From contig NC_049981.1 of assembly GCF_000003815.2 (NCBI RefSeq), positions 6,016,949-6,080,948 of the forward strand: a stretch of 64,000 nt of DNA, given 5' to 3'. This document shows, in pieces, positions 1 to 64,000 of this stretch (positions are counted from its first letter, which is position 1; each line of letters opens with the position of its first letter). Below the pieces are notes generated by a model that had not been told where the DNA came from, made no database searches, and saw only the letters and a list, made by a program, of their open reading frames with translations. This DNA comes from Branchiostoma floridae. Taxonomy: Eukaryota > Chordata > Leptocardii > Amphioxiformes > Branchiostomatidae. The position numbers and the translations under genes are program-made.

Positions 1-62
1 GCAGAAAACTATCTTGCCAACCCAGGTTGTGAATGTCGGTTACCTTAGGTTTCCATACAAAA

Positions 63-1373
63 ATGAGATCGTACGGGCAGTTAATTCAAATTATCTTTTA
101 TTTGTTATTTTTCTGCACGGTGGGCAACGCCCTGCCAACTGGGTGTTATAGACAAGAGACATCTACGATCAGTTGCTTCTCAAGTCCACTTACTGCGTTG
201 CCCAAAGGACTGCCGGCACATACAACCAGCCTCTCTGTCTCCGTTAGCAATTTGGGGCATCTTGCATATTTTCCAGCACTATTAAAACTCGTTTCCCTCA
301 GCTTAAGAGACGACAACATCGAATCTATTGAGTGGCTGGAACTCCGCTCTCTACCGGCGTTGAAGTTTTTAGACCTGTCTGGGAACAAACTGACACACGT
401 GAATTTGGGCGTTGTCATTGAACATCTTTCAAACCTGAGTTTGGTGGATCTGACTAGTAACAGGCTTGCAACCGTCTCAGAAAAAGACTTGGCGCTTCCC
501 TCCTTAGATAGCTTGCTCATCAGCGATAACCCTTTAGCCTGTGACTGTGACTTGCTGTGGTTAGTCAAGAAGATAAGCTGTTTGAAAATATGCACGGGGA
601 TTTTGGCAGCTTGCTGTCGGGAGTGTGAGGCATGTGTTTTCGGCTTTCTTCCGTCTGTTCACGATACTCTGCTGTGTGCGAGCCCAAAGCACATGGAAGG
701 ACTGCCCTTAGCAAGGGCCGATGTACGCCTGACATCCTGCTTGACAAAGTGGCCTGACATGACGGTAGTATGGACTCCATCTCTTGTAGTTGATACAGCT
801 GACACAAGTGCATGGAAAACCCAATCAGCTACATTCTCACACTTGGCTCTAAGCTCGTTAAAAACTCTGCATGGACAAAACAACATTTCTTCAACGAAAT
901 CGACAAAAGTCTCACAAACGGACAGTACATTAAACCTTAGGACCTTACAAATCGTTACCATCTCCGTCGCCAGTTTTGTCGGATTTCTTTTTATCATCGT
1001 TATAACACTGAAGAGTATCATATCGTTCAGAGCTAGCAGTTTGGATCACGATGCTGCTGCTGCTCATAACAACATCATGATGCATCACATCACACCTATT
1101 GGAGATGTACAGAACAACACACTCTTTTCAGTCTGTGACACTAGTAACCAACAAGGTCTGAATCAGATGGATACATGCTTTGGCCAAATAATGCCACCCA
1201 TACATAACACAGCATACAACGTAAACCCAAATGGGGGAATTCTACAACCATGTCAAATAATACCACCCATACAAAACAGAGCTTACGACATAGACCCGAA
1301 TGGAGGGAGACCGGACCAAAGTCAAATGATTCCACCTATAGTGAACACTTTATATACTAGAACACAGAACTAA
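63..1373 (+). CDS. A1: single-exon LRR transmembrane receptor, intact
   Basis: Encodes 436 residues. A signal peptide (about 1-23) precedes an LRRNT-like segment with C27 and C38, about four LRRs (55-150), an LRRCT (157-226) with ten cysteines including a CC-x2-C-x2-C insert, a Ser/Thr-rich stalk (227-295), one membrane helix (about 297-319) and a cytoplasmic tail. The tail has three repeats of the form I-P-P-I-x-N-x-x-Y, with tyrosines at 385, 408 and 431. The frame is open ten codons further upstream, but I chose the ATG at 63 because the M-K/R-S/A-Y start is shared by every paralogue. Expected role, inferred from architecture: a cell-surface recognition receptor; ligand unknown. Upstream control sequence lies outside the window. 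Confidence 0.85.
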   Translation: MRSYGQLIQIIFYLLFFCTVGNALPTGCYRQETSTISCFSSPLTALPKGLPAHTTSLSVSVSNLGHLAYFPALLKLVSLSLRDDNIESIEWLELRSLPALKFLDLSGNKLTHVNLGVVIEHLSNLSLVDLTSNRLATVSEKDLALPSLDSLLISDNPLACDCDLLWLVKKISCLKICTGILAACCRECEACVFGFLPSVHDTLLCASPKHMEGLPLARADVRLTSCLTKWPDMTVVWTPSLVVDTADTSAWKTQSATFSHLALSSLKTLHGQNNISSTKSTKVSQTDSTLNLRTLQIVTISVASFVGFLFIIVITLKSIISFRASSLDHDAAAAHNNIMMHHITPIGDVQNNTLFSVCDTSNQQGLNQMDTCFGQIMPPIHNTAYNVNPNGGILQPCQIIPPIQNRAYDIDPNGGRPDQSQMIPPIVNTLYTRTQN

Positions 1374-1471
1374 GGAAACACTGCGGTGTTGCAATGACCA
1401 TCTTTCCAACGGCGTCCTTCTATTTGTTTTAACTCGACCTAAGGTCGGTCACCATAAGACAATTTAATTCC

Positions 1472-1477
1472 AATAAA
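1472..1477 (+). promoter_or_regulatory. poly(A) signal of A1
   Basis: AATAAA about 100 bases after the A1 stop. The same hexamer sits at the same distance behind A2 and A3. Confidence 0.6.
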
Positions 1478-2199
1478 GGAGTTTTCTTCCGTGAAAATGC
1501 GAGTAGCCAGGCTATTTCCAGGACCATACCAGGGCTATACACAGAGAATTATATTGAATTGACTTAACAAATAACGAATCAAATAACACGGTTTGATATT
1601 TCTTACGCTGAGTTGAAATATACTCCAGAGGATGGAAAGGTTACACTGGAAAAACCATATCTAATGAACTTCATCTGTGATTTCCGGATTCATGTTGATG
1701 TTGATAATGATGTTGGAATTTTAATCGTAAGAAATCCAATTCAATTTGTTGTCAAAAGTAGAATTTTGGTTTGTAAAATTCAGGCAACTAATTCATATCT
1801 TATTAGAATGAATATACATGAATAGCAACATTCAGCTAACCTTGAAACGTAAGAACAGACTTTGATGTCGAGAAGTTTATCATTTCGAAGAAGTATGATA
1901 CCTGTAACTAAATATTAGGAATTTTTCCGTCTAATGTCTAAAATGTCTGAATTGTAATGATTTAGAGTGTAGAAACAATCTCTATGTATTTGTTATTCTT
2001 GAGATAGCTTGCGTCACGTTTGGAGAAAATATACATAATTTTGAATTGCTTCATATGGAATTGCATTGTAAAAGATAGAAAAATGGGAAGCTATGTAATA
2101 TATGGAAATATTGTGAAACTGCGATTAAGTTGTTTGTAACAGGTAGTAACTAAATATTATAAGTGTTGGTCAATTCCAACGACAGGCCTTACCTCTTGG

Positions 2200-2460
2200 C
2201 CTGAGCTAGAGGCACTCAATCTAGGTCAGCTATTAAAAGATATTTCTGATATTGCCTATTACGTAGAGTCAAAAAGACAAAGACGCAAAGAAAGACTGCA
2301 ACCTGGCAATTCATCTGAATATATATGCCCAAACTGCGGACGCGACTGTCATGCGAGGATTGGGTTACAGTCCCTTAGTCGACGCTGTCAACCACCCTAA
2401 TTTCAAGGAGAGTGCTACCATCATCTGGAAAGATGGAAGGATGCCTACTACTATAGTTGC
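2200..2460 (+). mobile_element. LINE fragment, C-terminal zinc-knuckle end of ORF2
   Basis: A 54-codon open stretch (2239-2400) ends in C-P-N-C-G-R-D-C-H-A-R-I-G-L and then S-R-R-C before the stop. This cysteine/histidine motif plus the basic K-R-Q-R-R-K run is the typical C-terminus of many non-LTR retrotransposon polyproteins. No reverse transcriptase precedes it, so this is a 5'-truncated or decayed copy. Confidence 0.7.
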
Positions 2461-2699
2461 CCAATGTTTCCTTTTATTGACTTAAAGGAAACAGGGACTC
2501 TATAAAGCCAACTTGTGACAAGAAATTGAGAAATGTAGGAATGATACTATGTAGGAATATTTCCTGTCCTCTAAGGTGTATACGGTGCCAATTGAGAGTC
2601 AGGGAGAGTCAGTTCGTGTAATGTGTTGGTGGATAGTATGACGAAGTAAGTATATTTTGTCATTGATATCAACGTTCTGGTAACTTGTAAAGTTGACTC

Positions 2700-3560
2700 G
2701 TGTCATTATAATTGTGTAAGCTACGTGTAAAAACGATATGTAGAATATCTGTGTATTATCTATGTAAATAAACTGTAGAGAAGAATCAAGAATACAGAGA
2801 TCAGATAGTACTTCTGATTAACAATAAATATGTAAAATGTATAATCTATATGAATGTAATTATATTTATTGATGTTTAAGCTAGAATATGGTCGTTATGG
2901 CCTTACAATTTACAAGTAACTATAAGAAAAATGTCATACGTGAAGACACATGCATTAAATGTACACATTACTACAGGAAACACAGTGTATAGATGTGTCA
3001 TTATATTGTAATTTTGCAGTTCTATGATGATACTGACATAGCGTAAGTGGGACCGTGTAGCGCTGTGGCAGTGTGGACGCCTCGTGACCGAGAGCTTGCG
3101 GCTTCAAATCTGGCTGCCGTGTTACCGAACTTGTGCCCCTGGGAAAGGCAATTTACACGGCTTTCCTCACTATAGTCAGGTGAAAATTAGTCTGGATAGG
3201 GATTATTAAGGATTGATCGGATCAAAGTTAGTGTCTGGGTTTGAAAAAATCACATTTCTGGGCTACTCCCATACTCCCATGCAATGACATCTCACGACTT
3301 GATAGAAAAAATTAGTACCTTATTTAAAAGAACACATTCCACTGTAAAAGTCAAGTCATTTTTAGAGAGGAATGGAGTAACATTGATTTCGACCTTGTGT
3401 GTTTGTTTGGAATATGGGATCCCGGACTGCCAGTAATATCTTTTCCCTGCGATTGCTAAAGTAATATAAGTTGCCTGCGATTATCTAGGCAATATCCGTG
3501 CCCCTAGACAATATCATTTCAGTATTTCTGACATAGCTAACACACTACACAGACACGTGT
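2700..3560. repeat. relic of a type C 3' flank between A1 and D1
   Basis: No gene. The sequence matches, with substitutions, the DNA downstream of C1 (about 18440-18800), C2 (about 42250-42700) and C3 (about 49740-50250), for example the shared stretch around AAGGATTGATCGGAT and the box around AGACAATATCATTTCA. A C-type unit therefore once stood here. A SINE interrupts it at about 3050-3200. Confidence 0.55.
3050..3200 (+). mobile_element. tRNA-derived SINE
   Basis: A tRNA-like head with a box A-like GTGGCAGTGTGG and a box B-like GGCTTCAAATC is followed by a body containing GGGAAAGGCA and TTTCCTCACT, a layout typical of tRNA-derived SINEs. It interrupts the C-type flank. Confidence 0.6.
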
Positions 3561-3834
3561 CATCAAGGAAAGAAAGCAACAAAATGGGGTCAGGTAGTCT
3601 GAAGCGTTGACCTACATTGACAGGTTTTACAAGTAAATTCGCAAATTTGTTTCCCCCAAATTATTTTATGTTTCCCCATACTGACTAAAAAAAACTCACT
3701 TAACAATGTGCCACACGTTGTTGCATCACGTTTAAAGAGCGCAATTATATTATTAGTCTCAAGCGAATTCAAATGTGCTCTGCTTTTCTAAAAGAGACAT
3801 TTTATGTATAACATTAACTATCATAATTCTACAA

Positions 3835-4693
3835 GGAGGCCCTCCACTTCGAAGTCCTATAAGTCTTGAACAACGTGTCGTGCGGTCACCAAATTTTAAC
3901 GAAATGATATAGACATAATATGTAACAATAATTTGACGTTTGACGTTACATTGACGTAATATGACGTAATTATGATGTCATCGATTTAATTGTATTGGCC
4001 AGCCGCATGAAAAAAAGGGTATTCTCAGAAAACTTCAAGTTTTGCTCCAAAAATGTAACATCAAGTGCAGATAACTGAATAATGAATTGTGTTGCCAATA
4101 GCAACATCACTGACGTCAAAATGACGTCATAAAATCTAAGATACCAGTTGGGCTCCGCCATATATTTTACATCAACAACCTCGAATTTTTTTAAATACTT
4201 TTTTTGCAACAAATTATCACAAAAGGCAATTAAAATTGACTAAATACATTCATTTAGATGGTTTTTGATGAAAAAATACCAGGTAGTTACAGATTTTAAG
4301 GGATAATTAGCTTCTTTTTCTTGATCTGGCCATACGGTCCGCCATCTTGGATTTTGGGCTGATGACGTCATCAAATTAGCATAATTTATGCATGTATAAT
4401 AAGGAAAGATATGGTAAATAACATAAGATTTTATTTATGTTACAAAATAGCAGTAATAAAGCAAATGAACGTGAAAAATACATTGTTAGAACCGATGTTA
4501 ACTGCCTGTCAACAACGGTTGCCATGGCAACATGAAAAACAAGGAACATTCGTCAAACTTCGTGAAATTGTTGCCAACAATATTTTTGGAAAACTCACTA
4601 AATTTGGTGACGCTAGCAAAAGCTGTTTTGGCGTTATAGGACACCAATTTTGGCGCGGGCCCCGAAAGCCCCCCCCCCCCCGTCTGAATAGGG
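3835..4693 (-). mobile_element. TTAA MITE with CRE palindromes, truncated copy
   Basis: Reverse-orientation copy of the element found complete at 12476-13430. Its right end is a C-run followed by GTCTGAATAGGG and TTAA (4694-4697). The other terminus (about 60 bases) is missing. It keeps perfect TGACGTCA palindromes at 4111, 4122 and 4373 plus several half sites. No transposase is encoded. Confidence 0.75.
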
Positions 4694-5007
4694 TTAAATA
4701 TCTTAAATTTAATACCCCCCCGTACAATTTACATCTTTAGGTGTTAAAGGCAACCTTGAAAAGGCCTCTGTAACAGCGTGGAGGTATAATGGCACCTGGT
4801 GGAATTATTAGAATGTATGTTACGGGTGTTCTACCTTTCCAATAGTCCACGTGTTAAATATTAAATGGACACAAATTCGGTTTGAAACATTTGAAGATAT
4901 TCTTAATGGACATTTTTGAAACATGGAAATTCTCAGGAAGGGACTGTACACTGTTGTTTTTATTTCGGGCATGTTGTTTTTGATACACAAATTAATATTT
5001 TGAATAG

Positions 5008-6465
5008 GATTTGTCGCCAGTTTTTTGGGATTGATTTTTATCGTTGTTATAACAGTCAAGGGTATCATGGCGCTCAGAGCTAACAATTCAGATAGAGATG
5101 CAGCCCCTGCCTTGTCTGCATGAGGGGCTATGCCCTGCCAACTGGCTGTACTAGTTCAGGGACATCTACGATCAGTTGCTACGCAGGTCAATTTACCTCG
5201 TTTCCCAAAGGACTGCCTGCAAATACTACCCGCATGTTTGCCTCCTTCATCAATCTGAGGCGTCTTACATATTTTCCTCTACTTCCAAAACTCGTTTCCC
5301 TCAGCTTGACATTCAACAACATCGAATCGATTTAGTGGCTGGAACTCCGCTCTCTGCAAGCGTTGGAGTATTTTTACCTGTCTAAAAACAAACTGACACA
5401 CGTGAATTTGGGCGTCGTCATTGATCATCTTCCAAACCTGAATTTGGTGGATCTGACGAGTAACAGTCTTGCAACCGTCTCGGAAAAAGAGTTAGCACTC
5501 CCCTTCTTGGATAACGTGCGCATAGGTGATAACCCTTTAGACTGTGGCTGTAGGCTGCTATGGTTAATCAGGAAGATAATCTGTTTGGAAAATGCATTGG
5601 AGCATTTGCGGGTTGCTGTCCTAGGTGCGAGGCATGCGTTCTTCGTGATCTTACTTTTGGGTATGATACTCTAATGTGTGCAAGCCCAAAGCACATGGAA
5701 GGAGTGCCCTTAGCACGTGCTGGTGTAAGCCCGACATCCTGCTTGACAAAACGGTATGACACGACAAAAGTATGGACTCAAGCTCCTTTAAAGACTGGGG
5801 TATCAACGAATCGGTCGTTTTCTGCTGGCCATGCAAATGATAAAGGAAAAGGAACACTGTCTACAGATGGTACAGATTACAAAAATGCATTTACGGACAA
5901 GACAGACACATTCACGCACTTGGATTTTGTCACTTCAGAAAGTGTGCATGGACAAAATACGGTGGAAAGTGACATTTTTACAACAAAAATAACAAATATC
6001 CATAAATTGCACGGTACATTTAAGAATTCACAAATCGTTATCATTTCTGCCGCCAGTCTTTTTGGATTCATTTTTATCGTTGTTATAGCAGTCAAGAGTA
6101 TCGTGGCGCTCAGACCTAACAGTTCAGATAGAGACGCAGCCTCTGCCCAAAACAACATCATGATGCATCACACCAGACCAACTGCTAATGTACAGAACAG
6201 CGTCTTCTTCCCAGTCCGTAACCATGGTACACAACAAGGTCTGAATCAGATGGATACAAGCTTTGGCCAAATAATACCACCCACTCAAAACACAGCATAC
6301 AACGTAAACCCAAATGTAGGGACACTGCAACCGAGACAAATAATACCACCCATACAAAACACCGCATACAACGTTAACCCAACTGTAGGGCCACTGCGAC
6401 CGACATCTCCGAGTCAAATGATTCCACCAATAGTGAACACTTTATATACTGGAACCCCAAACTAA
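5008..6465 (+). pseudogene. D1: LRR receptor pseudogene with chimeric 5' end
   Basis: From 5008 the sequence encodes a membrane helix and start of the tail (G-L-I-F-I-V-V-I-T-V-K). At about 5110 it jumps straight into the signal-peptide end and mature N-terminus of another gene copy (V-C-M-R-G-Y-A-L-P-T-G-C). The reading frame then suffers a nonsense change (GAG to TAG, 5333-5335, at the usual I-E-W) and a one-base loss in an A run (about 5589-5592, inside the LRRCT). The rest is open to 6465 with stalk, membrane helix and three N-x-x-Y tail repeats. There is no start codon or complete signal peptide. Confidence 0.85.
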
Positions 6466-7705
6466 GGGCACGGTGCGACGCTAGTATCGAACGAATTCAA
6501 ATGTGAAATATGTTATTGCTTACATACGTGTCCACGCGTGTCCTACTTTACGTGTTCCATGTGTTAAACTTCAGTTAGGACCAACTGAAATTAGTCTCGA
6601 TGTAAATGTGTCCTACTTCTGTAAAGAGTCCCGTGTAGCACGTTTGTATGTGTTTTAAGGTGCACTCTAACTGCACTTGCGTCAATCTTGTGTCACTTTT
6701 TTCTTATTTTCTCCAATTTTCGTATAATGTAAATATTTCGTAATACGTAAAAGTATGACTTAGAAGACGACAAAATAGACAAGAAGTAAGAAAATTCGTT
6801 CATTATCTCTGAAATTCGTTAAGTATCTTTCGAACCCCGCTGTGACGCAAGCTTGACGCAAGTGCAATGATACATACATGTAGGCTACATGTTTTAAATT
6901 GTAATTGCACATTATTTTGATCTGTTACAAGTCATCAGTCTTATATGGCATGTTTGTTTGTGAAATGCCGTATTCGGATATTAGAAGTGGCTAGTTTGCA
7001 ACATCTTTGTCTCCATTCGCTGCTCCCTTTTTTATTTGGTGCAAGTAACATTGAAAATTACCTGCACCAGACAAATTTTACCTGCACCACTCTGAATTTA
7101 GGAAGTATGGATCATACTGAAATTGTTCAGGAACCTTTGCTATTTATTATTTTATACTTGATAGGTGGTAACAGTCAATACAGCTAACAATAACCCATAT
7201 ACGTCTACATCATAGGACATCTATATATAAAACCAAGTACATGGACCAGTGCAGGTTAGGTGCAGGTAGACACCATAAATACCTGCACAGCTCCAATTTT
7301 ACCTGCACTGACCTGCATATGCAGGTGGTATTTCGAGCCCTGATTAATAATTGGGTTGGGAAGAAAGCAATCTACACTTCTTTCAAAGTATGGTTTGGTG
7401 CCATGCATAACATGCTCACCACAAAGAACCCACCTGGCCTTCAACTTTGACATATTACCCAGAATTCCTTTCACCCGCTCGTGCGAGGTAACTAGTGTGA
7501 GAAGGCTTAGTCTTTTAACGCACCTCCAGGCAAATGTTAGACTCCGATTTGGGGCGTGTACATGTTTTAGGCGATTTATTCTTTTGGGTGGTGGCAATTG
7601 GTTGTTTGAATGGTGGAAATAAGAACTATAACGCTTTCAATTTTAACATAGCGGCCACTATTGTTTTTAAGTGACAGAAAATCTAAACAACTTTAGCAAG
7701 TATTG
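6466..7705. other. D1 3' flank, duplicated behind D2
   Basis: No gene seen. It matches 27393-29225 behind D2 apart from a roughly 0.5-kb stretch missing here at 7435. It contains several GCAGGT/ACCTGCA boxes (about 7060-7325) and ends at a sharp junction (7705) with the B1 unit. Confidence 0.6.
7436..7508. repeat. single arm of a 73-bp inverted repeat
   Basis: Matches the right arm (28953-29025) of the inverted repeat behind D2. Here the left arm and the intervening sequence are absent. Confidence 0.6.
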
Positions 7706-8435
7706 AAAAAATGGAGATTGTAGGTCCAAAGTGATGTGGACATTCACTAGAAAAATGTTTTCGGGCTAGCTGTCAAATTGACGTTTTTGACTTAAACATT
7801 TCATTAGTGTGCAGAGCAGTCTGGAGACGTTTGTCCATTTGGCAAAATTGAATATTAAAAATTCTCAGAAAATTGTCTTCCCAGTCACTAACCTCCGCCC
7901 TCCCAGTCAGTCAATTATTGTTTTTTTTTTCACATGTAGGTTTCGTACAATACTCCAAAAATCATCTCAGTCTAAATTTGCAGTTTGGTTGGAAAAGTTG
8001 CTTTGAATTATTACGAGTGGCTGACTTCTTATAACTTTGTCTCAAACCAATGCTGTCTTTTTTCAGTATTCCGTAATGTCAAAGAAAACAAACAAGGATA
8101 CCTTGAGAAGATATCGAGACCATTGAAAAGGGAATACTTAGAAACACGTGCACATTTGTTTCCACCCACATGTATGAATAGTAAGGTGACTCAATCTATC
8201 TTTATTCACGACCAGAAAGACAGTGTCACGTAGATTCGCACCATGTAAGGTTTATTGTGCTATAATACCCGCTGCGAGGATTGCATGCAAGGACTGTACG
8301 TTAAGTTTATCGAGAGATGGCATCTGCATTGAAAATCAAGAGAGAAGACAGCAGCTTTTGAGACCAATCTTGAGTTGTGTATTTCTCCAATCAGGAACTA
8401 TTTGGCTTTACGTCAGATGCGGGCGGATGTCCCTA

Positions 8436-8467
8436 ACCAAAGCTAGGTACTCATTTTCACCCGAGTA
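8436..8467 (+). promoter_or_regulatory. conserved upstream box of B1
   Basis: CAAAGCTAGGTACTCAT followed by TTTTCACCCGAGTA, starting 180 bases before the B1 ATG. The box recurs at 160-198 bases before every paralogue whose upstream DNA is in the window. Function inferred. Confidence 0.4.
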
Positions 8468-8615
8468 AATTGAGGAAATAGGTGTAAAATGTCTTTTCCA
8501 ATAACATAGTGCCGTTGCCTTCAACTCATTCGATCCGTAAACTATCAAATTCTACCCCCACGATCCAAAATATAAAACTACCTGTTCAAATATAGGCTAT
8601 CCTTTTCATACAAAA

Positions 8616-10022
8616 ATGAAAGCGTACGGGCAAATCTTCCAAATCCAAATCTTTCTTAGTTGCTTGTTTGTCTGCACGAGGGGCTTTGCCCTACCAACTG
8701 GCTGTACTAGTTCAGGGCCATCTACGATAAGTTGCTACTCAGGTCAATTTACCTCGTTGCCCAAAGGACTGCCTGCAAATACTACCCGCCTGTATGTCTC
8801 CTTTAGCAATCTGAAGCATGTTTCATGTTTTCCATCACTTCCAAAACTCGTTTCCCTCAGCTTGAGATACAACAACATTGAATCGATTGAGTGGCTGGAA
8901 CTCCGCTCTCTGCCGGCGTTGGAGTATTTATACCTGTCTAATAACAAATTGACACACGTGAATTTGGGCGTTGTCGCTAAACATCTTCCAAAGCTTAGTT
9001 TGGTGGATCTGACGAGTAACAGGCTTGCAACCGTCTCGGAGAAAGAACTAGCACTACCCTTTTTGGTTAACGTGCGCATCGGCGATAACCCTTTAGACTG
9101 TGGCTGCGACTTGCTGTGGTTGATGCAAAGGATGAGCTGTATGGAAACATGCAAGGGAACATTTGGAGCTTGCTGTCTTAACTGTGAGGCATGCCTTCTT
9201 CTTGACCTTACGTCTGGTCACGATACTCTGCTGTGTGCAAGCCCAAAGCACATGCAAGGAGTGCCCTTAGCACGTGCTGGTGTAAGCCCGACATCCTGCT
9301 TGACAAAATGGACTGACACGACAGTAGTATGGACTCAAGCTCCTTTACAGACTGGGGTATCAACGAATCGGTCGCTTTCTGCTGGCCATGCAAATGATCA
9401 AAGAAAGGGGACACTGTCTACAGATGGTACAGATTACAAAAATGCATTGACGGCCAAGACAGACACATTCACGCACTTGGATTTTGTCACTTCAGAAAGT
9501 GTGCATGGACAAAATACGGTAGAAAGTGACATATTTACAACAAAAAGGACAAATATCCATCAATCGGACGGTACATTAGAGAATTCACAAATCGTTATCA
9601 TTTCTGCCGCCAGTCTTTTTGGATTCATTTCTATCGTTGTTATAGCAGTCAAGAATATCGTGGTGCTCAGAGCTAACAGCTCAGACAGAGACGCAGCCTC
9701 TGCCCAAAACAACATTATGATGCATCACATCAGACTTACTGGAAATGTACAAAGCAACGCCTTCTTCCCAGTCAGAAACCACGGTACACAACAAGGTCTG
9801 AATCAGATGGACACAAGCTTTGGCCAAATAATACCACCCATACAAAACACCGCATACAACGTTAACCCAAATGTTGGGACACTGCATCCAAGTCAAATAA
9901 TACCACCCATACAAAACACCGCATACAACGTTAACCCAAATGTAGGGACACTGCAACCGACATCTCCGAGTCAAATGATATCACCAATAGTGAACACTTT
10001 ATATACTGGAAGCCCAAACTAA
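8616..10022 (+). CDS. B1: single-exon LRR transmembrane receptor, intact
   Basis: Encodes 468 residues. Signal peptide about 1-25, LRRNT cysteines C30 and C40, about four LRRs (56-150), LRRCT 158-228 with pattern C-x-C-x10-C-x3-C-x6-CC-x2-C-x2-C-x13-C-x20-C, Ser/Thr stalk 229-323, membrane helix about 325-347 and a 121-residue tail. The tail repeats I-I-P-P-I-Q-N-T-A-Y-N-V-N-P twice (Y414, Y437) and ends with a variant carrying N-T-L-Y (Y463). The start is the ATG following CATACAAAA, shared by the family. An extra cysteine at position 71 is not found in B2. Probably a surface recognition receptor; ligand and signalling partner unknown. Confidence 0.85.
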   Translation: MKAYGQIFQIQIFLSCLFVCTRGFALPTGCTSSGPSTISCYSGQFTSLPKGLPANTTRLYVSFSNLKHVSCFPSLPKLVSLSLRYNNIESIEWLELRSLPALEYLYLSNNKLTHVNLGVVAKHLPKLSLVDLTSNRLATVSEKELALPFLVNVRIGDNPLDCGCDLLWLMQRMSCMETCKGTFGACCLNCEACLLLDLTSGHDTLLCASPKHMQGVPLARAGVSPTSCLTKWTDTTVVWTQAPLQTGVSTNRSLSAGHANDQRKGTLSTDGTDYKNALTAKTDTFTHLDFVTSESVHGQNTVESDIFTTKRTNIHQSDGTLENSQIVIISAASLFGFISIVVIAVKNIVVLRANSSDRDAASAQNNIMMHHIRLTGNVQSNAFFPVRNHGTQQGLNQMDTSFGQIIPPIQNTAYNVNPNVGTLHPSQIIPPIQNTAYNVNPNVGTLQPTSPSQMISPIVNTLYTGSPN

Positions 10023-11310
10023 TGGCATAGTATTGTGTAGCTACGGTCGTGCCTCCAGCGACAAACAACTTGAACCTTGAACGTGGACATCATCAGACAA
10101 ACAACTTTCCTAAAATACATATTCTTATTTATTTTGACATGAATATTACCTTAAAGGTACATTAGGCAAATTCTGATCAGACAATTTGGCAACATTCTGA
10201 TAATTACATAAGTTGAGTCCTGCACATGAATTTTGATACAAGTAAGTTTAAAAATGTAATTTTCTGCTTTAGATGCATTTTAATAAGTTATTTGTTAATT
10301 CTGTACAAGGATATTTTAATATTAATGCCATGATCAGAATTGATTAATTGATGTAGAGATAAAGAAGGCATCACTTGCTTTCATTTTCTTATCATTTTCA
10401 AGATAAATTGTGTTTAGAAAGAGAAACACACTTTTTTTGCCTGGACCATGTATGTCATTGCATTCAAATGTACAATTAACTATAATAGAAACGTAATGTA
10501 TATGAAAACACAAGCATTAAATTTATACAAACCATATGAAATATCATGTGTTGGTGTGAGATCATATTGTTGTCTAGCAGGGCTATTATGATACAATTAG
10601 GTTAGTAGCAGAAGAAATGGAAGATGCAATTTGCTGTCCGCGTTTGAACAACTTACATTAGTGTCCACACGTGTCCTACTTTACCACACGTGTCCTACTT
10701 TACGTGTTCCATGTGTTAAATGAGAACAACTACAGTTGGGAGCAAAAGAAATTAGTCTCGATGTAAATGTGTCCTACTTTTGTATAGATTTTAATGTTTA
10801 TATGTGTACCCACTTTACAAAGGTTTCATGCTTCAAATTATAATTGCACACTATTTTGATCAAGAAGTCATCAGTCTTACGTGGCAGGAATGTTGATTAA
10901 ATTCTCTATTCAGATATTAGAAGTGGCTAAATTTTTACATCTTTGTCTCTATTAGCTGCTCCCTTTTTCGGTATTGCGTAACGTCTAAACATTACAAGGA
11001 TACCCCGAGAAAATATCATGGCCATTCAAAAAAATATTGAAAAACGCAATTGCCTCCACATATGGACATTTATATAACGTTCCTTGTTGTTATACAACCA
11101 GTAAAAGACACGTAGGCATGCATCCTGTAACGATCAGTGTGCTATACTTTGCTATCTGAGGATTGAAGATTGTACATTTTTCATCGCAAGGAGACAACAA
11201 CATTGACGATCAACGAGGCAACGGATTTCTTGATCAATCTTGAGCTGTGGCTTCCTTTCATCACGGGTCCTCCGTTCTCCTTTACGTCAAATACGGACAG
11301 GACGTCCCTA
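10023..11310. other. intergenic region B1-C1
   Basis: No gene. The first part is the B-type 3' flank, also found behind B2 (37972-39150). The later part is the C-type upstream region shared with C2 and C3, including a stretch around GCGTAACGTCTAAACA. Confidence 0.6.
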
Positions 11311-11342
11311 CCCAAAGCTAGGTACTCATTTTCACCCGAGTA
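11311..11342 (+). promoter_or_regulatory. conserved upstream box of C1
   Basis: Same box as before B1, 196 bases before the C1 ATG and preceded by the shared TACGTCAAATACGGACAG block. Confidence 0.4.
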
Positions 11343-12475
11343 GAGAGAGGTTATATGTGTGAACTGTCTTTCAAAAGGGTATAGCGTCTTTGCCTTCTAC
11401 TCACGGATCCAATCCCAGAACTATAAAATTCTACCCCGACAACTAAAATTATGAAACTACCTTGTCATACCACGTTGTCAGTGTAGGTTGAAATTTTCAT
11501 ACAAAAATGAAATCGTATTGGCTGTTAATCCGAATAATTCTTTGTTGGCTGTTTGTCTGCACGAGGGGCTACGCCCTGCCAACTGGCTGTACTAGTCCAG
11601 GGACATCTACGATCAGTTGCTACTCTAGTCAATTTACTGCGCTGCCCAAAGAACTGCCTGCAAATACTACCCGCCTGTATGTCTCCTTCAGCAATCTGAG
11701 GCATATTGCATATTTTCCACCACTACAAAACTTAGTTACCCTTAGGTTGAGATACAACAACATCGAATCCATTGAGTGGCTGGAACTCCGCTCTCTACCG
11801 GCGTTGGAGTACCTACAACTGTCCAGGAACAAACTGACACACGTGAATTTGGGCGTCGTCGTTGAACATCTTCCAAACCTGAGTTTGGTGGATCTGACGA
11901 ATAACAGGCTTGCAACCGTCTCGGAAAAAGAGTTGGCGCTACCCATCTTGGATAACGTGCGCATTGGTGATAACCCTTTTAACTGTGGCTGTGACTTGCT
12001 ATGGTTGATTCAGAAGATTAGCTGTTTGGAAAAATGCAATGGGATATTTGCAACTTGCTGTCCTAAGTGTGAGGCATGCGTTCTACGTGATCTTACATTT
12101 GGGCAGGATACTCTGCTGTGTGCGAGCCCACAGCACATGAAAGGAGTCGCCTTAGCAAGTGCTGGTATCCAATTGACATCCTGCTTTACAAAACGGTCTG
12201 ACATGACAATCGTTTGGACTCAAGCCCCTTTACAGACTGAAGTGTCAAATAATCGGTCGTTTTCTACTGGTCATGCAAAGGATCAATTTAAGGCATCACT
12301 GTCTAAAGATGATACAGATGACTCAAATACAATGACGGCCAAGATAGACACAGTCACACACTCGGATTTCGCATCTGCAGAAAGTGTGCATGAACCAAAT
12401 ACAGTGAAAGCTGGTATTTTATACCATTTTCAAAACAAAATCGACGAAACACCGACAATCGGACACCACATTTAA

Positions 12476-13430
12476 CCCTATTCAGACGGGGGGGGGGGGG
12501 GCTTTTGAGGTCTGCGCCCACTTCGATGTCCTATAACGCCTGAACGGCTTATGCTAGAGCCACCAAATTTGGTCAGTTTTCCCAAAATATTGTTGGCAAC
12601 AATTTTGAAAAGTTTGACAAATTTTCCATTTTTTCGTGATGCCATGCCAACCGTTTGTTGACAGGCAGTTTTGCCAAAAATCACTATTTTTGGTTCTAGC
12701 AATGTATTTTTAACATTTATTTGGCATATTACTGCTATTTTGTTACATAAATAAAATCGTGTATTATTTAGCATATCTTTCATAATTATATATGAATACA
12801 TTATGCTAATTTAATGACGTCATCAGCCCAAAATCCAAGATGGTGGACCGTATGGCCAGATCAAGAATAACAAGCTAATTATTCCTTAAAATTTGTAACT
12901 GCCTGGTATTTTTTCATCAAAAACCTTCTAAATGAATGAATTTAGTCTATTTCCATTGCCCTTTGTGATTATTTGTTGCAAAAAAAGTATTTTCAAAAAT
13001 TCAAGGTGGTGGATATAATATGGCGGAGCCCAACTCGTTTCTCAGATGTGCATGACGTCATTTTATGACGTCATTTTGACGTCATTGATGTTGCTATTGC
13101 CAACGCAAGTCGCACTTAACATTATTATTCTGTTATCTGCACTTGTTGTTACATTTTTGTAGCATAACTTGAAGTTTTCGGATAATACCTTTTTTCATGG
13201 GTTCGGCCAATATAATCAAATTGCTGACGTCATAATTACGTCATCTTACATCAACGTAACGTCAAACGTCAAATACTTGTCTGATATTATGTCGACATCA
13301 CGTCCAAAAAATTTGGTGGCCCTACGGCACGTCGTTCAAGAGTTATATAGGACTTAGAAGTGGAGGGCCTCAAAAGCAAAGCCCCCCCCCCCCGTCCAGG
13401 GATGACCAAAACAGCCCAGTCTGAATAGGG
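12476..13430. mobile_element. 955-bp piggyBac-like MITE (TTAA) in C1
   Basis: Bounded by TTAA at 12472-12475 and 13431-13434. Termini are CCCTATTCAGAC and its exact complement, each followed by a long G or C run. There is no transposase. Five perfect TGACGTCA palindromes lie at 12815, 13053, 13066, 13077 and 13225, with further TGACG half sites. TTAA duplication with CCC termini is the hallmark of piggyBac-type transposition. The C2 paralogue shows the empty site with one TTAA (about 40764). Confidence 0.85.
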
Positions 13431-13693
13431 TTAAGATGGGGATTTTTTTAAGTCGTTACCGTTTCTGTCGCCAGTTCTGTGGGATTCATTTTTATTGTTG
13501 TTATAACAGTCAAGATTATCGTGTCGCTCAGAGCTAACAGTCCAGATAAAGATGCAGCTTCTGCCCAAAACAGCATCATGATGCACTACATCAGATTTAC
13601 CATAAATGTACAAAGCAACGTCTTCTTCCCAGTCTATGATGCTAGCACACAGCCAAGTCTGAATCAAATGGATACATGCTTTGGCCAAATAAT

Positions 13694-16159
13694 GACAATG
13701 ACAATGATGACAATGATCTTTATTTGCATGATCTTGCCCATATGGGCTAAATGCAGTAGTTACATAAAACTTTGCTGTAAAGAATCTTTACAGTGGCAGT
13801 GGGAGAGACAGAACAACTAAGGCTATGCTACACTATAAGTACATCTATCGTTTACAAAATAGTCAAATATGTAATGCTATACTATTCTACAATTTACATG
13901 TCTCTTTTCTCTTCTTGAAACAAGTGTATATGAATTCACAGAGTTTTTGCAGTACAATGTTGTCAGATGATTTCATTATGTATACAAAAAGCTCATCTTT
14001 TACTAACTGTTTAGCTCGTGTATCAAAATTCAGGGCATTAATAAAAGAATTACGTATATCACTATATAACTCACATTCCAATACAAAATGAACTTCATTT
14101 TCAATATCTTTGGCGTTACAAAGTGTACAGATTCTATCACTCGGAGGAGTCCGGTTGTATCTTCCTACTTCTATTTGTAAAGGGTGATCACTAATTCTTA
14201 ATTTAGCCATGGCTCGGCGATGGCTGAAATTATGTATATTTAGGTACTGTTCTCTTTCGTAGGTGTCTTTGAACTTCCTGTACGTTCTTAGTTTGTTTCC
14301 TTGATTTTCCTTTTTTCCATTAGAGTTGAGTTCGGAATAGAAAGTCTGTAGAAATATGTCTTTCAATCTTTGTTTCACTTGCGACTGAGCTGATGGTATA
14401 TTATAGTCTTGGTTCAACAGTAGGTACCCATAACCAGACTCCTCGAGAATCTTACTTACATTTGAAAGCCAACATGGTACCTTACGTCGGTGTAGATCTT
14501 GTTGTACAAGGAGTGCTTGATATTGTAAACTATTTGTTGGTACGTCTCTAGTTAACCTGCTATAATAAGAGTAGAGCCTGCTGCAAGCCTCGATCCGCAA
14601 AGGAAACCTGCCAAGTTCCGCTCTTGTGGCGAGGTTACTAGCATTTCTTCTTACTCCAATGATAGCTTTACAGAATTTCAAATGTGCTTGCTCTAGTGGG
14701 GAATTATCATTTAAACCAGCATTGCCCCACACTTCTGCACCATACAACAATATAGGTACAATACATGCATCAAATAACTTACATTGCAGTGATACTGAGG
14801 GATTATTTTCGCCCAGAGTTGTTCTAATGCTAAACATCGCTCTTAGCGCCTTCTTTTGGAGGGTTTTCATGGCTGTGCTGAAGTTACATCCCGCTGTGAA
14901 TACCACGCCTAAATAACAATATGAGGAGACTACATCTAGGTCTTTGTCTAATAAATAGAATTTAAAGTTTGACAATATTTCTCCTTTTCTATTAAAAATG
15001 ATAATTTTTGTTTTCTTGAGGTTTACTGTTAGTTTCCACTTGCTGCAGTATAGACCGAGAATATTGATTGCATTCTGTAGGCCACGTTGACTTGATGATA
15101 AGATAACAACGTCATCGGCATAAAATAAACTCGATACTTGAGATGAATGGAGAATAGGAGCATCCAGGTCTCCTGTATTGAGATCATTTACTAAATCGCT
15201 AATGTACAGATTAAATAACGAGGGGCTTAATACACAGCCCTGTCTCACGCCGATTTCTATGGGGAAAGTTTCACTCAAGCCTATCTTGGTCTTTACACAA
15301 GCTTCTGATTGATTGTATAAACTATTCATGATATCGAAGAATTTGCCAGAAATGCCTTTTGAGAGAAGTTTGAATAGAAGACCATGATGCCAAACGGAAT
15401 CGAAAGCCTTCGATAGATCAACAAAACAAGCAAAGAGTCGTTTACCGGACTGTGTGTATTTAGAGATTAGGGTTTTCAATATAAATATATTATCTGCTGT
15501 TCTGTATTTTTTTCTGAATCCTGTTTGGTTAGGTTTTAATATTTCGTTTTCTTCCATAAAAGTTGACAATCTTTTGTTAAGGATCGAGCTGAATAATTTT
15601 CCGAGACAGCTTGAGATGGCAATACCCCGATAATTGTTTGGATCATCTTTTCTTCCCGACTTGTGTATTGGGACAATATAGCTTCTCGACCAGTATTGTG
15701 GGAAGGTTCCTGTTTCTAGTACGCTATTAAATAGCTTTGCGAGGGGTCTCAGTAAAAGTATTTTTCCCCCTTTTAACATCTCATTAACTATCATATCTTC
15801 CCCGCTAGCCTTTTTGGTTTTAAGTGCTTGAATCGCAGTGCAAATTTCAGATTCTGTGACGCAATAGTCTAGGGGTCCTTGACTTGTGTTATCTTTTTGT
15901 AAAACCTTTAATTTGTTTAATATTTCTTTCTCGAAATTGTAGTCAAATACCTGTTTCTCTAATCTAGACCTGCTGTGAATGGATTTAAAGTGATCTACCC
16001 ATGTATCTGTTGGTATGACTTCTTGATCTGTTGATTTTTCATTCTTTAGTTTTTTTAGTAGGTTCCAGAACGCTGTTGGGTTTTTGTCCTGCAGATTTTG
16101 TAGTTGTGTTAAAAGATAGTTTTCATGTTCCCTTTTACGTTTTCGAATAAGTTTGTTAG
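13694..16159 (-). mobile_element. 5'-truncated non-LTR retrotransposon in the C1 tail
   Basis: Inserted antisense into the tail-coding part of C1, between two copies of ATAAT (13689-13693 and 16160-16164). The 3' end (left side) reads, on the minus strand, AATAAAGATC followed by ATTGTC repeats. No endonuclease domain is present, so the 5' part was lost on insertion. Clade not assigned; CR1, L2 or I-like are possible. Confidence 0.85.
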
Positions 16160-16187
16160 ATAATACCACCCATACAAAACACCGCAT
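13887..16187 (-). CDS. reverse transcriptase ORF of the LINE
   Basis: 766 codons open. About the first ten (M-R-C-F-V-W-V-V-L-S) are antisense receptor tail, so the ORF is a chance fusion and its true start is missing. The RT fingers/palm motifs are visible: N-N-Y-R-G-I-A-I-S-S, F-V-D-L-S-K-A-F-D-S-V-W, R-Q-G-C-V-L-S-P-S-L-F-N and the catalytic F-Y-A-D-D near residue 360. A C-terminal C-x2-C...H-x4-C knuckle (C-T-L-C-N-A-K...V-H-F-V-L-E-C) follows. Copying of its own RNA at a nicked target is the family function. The frame is undamaged, so the insertion is recent. Confidence 0.85.
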   Translation of the reverse strand: MRCFVWVVLSNKLIRKRKREHENYLLTQLQNLQDKNPTAFWNLLKKLKNEKSTDQEVIPTDTWVDHFKSIHSRSRLEKQVFDYNFEKEILNKLKVLQKDNTSQGPLDYCVTESEICTAIQALKTKKASGEDMIVNEMLKGGKILLLRPLAKLFNSVLETGTFPQYWSRSYIVPIHKSGRKDDPNNYRGIAISSCLGKLFSSILNKRLSTFMEENEILKPNQTGFRKKYRTADNIFILKTLISKYTQSGKRLFACFVDLSKAFDSVWHHGLLFKLLSKGISGKFFDIMNSLYNQSEACVKTKIGLSETFPIEIGVRQGCVLSPSLFNLYISDLVNDLNTGDLDAPILHSSQVSSLFYADDVVILSSSQRGLQNAINILGLYCSKWKLTVNLKKTKIIIFNRKGEILSNFKFYLLDKDLDVVSSYCYLGVVFTAGCNFSTAMKTLQKKALRAMFSIRTTLGENNPSVSLQCKLFDACIVPILLYGAEVWGNAGLNDNSPLEQAHLKFCKAIIGVRRNASNLATRAELGRFPLRIEACSRLYSYYSRLTRDVPTNSLQYQALLVQQDLHRRKVPCWLSNVSKILEESGYGYLLLNQDYNIPSAQSQVKQRLKDIFLQTFYSELNSNGKKENQGNKLRTYRKFKDTYEREQYLNIHNFSHRRAMAKLRISDHPLQIEVGRYNRTPPSDRICTLCNAKDIENEVHFVLECELYSDIRNSFINALNFDTRAKQLVKDELFVYIMKSSDNIVLQKLCEFIYTCFKKRKETCKL

Positions 16188-16776
16188 AGTACGTCAACCA
16201 AAATGCTCGTACACTACAACCAAGATCTCAGAGTCGAATGATTCCACCAATAGTTAACAGTTTATATACTGGAACACAAAAATAATGACACAGTGCTTTT
16301 AGCAATTATTTTGCCTTCAGCAGCGCCCCTCCACCCCACTCCCCTGAAGTCGGAAAACAATTGATCATTGCATCGTTAGAGGAGTTTCCTAACGTAAATT
16401 AGTAGTGACGGATTTTGAATCAAAGAGTTCTCAGCAATTCACAAAACCTTGCAAAGTATGTTTGGCGTTATGCATTAATTGCTTACCACAAATGAACTAT
16501 ACATGTACATGTTTGGCAGTGAAATCTGCAATATACAAAGACAGACAATAGATTTTACTTTTATGGTGGCTAGATCCCGGCTCTACAATTTTTGTAAATG
16601 TTTCTAATAATTCTGAATTAATCACATTATTATTTTTTTCATATTTACTGTACTGTTGCCTTATTCTATGTAAATGTTTTACTGTATATTGTATGTATGT
16701 TCGATGGCACCCGTAGCCAACATCAGCATTGCTGCCTGGAATTCTCTGTTAAACTGTATTGCCTTGTTGCAATTAA

Positions 16777-17684
16777 CCCTATCCAGACTGGGCTTTTGGG
16801 GCATTCCCTGGCCTGGGGGGGGGGGCTCATTCGACCCCCCGTTCGTATTTTCAAAACGGCTCACTGTACGATCACCAAATTTGCAGGGAAGGTTGTGCTC
16901 ATCGAGTTTTATAATTCCTGAAATTTTTATATCATTATGACGTAATATGACGTAATCATGACGTCATTAATTGATATTTTTGGCTAAAACGGGGAATTTC
17001 CATAATACCTAAATATCTCACTCAAAAAGTTACCAATAAAGGTTTCTTATTAATATTTAAGTGTTATAAGACTTCTGTTGTCAAAAGCCGACGCAACGAC
17101 GTCAAAATGACGTCATAGAATGACGTCATCTGTAGTTTAGCTATCCGCCATCTTGGATTATCAACCTTAAATGTTTAAAGATACATTTTTTTCAACATAT
17201 AACGCTAAAACCCCATGGAAATGGATTTAAACGTTCACATGTATGTTTTCTGTAAGCAAATACCACGTAGTGATGAAATCTGAGTGAAAATAAGCTTATT
17301 ATACTTTAAATCATGATATTGTCGGGTATCTTGGATTTTGACCAATTACGTCATCTCATTAGACTAATTTATGAATATNNNNNNNNNNNNNNNNNNNNNN
17401 NNNNNNNNNNNNNNNNNNNNNNNNNNNNNNNNNNNNNNNNNNNNNNNNNNNNNNNNNNNNNNNNNNNNNNNNNNNNNNNNNNNNNNNNNNNNNNNNNNNN
17501 NNNNNNNNNNNNNNNNNNNNNNNNNNNNNNNNNNNNNNNNNNNNNNNNNNNNNNNNNNNNNNNNNNNNNNNNCAACAATATTTTAGGAAAACTCACTAAG
17601 TTGGGTTGTTCTAGCACAAGCCGTTTGGGAGCTATAGGAGGTCAAAGTGGGCGCAATGCACTTTTAGCCCCAGTCTGGATAGGG
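16777..17684. mobile_element. 908-bp TTAA MITE, second subfamily
   Basis: Flanked by TTAA at 16773-16776 and 17685-17688. Termini are CCCTATCCAGACTGGG and its complement, differing from the C1 element by one base in the shared 12. It carries perfect TGACGTCA at 16959, 17108 and 17121. A 194-base N run lies inside. The C2 flank (about 41500) has the uninterrupted site. Confidence 0.8.
17379..17572. other. assembly gap
   Basis: 194 N inside the TTAA MITE. Confidence 1.
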
Positions 17685-18299
17685 TTAATAAAACATTAGG
17701 AAATAAATGATAGTATTTAAAAAAGAGTTCTTGTATGTCACATTTTAATTAAATGTTCACATCAATTTTGTTTTTCTAAGAATGTAGAACTTTTTTAGGT
17801 TGATTTTTGTTATTACAAATATCGTTTGGACTCTAAAGATTAAAATGGAATTTTAGTAATTGCCAAGTTAGGCAACTGATTCTTATCTTATTGAATGAAT
17901 TGCAACATGTATCTGACCTTGCAATGCAGTGACATTCATATTATTACAGAAGTTAAGTCTTGCAAATGAATTTGAACATTTAAGTTAGAAAATGTAATGT
18001 TTGTCTTAGATGCATTTTTAATGAACCTGTATTCGTTAATTCTGTACAATGGCATTTCATCGAACATGAATTTCACCTACTATGACCTATTCTACCTACA
18101 GCAAAGAGAACTTAGAAGTAAAGCAATTAGCTCTCTTACTGTTGCACAGAACGATATTCTCCATATACTGCTATCACTATCACGTTCATGTAATATATCC
18201 ACCTACGTTGGTCAATCTATTTATACATTATTTCAAATGCGAGACCAGATCACTCATATATGACCGTACTGTTATCGATAAAATTTTGTTGTTCTGTAT

Positions 18300-18402
18300 G
18301 TAGCTTCGTTGTACAATTGTCTATAAAGCTAGTAGCTTGTTATCGGTTGCCATACATTGTACCTTGTGCTATTTATGAGCAATAAAATTCATTCATTCAT
18401 TC
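18300..18402 (+). repeat. LINE 3' end relic in the C-type flank
   Basis: CATACATTGTACCTTGTGC, then AATAAA and an ATTC repeat, resembling the 3' terminus of CR1/L2-like elements. It is also present behind C2 (about 42150-42237) and C3 (about 49590-49660), so it predates the duplications. Confidence 0.45.
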
Positions 18403-19670
18403 ATAACAGTTTTAACTCGAATCATAGACACAAGAAAGCATCGTTATGTATGACATTGCATCAAAGTGTACAGCAAATATAAGAAAAAAATTAACTATAA
18501 AAACGTATATCTGAGCATGATTGCGTGACACTACACATAAACATGGAAAATACAATCAGTGTGTAATTATTTTGTTGTCTTGTAGTGCTTTGGTGACACT
18601 ACTATCCATTTAGATTGGTAACAGTAAGAATTGAGGATCCAAGGATTGATCGGATGCAAGTAATTGTCCGTGCATTTCTGGCAACTACCATACTCCCAAA
18701 GAGTGACATTTCATAATTTTGATTCATAACTTTTAGTAGTCCATAAAGAAAAAAAAAACATTCCAATATAAAAGCCAAGACACTTAAAGAGAGGGGGTGA
18801 ACTGTCGGTAAATTACATAACCTAAAGTTTTATCCGCACTATTGACCATCTTTACATTTAAGTGTACGATACGATACGGGACGATTCTTCAAGAATCACA
18901 AACGACATCTTTAGAGGCGTCTCAATAACCATTCATGGTATCTTTAAGTTGTTGAAAGAAAAAAAAAATTGAAACACGTCAACGCGAAGCATGATTGATC
19001 ACCGTTTATACCCCTGTCACATTGTCGACGATCTTCAAACGTACTTTAATTCGCGTTCGCTGGAAGGTTTACCGATTTTAACATCGACAGATCTTGACAA
19101 AGAAGAATCCAACTTAAATCACTGACGGCTCAAAATGACCGCAACGGTTTTTCCTAGATTTTTTGTTTTGGGGATTTTTGAAAAATGCCTTCGATTTTGA
19201 ATTATTGGTAATTAAGTGCAAATAATGCCATTTTTACGCATATTTTTGACTGTAACTTTGCTTAAGATTGAAAATTAAAAAAAAAAACGTAAAAAGTTTT
19301 ATTTGCCTCTTAGATGATGAAAAATATAAAAATCGAGAATTTGCTATGGCACTTGCGGCCCATCTTATCAAGAGTATGGTTAAGTTGAAGGCCTTCCTTG
19401 AAACAGAAAATAATCGTCTTTTGAAACAAAATCGAAACAAAACATCTATCTCAATTCAAACGGGAAGATTTAAACTATCTAGAATTGCGAATCTTATTTT
19501 GAATACATTTTCCTTGTCATAACATTTTATTTATTTTGAAATATTTTACGGTTAGCAACTGGTAGGCCTCTTGTAACCCGATACTTCGTCGATCTCACAA
19601 AGCAACGGAAAATAATACGCTAGCAACCGACCGCCGTATTTCGATACGTTTGATAGTAATATTTATAATT

Positions 19671-20752
19671 ACCTCCATGAAATGTCATGGAGGTTATATT
19701 TTACCCAGCATTTGTCTGTCTGTGTGTCTGTGTGTGTGTGTGTAAACAAAATAACTCATGAACGGTTGGGTGGATTGGTTTCATACTTAATGTGTTGATA
19801 GTGTGTGATGAAAGCTGGAAATGATTAGATTTTGGGCCCCATATATAGCGGCTCCCCTTGGTACTGCAGAGCAACTTCCGGTTTTGCTATCTCGCTGTTC
19901 TGAACATGCTATGGTCACGATTTTTGAGTATTAGATAGCGCTTGTGCTCAGGAAGAAATGACATAAGTTTGGGCCCCCTAGCGTCTAGTTTTGGGATAGC
20001 AGGGGCATTTTTGTCAAAACTTGTGACGAGGATAATTCAAGAAGGGAACAGCGGATTTTCATGATTTTTGGTATGTAGGTAACTTAGAAAATGTTGTACC
20101 AGACAAAATACTCATTATGCAAAATAGGAGTGCATTTGCATAATTAATGAGAATATTCTATCATAGCAGTTTTTTCAATGTATATCTTGTCCCGGACGTG
20201 ATATGGTCGTGAAATTTGGGTGATAGATAGCTTTAAGCGTCATGACAAAGTCGGGCAAGTTTCAGTTCCCTAACATTTAATTGTGGAACTGCAGGGGCGT
20301 TTTTGTCAAGACACTCCAGAGGATAACTGCAGAAAGGAACGACAGATTGCCTGCATTTTAGGTTTGCAGGTAGCTTGGGCAAAGATGTTCATAAAGATAT
20401 GCATTTTATACAAATGAGGACTTAATTTGCATAATTAATGAGTAAATTGTGTAATTCCATTGTTTGCAATAACTGGAATTCGATAAATGTAACACTTGTT
20501 AATTATAATCAGTGGAACATATGCAGATATCAAATATGCAAATGAGAATTTATTTGCATAATTTATGCAAAAATTGCAAAACAACTTGATGATTAATGAT
20601 CTGAATTGGGAATTTTACTTGTGACATGTGTACTGTACGTTTTTCAATGATGAACAACACCATACATTAATCATGTTAATATTAAGTCATTTGCATGAAA
20701 CTAACAAAAGCTCTAAATATTCATGGAGGTATGAGGTCGCCGAACTCTAGTT
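19671..20752. mobile_element. 1.08-kb Helentron-like nonautonomous element
   Basis: Absent from the paralogous site at 44080. The left end is a perfect hairpin, ACCTCCATGA-AATG-TCATGGAGGT. The right end holds another TCATGGAGGT and finishes in CTCTAG before TT. The insertion point is consistent with a T|T target. No protein is encoded. Internal parts resemble, in reverse, sequence at about 29630-30790. Helentron assignment is an inference from the ends. Confidence 0.6.
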
Positions 20753-21248
20753 CAATTCAAAATTATGTATAGTATTACTGATATATTATAAACAGAGAAC
20801 AGAACAGAAGAAATACAACAGATTTCATAGGCTAGCTGGCGTATATTCAGCAAATGGAAAATTGGTGGTTTTTAGTTAAAAGAAAAACATTAATTTCCTT
20901 ACTTATTATTTTTCGTAACGTCTAAACAGTACAGGGATACCCCGAGAAAATAGCGAGGCCGTCGAAAAATGAATATTTCAAAACACGTGAACATTTTCTT
21001 TCCATACATGAATAGTTATATCGTTCAGTCTTACAATCGAAAGACACGTAGATGGGCATTTTATATGGTTCTGTTATCATATACATTTATATGTGAGGAT
21101 TGAATGCAAACATTGTCCTTTTTATCGAGAGGAGACAGCATCATTTAAAATCATCAGAAAAGACAACAGGCTTAAAGACCAACCTTTTCTGTGGCTTTTT
21201 TCAATCAAGACCATCGGGTTTACGTACAATACGGGAGGACGTCTCTAA

Positions 21249-21280
21249 TCAAAGCTAAGTATTCATGTTCCACTGCGTAT
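21249..21280 (+). promoter_or_regulatory. conserved upstream box of A2
   Basis: CAAAGCTAAGTATTCATGTT, a diverged form of the B/C box, 192 bases before the A2 ATG. Confidence 0.35.
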
Positions 21281-21440
21281 ATTGAGGAGATAGTAAACTA
21301 TCTTCCTTAAGATCACAGTGTCGTTGCCTTTCACTGATTTGATCCCTGCATATTTTGATTTTTACTCCACAACCTAAAGCAGAAAGCTATCTTGCCAACC
21401 CACGTTGTGAATGTCGGTTACCTTAGGTTTCCATGCAAAA

Positions 21441-22761
21441 ATGAAATCGTACGGGCAGTTAATTCAAATTATCTTTTATTTGTTATTTTTCTGCACGGTG
21501 GGCAACGCCCTGCCAACTGGGTGTTATAGACAAGAGACATCTACGATCAGTTGCTTCTCAAGTCCACTTACTGCGCTGCCCAAAGGACTGCCGGCACATA
21601 CAACCAGCCTCTCTGTCTCCGTTAGCAATCTGGGGCATCTTGCATATTTTCCAGGACTATCAAAACTCGTTTCCCTCAGCTTAAGAGACGACAACATCGA
21701 ATCTATTGAGTGGATGGAACTCCGCTCTCTACCGGCGTTGAAGTTTTTAGACCTGTCTGGGAACAAACTGACACAATAAAAGTCATGTGAATTTGGGCGT
21801 TGTCATTGAACATATTTCAAACCTGAGTTTGGTGGATCTGACTAGTAACAGGCTTGCAACCGTCTCAGAAAAAGACTTGGCGCTTTCCTCCTTAGATACC
21901 TTGCTCATCAGCGATAACCCTTTAGACTGTGACTGTGACTTGCTGTGGTTAGTCAAGAAGATAACCTGTTTGAAAGTATGCACGGGGATTTTGGCAGCTT
22001 GCTGTCGGGAGTGTGAGGCATGCGTTTTTGGCTTTCTTCCGTCTAGTCACGATACTCTGTTGTGTGCGAGCCCAAAGCACATGGAAGGAGTTCCCTTAGC
22101 AAGGGCCGATGTACGCCTGACATCCTGCTTGACAAAGTGGCCTGACATGACGGTAGTATGGACTCCATCTCTTGTAGTTGATAAAGGTGACACAAGTGCA
22201 TGGAAAACCCAATCAGCTACATTCTCACACTTGGCTCTAAGCTCTTTAGAAACGCTGCATGGACAAAACAACATTTCTTCAACGAAATCGACAAAAGTCT
22301 CACAAACGGACAGTACATTAAACCTTAGGACCTTACAAATCGTTACCATCTCCGTCGCCAGTTTGGTGGGATTTCTTTTTATCGTTGTTATAACAGTGAA
22401 GAGTATCATATCGTTCAGAGCTAGCAGTTTGGATCACGATGCTGCTGCTGCTCATAACAACATCATGACGCATCACATCACACCTATTGGAAATGTACAG
22501 AACAGCACCCTCTTTTCAGTCTGTAACACTAGTAACCAACAAGGTCTGAATCAGATGGATACATGCTTTGACCAAATAATACCACCCATACATAACACAG
22601 CATACAACGTAAACCCAAATGGGGGAATTCTACAACCATGTCAAATAATAACACCCATACAAAACAGAGCTTACGACATAGACCCGAATGGAGGGAGACC
22701 GGACCAAAGTCAAATGATTCCACCTATAGTGAACTTTTTATATACTAGAACACAGAACTAA
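21441..22761 (+). pseudogene. A2: LRR receptor broken by a 10-bp insertion
   Basis: Nearly identical to A1 and A3, but ten extra bases (21776-21785) in the third LRR, at the usual K-L-T-H-V, shift the frame and give TAA at 21777-21779. Downstream the frame is open from about 21787 to 22761: LRRs, ten-cysteine LRRCT, membrane helix and three N-x-x-Y repeats. A single lesion suggests recent inactivation or an assembly error. Confidence 0.85.
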
Positions 22762-22859
22762 GGAAACACTGCGGTGTTGCATTGACCATCTTTCCAACGA
22801 CGTCCTTCTATTTGTTTTAACTCGACCTAAGGTCGGTCACCATAAGACAATTTAATCCT

Positions 22860-22865
22860 AATAAA
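22860..22865 (+). promoter_or_regulatory. poly(A) signal of A2
   Basis: AATAAA about 100 bases past the stop, matching A1 and A3. Confidence 0.5.
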
Positions 22866-23190
22866 GGAGTTTTCTTCCGTGAAAATGCGAGTATATGTAG
22901 CCAGGCTATTTCCAGGACCATACCAGGGCTATACACAGAGAATTATATTGAATTGACTTAACAAATAACGAATCAAATAACACGGTTTGATATTTCTTAC
23001 GCTGAGTTGAAATACACTCCAGAGGATGGAAAGGTCACACTGGAAAAACCATATCTAATGAACCTCATCTGTGATTTCCCGATTCATGTTGATGTTGATA
23101 ATGATGTTGGAATTTTAATCGTAAGTAATTAAATTCAATTTGTTGTCAAAAGTAGAATTTCGGTTTGTAAAATTCAGGCAACTTATTCGT

Positions 23191-23290
23191 NNNNNNNNNN
23201 NNNNNNNNNNNNNNNNNNNNNNNNNNNNNNNNNNNNNNNNNNNNNNNNNNNNNNNNNNNNNNNNNNNNNNNNNNNNNNNNNNNNNNNNNN
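23191..23290. other. assembly gap of 100 N
   Basis: The A3 paralogue has only about ten bases between the same flanks (near 46495), so the 100 N look like a placeholder. Confidence 1.
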
Positions 23291-23591
23291 CATGAATAGC
23301 AACATTTAGCTAACCTTGCAACGTAACAACAGACTTTGATGTCGAGAAGTTTATCATTTCGAAGAAGTATGATACCTGTAACTAAATATTAGGTATTTTT
23401 CTGTCTAATGTCTAAAATGTCTGAATTGTAATAATTAAGAGTGTAGAAACAATCTGTATGTATTCGTTATTCTTGAGATAGCTTGCTTCACGTTTGGAGA
23501 AAATATACATGATTTTGAATTGCTTCATATGGAATTGCTTTGTAACGTATAGAAAAATGTAAAACTATGTTATATATGGAAATATAAACAT

Positions 23592-23615
23592 TTATATACT
23601 GGAACCCCAAACTAA
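23592..23615 (+). pseudogene. last eight codons of a D-type gene behind A2
   Basis: Reads L-Y-T-G-T-P-N-stop and continues into a D-type 3' flank. The rest of that gene is gone. The same fusion follows A3. Confidence 0.6.
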
Positions 23616-25198
23616 GGTGCGGTGTAGCATCGGTCATGCCTTTTACGAAGCTAGTCTCGAACGAATTCACATGTGAAACATGTAATTGCTTACATACATT
23701 ATCCACATGTGCCCAAACTTATTTTGATGTGAATATTATCTAAAAAGGTACAGTAGGCAATTTCTGATCAGACAATGTGACAACATTCTGATGATTACAT
23801 AAGTTAAGTCTTGTACATTAATTTTGATACAAGTAAGTTTAGAAATGTAATTTTCTGCTTTAGATGCATTGTAAGTTATTTGTTAATTCTGTACAAGGAT
23901 ATTTTAATATCAATGCCATGATTAGAATTGATTAATTGATGTATAGATTAAGAAAGCATCGCTTACTTTCATTTTCTTATCGTTTTCAAGATTAATTGTG
24001 TTTAGAAAAAGAAACGCACTTTTTTGCCTGGACTATGTATGAAATTGCATTAAAATGTACAATTAAATATAAGAAACGTAGTATATATGAAAACACAAGC
24101 ATTACATGTATACAAGACTATATGAAATGCCGTGTATTGGTGTGAGATCATATGGTTATCTAGCAGGGCTATTATGATACAATTAGGTTGGTAGCAGAAG
24201 AAATGGAAGATGCAATTTGCTGTCCACGTTTGAACAACTTACATTAGTGTCCACACGTGTCCTACTTTGCGTGTTCCATGTGTTAAATGAGCACAACTTA
24301 AGTTAGGACAAAATGAAATTAGTCTAGATGTAAATGCGTCCTATTTTTGCCAAGAGTCCCCGTTTAGCATGTTTACACAATCATGTACTCGCTTTACAAA
24401 GGGTCACAGTTGTTTTAGATTGCAATTGCATAGAGTCCATTCCGAGTCACTGAGAGGGTTTAAAGATAATATTTGCATAAAGTTTGAACTATTCTAAGAA
24501 AAAGATTATTTCAGTCACTAAAGTTCTCAATTGTTCAAACAATTGAAAATGAAAATTTGAACATGTTTGAACCTAATTATATATGTTAGATACATTGGGA
24601 ATTTCAAAGTAACGGTACAAACATCTCTTTATATATAACAAAATAGAAACATGTTCCAACAATTTTCTTCAGTTAACCCCCCCCCCCCAAAGTAATTTTA
24701 TTGCCCCATAAACCAAACCGCTAAGCTGGGTCTTTTGTTTGAGTCTTGTATTTTACATTTTCTTTAGTAGACACTGGTGGCTCTTTTGTGAAAGGCTGTC
24801 AGACAGCCCCAATTTCCTGTACTTAGCAGGGATGTGTGAATTTTCCTTTTTCCAGCTCACTGGCCCAGTTTCACATTATTGTTTCAATGTTCGAACGTGT
24901 GATCACAAATTATGAATCTATGTTGGAATAGTTCTAAACACTTACTTATTACAGTTAAAATGTTGTTAAGATTTCCAAAATGTTGGAACAAAAGGCAAGA
25001 AATACCCTCTTGGTAATGTGGAAATGAGTCTACTACTTTGATCAACAAGCATCAGTCTAACATGGCATGTATGTTGGTGAAATACTGTATTCAGATACTA
25101 GACCTGTTTGATTGTTACATCTTTGTCTCTATTCGCTGCTCCCTTTTTCGGTATTGCGTAACGTCTAAACATTACAAGGATACCCGGGGAAAATATCA
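23616..25198. other. intergenic region between A2 and the LRRCT scrap
   Basis: No gene seen. B-type 3' flank sequence runs to about 24400, a unique AT-rich stretch with a C run at about 24677 follows, then family upstream sequence (from about 25040) leading into the scrap at 25199. Confidence 0.5.
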
Positions 25199-25345
25199 TA
25201 GCACTACCCTTCTTGGACAACGTGCGCATCGGCGATAACCCTTTGGACTGTGACTTGTTGTAGTTAATACAGAGAATCGACTGGATGGAAAAATGCAAGG
25301 GGATATTTGCAGCTTGCTGTCCTTAGTGTGAGGAATGTGTTTTCA
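25199..25345 (+). pseudogene. isolated LRRCT scrap
   Basis: About 150 bases encode the end of LRR4 and part of the LRRCT (A-L-P-F-L-D-N-V-R-I-G-D-N-P-L-D-C), with an early TAG and a later stop. It is fused on the left to family upstream sequence and on the right to another unit's upstream region (from about 25345). Confidence 0.75.
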
Positions 25346-25927
25346 GACTAGCTGGCGAATTCAACAGAGCAGTCTGGAGAAGCTTGTCCCTTCGGCAAAA
25401 TTGAATATTCAAAATTCTCGGAAAAGTGTCTCCTGTAGTCCTGGTGACAATCCTTCTCATTGTCAGTCAGTCAGTTATTGTTGTTTTGTACAATACTCTA
25501 CAAATTATCTCTGTCTAAATGCAGTTCTAAAGGGAAAAAGCACCTTAAATCATTATGGGTTGTTGGACTGTTACAGCTTTGTCTCAAATAAATGCTGTGT
25601 TATTTTTACATAATAAATAAAGAGGTCAAGGATACAGTGAGAAAATACACATTTTTTCCGCGTGCATGTATGAATAGTTAAATTACTCCATCCATGTTTC
25701 CTTACAAGCAAAAAGACAGTGCCGCGTAGATTGGTATCCTGTATGGCCCAATGCTCTATACTACGCTTTGCAAGGTTTGGATGCAAGGATTGTCCTTTTT
25801 TATGGAGATATGACATGAGCATTGAATATCAACAGGGAAACAACAGCTTTTGAGACAAATCTTAAGTTGTGAATTTCTCCAATCACGAGAACTCCATCTT
25901 CACGTACAATATGGGCGGAATTCCGTA

Positions 25928-25960
25928 CCCAAAGCTAAGTACTCATTAACACTCCGAGTA
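25928..25960 (+). promoter_or_regulatory. conserved upstream box of D2
   Basis: CCCAAAGCTAAGTACTCAT variant, 195 bases before the D2 ATG. Confidence 0.35.
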
Positions 25961-26122
25961 AATGTAAATGGTGAGTGTAAACTGCTTTTTCCAAATATTA
26001 TAGCGTCCCTGCCTTCTACTCATTCGACCTCTGAACTATTAGATTCTACCTCGACAACCCAAGAATATCAAACTACCTTGTCATCTCACGTTGTCAATAT
26101 AGGTCACCCTTTCCAAACAAAA

Positions 26123-27392
26123 ATGAAACCGTACTGCCAGTTCATTAAAATCTTTCTTTGTTGGCTGATTGTCTGCATGAGGGGCTATGCCCTGCCAACT
26201 GGCTGTACTAGTCCAGGGACATCTATGATCAGTTGCTACTCGGGTCAATTTACTGCGTTTCCAAACGGTCTACCTCTAAATACTACCCGACTGTATGTCT
26301 TCTTCAGCAACATCTTGCATATTTTCCACCTCTACAAAAACTCGTTTCCCTCAGCTTGAGATACAACAACATCGAATCCATAGAGTGGCTGGAACTTCGC
26401 TCTCTGCCGGCGTTGGCGTTTTTATACCTATCTAATAACAAATTAACACACGTAAATTTGGGCGTCGTCATTGAACATCTTCCAAACCTGAGTTTGGTGG
26501 ATCTGACGAGTAACAGGCTTGCAACCGTCTCGGAAAAAGAGTTGGCGCTTCCCTTCTTGGATATCGTGCGCTTCGGCGATAACCCTTTAGACTGTGGCTG
26601 CAAGCTGCTATGGTTAACCAAGAAGATAAGCTGTTTGGAAAATGCATGGGAGCTTTTGCAGATTGCTTTTTTTTGCTACCCTAATTGTGAGGCATGCGTT
26701 CTTCGTGATTTTACTTTTGGGTACGATACTCTGCTGTGTGCAAGTCCAAATCACATGAAAGGGGTGCCCTTAGCACGTGCTGGTGTAAGCCCGATATCCT
26801 GCTTGACAAAACGGTCTGACACGACAGTATTTTAGATCAAAGAAAGGGGACACTGTCTACAGATGGTACAATTTACAAAAATGCATTGACGGCCAAGACA
26901 GACACACTCACGCACTGGGATTTTGTCACTTCAGAAAGTGTGCATGGACAAAATAGGGTGGAAAGTGACATTTTTACAACAAAAATGACAAATATCCATA
27001 AATCGGACGGTACATTTGAGAATCCACAAATCGTTATCATTTCTGCTGCTAGTCTTTTTGGATTCATTTTTTTCGTTGTTATAATAGTGAAGAGTATCAT
27101 GGCGCTCAGAGGTAACAATTCAAATAGAGACGCAGCCTCTGCCCAAAACAACATCATGATGCAACACATTAGACTTAACAGATATGTACAAAGCAACGCC
27201 TTCTTCCCAGTCTGTAACCATGGTACACAACAAGGTCTGAATCAGATGGATACATGCTTTGGCCAAATGACACCACCCATACAAAACACCGCATACTACG
27301 TAAACCCGAATGTAGGGGCACTGCAACCGAGATCTCAGATTCAAATGATGCCACCAATAATAAATAGTTTATATACTGGAACCCCAAACTAA
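26123..27392 (+). pseudogene. D2: LRR receptor pseudogene, three frame lesions
   Basis: Starts with the family signal peptide (M-K-P-Y-C-Q-F-I-K-I-F-L-C-W-L). A seven-base loss near 26310 in LRR1 shifts the frame. The LRRs and LRRCT continue in the next frame to a stop at 26835. There, about 69 bases of stalk are replaced by five, and the stalk, membrane helix and tail resume in a third frame (26886-27392) with two N-x-x-Y repeats. Inside the LRRCT one A is missing, as in D1, but about ten extra bases in a T-rich stretch restore the frame, replacing several conserved cysteines. Confidence 0.85.
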
Positions 27393-28778
27393 GGTGCGGT
27401 GTAGCAACGGTCATGCCTTAAACGATGCTAGTATCGAACGAATTCAAATGTGAAATATGTTATTGCTAACATAAGTGTCCACGCATGTGCTACTTTACGT
27501 GTTCCACGTGTCAAATGAGCACAGCTTCAGTTAGGACCAAATGAAATTAGTCTCCATGTAAATGCGTCCTACTTTTGTAAAGAGTCCCGTGTAGCACGTT
27601 TATATATGTGCTTAAAGGTGCACTCTCACTGCACTTACGTCAAGCTTGCGTCACTGCGGGGTTCGTTTACTTCGTCACTTCACTTTTTTCCTTATTTTCT
27701 CCGATTCTTTATAATGTAGATATTGCGTAATACGTAAAGGTATGACTTAGAAGACGACAAAATAGACAACAAGTAAGAAAATTCGTTCATTATCTCTGAA
27801 ATTCGTTAAGTATCTTTCGAACCCCGCTGTGACGCAAGCCTGACGCAAGTGCAATGATGGTGCACCTATACATACATGTAGGCCACATGTTTTAAATTGT
27901 AATTGCACATTATTTTGATCAACTGTTACAAGTCATCAGTCTTATATGGCATGTATGTTCGTTAAATGCTGTATTCGGATATTAGAAGTGGCTAGTTTGC
28001 TACATCTTTGTCTCTATTCACTGCTCCCTTTTTTATTTGGTGCAAGTAACATTGAAAATTACCTGCACCAGACAAATTTACCTCCACCACTCTGAATTTA
28101 GGAAGTATGGCTCATACTGAAATTGTTCAGGAACTTTTTCTATTTATTATTTTATACTTGATAGGTGGTAACAGTCAATACAGCTAACAATAACCCATAT
28201 ACATCTACATCATAGGACATCTATGTATAAAACCAAGTACATATACATGGACCAGTGCAGGTTAGGTGCAGGTAGACACCATAAATACCTGCACAGCTCC
28301 AATTTTACCTGCACTAACCTGCATATGCAGGTGGTATTTCGAGCCCTGATTAATAATTGGGTTGGGAAGAAAGCAATCTACACATTCTTTCAAAGTATGG
28401 TTTGGTGCCATGCATAAAATGATCACCACAAAGAACCCACCTGTGTCTAGCAGTAAATTCTGAAAATATACAGAACAGACATGGGGTTTACTTATATGGG
28501 GCTATAACCTGTACCCGATTCTACAATTTGGCAAAATGTTTAAATATTTGAGAAAGTTACTAGACGTGGACGCTACTAAATGACATATTTTATTTTAAAT
28601 TATTGTGCTGCCTTGTTGTATAAAAATGTCCCAATGTATAATGTATGATCGACTAAACCCAACATTAGCATTGCTATATTGGATGCCCGATGTTGATCTC
28701 AAAAACATTATTAAAATCTTTAAACATTAATTCAGAGCATGCACATACTGTATGGAAGAAAGGATACCCAACGCATAT
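27393..28778. other. D2 3' flank
   Basis: No gene. It matches 6466-7435 until about 28440. From there to 28640 it resembles the sequence behind C1 (about 16500-16700). Confidence 0.5.
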
Positions 28779-29025
28779 AAGCCTTCTCACACTAGTTACT
28801 ACGCACGCGCGAGTGAAAGGAACTCTGGGTAATATGTCAAAGTTGAAGGCCCTCAGACGTCAACAGTCTGACGTCTCTACCATTGTTCGATTTGTGTAAC
28901 AATGTCCGGAACGTAATTGCGCCTGCAAAATGGCGGAATGTTGATTTCTGGGGGCCTTCAACTTTGACATATTACCCAGAATTCCTTTCACCCGCTCGTG
29001 CGAGGTAACTAGTGTGAGAAGGCTT
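28779..29025. repeat. 73-bp inverted repeat with a 101-bp spacer
   Basis: Left arm 28779-28851 (starts AAGCCTTCTCACACTAGTTA) and right arm 28953-29025 are reverse complements with only a few mismatches. It could form a large hairpin or be a fold-back element. Only the right arm survives behind D1. Confidence 0.8.
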
Positions 29026-29629
29026 ATTCTTTTAACGCACCTCCAGGCAAATGTTAGACTTCGATTTGGGGCGTGTACATGTTTTAGGCGTTTTATTCTT
29101 TTGGGTGGCGGCAATTAGGTTGTTTGAATGGTGGAAATAAGAACTATAACGCTTTCAATTTTAACATAGCGGCCACTATTGTTTTTAAGTGACAGAAAAT
29201 CTAAACAACTTTAGCAAGTATTGAACAAGGGTGGTGTTTAAAAACACCCCGGCGACGTTAGGTAGATGATAATGTTGAAAATCAGTATCTTTATCAGCAT
29301 AAGTAATAAGAAAATGTAATACATCTATTGGATTTCATAACAGTACTTTCAAACACACGGCGGATGTAACAGAGAAAGAGGGAAACATCTATTGATGACA
29401 ATTATGCAAATTGAAGACCCCATTTGCATTACTCATAAGAAAATGGAAAGTTCCATAATGGTGTATTATAGTAATGCCGTCTCCGCTACGGCTCACGAAA
29501 AATTTGAAGGCCTGACTAAAATTCACTTACGGAAAATAATCACTTCCTCCGTATGATTTACATCAAATGAAATAGATTCCCTGCGAATTATGGGAAATCA
29601 AAATAGCCTGACCAGGCCTTACGGGAAGG

Positions 29630-30790
29630 AGCACACAGACCCTAGGTAATTGTCAGTTGTCTACGTTTTGACAACTCTGCCCCTACAGTTCCAGAATCAG
29701 TTAGAGGGCTCAAACCTGCCCCAACAGAAGCTATCTGCCACTTAAATAACAAGACCATATCATGTTCAGGACAAGATTGTTATCAACGCCGTTCAACGGT
29801 TGGCGTTCCCTAGAAACATTAGAAGTTTGTAAAGTTATGACTGTAACGCAAAGACACGATGCATACGGATCCGAATGTATGAGATAAAGTGAAACATTTA
29901 GAAAAAAAAAACTAGACTTGAGCAGGGTGTTGTGTTGTCATTACAGTTAGAGAAGGAATGGGGAGTGAGGGGGAACGTAGTTNNNNNNNNNNNNNNNNNN
30001 NNNNNNNNNNNNNNNNNNNNNNNNNNNNNNNNNNNNNNNNNNNNNNNNNNNNNNNNNNNNNNNNNNNNNNNNNNNNNNNNNNNNNNNNNNNNNNNNNNNN
30101 NNNNNNNNNNNNNNNNNNNNNNNNNNNNNNNNNNNNNNNNNNNNNNNNNNNNNNNNNNNNNNNNNNNNNNNNNNNNNNNNNNNNNNNNNNNNNGGTAGTT
30201 ATTTAAGAAAAGCAAGAGTGAGATAGAGAAGGCGTCCGCACAGTCATATACTTGGTCAACTTGCCACTGTACAGACCTTTGGAATTGGCCCTGATATATC
30301 GTATTCACATTAATTCTGGAAATGACCTCCTATTTTGCATAATTTGTATTTCATTTTGTACAACATTCATTTCATTTGTCTAAGCTACATACAGACCAAA
30401 AATCATGAAAATCCGTTATTTCTTTCTTGAGTAATCGTCTTCGGAAAGTTTTGACAAAAATTACCTTGCAATTTCAACACCAATCGCTGGGGGCCCAAAC
30501 GTATGCCCTTCTTTCCTAGCACAACAGCTATCTACCAACCATCAATCGTAACCACGGCTTATTCAGAACACGAGATATAAAAAAAAACATGTTTCGCTGC
30601 AGTTCCAAGTGAAGCCGTTATTGGCCGAAGATTCCCGTAATTATTTCCGTTTTTGTCACACGCCACCAACACAGCAAAATCATTCACCATTCAGCAACAG
30701 TTCTTGAGTTATCTTGAGTTGACACAAACAATCACAGACATACATACACAGGTGAAAATATTACACCCATGAATGTTTCAAAGGGTAATA
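29630..30790 (-). repeat. diverged Helentron-like repeat, reverse orientation
   Basis: Blocks such as ATCATGAAAATCCG and TTTTGACAAAAAT match the complement of the element at 19671-20752 in reverse order. Ends are degraded and a 211-base gap interrupts it. Confidence 0.5.
29983..30193. other. assembly gap
   Basis: 211 N. Confidence 1.
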
Positions 30791-31177
30791 TAGCTGCTTG
30801 TCACCATGTAAACAACACGTATCGTAGCATGAACATGAACATACTATTACCCAGTATTTGTGTCTTATTTATTACCTGTAATATCTTTTCTGCAAGAAAT
30901 AGGAAGTTTCTGTATTTCAGTTTAATACAAAAAAAAAAACTGCTTTGATGGTAAACCCTTGCAGGTCTTTTACGTGATCTATGAGAATTCTTACGTTTGA
31001 GCCCCGCGAGCACGCACTGATATGTACCTGTAAGTAGTGCGTGCTCGGAGTCATGTTTGAACCCCGTTTGAGCGTGCGTGCTCCGAGTCATGTGATCTTC
31101 GTTTTGCTAACTATAGACAAGCCTCCCGGGGCACTCTGTCCCAGTTCTCCCGCCTGATACAAACAAAATGCCGCTAG

Positions 31178-31271
31178 TCGAAGAAGAGTTTTTCCCGAGG
31201 ATGATGTTGGTGCACGTAGCCGGGCCAGTAGTTTCGCCTCAAGGTATCTGGAAGACGAGGAACCACCCCAG
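31178..31271 (+). CDS. possible exon, unidentified protein
   Basis: Read with a phase-0 end, it encodes a low-complexity polar stretch ending A-S-R-Y-L-E-D-E-E-P-P-Q, followed directly by a GTTAGTG donor at 31272. The left border is unclear (a TAG acceptor at 31175-31177, or an ATG at 31168 in another frame). It joins in phase with the exon at 32397. Family not recognised. Confidence 0.3.
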
Positions 31272-31652
31272 GTTAGTGAAAATCGGTACCGGAAAGTTGG
31301 TCTAAACAATGTTTTTTTTTTGTATAGAATAAGGCGGAACTCGGAAGCGATTTGTAGTACCGGTTACTGTTAAATACACCGCAATTTTATGACACATTTT
31401 CGTCTGCACTTGTACCCCAATATGCCTCATAATTCAAGGACTAATGCCGACTTCGTGTACAAGAGTTTTTGTTCTCGGCGATGTGTTGTTGATTATCTCT
31501 CCTGGTGATTTGCGCGAAAACAAAAAACAACAACAAACAAGTTACTTGTGATCTATCCCGACTCGGTCATTCAACAGTATTGTTGGGTGTGTAACAAAGC
31601 CCATCACTTGCCCCATTTCAACATTTGGGATGTCCATAGACCAAGAATGCAT

Positions 31653-31670
31653 GATCATGCATGCATGATC
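31653..31670. repeat. 18-bp perfect palindrome
   Basis: GATCATGCATGCATGATC is its own reverse complement. It may be a binding site or chance. Confidence 0.4.
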
Positions 31671-32396
31671 TGTGTATATTATTTTCTTTTTTCTTCGGGC
31701 TTGGCAGAAATTTCTTGGGAGAAAAGATTAGAGGGGAATCTTATTACCTAACATCCATACTTTTGACGTTTGATCTGTTTCTGTGTTGTTTTATGTTCAA
31801 AATTTTATTTGACGTAGAGAAATACAGTTGATACGTGGTACATCATTCGAACAATAGGTTTATCCATAGGGGATTACGGTATGATCGGGCCACACTCAGG
31901 GTGTATACGATTGCAGAGTATAAGAATTGAATTTAAAGATAGATTTGTTTCTTGGTCTTCAAATTGTGTTCACTGAAACTGTTAATGTCATCTGTGTACA
32001 GTCACATTGATTTTGATTCTAGATTACGTAGTATTCAAGTAGGACTTGTGTTTACTGTTGACTTTAGCTTGCAAAACAACATCTGGTTTGTGTAGAACTG
32101 GCCCGGATCTAATAGTGGATCTTTGGGCCCCCAGGGGATCAAAGTTGTTAATTGGATGCAGTCGCTCCCAGGGTCTAACCTACACGTGGGATCCCCACTC
32201 ACTCCCGCCATCAGATCTTAGGGAGCAGGCTGCATCCTCAGATCAGAGGTACACAAGCGCTGTCCAAAGTAGTACAAACACGCGAAGGTTTTAGATGTTC
32301 GTATTTATTTTTTGTGATATACATATGTAATTGACCAGTGTCAGGATTATGATCATTGTTTTCTGTGATTTATTGGTTGGTATACAACTGCCCCAG

Positions 32397-32486
32397 GTCA
32401 GCAGCGGAGGGATGTATATGAAAAGACAACCGCCGAACTTTAATATCAGTTGGAGACGAAACGCGGCTCGAAGAGGTCATGGCTTC
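32397..32486 (+). CDS. possible 90-base exon, unidentified protein
   Basis: Bounded by a pyrimidine-containing CCCCAG acceptor and an excellent GTAAGTACAG donor. It is exactly 30 codons, phase 0 at both ends and open throughout, and encodes a basic stretch with N-F-N-I-S-W-R-R-N-A-A-R-R-G. It lines up in phase after the candidate exon at 31178-31271. A possible terminal exon (33783-33839, acceptor TGTACAG, ending L-P-C-stop) also fits the phase. Confidence 0.4.
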
Positions 32487-33960
32487 GTAAGTACAGTCTA
32501 ATGTTTGATTATAGCCGTCCTGTACTATGATGGTGATATACACACGTTTTAAGTTTTCCATATACGTGAAATACACCCAAGAAATTGAAGAATGTGTGCG
32601 TCCGGCCGCTGCTGACATCTGCGATTGATTGTGTAATGTTTACTTATTTGCGGACGGAACCTGTGTGATGGAAATATCCCTATCTATTCAAAAGGATCAT
32701 ACAGCATGACAACAAGGAGGCTTCAGTTAGAAACCTCCATTTTAAACATTTTAGTGTTTTATTAGTTTTTCTTTTCCCTTTAGCAAGACGTTTATGAGAT
32801 GTGTTTTTGGAAGAGTTTGTATGTTTTACTCAATATTCGCACAAGCAACACGCCTAACTGGGGGTAAATATCATTACATTGATGAATAGATGATGATAAA
32901 ATATTTTTCTCCTTTGGAGTAACAACTACGTACAATGTTATCTCTTGATCTGTTTACGATTGTGGGTTGTCGTGATTTCCCGGACCATCCGGCATGTCTG
33001 GTACTGATTAAGCTGGAACAGCTGCGGAGAGACCGCGTGTGGTCGAGATCAAAACACAAACATACAGTATTCCGTATTTGTGATTTAGCATCATAGCTAA
33101 TCAAAGAGACGGATGGAAACTCATTGAATTCGGGACAGTTTTAGGTCGTATCTTAGAAGAAATGATTATTGATTCAATCCCTATGTTCCGAAATATCTGC
33201 GTTCCGACGTACAAGCATATCTAATCTCAAAGACGAAAGTAGTTTGTGTATAGAAGGGGCGGATTTTGTTTGAGACTTTGGAAGAGCATTGCCCAAGATA
33301 CAGTTGAAGAATCTTCATGACTTTTGGCATGTATATAGCTTGAATAATGATTTATCTAATCAAAATCAAATCATGCTCTCAAGAGCTAATTTCCTTAACT
33401 GAGAAGAGTTTATAAATATATTGTATTTCATGATGGGACTCTTGGACATATGACATACGATACTAAAATTCCTGACATGCATGTAGGAAAAACGGACTCA
33501 CACTATACTATTAGGCTAGCCCCTGATTAAACTTTTTTATATTTAGTATATATATATTATGGGAACTTGGTTGCCATTTGTTTAGAGTGATTTGTTGCCC
33601 AAAGTCGGACAAAGTGTCTCCTATAGCTAGGTTCTGGAGACTTAATATTTAAGCAGCTTGTGCAGACTGGAATATTTGTAACTTGATTAGATGGATACCA
33701 CAGCTTCTTTGTAAATATTTCATTTACTTTGTATCCCATTGTCAGAGACAGTTGAAAGTTTCAATGTTTTGCCCATGTACAGGGTAGAAGTCAGATCAAA
33801 CCGCCGTGGTCTCCAGGGCTCCATCGACTGCCTTGCTGATGGGAGGACTTAACCGGTCAGTGTGATGTGAGTGAGTGCGCCTGATGAAAGCGCAGACATA
33901 GGGATGTAATCAATGCAGACTTGTTGGAATATATCAATCAGCTAAGGTGATCTTGTTGAG

Positions 33961-34449
33961 ATGAGTGTGTGTCCTAAGAGCGACGAAGACAAAATATCCC
34001 TGGCACCCGTAAAGATGTTCACCATGACTCCACAACCCCGCCACGCCACATACTGCGACTCTTTTCGTTTATTTTTGTTCTCTCTACGTACAGCAGCGCC
34101 TACAACATATCTTAGCTGTGACGAGCATCCAAACAGCCGTACAACGACTGTGTCAAATTTATGAGTTGGCTTTCAATTGGAAGAAACCGCTATTTTCAGT
34201 ATCAGTGTATCCGTTAAGTATTTGAAACGAGCGATGTGATCTCTGTGTTTTCTCTCGATCCCAACAGACTGACCATACATACTGGACACGAGTGACAACG
34301 TCAAGGTGTTCCTGACACCCGTACCTGTGTCCACCAGGACGACGCAGTTCCGCCACAACGTGCACAGGGACTCCTACCACGACAGGGAAAGTCAGTGGAG
34401 TCCGTGCAAGTCAGTGAGACGAGCTGCATCACTGAAGGAGCTAGAATAG
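33961..34449 (+). CDS. two related exon-like segments, unidentified
   Basis: 33961-34164 contains S-D-E-D-K-I-S-L-A-P-V-K-M-F-T-M-T-P. 34291-34449 contains S-D-N-V-K-V-F-L-T-P-V-P-V-S-T-R-T-T and ends in a stop after A-A-S-L-K-E-L-E. They align as S-D-x-x-K/V...L-x-P-V...T-x-T...Q-x-R-H...D-S and are about 330 bases apart, which suggests a duplicated exon. Splice borders are not convincing, so pseudo-exons are possible. Confidence 0.25.
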
Positions 34450-35097
34450 ACGTCCGTGTGCCTTATAAAGTCGGGAAGGAGCTACAAATCACCCAGAACA
34501 GCACCATCGACAGGAGGAAGATAACGAGAGGGGAGTGCCAGACCAGTAGCAGACCTAGAATAGCCAATCGATTGCGCTGCTACAACCATAGTGAACCTAA
34601 AACTAGTTAGAGAATTCACGGACTAGTTTTGAGGTGATTTATACCATTACTGTGCATTTTAGTGTACTGGGTATACATTGCAGTAGTAGTTGATTGTGCA
34701 TGTGTATCAAAGAACCGTACATAAGGTTAACCTCAGCGACGACGGACCGAATCAAACCGGAGATGGATGTAGTAAAGGAGAGAACCGCCAGAGGAATGTT
34801 CAGTACAATTATTCTGTATCCAACCTGTGACCGAAGTTAGCGGGTCAGCATTATGTAGTAACGTCAAAACACTTCAACAGTCTCCCGTGCCAAGTGTACG
34901 GAAAACCTTGTCTCTGCGTCCTTCCTTTATTCTAGCTGTGCTAGTCATAGTCTTCAAAGCAGAATCTAAACAACGTGAAATCCATTGGTTTCATGACTTG
35001 TTTGAAATATGTGACTTATTAACATTTCACAACCAGGCTTTACTTAATATGTATCTATATAGCCGGTATAACCGCCCTTCGGCGTAACACACCAGCT

Positions 35098-35420
35098 TCA
35101 ATTCCAAACGACAATTACCTGAAATCACTTCACTTTATATTTTATAGATATCGACATAAAACTGACATATTCGTCTTCATTATTTGTTTTGACCCCGTGA
35201 AAGCATATCATCCCAAAGCTCAAAAGACAAAGGCGAAAGCTATTTTTCTACCCTCAAAATCATCCTTTCTATAGCTCCAAACGACAACCACTTGAAGCAT
35301 TCCATTCCAAATTGCAAAAAGCACAAGCTTATATAAGAAATAAAAGCTGGGACATATTGATCTTCATTATGATATTCATAAGCATGCGAAACATCGTAGC
35401 AGTGTGTACTGCCTATGATG
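35098..35420. repeat. two diverged tandem copies, about 175 bp each
   Basis: TCCAAACGACAA occurs at both starts, and GACATATT...TCTTCATTAT in both bodies. No coding content seen. Confidence 0.4.
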
Positions 35421-36401
35421 TGCAAGGATTGCAGTCATTCCCGGTTATGTGAAAAGACCGTTCCTTAAATAATTAATCCTGACACAAAGAATGCCTAAAC
35501 AAAGAAAAATAAACAGCTAGAATAGTCCTCAAATACCACTAACAAAGAACGACACCCCCGAGTTTAGCCAAAAATCAATTCCCAAGGGAATGCGTTCGTG
35601 GAATTTTCTAAATTCTTTCAAAGCGATCGTAATACTGTAGAAAATGCCTCCGCCCCTGAGGCGTCGCCAAAAAATGGAGATTGTAGGTCCAAAGTGATGT
35701 GGACATTCACTAGAAAAATGTTTTCGGGCTAGATGTCAAATTGACGTTTTTGACTTAAACATTTCATTAGTGTGCAGAGCAGTCTGGAGACGTTTGTCCA
35801 TTTGGCAAAATTGAATATTAAAAATTCTCAGAAAATTGTCTTCTGTAGTCCCAGTCACTAACCTCCGCCCTCTCAGTCAGTCAATTATTGTTTTGTTTTT
35901 TTTCACATGTAGGTTTCGTACAATACTCCAAAAATCATATCAGTCTAAATTTGCAGTTTGGTTGGAAAAGTTGCTTTGAATTATTATGAGTGGCTGACTT
36001 GTTATAACTTTGTCTCAAACCAATGCTGTCTTTTTTCGGTATTCCGTAATGTCAAAGAGAAGAAAAAAGGATACCTCGAGAAAATATCGAGACCATGAAA
36101 AAGGAATATCTAGAAACACGTGCACATTTGTTTCCACCCACATGTATGAATAGTAAGATTGCTCAATCTATCTTTATTCACGACCAGACAGTGTCACGTA
36201 GATTGACACCCTGTAAGGTTCATTGTGCTATAATACATGCTGCGAGTATTGCATGGAAGGAATATACGTTTTTATCGAGAGATGACATCAGCATTGAAGA
36301 TCAACAGGGAAGACAGCAGCTGTTGAGACCAATCTTGAGTTGTGGGTTTCTCCAATCACGTGGACTTCATCTTCGCGTTCCATACGGACAGGTCGTACCT
36401 A

Positions 36402-36432
36402 CCCAAAGCTAGGTACTCATTTTCACCCGAGT
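36402..36432 (+). promoter_or_regulatory. conserved upstream box of B2
   Basis: Identical to the C1 box in its first 29 bases, 160 bases before the ATG (shorter because about 20 bases are missing from the B2 leader). Confidence 0.4.
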
Positions 36433-36561
36433 AAATAGAGAAAATAGGTGTAAATTGTCTTTCTCAATAGCATAGCGTCGTTGCCTTCTACTCATTCGAT
36501 CCGTGAACTATCAAATTCTACCCCCACGATCCAAAATATAAAACTACCTTTTCATACAAAA

Positions 36562-37971
36562 ATGAAAGCGTACGGGCATATCTTCCAAATCCAAATCTTT
36601 CTTAGTTGCTTGTTTGTCTGCACGAGGGGCTATGCCCTTCCAACTGGCTGTACTAGTTCAGGGCCATCTACGATAAGTTGCTACTCAGGTCAATTTACCT
36701 CGTTGCCCAAAGGACTGCCTGCAAATACTACCCGCCTGTATGTCTCCTTTAGCAATCTGAAGCATGTTTCATATTTTCCATCACTTCCAAAACTCGTTTC
36801 CCTCAGCTTGAGGTACAACAACATTGAATCGATTGAGTGGCTGGAACTCCGCTCTCTGCCGGCGTTGGAGTATTTATACCTGTCTAATAACAAATTGACA
36901 CACGTGAATTTGGGCGTTGTCGCTAAACATCTTCCAAAGCTTAGTTTGGTGGATCTGACGAGTAACAGGCTTGCAACCGTCTCGGAGAAAGAACTAGCAC
37001 TACTCTTTTTGGTTAACGTGCGCATCGGCAATAACCCTTTAGACTGTGGCTTCGACTTGCTGTGGTTGATGCAAAGGATGAGCTGTATGGAAACATGCAA
37101 GGGAACATTTGGAGCTTGCTGTCTTAAGTGTGAGGCATGCCTTCTTCTTGACCTTACGTCTGGTGACGATACTCTGCTGTGTGCAAGCCCAAACCACATG
37201 GAAGGAGTGCCCTTAGCACGTGCTGGTGTAAGCCCGACATCCTGCTTGACAAAACGGCCTGAGACTACAATGGTATGGACTCAAGCACCTTTACAGGCTG
37301 AAGTATCAACGAATTGGTCGCGTTCTACTGGCCATGCAAAGGATCAAAGAAAAGGGACACTGTCTATAGATGGTACAGATTACAAAAATGCATTGACGGC
37401 CAAGACAGACACATTCATAGCGCACTTGGATTTTGTTACTTTACAAAGTGTGCATGGACTAAATACAATGGGAAATGACATTTCTACAACCCAAATGACA
37501 AATATCCATCAATCGGACGGTACATTAGAGAATTCACAAATCGTTATCATTTCTGCCGCTAGTCTTTTTGGATTCATTTTTATCGTTGTTATAGCAGTCA
37601 AGAGTATCGTGGCGCTCAGAGCTAACAGTTCAGATAGAGACGCAGCCGCTGCCCAAAACAACATTATGATGCATCACATCAGACTTACTGGAAATGTACA
37701 AAGCAACGCCTTCTTCCCAGTCCGTAACCATGGTACACAACAAGGTCTGAATCAGATGGATACAAGCTTTGGCCAAATAATACCACCCATACAAAACACC
37801 GCATACAACGTTAACCCAAATGTTGGGACACTGCATCCAAGTCAAATAATACCACCCATACAAAACACCGCATACAACGTTAACCCAAATGTAGGGACAT
37901 TGCAACCGATATCTCCGAGTCAAATGATTCCACCAATAGTGAACACTTTATATACTGGAAGCCCAAACTAA
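36562..37971 (+). CDS. B2: single-exon LRR transmembrane receptor, intact
   Basis: 469 residues, closely similar to B1. The frame is open 27 codons further upstream, but the ATG at 36562 is the family start. Signal peptide, LRRNT, about four LRRs, LRRCT, stalk, membrane helix (about 326-348) and a tail with two N-T-A-Y and one N-T-L-Y repeat are all present. One LRRCT cysteine is lost: the usual C-G-C-D-L-L-W reads C-G-F-D-L-L-W (residue 164). B1's extra C71 is tyrosine here. The change may leave an unpaired cysteine, so folding may differ. Confidence 0.85.
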   Translation: MKAYGHIFQIQIFLSCLFVCTRGYALPTGCTSSGPSTISCYSGQFTSLPKGLPANTTRLYVSFSNLKHVSYFPSLPKLVSLSLRYNNIESIEWLELRSLPALEYLYLSNNKLTHVNLGVVAKHLPKLSLVDLTSNRLATVSEKELALLFLVNVRIGNNPLDCGFDLLWLMQRMSCMETCKGTFGACCLKCEACLLLDLTSGDDTLLCASPNHMEGVPLARAGVSPTSCLTKRPETTMVWTQAPLQAEVSTNWSRSTGHAKDQRKGTLSIDGTDYKNALTAKTDTFIAHLDFVTLQSVHGLNTMGNDISTTQMTNIHQSDGTLENSQIVIISAASLFGFIFIVVIAVKSIVALRANSSDRDAAAAQNNIMMHHIRLTGNVQSNAFFPVRNHGTQQGLNQMDTSFGQIIPPIQNTAYNVNPNVGTLHPSQIIPPIQNTAYNVNPNVGTLQPISPSQMIPPIVNTLYTGSPN

Positions 37972-38525
37972 TGGCATAGTGCTGTGTAGCAACGGTCGTG
38001 CCTCCAGCGACAACGTTGAACGTGGACATCATCAGACAAACAACTTTCCTAAAATTCATATTCTTCTTTATTTTGATGTAAATATTACCTAAAAGGTACA
38101 GTAGGCAAATTCTGATCAGACAATGTGGCAACATTCTGATTATTATATAAGTTGAGTCCTGCACATGAATTTTGCTACAAGTAAGTTTAAAGATGTAATT
38201 TTCTGCTTTAGATGCATTTTGATATGTTAATTCCGTACAAGAATATTTCCATATTAATGCCATGATTATAATTGATTGATTGATGTAGAGATTAAGAAAG
38301 CATCACTTACTTTCATTTTCTTATCGTTTTCAAGATTAATTGTGTTTAGAAAAAGAAACGCACTTTTTTGCCTGGACTATGTATGACATTGCATTCAAAT
38401 GTACAAGTAGATATAAGAAACATAGTATATATGAAAATACAAGCATTACATAATTATATATACAAGACTATATGAAATGCCGTGTATTGGTGTGAGATCA
38501 TATTGTCGTCTAGCAGTGCTATTAT

Positions 38526-38898
38526 GGCCATACCAATTTAATTGATTGGTTCACGGATTCGCTCGCTCCTACTTTTTGGAAAAAAAGAATAAAAATGAAA
38601 ATTACCACACAGCAAATTTTAACCATTATTTAATGAAACCATTCACCAACTTTCATGAAGAATGGGACAAACATAAAAACTGACACTACTTTTGTAATTT
38701 TCAACGAACAGGTGCTGTTACTGTACAGTAATAGTGTTTTTGTACTTTTTTCAAGCTGAAACTTTTTATTCTTTATGTTTTGGATTAGCCCTTATCTTTA
38801 CCCCAACCATTTTACAATTTTTTTTTTTTTTTTTTCGCCCTTTCGCTCCATATTTTTATGAAAAAATCCGTGAACCAAGAAATTAAATTGGTGTGGCC
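38526..38898. mobile_element. 373-bp inverted-repeat MITE behind B2
   Basis: Termini GGCCATACCAATTTAATT and, on the other strand, GGCCACACCAATTTAATT. Both continue into TTGGTTCACGGATT, giving about 34 bases of inverted repeat. Flanked by TAT on both sides (38523-38525, 38899-38901). The B1 flank (about 10585) lacks it. It carries a long T run and no ORF. Confidence 0.75.
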
Positions 38899-39601
38899 TA
38901 TGGTATAATTAGGTTGGTAGCAGAAGAAATGGAGGATGCAATTTGCTGTCCGCGTTTGAACAACTTACATTAGTGTCCACACGTGTCCTACTTTACGTGT
39001 TCCATGTATTAAATGAGAACAACTACAGTTAGGACCAAATGAAATTAGTCTCGATGTAAATGTGTCCTACTTTTGTATAGATTTTTATGTTTATATGTGT
39101 ACCCGCTTTACAAAGGTTTCATGCCTCAAATTGTAATTGCACACTATTTTGATCAACAAGTCATCAGTCTAACATGGCATGGATGTTGATTAAATGCTCA
39201 ATTCAGATATTAGAAGTGGCTAGATTTTTATATCTTTGTCTCTATTCATTGCTCCCTTTTTCTGTATTGCGTAACGTCTAAACATTGAAAGGATACCCCG
39301 AGAAAATATCATGGCCATTCAAAAAGAAATATTTAAGAACACAATTGCCTCCAGATATGAACATTTATATAACGTTCCTTGCTGTTATACAACCAGTAAA
39401 AGACACGTAGGCATGCGTCCTGTAACGATCAGTGTGCTATACTTTGCTATCTGAGGATTGAAGATTGTACATTTTTCATCGCAAGGAGACAACAACATTG
39501 ACGATCAACGAGGCAACGGATTTCTTGATCAATCTTGAGCTGTGGCTTACTTTCATCACGGGTCCTCCGGCTTTACGTCAAATACGGACAGGACATCCCT
39601 A

Positions 39602-39632
39602 CCCAAAACTAGGTACTCATTTTCACCCGAGT
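39602..39632 (+). promoter_or_regulatory. conserved upstream box of C2
   Basis: CCCAAAACTAGGTACTCAT followed by TTTCACCCGAG, 198 bases before the ATG. Confidence 0.4.
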
Positions 39633-39799
39633 AGAGTGAGGTAATACTAGTATGTGCGAACTGTCTTTCAAAAGGATATATAGCGTCGTTGCCTTCTAAT
39701 GATTCAATCTCTAACGATCAAATTCTACCTCGACAACAAAAAATATAAACTACCTTGTCATCCCACGTTGTCAGTGTAGGTTAAAATTACCATACACAA

Positions 39800-41149
39800 A
39801 TGAAAGCGTATAAGCAGTTCATTCAAGTCTATATTAGTTGGTTGTTTGCCTGTATGAGGGGCTATGCCCTGCCATCTGGCTGTACAAGTTCAGGGACATT
39901 TGCCATAAGTTGCTACTCAGGTCAATTTACTGCGTTGCCAAACGAACTGCCTGCAAATACTACCCGCCTGTATGTCTCCTTTAGCAATCTGAGTCATATT
40001 GCATATTTTCCACCACTTCAAAACCTAGTTTCCCTCCGATTGAGATACAACAATATAGAATCGATCGAGTGGCTAAAACTCAGCTCTCTGCCTGCGTTGG
40101 GGTTCCTACAACTGTCCAGGAACAAACTGACACACGTGAGTTTGGGTGTCGTCATTGAACATCTTCCAAACCTGAGTTTGGTGCATCTGACGAATACCAG
40201 GCTTGTAACCGTCTCGGAAAAAGAGTTGGCGCTCTCCTTCTTGGATACCGTGCGCATTGGTGATAACCTTTTTAACTGTGGCTGTGACTTGCTGTGGTTG
40301 ATTCAGAAGATTAGCTGTTTGGGAAAATGCAATCGGATATTTGCAACTTGCTGTCCTAAGTGTGAGGCATGCGTTCTACGTGATCTTACCTTTGGGCACG
40401 ATACTCTGCTGTGTGCGAGCCCAGAGCACATGAAAGGAGTCGCCTTAGCAAGTGCTGGTGTCCGGTTGACATCCTGCTTTACAAAACGGTATGACACGAC
40501 ATCAATTTGGACTCAAGCCCCTTTGCAGATTGAAACGTCAACGAATCGGTCGATTTCTACTGGTCATGCAAAGGATCAATTTAAGGCGTCACTGTCTAAA
40601 GATGATACAGATGACTCCAATACAATGACGGCCAAGATAGACACAATCACAAACTCGGATTTTGCCTCTGCAGAAAGTGTGCATGAACCAAATACAGTGA
40701 AAACTGGTATTTTTTACCATTTTCACAACAAAATTTGACGAAACACCGACAATCGGACACCACATTAAAAGATGGGGATTTTTCAAGACATTATTATTTC
40801 AGTTGCCAGTGTTGCGGGATTCATTTTTATTGTTGTTATAACAGTCAACATTAGTATGGCGCTCAGAGCTAACAGTTCAGATAAAGATGCAGCTTCTCAG
40901 CATCACGATACATCACATGAGATTTACCATAAATGTACAAAGTAACGTCTTCTTCCCAGTCTATGATGCTAGTACACAGCCAAGTCTGAATCAAATGGAT
41001 ACATACTTTGGCCAAATAATATAAATACGACCCATACCAAAAAAACGCATAGTACGTCAAGCAAAATGCTCGTACACTACAACCAAGATCTCCGAGTCAA
41101 ATGATGCCACCAATAGTTAACAGTTTAATATACTTGAACACAAAAATAA
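39800..41149 (+). pseudogene. C2: LRR receptor with a frameshift before the membrane helix
   Basis: 312 codons (39800-40738) give a complete signal peptide, LRRs, ten-cysteine LRRCT and stalk. Compared with C1, an extra T near 40733 brings TGA at 40736-40738. The helix (G-F-I-F-I-V-V-I-T-V) and tail remnants follow to about 41149 with further small indels. It could still yield a soluble ectodomain. It provides the empty site for both insertions in C1. Confidence 0.8.
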
Positions 41150-43112
41150 TGACACAGTGCTTTTAGCAATGATTTTGCAAAGTATGTTTGGCGTTATGCA
41201 TGGATTGCTTACCACAAATGAACCATACATGTACATATTTAGCAGTGAAATCTGCAATATACAAAGACAGACAATAGTGTTTACTTTTATGGTGGCTAGA
41301 ACCCGACTCTACATTTTTTGTAAATGGTTCCAATAATTCTGAATTAATCACATAGGTTTTTTTTTTCATATTCACTGTACTACTGCCTTATTCAATGTAA
41401 ATGTTTTACTGTATAATATATATATGTTCGATAGCACCGGTACCCAACATCAGCATTGCTGACTGGGATGTCCTCTGTAAAACTGTATTGCCTTGTTGCA
41501 ATTTTTAAAAGAGTAATAGATAAATAAAAATATTTCAAAAAGAGTTCGTGTTTGTCACATTTAAATCAAATGTTCACATCAAGTTTGTTTTTCTAAGAAT
41601 TTAGAACTTTTTAGGTTGATTTTTGTTATTACAAATATCGTTTGGACTCTAAAGATTAAAATGGAATTTTAGTAATTGCCAAGTTAGGCAACTGATTCTT
41701 ATCTTATTGAATGAATTGCAACATGTATCTGACCTTGCAATGCAGCAACATTCTTATTATTACAGAAGTTAAGTCTTGCAAATGAAATTTCATACATTTA
41801 AGTTAGAAAATGTAATGTTTGTCTTATATGCATTTTTAATGAACCTGTATTCGTTAATTCTGTACAAGGGCATTTCATCAAACATAAATTTCACCTGTTA
41901 TGACCTGTCCTACCTACAGCAAAGAGAGAAAAGCATTGTTCAAGAATATTAGAAGTAAAGCAATTAGCTCTCTTACTGTTGCACAGAACGGTATTCTCCA
42001 TATGCTGCTATCACGTTCATGTAATATATCCATCTACGTTGGTCAATCTATTTATACATTATTCCAAATGCGAGACCAGATCACTCATACATGACTGTAT
42101 TGTTATCGATAATATTTTGTTGTTCTGTATGTAGCCTCGTTGTACAATTGTCTATAAAGCTAGCAGCTTGCTATTGGTTGCCATACATTGTACCTTGTGC
42201 TATTTATCAGCAATGAAATTCATTCATTCATTCATAACAGTTTTAACTTGAATAATAGACACAAGAAAGCATCGTTATGTATGACATTGCATCAAAGTGT
42301 ACAGCAAATATAAGAAAAAAAATTAACTATAAAAACGTATATCTGAGCATGATTGCGTGACATGTACACATAAACATGGAAAATACAATAATTGTGTAAT
42401 TATTTTGTTGTCTTGCAGTTCTTTGGTGATACTACTATCCATTTAGATTGGTAGCAGTAAGAATCGAGGATCCAAGGATTGATCGGATGCAAGTAATTGT
42501 CCGTGCTTGAACAAACCATATTTCTGGCAACTATCATACTCCCAAAGAGTGACATTTCATAATTTTGTTTCATAACTTTTAGTAGTCCATAAAGAAAAAA
42601 AAAAAACATTCCAATATAAAAGCCAAGACATTTAAAGAGAGGGGGTGAACTGTCGGTAAATTACATAAATCTTATTTTTCGAAATATCGGATCCCAGACT
42701 ATTACATGTACTTGCAAACCTAAAGTTTTATCCGCACTATTGACCATCTTTACACTTAAGTGTACGATACGATACGGGACGATTCTTCAAGAATCACAAA
42801 CGACATCTTTAGAGGCGTCTCAATAACCATTCATGGTATCTTTAAGTTGTTGAAAGAAAAAAAAATTGAAATACGTCAACGCGAAGCATGATTTATCACC
42901 GTTTATACCCCTGTCACATTGTCGACGATCTTCAGACGTACTTTAATTCGCGTTCGCTGGAAGGTTTACCGATCTTAACATCGACAGATCTCGACAAAGA
43001 AGAATCCAACTTAAATCACTGACGGCTCAAAATGACCGAAACGGTTTTTCCGAGATTTTTTGTTTTGGGGATTTTTGAAAAATGCCTTCGATTTTGAATT
43101 ATTGGTAATTAA

Positions 43113-43622
43113 AGGGACAAATTGTAGAAATTTGGCGCCAAAATTTCAAATGTTCTGAACTTTAAAATCTCCAGTCATATTGACATTTGTAACTTATTTC
43201 CAACTTATCTGCGTCATTTTATCACATTTCTAGCACTAATTAACAACGCCAAAGTAAGCCACAACCAAATTCACTTACTTCCGGGTAGCCTACCGGAAGT
43301 AAGCCGGCCGTAGATTTCCGAATCGACCGTTGCGGTCGCAGATCCTCGGAGCTTCGCGGGGACTTTTAACAAACTTCAGTAATGATTCGAGCGAACCACC
43401 GAACGCGTTCTAAAGCGCACTTTGATTCGTCGGAGAGTTGAAAAAAATGTCGGACAACTCAAGCGGCGGGGGGAAGTACGCATATTTCGAGACGTTCTCG
43501 CGACACAACAAAGTCGTATCAATACGTTGTAAATATTGCTGTGCAGTGTAATAAGGTAGACTCAACTCATAATGTAGAAAAATGGCCGAAAACAGTGACT
43601 TTCTTTTTTACATTATGTTCCT
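43113..43622. mobile_element. 510-bp TTAA MITE, different family
   Basis: Flanked by TTAA at 43109-43112 and 43623-43626. Imperfect termini AGGGACAAATTGTAGAAA and AGGAACATAATGTAAAAA (14 of 18 identical). The paralogous site at 19212-19215 has a single TTAA. No ORF. Confidence 0.8.
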
Positions 43623-44569
43623 TTAAGTGCGAAAAATGCCATTTTTACGCATATTTTTTACTGTAACTTTGCTTAAGATCAAAAATTATAAAAAAACGTA
43701 AAAAAGTTTTATTTGCCTCTTAGATGATCATAAATATAAAAATCGAGAAATTGTTATGGCACTTGCGGCCCATCTTATCAAGAGTATGGTTAAATTGAAG
43801 GCCTTCCTTGAAACAGAAAATAATCGTCTTTTGAAACAAAATCGAAACAAAACAGCTATCTTAATTCAAACGGGAAGATTCAAACTATCTAAAATTGCGA
43901 ATCTTTTTTTGAATACATTTTCCTTGTCATAACATTTTGTTTATTTTGAAATATTTTACGGTTAGCCAATAGTAGGCCTCTTGTAACCCGATACTTCGTC
44001 GATCTCGCATAGCAACGGAAAATTATACGCTAGCAACCGACCGCCGTGTTTCGATACGTATGATAGTAATATTTATAATTCAATTCAAAATTATGTATAC
44101 TGATATATTATAAACAGAGAACAGAACAGAAGAAATACAATGAATTTCATAGGCTAGCTGGCGTATATTCAGCAAATGGAAAATGGGTGGTTTTTAGTTA
44201 AAAGAAAAACATTAATTTCCTTACTTATTATTTTTCGTAACGTCTAAACAGTACAGGGATACCCCGAGAAAATAGCGAAGCCGTCGAAAAATGAATATTT
44301 CAAAACACGTGAACATTTCTTTCCATACATGAATAGTTATATCGTTCAGTCTTACAATCGAAAGACACGTAGATGGGCATTCTATATGGTTCTGTTATTA
44401 TATACATTTCTATGTGACGATTGAATGCAAACATTGTCCTTTTTATCGAGAGGAGACAGCATCATTTAAAATCGTCAGAAAAGACAACAGGTTTAAATAT
44501 CAACCTTTTCTGTGGCTTTTTTCAATCAAGACCATCAGATTTACGTACAATACGGGAGGACGTCTCTAC

Positions 44570-44600
44570 TCAAAGCTAAGTATTCATGTTCCACTGCGTA
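44570..44600 (+). promoter_or_regulatory. conserved upstream box of A3
   Basis: Same diverged form as before A2, 192 bases before the ATG. Confidence 0.35.
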
Positions 44601-44761
44601 TATTGAGGAGATAGTAAACTATCTTCCTTAAGATCACAGTGTCGTTGCCTTTCACTGATTTGATCCCTGCATATTTTGATTTTTACTCCACAACCTAAAG
44701 CAGAAAGCTATCTTGCCAACCCACGTTGTGAATGTCGGTTACCTTAGGTTTCCATACAAAA

Positions 44762-46072
44762 ATGAAATCGTACGGGCAGTTAATTCAAATTATCTTTTAT
44801 TTGTTATTTTTCTGCACGGTGGGCAACGCCCTGCCAACTGGGTGTTATAGACAAGAGACATCTACGATCACTTGCTTCTCAAGTCCACTTACTGCGTTGC
44901 CCAAAGGACTGCCGGCACATACAACCAGCCTCTCTGTCTCCGTTAGCAATCTGGGGCATCTTGCGTATTTTCCAGCACTATCAAAACTCGTTTCCCTCAG
45001 CTTAAGAGACGACAACATCGAATCTATTGAGTGGCTGGAACTGCGCTCTCTACCGGCGTTGAAGTTTTTAGACCTGTCTGGGAACAAACTGACACATGTG
45101 AATTTGGGCGTTGTCATTGAACATCTTTCAAACCTGAGTTTGGTGGATCTGACTAGTAACAGGCTTGCAACCGTCTCAGAAAAGGACTTGGCGCTTTCCT
45201 CCTTAGATAGCTTGCTCATCAGCGATAACCCTTTAGCCTGTGACTGTGACTTGCTGTGGTTAGTCAAGAAGATAAGCTGTTTGAAAATATGCACGGGGAT
45301 TTTGGCAGCTTGCTGTCGGGAGTGTGAGGCGTGCGTTTTTGGCTTTCTTCCGTCTAGTCACGATACTCTGCTGTGTGCGAGCCCAAAGCACATGGAAGGA
45401 GTTCCCTTAGCAAGGGCCGATGTACGCCTGACATCCTGCTTGACAAAGTGGCCTGACATGACGGCAGTATGGACTCCATCTCTTGTAGTTGATACAGGTT
45501 TCACAAGTGCATGGAAAACCCAATCAGCTACATTGTCACACTTGGCTCTAAGCTCTTTGGAAACGCTGCATGGACAAAACAACATTTCTTCAACGAAATC
45601 GACAAAATTCTCACAAACGGACAGTACATTAAACCTTAGGACCTTACAAATCGTTACCATCTCTGTCGCCAGTTTTGTGGGATTTCTTTTTATCGTCGTT
45701 ATAACAGTGAAGAGTATCATGTCGTTCAGAGCTAGCAGTTTGGATCACGATGCTGCTGCCGCTCATAACAACATCATGATGCATCACATCAGACCTATTG
45801 GAAATGTACAGAACAACACCCTCTTTTCAGTCTGTAACGCTAGTAACCAACAAGGTCTGAATCAGATGGATACAAGCTTTGGCCAAATAATACCACCCAT
45901 ACATAACACAGCATACAACGTAAACCCAAATGGGGGAATTCTACAACCATGTCAAATAATACCACCCATACAAATCAGAGCTTACGACATAGACCCGAAT
46001 GGAGGGAGACCGGGCCAAAGTCAAATGATTCCACCTATAGTGAACTTTTTATATACTAGAACACAGAACTAA
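44762..46072 (+). CDS. A3: single-exon LRR transmembrane receptor, intact
   Basis: 436 residues, differing from A1 at scattered positions only. Signal peptide, LRRNT, LRRs, ten-cysteine LRRCT, stalk, helix (about 297-319) and tail with N-T-A-Y, I-R-A-Y (N of the motif changed to I) and N-F-L-Y variants. The second and third repeats have therefore drifted compared with A1 (N-R-A-Y, N-T-L-Y). The start was chosen as for A1. Confidence 0.85.
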   Translation: MKSYGQLIQIIFYLLFFCTVGNALPTGCYRQETSTITCFSSPLTALPKGLPAHTTSLSVSVSNLGHLAYFPALSKLVSLSLRDDNIESIEWLELRSLPALKFLDLSGNKLTHVNLGVVIEHLSNLSLVDLTSNRLATVSEKDLALSSLDSLLISDNPLACDCDLLWLVKKISCLKICTGILAACCRECEACVFGFLPSSHDTLLCASPKHMEGVPLARADVRLTSCLTKWPDMTAVWTPSLVVDTGFTSAWKTQSATLSHLALSSLETLHGQNNISSTKSTKFSQTDSTLNLRTLQIVTISVASFVGFLFIVVITVKSIMSFRASSLDHDAAAAHNNIMMHHIRPIGNVQNNTLFSVCNASNQQGLNQMDTSFGQIIPPIHNTAYNVNPNGGILQPCQIIPPIQIRAYDIDPNGGRPGQSQMIPPIVNFLYTRTQN

Positions 46073-46170
46073 GGAAACACTGCGGTGTTGCAATGACCAT
46101 CTTTCAAACGGCGTCCTTCTATTTGTTTTAACTCCACCTAAGGTCGGTCACCATAAGACCATTTAAACCC

Positions 46171-46176
46171 AATAAA
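46171..46176 (+). promoter_or_regulatory. poly(A) signal of A3
   Basis: AATAAA about 100 bases after the stop. Confidence 0.6.
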
Positions 46177-46806
46177 GGAGTTTTCTTCCGTGAAAATGCG
46201 AGTAGCCAGACTACTTCCAGGACCATACCAGGGCTATACAAAGAGAATTATATTGAATTGACTTTAAAAGTAACGAATCAAATAACACGGTTTAATATTT
46301 CTTACGCTGAGTTGAAATATACTCCAGAGGATGGAAAGGTCACACTGGAAAAACCATATCTAATGAACCTCATCTGTGATTTCCCGATTCATGTTGATGT
46401 TGATAATGATGTTGGAATTTTAATCGTAAGTAATTAAATTCAATTTGTTGTCAAAAGTAGAATTTCGGTTTGTAAAATTCAGGCAACTTATTCGTATCTT
46501 ATTTACATGAATAGCAACATTTAGCTAACCTTGCAACGTAACAACAGACTTTGATGTCGAGAAGTTTATCATTTCGAAGAAGTATGATACCTGTAACTAA
46601 ATATTAGGTATTTTTCTGTCTAATGTCTAAAATGTCTGAATTGTAATAATTAAGAGTGTAGAAACAATCTGTATGTATTCGTTATTCTTGAGATAGCTTG
46701 CGTCACGTTTGGAGAAAATATACATAATTTTGAATCGCTTCATATGGAATTGCATTGTAACGTATAGAAAAATGGAAAACTATGTTATATATGGAAATAT
46801 AAACAT

Positions 46807-46830
46807 TTATATACTGGAACCCCAAACTAA
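46807..46830 (+). pseudogene. last eight codons of a D-type gene behind A3
   Basis: Same L-Y-T-G-T-P-N-stop scrap as at 23592. The fusion therefore predates the A2/A3 duplication. Confidence 0.6.
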
Positions 46831-48086
46831 GGTGCGGTGTAGCAACGGTCATGCCTTAAACGACGCTAGTCTCGAACGAATTCAAATGTGAAACATGTAA
46901 TTGCTTACATACATTATCCACATGTGCCAAAATTTATTTTGATGTGAATATTATCTAAAAAGGTACAGTAGGGAATTTCTGATCAGACAATGTGACAACA
47001 TTCTGATGATTACATAAGTTAAGTCTTGCACATTAATTTTGATACAAGTAAGTTTAGAAATGTAATTTTCGGCTTTAGATGCATTTTAAGTTATTTGTTA
47101 ATTCTGTACAAGGATATTTTAATATCAATGCCATGATTAGAATTGATTAATTGATGTATAGATTAAGAAAGCATCACTTACTTTCATTTTCTTATCGTTT
47201 TCAAGATTAATTGTGTTTAGAAAAAGAAACGCACTTTTTTGCCTGGACTATGTATGAAATTGCATCAAAATGTACAATTAAATATAAGAAACGTAGTATA
47301 TATGAAAACACAAGCATTTCATGTATACAAGACTATATGAAATGCCGTGTATTGGTGTGAGATCATATGGTTGTCTAGCAGGGCTATTGTGATACAATTA
47401 GGTTGGTAGCAGAAGAAATGGAAGATGCAATTTGCTGTCCACGTTTTAACAACTTACATTAGTCAGTTGTCCTACTTTACGTGCTCTATGTGTTAAATGA
47501 GAACAACTACAGTTAGGAGCAAAAGAAATTAGTCTCGATGTAAATGTGTCCTACTTTTGTATAGATTTTTATGTTTATATTGTGTACCCACTTTACAAAG
47601 GTTTCATGCTTCAAATTATAATTACACACTATTTTGATCAAGAAGTCATCAGTCTTACATGGCAGGAATGTTGATTAAATTCTCTATTCAGATATTAGAA
47701 TGGCTAAATTTTTACATCTTTGTCTCTATTAGCAGCTCCCTTTTTCGGTATTGCGTAACGTCTAAACAATACAAGGATACCCCGAGAAAATATCATGGCC
47801 ATTCAAAAAAATATTTAAAAAAAAACGCAATTGCCTCCACATATGGACATTTATATAACGTTCCTTGTTGTTATACAACCAGTAAAAGACACGTAGGCAT
47901 GCGTCCTGTAGCGATCAGTGTGCTATACTTTGCTATCTGAGGATTGAAGATAGTACATTTTTTATCGCAAAGAGACAACAACATTGACGATCAACGAGGC
48001 AACGGATTTCTTGATCAATCTTGAGCTGTGGCTTCCTTCCATCATGGGTTCTCTGGCTTTAAGTCGAATACGGAAGGGCGTCACTA
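46831..48086. other. intergenic region A3-C3
   Basis: No gene. D-type then B-type 3' flank sequence to about 47450, followed by C-type upstream sequence. A B gene appears to have been deleted here, leaving only its flank. Confidence 0.5.
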
Positions 48087-48117
48087 CCCAAACATAGGTA
48101 CTCATTTTCACCCGAGT
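48087..48117 (+). promoter_or_regulatory. conserved upstream box of C3
   Basis: CCCAAACATAGGTACTCAT variant, 194 bases before the ATG. Confidence 0.4.
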
Positions 48118-48280
48118 AGAGTAGTGTGATATGTGTGAACTGTCTTTCAAAGGTGTATAACGTCGTTGCCTTCTACTGATTCAATCTCTAACGATCAATT
48201 TCTAACTCTACAACCAAAAATATAAAACTACCTTGTCATCCCACGTTGTCAGTGTACTAGGTTAACATTTCCGTACACAA

Positions 48281-49174
48281 ATGAAAGCGTATTGGCTGTT
48301 CATTCGAATCATTCTTTGTTGGTTGTTTGTTTGCACGAGGGGCAACACTCTGCCAACTGGCTGTACTAGTCCAGGGACATCTACCATAAGTTGCTACTCA
48401 GGGCAATTTACTGCGTTGCCAAAAGGACTACCTGCAAATACTACCCGCCTGTATGTCTCATTCAGCAATCTGAGGCATCTTGCATATTTTCCACCACTAC
48501 AAAAACTCGTTTCCCTCAGGTTGAGATACAACAACATCGAATCGATTGAGTGGCTGGAACTCCGCTTTTTACCGGCGTTGGAGTACCTACAACTGTCCAG
48601 GAACAAACTGACACACGTGAATTTGGACGTCGTCGTTGAACATCTTCCAAACCTGAGTTTGGTGGATCTGACGAGTAACAGACTTGCAACCGTGTCGGAA
48701 AAAGAGTTAGCACTACCCTTCTTGGATAGAGTGCGAATCGGCGATAACCCTTTAAACTGTGACTGTGACTTGCTGTGGTTAATTCAGAAGACTAGTTGTT
48801 TGAAAGAATGCATGGGAGCATTTGCAGCTTGCTGTCCTAAGTGTGAGGCATGCGTTCTACGTGATGTTTCGTTTGGGTACGATACTCTGCTGTGTGCGAG
48901 CCCACAGCACATGAAAGGAGTGCCCTTAGCGAGTGCTGGTATCCACTTGACATCCTGTTTGACAAAACGGTCTGACACGACAATAATATGGACTCAAGCT
49001 ACTGTACAGACTAAGGCGTCAACTGATCTGTCGTTTTCTGTTGGTTATACAATGGATCAAGAAAAAGTATCACTGTCTAAATATGGTACAGATGACACAA
49101 CTACGAACGCTCGCGATCGGATCTCGCCTCTTCAGAAAGGCTGCATGAACAAAATACAGTGGAAACTGGTGTAG
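48281..49174 (+). CDS. C3: LRR ectodomain gene lacking membrane helix and tail
   Basis: 297 residues: signal peptide (1-24), LRRNT, LRRs, intact ten-cysteine LRRCT and a short stalk. Relative to C1 the stalk frame shifts near codon 275, and a stop follows at 49172-49174. Just after it (about 49205) the sequence joins the C-type 3' flank (matching about 16308), so helix and tail have been deleted. The product would be secreted if made. It may be a pseudogene, but the ectodomain frame is clean. Confidence 0.7.
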   Translation: MKAYWLFIRIILCWLFVCTRGNTLPTGCTSPGTSTISCYSGQFTALPKGLPANTTRLYVSFSNLRHLAYFPPLQKLVSLRLRYNNIESIEWLELRFLPALEYLQLSRNKLTHVNLDVVVEHLPNLSLVDLTSNRLATVSEKELALPFLDRVRIGDNPLNCDCDLLWLIQKTSCLKECMGAFAACCPKCEACVLRDVSFGYDTLLCASPQHMKGVPLASAGIHLTSCLTKRSDTTIIWTQATVQTKASTDLSFSVGYTMDQEKVSLSKYGTDDTTTNARDRISPLQKGCMNKIQWKLV

Positions 49175-50334
49175 TTTTTCATACTATTTTTTAAAACAAA
49201 ATGATTTTGCCTCCAACAGCGCCATTCCGACCCACACCCTTACCCATTGAGGTCAGAAACCACACAACATTGCATCGTTAAAGGAGTTTCCTAACGTAAA
49301 TTAGTGACGGATTTTGTATGAAAGAGGTGTTTGCCTTAGATGCATTTTTAGAGAAGCATTGTTCACGAATATTAGAAGTAAAGCACATATCTCTCTTACC
49401 GTTGCACAAAACTATATTTTCCATATATTGCTATCATGTTCATCTCATATATCCTTCTACGTTTGTCAATTTATTTATACATTATCCAAATGCGAGATGT
49501 AGGTCACTTATGCATAACTGTGCTGTTGTCGATAATATTTTGTTGTTCTGTATGTAGCCTCGTACACATGTCTATAAAGCTAGTAGTTTCTTATTGGTTG
49601 CCGGCATACATTGTACCTTGTGCTATTGTCGAGCAATAAAATTCATTCATTTATTCATTGTCTTAATTGGAATTCATGACTTGGTGTATAGATTATGAAA
49701 GCTAGCCTCGTTGAGTACGACATTGCGTTAAAATATACAGTTAACTATAAGGAACGTATATCTTAACATGATTGCATGACATGTACACATAGTATGAGTG
49801 TGTATTTGTCTTGCAGTGCATTGATGATATCACTGTTCATTTAGGCTGGTACGTAGCAGTAACACTAGAGAATGAAGGATTGATAGGACGCATTGATTGT
49901 GTTTGAACAATTCACATTTCTTGGCTACTATCATACTCCATAAGAGGGACACTTCACTATTTTCAATCATAAATTTTAGCAGTTCTTTAAAGAGAAAAAA
50001 ACATTCCAATGTTTACGTTAAGCCATATAAAAAGAGGAGGTTGAAAATGTTTGCAAATCAATTTTTTTGCAATAACGGATCCCAGACAACAATTACTAAA
50101 ATAGAATTAGTTCTCGGCAATTACCAAAGTAATATGCGTTCCCCGCAATTATTAAATTAACAGCCGTATCCCCAGACAATATCATTTCATTCGTTCTGAC
50201 GTAGCTTATATACACATGCATACATAAAGGCACGTGTCATAAAGGAACGAGGCGATAAAAAAGGGGTCAGGTAGTCTGAGATAAGTTGTTTTTTGCCTTT
50301 TTTCTAATGACTAATCAATCCTATCCTGTACAAT
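49175..50334. other. C3 3' flank
   Basis: No gene. Shares the C-type flank including the LINE 3' end relic (about 49590-49660). Confidence 0.5.
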
Positions 50335-50481
50335 GCTGCCGACAATATTTTTTAAGAAAAGGCGCCAAATTTTGTTGTTCTGGTACATGCCGTTTAGGAG
50401 CTATACAACGTCAAAGTTGGCGCAGACACTTTTAGCAAACCGCCCCCCCCCCCCCCTTCCCCACCCCCAGTCTGGATAGGG
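50335..50481. mobile_element. solo end of a TTAA MITE
   Basis: Right 150 bases of the 908-bp subfamily: C run, then CAGTCTGGATAGGG and TTGA in place of TTAA. The rest is missing. Confidence 0.65.
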
Positions 50482-51469
50482 TTGAGAAAGCATTTAAAAT
50501 CAGCACTTTACCTACTTCAGCAAATTGAACGTTTATAGATAATAAGCAGTAAACAAGGTTTTTGCACGTCATTTAAAAATCGTTAAAATTGTAACAAGAT
50601 ACCTGATTAGAAAGTATATTGTTTGATATAGCATGTTTTGCTGTCTTTTTAAATCTCACGTATCGGATTTCTTTGCCATCACAACTTTACTTTTACGCTT
50701 TTACGCTAACTTTTGAAAGTGTTGGCGCGTTTACATTGAAGCGTATGTTTCCTCGGCCGACCTTTTGTTGAGTGAGGCCCGGTTGGTACTTATGAATAAC
50801 ACTGAATACGAGAAGAAATATTACAAAGTCGTCTTGCAACTTTAACAAAACATTAATAACCACAAATAAACAAAACGTTAAAGTGAATAAACAGAAATTT
50901 TCTAGAAAGGTAATTTATATCAAATATTGGTAACTTTATGATATGTATGTTGTTTGTTGTTTGTTTATACAATGTATGTTGTTTCAAATTAGTCGCAACG
51001 AAATTTAAATATGGATTATGTTAGTGCTCACACTCGTGTCCACATGTGACCTACTTTTGCAATGATCACTCGTCGCTGTTCCACGTGTTAATTAACTGGA
51101 ACTTTAGTTAGGACAAAATTAAATTAGTCTCGATGTAAATGCGTCCTACTTTTGTGAAGAGTCATCGTTTATCAAGTATCCACGTGTAATATTTTTACAA
51201 GAAGTCACACATCTTAGATTGCAGTCTTTTCTTTTACTTCCGGCGTGTTGTTTTCGATACGTAGTTTTGCTTCTGTAGATACCAGTTTTATGATATTGTG
51301 AGAGGTAGTTTGATGGTATGTGATAAATGTCCATGTTTTAGTGGCTGCATTTTTTAGAACGTGTTGATTCCTATTTGGAGACCTAAAGATGAGATTAAAG
51401 TGGTGAGTTCATTTTTTTCTATTCGCCTTTGGACAGACGGGGACAGTGTGGCACTGTACCCAAGTTTTG
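50482..51469. other. intergenic region before the SINE
   Basis: No gene seen. AT-rich DNA. About 51000-51180 keeps family flank words such as TTAGTCTCGATGTAAATGCG. Confidence 0.4.
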
Positions 51470-51630
51470 TAACTTATATTAACAGTGCCACATACAGGGT
51501 ACAGACAGAACGAACCTTTAAAAGTGCATTTCTCAAGGGCACAACGTCGGAGGCACGACGGGGATCGAACTCAGGAGCTCTAGATTCCGAGCCGAACGCT
51601 CTACTAGTTACGGCATACACGACGTCACTG
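51470..51630 (-). mobile_element. tRNA-derived SINE
   Basis: On the minus strand, a box A-like TAACTAGTAGAGCG and box B-like GAGTTCGATCCC precede a body with TGCCCTTGAGAAATGCAC, which resembles the body of the SINE at 3050. Confidence 0.55.
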
Positions 51631-52264
51631 TGTGTTCATTCCATTAATTATTTTAAATACAAACTCTTCTTACAACAAAAGGTTAATAGTATCCATACAT
51701 ATTGGACAATATTTCTCAGACATAATTCCAAATAAAGTAGTTTGTGACACATATCAAACTATAGGATACTCACACAAAAATTAGTCTGCAATACCTGCAA
51801 TACGTGTCCTATTTTTGTACACTGTTATTGCATATGCAAGACTCAAACTTTTGTACCAAAAGCCACGAGTTGCTGTATTACGTTACAAGAATGCAATCTT
51901 CTATTATTAGAATATGTTGTGTTCATTATGCATATCATTTGACGCCTTTCTCTTATCATTTCACGTCAAAGCAATTCCTTCCAAGGGTCCTGTTTTTTGG
52001 TAAGAGGTGCATTTATTTCCGTGTAAAAAGTTGACATTCAAGCTTTACGAAAAGTGAACTCCCTTTGAGGAAGAAGACTCCCAGCGAGCAAGAGCTACCT
52101 CTGTCTTCTCAAGTATCAACAAGTTGGCTTTCTCAATTGCAGCAGCGCTGAAGAACCGGAAAAACCAAAGGTCTGTAATTTTAGGAAGCATTGTCTTGAT
52201 AAGGATACCTGAGAATTTGCCCTGTTACATCATCAATATCTTACATACTAGTATACCTGCCACC

Positions 52265-53501
52265 ATGATTTGCAAACGTCGTCGAAACCGGGGTAAACCA
52301 AGACGAAAGAGCAAGTTCTTCTTCATACCTATCATCCTACTCTGCGTTATGCCTTGTATTGGGAACCAGATCAGTGGCTGCAAAAATGCAGAGACAAGAA
52401 ACAGGAAGCCGGTGGTCGTTTGTACGTTTAAACGACTTAACTTAAGCCATTTTCCTGTGGGGCTACCAGCAAACGTATCTCGATTACATGTCTCCTTCAA
52501 CGACTTAAGTCACCTCACACGTATTCCGTCTCTTTCTAATTTGGCCCATCTGGATGTCAGATTCAATCATATTAAAACGATCTCCTGGATGTCACTCAAA
52601 AATTTACCATCCTTATCCCATCTCTACTTGTCCTTCAACAGAATAACAAACGTGAACTTGGGTGACGTCATGAAATACCTCACTAAACTGCAGTTCGTAG
52701 GTCTCTCAAACAACATGATCGCATCTGTATCTGTAAACGAGTTAGGACTTTCTAATATATTGATGCAGATAGATATTAACCAGAACCCGTTTCATTGTGA
52801 TTGCGCGATGCTGTGGCTGATCAACAAGACCAAATGTTTACAAAGGTGTACGGCTGCGTTTTCGTCTTGCTGCTCTCAATGTGATGCTTGTTTTCTGGTG
52901 CCTTGGCTTAGCCTGACGCGTCTTGCGTGTGAAAGTCCGGGATCCCATAGACACAAGGGGACTCCCTTTATCACAATTAGATCTAACTCAGAAGACGTGT
53001 GAAGACAACACTACCACAGTAAATGCACAAACGAAATCTCTTCCTGTGACAATTGCAACTTTTTCTTTTGATTATGAACGGACCTACGCAACCAAAATTA
53101 CCAATTTGTTTCGAGTTCAAGGTAAGGATGAAGGCATAACTCTTCCCGGAACTAAGGCAGGAAAAAACATATACCAAAATACTACGATCGTGTTAACGGC
53201 AAAGAAAGGAACAAAAGTTAAAATTGCTTTACACATGTTAACTTTCACGTCAGTAGGTTTGATGGTGCTGCCTTTTATGTACGTCTGTGCGAAAACATTA
53301 ATAAAGACACTCCAGTCTCGAATCTCTGACGAAAAAGGCAATTCTACGGTTTCCTATGACACCAGACTGCACCATGTTTCTCTCTCCTCCTCCAACACCA
53401 CACACTATGCCGCCAGCGACGCAGGGATACAGCAACTACCTATTACCGGCGATGATCTTAACTCTACCGGGGCTTCAGACCCGGGCTCCTCGGTGCTGTA
53501 A
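52265..53501 (+). pseudogene. E1: diverged LRR receptor gene with one frameshift
   Basis: The ATG at 52265 sits in a good context (GCCACCATGA). A basic N-terminus (R/K-rich, 4-16) precedes a hydrophobic signal (about 18-32), then LRRNT, about four LRRs and an LRRCT with C-x-C-x10-C-x3-C-x6-CC-x2-C-x2-C-x12-C. After C-E-S-P (about 52940) the frame slips by one base. The next frame carries the last LRRCT cysteine (Q-K-T-C, 52998-53000), stalk, membrane helix (about 53220-53300) and tail to 53501. The tail keeps one N-T-T-H-Y where paralogues have N-T-A-Y. A single shift could be an assembly error; otherwise it is a young pseudogene. Confidence 0.75.
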
Positions 53502-54240
53502 GCGTCTAGCCCCGCCTGGTCAGCTGTGCTCATGCCGGTAATTTTGCCTGCATGAATTCTATTGCAATTTACAATAGAGCCTTTCAGGAAGTGAGGCAAA
53601 CATTCCTTTACGTGTGAAGAAACTCGCTCTTGTAGCTCCTGTAGTCTGAATTCTCAGTGATCAAGGCACCACAACGCGCAGGAACAGTGATTGACACTTA
53701 TGTAATTAATGTATCTGTAGTATACATTTCTTGAGACAAAGTTTGTAAACAGATGCAGACAGTTTGAAAGCAACAGAAACAAAAATACGTTTCTGCATTA
53801 ATGAAGAACTTATCACCTCTTGTCAAAATCTATGAAGGTGGCATTGTACAAAAGTGACTAACAAAATATTTTTATGGATCCTGTAATGACACTAAACACG
53901 TAGCCAGTGGATTATGTACAATGTTTTTGTTTATTTATTAGGAATGGTGCAAGTCATTATATTTAGTTAGCATATAGGCAGCTTTCACTGGAAACAAATC
54001 AACAAATTTACAAACTGAAAAGTACGAATCCTACATGTACAATGATTCAGTAGCATGCAGGCCATTACAGAACTATACATGCGATGATTTGAACATACTA
54101 AGAGACAATAAAAATTGCGTTGTACATACTGCCTTATTAACTTTTATTTTGAATGTAATGTTAACGTATTAGACATGTGTAAGGTAGATTGTTTGTGCAG
54201 TTCATTAGCTTTAAGTTAGTAATTAGCTTATTTATCTAAA
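53502..54240. other. E1 3' flank
   Basis: No gene. An AATAAA at about 54105 could be the poly(A) signal of E1, 600 bases after its stop. Confidence 0.4.
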
Positions 54241-54242
54241 TA

Positions 54243-54429
54243 CTGTAAATGTATTTAAGTTCGCGGAGATGCGACAGAACGGACTTTTTGCGGTGGTTCG
54301 CGGTAACAACATAGACTGCAAACTAATACCAAAACAGAAAAAAGTTCGCGGTGGTTTGAAGTTCGCGGTGAAGTGGTCACCGCGAAAACCACGAACATTA
54401 ATCTACCGCGAACGTTTCTGCATTTACAG
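54243..54429. mobile_element. 187-bp TA-flanked MITE
   Basis: Termini CTGTAAATG and its complement, followed on each side by a related arm ending GTTCGCGG. Flanked by TA on both sides, as for Tc1/mariner-type elements. Internal GTTCGCGGTG repeats give a strong fold-back. Confidence 0.7.
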
Positions 54430-55322
54430 TAGTTGATTATTTACTTCAGTAAAGGACATATATCTATACACCCTAGATTTACCGAAGTTCTCTGTCAAGA
54501 GCTTTTAGAAGCATTAAAAATTCTTCGAATTTATTTACAATATACGTTAGCCTACTTATTCAAATAGTTGAGATTTACTTCTGTAAATGACATATATGTA
54601 TATACCCTAGATTTACTCAAGTTCTCTGTAAAGATCTAGAACATTTAGATAATTAATATATATATATATTAATAATAATTAATAATTCTTTTAGAACTTT
54701 TACAATATACTAACTTACGAACGAGGCGGTAGCCTTGCCTGTGTTGTTGAATAAAAAAGAAGCACAAATGAATAAAATGTTTTAAGTCTGTAACTGCAAA
54801 ATTATATAATGAAAACTTAGCTTTGTGCTTATTTCTATAAAATGAACTATGATGTTTGAGTACGTGGTTACTTTGTCGTTGATACTAGTATGAAATGTTG
54901 AAAATGTGCAAAATATTCGAACTGAAGAATAAATCTAAATAATATTTATTCTGATAATAAAAATTGTGACTCAAAACACGTGTTATATTGCACACCTTTG
55001 TAAGTACGTGGTTGAAGTGAATGCCCTTGTGTTCATTTGTACTGGTCATGATTATTAAATGTTCGTCCCAGTTTCACTCAAAGCACGTGTTTCATTGTGT
55101 TGCATGATTAATTTCCACGTGCTGAAAAAATACAAATGATTGTTGATTTTTTTTCAAATCTAGAACGAAATTTGTGCCATTATGCTTCTGCCATACTTTA
55201 TAGACTAGCCTAGAGGAGGTTTTGTACCATTCCATTAGAGCACTCGAGCAAACTGCATGAAAGGGTAAAATGAAAATGTATTTGTTAATGTATAATCATT
55301 ACTTTATGGCAACAGCCAAAAG

Positions 55323-55372
55323 AGCCCCCCCCCCCAAGGTATCACAAAAAAGACCAGTCTAGATTGAGTTAA
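55323..55372. mobile_element. degraded TTAA MITE end
   Basis: C run, then CCAGTCTAGATTGAG and TTAA, a worn version of the termini at 17684 and 50481. Confidence 0.5.
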
Positions 55373-55845
55373 TAACATGTAATAAATAGGAGTACCTTAT
55401 ACTTTACGTAATACTACTGAATACTGAACCAGAAAGTGTGTAGAGACACACTATCATTGTCTGTTTTAACATCATGTAATGAATAGGAGTACCTTATACT
55501 TTACGTAATACTACTGAATCGGAAAGTGTGTAGAGACACACTATCATTGTCTGTTTTAACATCATGTAATAAATAGGAGTACCTTATACTTAACGACATC
55601 ATCATCATCATGTAATAAATAGGAGTACCTTATACTTAACGTAATACTACTGAATCCGAAAGTGTGTAGAGACACACTATCATTGTCTGTTTTAACATCA
55701 TGTAATAAATAGGAGTACCTTATACTTTACGTAATACTACGAATCAAAAAGTATGTAGAGACACACTATCATTGTCTGTCTTAACATCATGTAATGAATA
55801 GGATTACCTTATACTTTACGTAATACTACTGAATCAGAAAGTTAA
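55372..55845. repeat. tandem repeat, about 91-bp unit, about five copies
   Basis: The unit contains AATAGGAGTACCTTATACTT and the small hairpin GTGTGTAGAGACACAC. One copy (about 55560-55600) is cut short and followed by a CATCAT run. It lies between the convergent E1 and E2. Confidence 0.85.
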
Positions 55846-56097
55846 AGTAAATGCATTACTATGAAATTGAATCTCGTACAAGAGAGAGTGTCGATAATGT
55901 GACGATATATGCACAACATCAAGTTCAAGATATATTGACCTCTGCAAATAATAGATTCACCTGTTCCATTGTTTTTAGTTCTAGATACACCCTAAATGAT
56001 TAACTGAGTGTAGCATGTTCTAATAGTATGTTAACACGAGACTGACTAAAGTAACCAACTGTTCTTTACATACCGATCATTTCTTTAAAAAGAATCC

Positions 56098-57444
56098 TCA
56101 AGGAATTTCCTCATATTCCTGTACTGTGTTTCCTATTGGCGTTAAACTTCGAGAAACTTGGTGTGAAATTGACGATTGTGATTTAGCTGGTTCTGCGCTT
56201 CTACCATATGCAGTGTCTTGTATTGGCGGGACCATTTCAAATGTACTGACTCGAGGTAGAGATAGGATGTCAGAAGAACCGGACAGTTTGTGTAGATGGC
56301 TGTTTCTAATGTAGGCAGTGTTTGCTAGAGGAGGTATGATAGGATGCATCCTCATATTTGTTTGGGCGGTAGTGACATCGTTGTTGTCTTCCGAGCTGCA
56401 ACATCGGTGCTTCCAAAGGATTTTTATAGCCACAGCTGAAACCAAACTTAGCAGCAACGGAACAGCTAAAGCGGTTGTCACTGCGAGCCAGATTAGAGTA
56501 TGTGACTTACTGTTCTTCCTTTGAAAAACATTTGTCGATTTAGCCGTTGTAGTCGAGGACACAATTGTGTCTTTACGGGTTTTCGTAAGATGAGTGCCAT
56601 TCTGAAGAAGTATAGTATATGTATCATGATTTTTATGTACTTTATAAAAATATGAGCTGGTTCCTGCAAAGTTTTCAGGTGCCGATGTTTGTACATATGT
56701 GGTAGCAGTTGTGTCTTTCGCGCATGGTATCTGAGAACTAGCGACATTTCTAAAGGAAAGCCCTTTAAGATTTGTTGGACTGGCACAAGCAAAGCCGTTC
56801 ATAATTAAATGGGAATTAAGAAAACAACTATCACACCGAAGGCAACACCCCGTATGTCTTCCTTTGCATCCTTCCATACACTGAATACTGCTGATGAGCC
56901 ATAATAGTCTACAATCGCAGCTAAATGGGTTGTTCTTTAGGAGTGCCTGGTTCAAGAAAGGAAGCCCTAAACCGCGTTGAGAAAGCGAGGCTATCATGTT
57001 GTTTGATAGCTCTACGTACCGTAGTTTTGGAAGTTGCTTGATGGCTATACCTAGATTCACGTGTGCAATTCTGTTGAAGGACAAGTATAAATACGTTAAG
57101 GACGGCAGATTCCTAAGTTCTATCCAAGAAACGGTTGCGATTCGGTTGGACTTTAATTTCAAGGAGACTAGTTTATCAAGTGGAGGGATGTTGGTAAGGT
57201 TCTCGATATCGTTAAATGAGGCGTCCAAACGAATGACTTCAGTATGCAACGCAGGAAGGTCTCTTAACCTAAGACTTTTAAAGTTGCAAGAAACATAACA
57301 TGTCTGATTTGTTAGGCAGCTTCTTTCGCAGCCTACAAGATGTTCTCCGTGGCAAGGCGGTGCCAAGACTAGAATAAGGAGTACAGGCAGAAAGTAGCAG
57401 CTTCTTGCTGTTTGGTCCTCCAAACTCTGACGTCCTGGAATCAT
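56098..57444 (-). CDS. E2: diverged single-exon LRR transmembrane receptor, intact
   Basis: 448 residues from the ATG at 57444 (context AACATGA). The frame is open 27 codons further upstream and an ATG five codons earlier is an alternative. Signal peptide about 1-33, LRRNT with C39, C43, C49 and C53, about four LRRs (68-165), LRRCT 173-241 with ten cysteines in the family spacing (C-x-C-x10-C-x3-C-x6-CC-x2-C-x2-C-x12-C-x20-C), stalk, membrane helix about 316-342 and a 106-residue tail. The tail has I-I-P-P-L-A-N-T-A-Y (Y378), M-V-P-P-I-Q-D-T-A-Y (Y413) and a worn third unit T-P-I-G-N-T...E-Y. Elsewhere it is far diverged from the array, so these shared parts are probably under constraint. Convergent with E1. 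Confidence 0.85.
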   Translation of the reverse strand: MIPGRQSLEDQTARSCYFLPVLLILVLAPPCHGEHLVGCERSCLTNQTCYVSCNFKSLRLRDLPALHTEVIRLDASFNDIENLTNIPPLDKLVSLKLKSNRIATVSWIELRNLPSLTYLYLSFNRIAHVNLGIAIKQLPKLRYVELSNNMIASLSQRGLGLPFLNQALLKNNPFSCDCRLLWLISSIQCMEGCKGRHTGCCLRCDSCFLNSHLIMNGFACASPTNLKGLSFRNVASSQIPCAKDTTATTYVQTSAPENFAGTSSYFYKVHKNHDTYTILLQNGTHLTKTRKDTIVSSTTTAKSTNVFQRKNSKSHTLIWLAVTTALAVPLLLSLVSAVAIKILWKHRCCSSEDNNDVTTAQTNMRMHPIIPPLANTAYIRNSHLHKLSGSSDILSLPRVSTFEMVPPIQDTAYGRSAEPAKSQSSISHQVSRSLTPIGNTVQEYEEIP

Positions 57445-57839
57445 GTTGATTTCGAACATGTAGATCTGCAAACATATCAGAGAGTAAATTAAGTAAACTG
57501 GGCAATCTGAATAAGGGCAAAACATGGCTTTTGGTTAGTAGTGCAATGGCTCGTTTATTCGGCTAAGCACTTCTTATAACCCCTACTCTTCGTGTGGTGT
57601 GTGTTTTGTCGTATAGAAATATCATATTACAAACATAATCTACCGTTATTTGAAAAACTTACAGCCTAAAAATAAACACGCCCTAATGTGCATCATGGTG
57701 CGGCGATCAAGGATAGAAATTCATATTGTAAGATACGCCTAATAGCAATCACTTACAACAGTGATTCATGATTTTTGAAACGGTCATGTTTCAGACATCA
57801 TGACCCTTGATCTTTCGTCAGTGACACTGTATAGACCAA

Positions 57840-57962
57840 TTTGAAGAGCATGTTTTATACAAATTCACCAAATTTGGGGCTCTATCGTAAGCCGTTCTGG
57901 CGTTATACGTCAAAAAAGTTGGCGCAGGCCTCAAAAGGCCCCTCCCCCCTGACTGAATAGGG
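57840..57962. mobile_element. solo end of a TTAA MITE
   Basis: Contains AAGCCGTTCTGGCGTTATA, a C run, then GACTGAATAGGG and TTAG. Same family as the C1 element. Confidence 0.6.
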
Positions 57963-59351
57963 TTAGATCCTGAAAACATGCAATGGCTACACTAAGACCC
58001 GTCCCGATTGTTATAAATAGCCTTTTTTGAAAACTGTATGGCAAAAGATGTTAAAGAGCATACCTGTGATTCTCTCTTGTTACCTTGTGTTGGGTCGATG
58101 AATGTCTTTCTGCAACTTAAAAAGGGACAGCGTGGTACAAGCCGATCGGGAGCTTCCCTGACTTTTCTCGGCACTGGGAAGGCTACCCGCCCGCCCAGGT
58201 CAACTAGGCACCCTGGTGATCGTTTTGCGGGTTGAGATAAAGTTACCTTGTAAGTAATAACGGCTAACTTAAAAAAAGAATGACTGCCTAAAAGAAGGTA
58301 AGTAAAAAGAAAATGGTAAGAAATACAACTAGCTTAAAAATACTTGTCTGCCTAGCAGTCTCAAATACGTCTAGCGAAGATGCGCATGCTGGTGGGAAAT
58401 GTGAAAAGAGTGGTTTAGAAAGAAATTGATTTACGTCACCCATACAATAAATAAACATACAAGTAACATATTCAATAGTTTATTTGATATTCATTGATTA
58501 ACAATGCCGCACAGGCCTGTACACGTGGAAACAATGCGAGACAAACACATTTCCACGTGTCTGCTCTTTATGCAAGAGTTTTTTTTGTACGTAGGGGAAC
58601 TGAAGAGAAAGTGGGTCGAGGCAGTTGTCTACATGTGATCAAATACTAGTACATTTTATGGTAGTTTCTTAAGCCTTTTCTTTGAAAAATCAAACCTGAA
58701 CAAGTGTTTGTTTGTTTGAATCTTTATTGTCCAACTAACTCAACACAGGCTAGGGGCCACCCAGCCATTGATATACAGTCAAACCTTGCCTAGTGGCCGA
58801 CTATGAATAAGGTCCACCTAGCCATTGATATACAGTCAAGCATGAACTAGTTACCACCTCTACATAAAAACCACGTGGATAAATGAGTGGGTGGATGAAT
58901 GGTTGAATGAATAGATGAATTCATAATTATAAGAAATGTGATGCTTCGCAGATAAAAGCTTAATTACGTACACTGTACCATTGAGGAATTTTACAATACA
59001 TGTTACCACGGGACATACATTATAAATTATCGATGTGTGGAGGCTCTGTTAAGTATATAACAAAAAACTGGGTCATGGGTGGGTCTGGGTTTTGGATATG
59101 GCTATAGCTATAGCCTTTTTTCTGCTAGGCTAAAGAAAACAAATTCTGAAACAAAATAGATGTGAGACCGAAGTTCATTTATTCATCTATGCCTTCTATC
59201 CTTCGTTTATTAATTCATCCGCTGATTCTTTGATTTCGCCGATTGATTCATCTCATCCTTCATTCATCTATCAAGGTACATACCTTGTAATCACAATGCT
59301 TTAATAATTCTGTTTACTTTGGGTCTACAGCTGCAGCTGTACATAATCATA
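57963..59351. other. intergenic region, no gene seen
   Basis: About 58707-58765 looks like a LINE 3' end on the minus strand (AATAAAGATTCAAAC plus a CAAA repeat). About 58770-58840 has two copies of AGCCATTGATATACAGTCAA. The rest is unremarkable. Confidence 0.45.
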
Positions 59352-59489
59352 GAATACAACACGATGTATTCCGTATCACCAGAGGTACCAGCCAGACCGC
59401 GGGTCGTATCGCCCGAAGGCCGGAGGGTGATCCGACCCCCGGGAGGGCTGGCACCAAGGGTGATGCGGAAGACACTGTGTTGTATTTCA
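59352..59489. repeat. fold-back element with GC-rich centre
   Basis: Left arm begins GAATACAACACGATGTATTC. The complement of the right arm begins GAAATACAACACAGTGTCTT and both continue through CCG-ATCACC and ACCAGCC to a GGGTCG centre. Arms of roughly 55-60 bases match imperfectly. Probably a small MITE. Confidence 0.65.
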
Positions 59490-60191
59490 GTTATGTCATA
59501 CCCACCTAAGAAAACACATGTTTCGATGTGAAATGCGCTAGAAGTTGAGGGAATTTGGTGCCCTCAAACAAAAATTGTTTCAACAGTAATGTTCCAAAAT
59601 CCGAATCAGGTATTTGACTTTCCGACCGCGCCGCACTCGGCGTGCACAGAAACCATTCGAATTATTCGATAAAACAAGCCTGTGTGATAAATATTCGAAC
59701 CCTGTATGGTACGGCTTTTATCACACGATCCGGAACACTTCCATCGAACGTTATCGCAGCCCAGGCATGAGATAAAATAACTTATCAAAGTCAACGTACG
59801 TTTCTGAAACATGACAAACGCGCACAAGATATAGGGATTCAGGGATAAATCCGTCAACGATTACTTTAGGGTTTCTTCGTAAAGGCTACTTGACAGCATC
59901 TACGTTGAACTGTCATCATATATGGACTGTAAGGGTAAGATAACCTGTATCGTCCCCCGTCTCTGTACTTTTGTGTCAATAAAGTATAGTCTATAGTCAT
60001 CCCTGTTGGCTTATTGTTTTGTTATGGTTATTACTTTTATCATAATAAATAATTCCACTGGAACACGCGCATCGCATCTGTTGATCTTCATACTTTTATA
60101 CGTTCCGTACCTTAGCGACAACAATTAACGTACATTCATATACTTCGTTCTATACAATAAATCACACAACTCATCAACCATTGTCTTGCAC
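59490..60191. other. intergenic region before the FN1 gene
   Basis: No gene seen. An AATAAA near 59980 on the plus strand has no matching gene. A purine-rich stretch follows at about 60240-60420. Confidence 0.4.
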
Positions 60192-60197
60192 TTTATT
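60192..60197 (-). promoter_or_regulatory. possible poly(A) signal of the FN1 gene
   Basis: TTTATT on the plus strand (AATAAA on minus), about 325 bases past the FN1 stop. Confidence 0.35.
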
Positions 60198-60521
60198 TTG
60201 AAGAAGATGAGTTTAGAGAGAGGATTCGATGGTGATCTAACTAGAAAAAGGTGAAAGTAGGGCAGAAATTATAAAGAAAAAAGGAAAGAACTTAAAAGAG
60301 AGTGGAAGAAAAATGAGAAATAGAAGGAAAGAATGAGATGAAACAAAAGATCTGGGAGATGGAAAAATAATTATTAAAGAAATGGTAAGAACTGACCAGA
60401 AAAAAAGCAGAAAGGAAGCAGATTAAACGGAAAGAGTCATGTTGATTGGGTGCTGAGCACAGAAAAAGACAGGATCATGCCATGACGTCATTAACATGGC
60501 GTGTTGGCCTTTGCCCCCTGT

Positions 60522-61922
60522 TTATCCGCAGGTGACCCTGCCAGTGCCCTCTCCCACGCATGTGCAGGTGAGGGTGAAGCCCTGGTACTGGATCTGCCAG
60601 GTCTGGCCCACGGTGTAGGACTGGCCCTCGTACACACACCGCTCGTTAGCAGGGTTGTCTGTATTAAAAGAAATATGCGAACCAGCAGGTTAGCTAGCGA
60701 AGTCAATGAACAGTTGCATAGCTGTCGTTTGGGACAGCATCGTTAACACTAAATAAACAATCATTGTTTAGGACCGCATCAGTGAACCAATCAGAATTTC
60801 TGGGATTTTTTCCTTAAAGGGCTCCGTTATCATTTTTGACCAAAAACTAGTTCAAAATAATTTATTGGGGGATTTCGCGGGGGTTCTTTTCCAACCCTCC
60901 GGCACATCCAAGTATTTTACCATGTATGGTAAAATATTTACTCCCAGGCATCGGCATGGCCCTTTGTATAAATCAATTAGCCATTCAGCCAATCAGCAAC
61001 TAGAAGTAACAAATAATACAACGTGAATTAAAAAAACCTGAATCTGATTGGTTAATATTCACACGGTATGGCGGCAGAACAAGCAAATTTGAACAGACAG
61101 TGACTACTGATACAGGAATACTTGAAGGAGCACAGGGAAAATACAAACTGACGTAAAAGTTATGACCTTGGAATACAAAATGGCGACATAAAACGTAGAT
61201 AAGAACGACTCACTGGAGGGTGCGCAGGAATAGTATCCGGTACCATTGCCCTCGCAGGTACAGATGAGCATGTAGCCCCCGTTAGTCATATACCACTGCT
61301 GACCGATCTGGTACGTCTGACCGTTAGCCTGGCAGACATCTACAGCTACCGGCATCTGGGCTGGGTTGATAACCATTCATCAATATTAACTTATAAACAT
61401 TAGCTTTGACCTATTTAACGATATTTATGATAACTAAAGCACGTACTACCGATGACCGATCTGGAAGGTTTGGTAGTTATACTGGCACACATCCACGTCT
61501 ACCAGCATCTCGACTGGGTTAGAAATAACAACTTATCAATATTAACTAACTTGCATCTAGTTAATAACATTAACTACAGCCTACACCGCCGCTATGTATT
61601 TGTGTTTTTGTGTTTTTGTGTGTGTAATGTGTGCTTGTGTGTGCATGTGCGTTTGTGTGTGTTGCTGTGTGCGTGTTGGAACGTGTATACACGGCTATGT
61701 ATGTATTTGTGTATGTGTGTGTGGTGTGTGTGTGTGTGTGTGTGTGAGTGTGTGTGCGCGCCTCGTGTTTATGCATGTGTGTGGATGCGTCCATGTGCCA
61801 ATCTAACGCGGAACTTACTGGCTGTACCCGTTCCGGTTCCCGTACCGGTACCACACTGCATCTCGTAACAGCAGCCGACCTGCACGGGGGTACAACCGGG
61901 CTGGTAGGTCATCGGGGGACAC
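60522..61922 (-). CDS. fibronectin type I domain protein, 3' exons
   Basis: Three spliced exons on the minus strand. Exon 61922-61819 has a CACAG acceptor and GTAAGT donor and encodes C-P-P-M...G-C-C-Y-E-M-Q-C then a Gly-Thr repeat. Exon 61360-61214 (AACCCAG acceptor, GTGAGT donor) encodes one FN1 module, C...Y-Q-I-G-Q-Q-W...C-T-C-E-G-N-G-T-G-Y-Y-S-C. Exon 60658-60522 (ATACAG acceptor) encodes a second, C...Y-T-V-G-Q-T-W...C-T-C-V-G-E-G-T-G-R-V-T-C-G-stop. All internal borders are phase 1, the usual rule for shuffled extracellular modules. FN1 modules are secreted, disulphide-bonded and bind matrix or protease partners. The 5' exons were not found and may lie beyond the window. Confidence 0.75.
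61446..61513 (-). pseudogene. broken FN1 exon copy
   Basis: An acceptor (AACCCAG) and the first 22 codons of an FN1 module (M-L-V-D-V-D-V-C...Q-T-F-Q-I-G) end in TAG. The W and C-T-C half is missing. It lies between two real exons, so it is a decayed exon duplicate, presumably skipped. Confidence 0.65.
61592..61790. repeat. GT-rich microsatellite
   Basis: Long irregular GT repeat (AC on the minus strand) inside the FN1 gene intron. Reading frames across it on either strand are artefacts. Confidence 0.85.
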
Positions 61923-61984
61923 CTGTGGGGCAAGATCAAAAAAATGTCCTTCATTTGTGTGGCGGGTCTTTAAAAAAATCACGG

Positions 61985-62168
61985 GTCTTAGTGGCAAGTG
62001 CGCAGATGTTGGCACACTGGCAGCACCTAAGCCGTAGGTGTTTTTGCACCTATAGACAGGTTAGCCGTGAGGCTCGGTGGGCGTCACTCCACCGTCATTG
62101 GGGCATGGCAAGTATCGAACTCGGGACCTACTGATTCTGATTTCAACGCTCTAGCCATTGTGTCACAC
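61985..62168 (-). mobile_element. tRNA-derived SINE
   Basis: Minus strand: box A-like ATGGCTAGAGCG and box B-like GAGTTCGATAC within about 70 bases, followed by a non-tRNA body. It lies upstream of the FN1 exon at 61922. Confidence 0.5.
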
Positions 62169-62932
62169 AGATAGGGGTCTTTAACGTGCTTGAAATGTGG
62201 CTTCTATACAGGGGAAACTAGGTACAGAATAAGATGATTTTTGGCTCAGAATTAAAAAAAAACTGCAGCAAAATTACATTGAAACAAAGAAAGCACAATA
62301 CATAATGGTTCCTTGATAGGAGAAATGAAGGACAACAAATAGAAAAAAATAACACAAAATCTGAAATAGAATAAAGGTCAATGATCAACAACCTTCACAA
62401 GCGTTTCTTTGCGAAAAACGTTCTATATCTATAGCTTAAATCTAGCCTTACATGAGGTAAAAATGAAAACAGACATAAACCAGTAAAACCAGTAAAACCG
62501 GTTTTGCGTTACTTTCAAAAGCTTGTTCGTTCAAGCCTCAACGACCTATAGTATCTAATAGATATAATGTTCATAATGTCCATATTTTTTGTAATTTTTT
62601 TGTTGACAAGCCACAGTAGTAAGTTTAAACAAAATGAAACACAGCTTGCTTACAAAATTTAATCTAAATGTATTTTCTTGAAACAGTGCGCATACATATT
62701 TGAAAAAGTAAAACAGCAAAAATTCAAAGGCAACTCCCCGCCGTATGAAAGTTGTCTACGGAACAGAACAAATTATGCAAGGAAAGACAACTTTCTTGAC
62801 GTCACATGCACAAGCGATGCCTCCGAGTTCCTGTTGGATGGTCACTAGTGAGTAGCACTTGGGACGTGAACACGCGCGTTTCTTTCTAAGTTTCTACCTC
62901 CAGAACTTTCATTGATGAAGATATTCAAGATA
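62169..62932. other. intergenic or intronic sequence, nothing recognised
   Basis: AT-rich, no convincing exon on either strand. Confidence 0.4.
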
Positions 62933-63310
62933 TTACTGATATTTACAGACAGGTATGTGGATATATAGTTGAAAAAGGTTAAAGCTTGCTGTTTGTGAAG
63001 TAATTGGGCGTACGTCATCATAGGTAAAGTTTTTTTTTTTATTGTTTAGTTCTTTTTTTGCAAAAGCCGTGTATGCAGCCAAGTGAAGGATTTTCGACAA
63101 TGTGGATATAGCGTTGAGAGAGTTGTTTGTCTTTTTATTCTGTATTTGTGTCGCCGATTTTACAGTAAAGTGATCATTTTTTCTCACCTCTTCTATAAGC
63201 GCCTTTTGGAGTTTGTTTTGCAAAGATGAAAATGTATGCCCGAAGGCTATCAGTAAGTAAGTGTGATATAAAATAATAATAATTGGTACAGTTACATTTA
63301 CATGTGACAC
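62933..63310 (-). other. open frame, possibly a decayed NACHT-protein fragment
   Basis: 125 codons. The middle (A-I-S-T-L-S-K-I-L-H-L-A-A-Y-T-A-F...F-T-Y-D-D-V) faintly resembles the winged-helix region of NLR-type NACHT proteins (L-x-x-L-A-x-x-G-L...F-x-x-x-D-L). The ends look non-coding. The match is weak and may be chance. Confidence 0.2.
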
Positions 63311-63703
63311 CTATAATAAGATAATAACAAACAGGCGGCTAAGAACCAGAGATACTAGTTATTCTGTTGGGTCACCAGGACTGACTCAAGGCATAGGCTC
63401 TATTCTGAGATCTTATCTTCTATAGATCTTATGATCGCTGAGTATTTTATTATTTGCAATTCACGCTTGAACAAAAATAACCTTTAAAAAGTGCTAGTTT
63501 GCTCTTTCAATTCATATTACTAGTACTGACTCTCGAACTACAAAAACATTTACAGGATGTGGTTTGCTGGTTATTTGATTGTTCGTACTCGATTCAGAAC
63601 CTTTGTTTTTCTACCTTGAGCGCTCGCGTCTACTAAAAAAAATGAATTCTTTGAAATAACAATTTGCTCCATTCAATTTTAGGATTTCGTGAGAAGAAAC
63701 AAC

Positions 63704-64000
63704 ATGGATGAATCCACGAAAGGACATTTGGATCCCTTGAAAATACCCCATGTTCGCTACAAGAAGCTACATGCAGACAACAACCCGGACTTTGAGGGCG
63801 AACTGACTCTAGTCGAAGACAACCCCGGGGACGAGACTAGACTTCTGGAAGACAACAACTCCGGGGACGAGTCGAGCAGCACTCAAGAAGACCTGGGAAC
63901 GAGCATTACCGGAAATGTAACCGGAACAGCCTGGGATCGAGGTTCTAATTTGTCTTTATTAAGCAATCTAAGCGAGCACCATACTTCCGATTCTGAGGAC
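63704..64000 (+). CDS. first coding exon of an unidentified acidic protein, runs off the window
   Basis: An acceptor (pyrimidine-rich, TTTTAG ending at 63682) precedes a 21-base leader and an ATG in a good context (AACAACATGG). The next 99 codons stay open to the window edge. The stretch is acidic and Ser/Thr/Asn-rich, with a short internal repeat (L-V-E-D-N-P-G-D-E-T and L-L-E-D-N-N-S-G-D-E-S). It looks like a disordered cytosolic N-terminus, for instance of a membrane transporter, but I cannot name the family. Confidence 0.55.
   Translation, partial: MDESTKGHLDPLKIPHVRYKKLHADNNPDFEGELTLVEDNPGDETRLLEDNNSGDESSSTQEDLGTSITGNVTGTAWDRGSNLSLLSNLSEHHTSDSED

Follow-up and report, generated by a model that had tools for sequence, protein, structure and literature searches.

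Receptors that direct engulfment and immune signaling use tyrosine sites of a kind that docks PTB domains. The engulfment receptors CED-1, Draper and MEGF10 have an EGF-type ectodomain, CD200R is an Ig-type receptor, and true VLRs are defined by somatic assembly. PTB domains are described as reading the residues N-terminal to the tyrosine (PMC3507883), with residues -7 to -3 of the bound peptide pairing with strand beta-5 (PMC4985636), and the ELM consensus LIG_PTB_Apo_2 is given as x[ILVMFY]xNxx[FY]x (PMC12102759). In the CED-1 tail, the PTB domain of CED-6/GULP is reported to bind FQNPLY (PMC11228867). CD200R is reported to carry out inhibitory signaling without a canonical ITIM, via an NxxY motif and Dok2, and in species other than mammals the Pro at -2 of this motif is usually replaced by Val, Ser or Thr (PMC8007030).

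For lancelets, 948 LRR-only gene models have been counted (cited in PMC4731796), and the sole LRR receptor tail that we found studied is that of BbLcLRR from Branchiostoma belcheri, which was interpreted as ITIM-based: three tyrosines of its tail are reported to be phosphorylated by Lck, and the receptor bound SHIP1 and, to a lesser extent, SHP1/2 in Jurkat cells (PMC8211107). Another LRR receptor, FrLRR, is described as acting via Grb2 and is predicted to be GPI-anchored (PMC10199209). The motif strings discussed below (PPIQNTAY, PPIENTAY, PPIVNTLY, PPILNTLY and PPLANTAY) were not found in the literature searched, and among articles joining NPXY with Branchiostoma or amphioxus, titles and the beginnings of abstracts mentioned nothing on these receptors.

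Architecture and kinship of the divergent receptor gene E2

We analyzed a 64,000-nucleotide stretch of the Branchiostoma floridae genome (hereafter the window), which holds an array of LRR receptor genes and a divergent relative on the minus strand, E2, with the following features:

56098..57459, minus strand: E2 coding sequence, a single open frame of 453 aa with LRR ectodomain, stalk, transmembrane helix and tail
56932..57327, minus strand: LRRNT and leucine-rich repeats (Pfam LRR_8, 6.8e-10; AlphaFold pLDDT mostly >90)
56722..56931, minus strand: LRRCT cap with CC-x2-C-x2-C, from invariant cysteines and the AlphaFold model
56497..56721, minus strand: Thr/Ser-rich stalk, poorly conserved (residues 248-318, pLDDT <50)
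56416..56496, minus strand: predicted transmembrane helix (hydropathy; model helix 320-354)
56311..56334, minus strand: motif copy 1, PPLANTAY, which fits the PTB-ligand consensus
56206..56229, minus strand: motif copy 2, PPIQDTAY, with Asp for Asn at -3, which fails the strict PTB consensus
56119..56142, minus strand: TPIGNTVQ, a claimed worn third copy, 4/8 identical, like ordinary tail
56098..56115, minus strand: C-terminal tyrosine box, YEEIP followed by the stop codon, SH2-type, recurring in unlinked relatives

An acceptor-like TTTGCAG lies immediately upstream of the start, from which we infer that E2 may be spliced at its 5' end. The ectodomain type of CED-1, Draper and MEGF10 was not found in E2, since only LRR families pass their Pfam cut-offs. 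LRRNT, LRRs and LRRCT with their cysteine caps are all present, as in the LRR fold of the lancelet VLR-like protein Bf66946 (PDB 4xsq; PMC4731796), which E2 matches at 3.9e-9; the words transmembrane, cytoplasmic and GPI are absent from the main text of the report on that protein. Across 30 aligned relatives, six cysteines of the E2 LRRCT are invariant (C181, C194, C205, C209, C225 and C246) and two more, C183 and C198, are nearly so. In an AlphaFold model built on 30 family sequences, the LRR ectodomain is confident (pLDDT >=90 at 170 of 453 residues) and the tail (358-453), like the stalk, falls below 50, which is consistent with disorder in both segments. The tail holds three tyrosines, one in each of the two motif copies and one in the C-terminal box. 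Downstream of E2, at 55422-55842 of the window, lies a tandem repeat with units of ~90 and ~136 bp.

The original prediction described E2 as differing from the array through most of its length, and the measured identities to four array genes of the window (38-42% in the LRR region, 23-29% in the stalk) agree with this. To place E2 among its relatives, 59 ORFs were kept from the genome search, leaving aside ORFs <300 aa, ORFs lacking an LRR pattern and any relatives outside the fetched stretches; 51 of these have a transmembrane score >=1.8 and provide the 50 unique tails analyzed below. Two further loci, L054 and L055, enter none of the 50-tail, 59-ORF or tree counts. A tree of 53 of the 59 ORFs (four were skipped and two removed by a length filter) joins E2 to its neighbor E1, L002, L010 and the C12 cluster and separates it from the C3 array; this fork has a support of 81/78 and comes with a long-branch warning.

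Several neighbors in the window are irregular. E1 (52058-53501, plus strand) has its LRR part and its transmembrane and tail part in different, overlapping frames (around 52917-53002), perhaps as a decaying gene, through an intron or through an assembly indel, and its tail is without the motif in the window. Three array genes on the plus strand stop before a transmembrane segment (11492-12475, 39785-40738 and 48266-49174). Downstream of the first of these, 12470-13371 is a repeat of 4699-3836 (reversed, 82%), beyond which a tail remnant lies at 13450-13693; this arrangement suggests an insertion. Beside the remnant, a 768-aa open frame (13887-16193, minus strand) resembles a LINE-type reverse transcriptase on visual inspection, and just past it a motif copy, PPIVNSLY, stands at 16244-16267.

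Motif copies, gene conversion and codon constraint

Both motif copies of E2 lie after the transmembrane helix, and re-translation reproduced their coordinates and letters. Compared with all 8-mers of the four window array tails, they reach 6/8 and 7/8, and no 8-mer of the E2 stalk exceeds 5/8 against the array stalks. Among 3000 shuffled E2 tails, the best 8-mer reached >=6/8 in 58 and 7/8 in 3; two non-overlapping 8-mers at >=6/8 occurred in one of 1500 shuffles. The Asp at -3 of copy 2 is the sole such case among 36 LRR-locus matches of PP[I/L]x[N/D]TAY, at what is the most conserved position of the motif besides the tyrosine. The worn third copy that had also been proposed for E2 does not hold: TPIGNTVQ agrees at 4/8 positions, a level also reached by 24 of the 98 tail 8-mers and hence not separable from ordinary tail, and the adjacent tyrosine belongs to the C-terminal box. 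As judged from the sequence, an SH2-type box is the better reading of this third element. The copies in the array, each a match to one of the DNA patterns searched in the genome, are:

1194..1217, plus strand: PPIHNTAY
1332..1355, plus strand: PPIVNTLY
6346..6369, plus strand: PPIQNTAY
6424..6447, plus strand: PPIVNTLY
9834..9857, plus strand: PPIQNTAY
9903..9926, plus strand: PPIQNTAY
22582..22605, plus strand: PPIHNTAY
27273..27296, plus strand: PPIQNTAY
27351..27374, plus strand: PPIINSLY
37783..37806, plus strand: PPIQNTAY
37852..37875, plus strand: PPIQNTAY
37930..37953, plus strand: PPIVNTLY
45893..45916, plus strand: PPIHNTAY

Gene conversion covering the tail, which could account for such identity without selection, was considered as its source and excluded. 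When the window was compared with itself by blastn (E up to 1e-10), nothing in the array matched the E2 tail at the DNA level, and the only non-self match of E2 was one of 171 bp at 70% between the LRR regions of E2 and E1. Motif copies were then compared singly, since global alignment mis-paired the repeat copies, and against 8 of 9 array copies, those sharing >=5/8 residues. Third positions of matching motif codons agree between E2 and the array copies at 17/46 (0.37) and 23/50 (0.46) for the two E2 copies, vs 172/236 (0.73) among the array copies themselves. Fourfold-site agreement over the whole protein between E2 and the same four genes is 0.33-0.40, a measure that is not quite the same as the motif third positions. 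Silent sites in the motif are thus about as diverged as the rest of E2, and together with the lack of a DNA match in the tail this excludes copying as the cause. The claim that the motif is kept in E2 against a diverged background therefore stands.

Codon constraint was estimated as pN/pS with all pairs pooled, the motif class comprising each column where any gene has the motif. In 13 array-type genes, motif columns gave 0.18 (site bootstrap 0.03-0.56), other tail sites 0.46 (0.36-0.59), the stalk 0.78 (0.63-1.01) and the LRRs 0.49 (0.37-0.62). In the five C12 genes, the corresponding values were 0.26 (0.11-0.56), 0.81 (0.60-1.12), 1.13 (0.59-2.63) and 0.41. Defining the class by majority columns, which leaves a half-decayed middle copy outside it, gave 0.17 for the array and left the C12 value unchanged. 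In both clusters, the motif columns have lower values than the stalk and the other tail sites. Since the array motif interval overlaps those of other tail sites and of the LRRs, the estimates pool all pairs and paralogues may have conversion events in common, we regard this evidence for purifying selection on the motif columns as good but not overwhelming.

It could still be argued that the motif has no function and that its similarity is what remains of common ancestry, or a product of gene conversion. The array tails are alike, repeat copies may homogenize, pS is 0.20 in the array motif columns vs 0.33 in the rest of the tail, and certain array copies are decaying (PPIQNRAY, PPIQIRAY and PPIVNFLY). 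Against this stand the diverged silent sites and unmatched tail of E2, the low pN/pS in two clusters, and the recurrence of the motif in frame with an LRR ectodomain at loci on C3, C9, C12, C14 and C18, as well as near LRR matches on C11 and C13. The argument is largely refuted already, and we give it very little credence. E2 had been put forward as the best evidence that the motif is functional; that role passes to codon constraint and to recurrence across the genome, which are stronger.

Genome-wide spread and candidate class of the motif

The 513-Mb assembly was searched with the E2 protein, which gave at least 94 matches, and with two DNA patterns. The pattern PP[I/L]x[N/D]TAY has 40 matches (reversed control, 2), of which 35 lie <=3 kb from an LRR match and another, at 3.7 kb, sits in an array gene of the window. 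Thus 36/40 fall inside LRR-receptor sequence or no more than 10 kb from it; one LRR-locus match (C12:11411503) has a stop codon inside the motif. The remaining four were examined as a possible new carrier and set aside: those on C7 are brief repeated units flanked by stops, the last of which may be coding, and on C5 the match lies in stop-rich sequence. For PPIxN[T/S]LY, 31 of 40 matches (reversed control, 6) lie <=3 kb from an LRR match and six more at 3.4-9.4 kb (one in the window, five on C18), for a total of 37/40 inside such receptor sequence or no more than 10 kb from it; of the three farther off, one is on C10 and two, on C18 at 4.56 Mb, are tail-like frames. Sequence <=3 kb from LRR matches makes up no more than 0.13% of the assembly. 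The motif is thus confined for the most part to the LRR receptor family, in which it is spread over several chromosomes. Nearness does not amount to membership at L035, L053, L056 and L057 (C11, C18), where the motif stands in short frames (SQI[VT]PPIxNSLY...) separate from any LRR frame seen, an arrangement that suggests a separate tail exon.

Within the tails, constraint lies upstream of the tyrosine. The 29 PP-type tails, which were chosen by a P..N..Y pattern that favors P at -6 and N/D/S at -3, share PP at -7/-6, Ile at -5, Asn at -3 and Ala, Leu or Ile at -1, with little at +1 to +4; information over their tyrosine windows is 1.0-1.4 bits at -7, -6, -5 and -3 and 0.29-0.52 at +1 to +4. 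Asn occupies -3 at 101/145 tail tyrosines of this set (2000 shuffles: mean 13.9, max 25) and at 13/57 in the 22 other LRR-transmembrane tails (shuffle mean 4.0, max 11). Over the 50 tails, the ELM PTB consensus has 79 matches in 33 tails (1000 shuffles: mean 6.2, max 13). As many of the tails nearly duplicate one another, these counts are not independent. Motifs of the vertebrate immunoreceptor type were not enriched in the same 50 tails: ITIM ([ILVS]xYxx[LVI]) had 3 matches in 2 tails vs a shuffle mean of 8.9, with none in E2, ITSM (TxYxx[VI]) 0 vs 2.4, YxN 19 vs 18.3 and YxxM 1 vs 4.7; these readings of the PP motif were dropped.

Constraint N-terminal to the tyrosine points to PTB rather than SH2 recognition, and the best reading of the motif is as NXXY-class candidate PTB docking sites, joined in some members by a C-terminal SH2-type tyrosine. 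Like PTB ligands of the NPXY/NXXY kind, the family motif, E2 copy 1 included, has a hydrophobic residue at -5, Asn at -3, Tyr at 0 and N-terminal constraint; it differs from them in carrying Thr/Ser rather than Pro at -2, in its conserved PP at -7/-6 and in having up to several copies per tail. Canonical NPXY also occurs in relatives (FPNPVY, FQNPVY and ITNPVY), and the single tail of L054 combines FQNPVY with PPIQNVSY, PPIANSLY and PPIQNVCY. The FQNPLY of CED-1 thus resembles the FQNPVY in the single-pass receptor tails of L046 and L054, and E2 has no FxNPxY. The lancelet family differs from CED-1 in its LRR ectodomain and in having PPIxNTAY in place of NPXY in most motif-bearing tails, and the link to engulfment is an analogy. 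The non-Pro -2 of the lancelet motif is shared with the NxxY of CD200R, which has one such site; no sequence kinship is claimed.

Proposed docking model and rival readings

We think it probable that PP-[I/L]-x-N-[T/S]-[A/L]-Y is an NXXY-class PTB docking site in the disordered tail of single-pass lancelet LRR receptors. Once the LRR ectodomain has bound its ligand, a PTB adaptor of the CED-6/GULP, Shc or Dok type would be brought to the NXXY sites, whether or not a Src-family kinase phosphorylates them, and some members, E2 included, would offer one extra SH2-type site in a Yxx[I/V][P/Q] box ending at the stop. The output could be engulfment or endocytosis, or adaptor-mediated signaling, possibly inhibitory; ectodomain and stalk would diversify while the tail retains constant sockets. 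E2 would contribute one intact site, one altered site (Asp at -3) and the C-terminal box. Some features fit this proposal less well: the prolines at -7/-6 lack a backbone NH and suit strand pairing at -7 to -3 poorly, and the conserved Thr/Ser at -2 is not required by a general PTB ligand. E2 by itself would not establish the class, given the Asp at -3 and a single strict consensus match (copy 1), which 5.3% of shuffled E2 tails equal.

Other recognition domains could account for parts of the pattern. The tyrosine might instead be an ITIM-like or other SH2 docking site that recruits SHP/SHIP phosphatases after phosphorylation by a Src-family kinase, as reported for BbLcLRR, whose phosphorylation by Lck and binding of SHIP1 set a precedent among lancelets; the YEEIP box does agree with an SH2 site. 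The residues after the tyrosine of the PP motif vary too much for this (IRN, GRS, NVN, HRN, TGS, GEC), and the lack of enrichment of SH2-type motifs noted above also speaks against it; we consider it unlikely. BbLcLRR does have something in common with the family, both being lancelet LRR receptors with tail tyrosines, and its HDYSEV resembles the ends HDYETVP (L010) and HDYEEIQ (L008). It differs in that its reported motifs are ITIM-like, not NXXY, and in having a WSC domain (PMC8211107), a comparison made with its published description (sequence accession MW390887). About equally improbable is that the motif serves mainly in receptor uptake and turnover rather than signaling, as an NPXY-class endocytic sorting signal recognized by Dab2/ARH-type adaptors. 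NPXY is described mostly in trafficking (PMC8007030), but multiple copies per tail, the SH2-type C-terminal tyrosine and an RxLPxLP element in some tails suggest a signaling assembly, and this possibility overlaps with PTB docking. A proline-led ligand of SH3, WW or EVH1 domains with an incidental tyrosine would explain why, among 125 unique tail-tyrosine windows of PP-type tails, 65 have P at -7 and 64 have it at -6; yet Asn -3 and Ile -5 are as informative as PP, the spacing does not fit a WW-type PPxY, and relatives keep NxxY without PP (FQNPVY, ITNPVY), which leaves this explanation with hardly any weight.

PTB docking remains the reading that we favor. In a bolder and more tentative form, which we hold to be possible but on balance doubtful, a large, fast-diversifying lancelet LRR family would use a fixed, PTB-read tail code instead of the ITIM/ITAM-SH2 code of vertebrate immunoreceptors. 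Its tandem PP-hydrophobic-x-N-T-x-Y sockets would derive from, or alternate with, a CED-1-like FxNPxY and in some members be capped by one YxxIP SH2 site at the stop. E2 would then be a divergent receptor of the family that makes do with a single PTB socket plus its C-terminal box. Should the tail code shared by this family be PTB-based, it would link a diversified chordate recognition family to conserved engulfment or Dok/Shc adaptors, and the motif would be a sequence signature for finding receptor partners.

Boxes like that of E2 occur at the same distance from the stop in four relatives: YEEIQ (L008, C12), YETVP (L010, C18), YEYVP (L046, C3 at 34 Mb) and YNYIP (L054, C9). Tails ending in Yxx[IV][PQ] number 4 of 50 (shuffles: mean 0.02, max 2), a pattern that was chosen after seeing the tails; the narrower Src-type Y[ED][EDN][IVL], sought anywhere in the 50 tails, is not enriched (2 vs a mean of 0.8, max 5). 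The RxLPxLP element, which we take from its consensus to be an SH3-type site, is present in 4 of 50 tails (L003, L004, L010 and L046; shuffles, max 1), L003 and L004 being near-copies. A tyrosine-repeat tail of a different build is found in other LRR-transmembrane proteins: L037, L039 and L040 (C18) and L048 (C7) carry many tandem N-x-[I/V/L]-Y-S-x-E-E-D-like repeats, with YENPTGAL units in L039, L040 and L048, and the tail of L048 starts with a run of ~20 NHGHQPV-like units.
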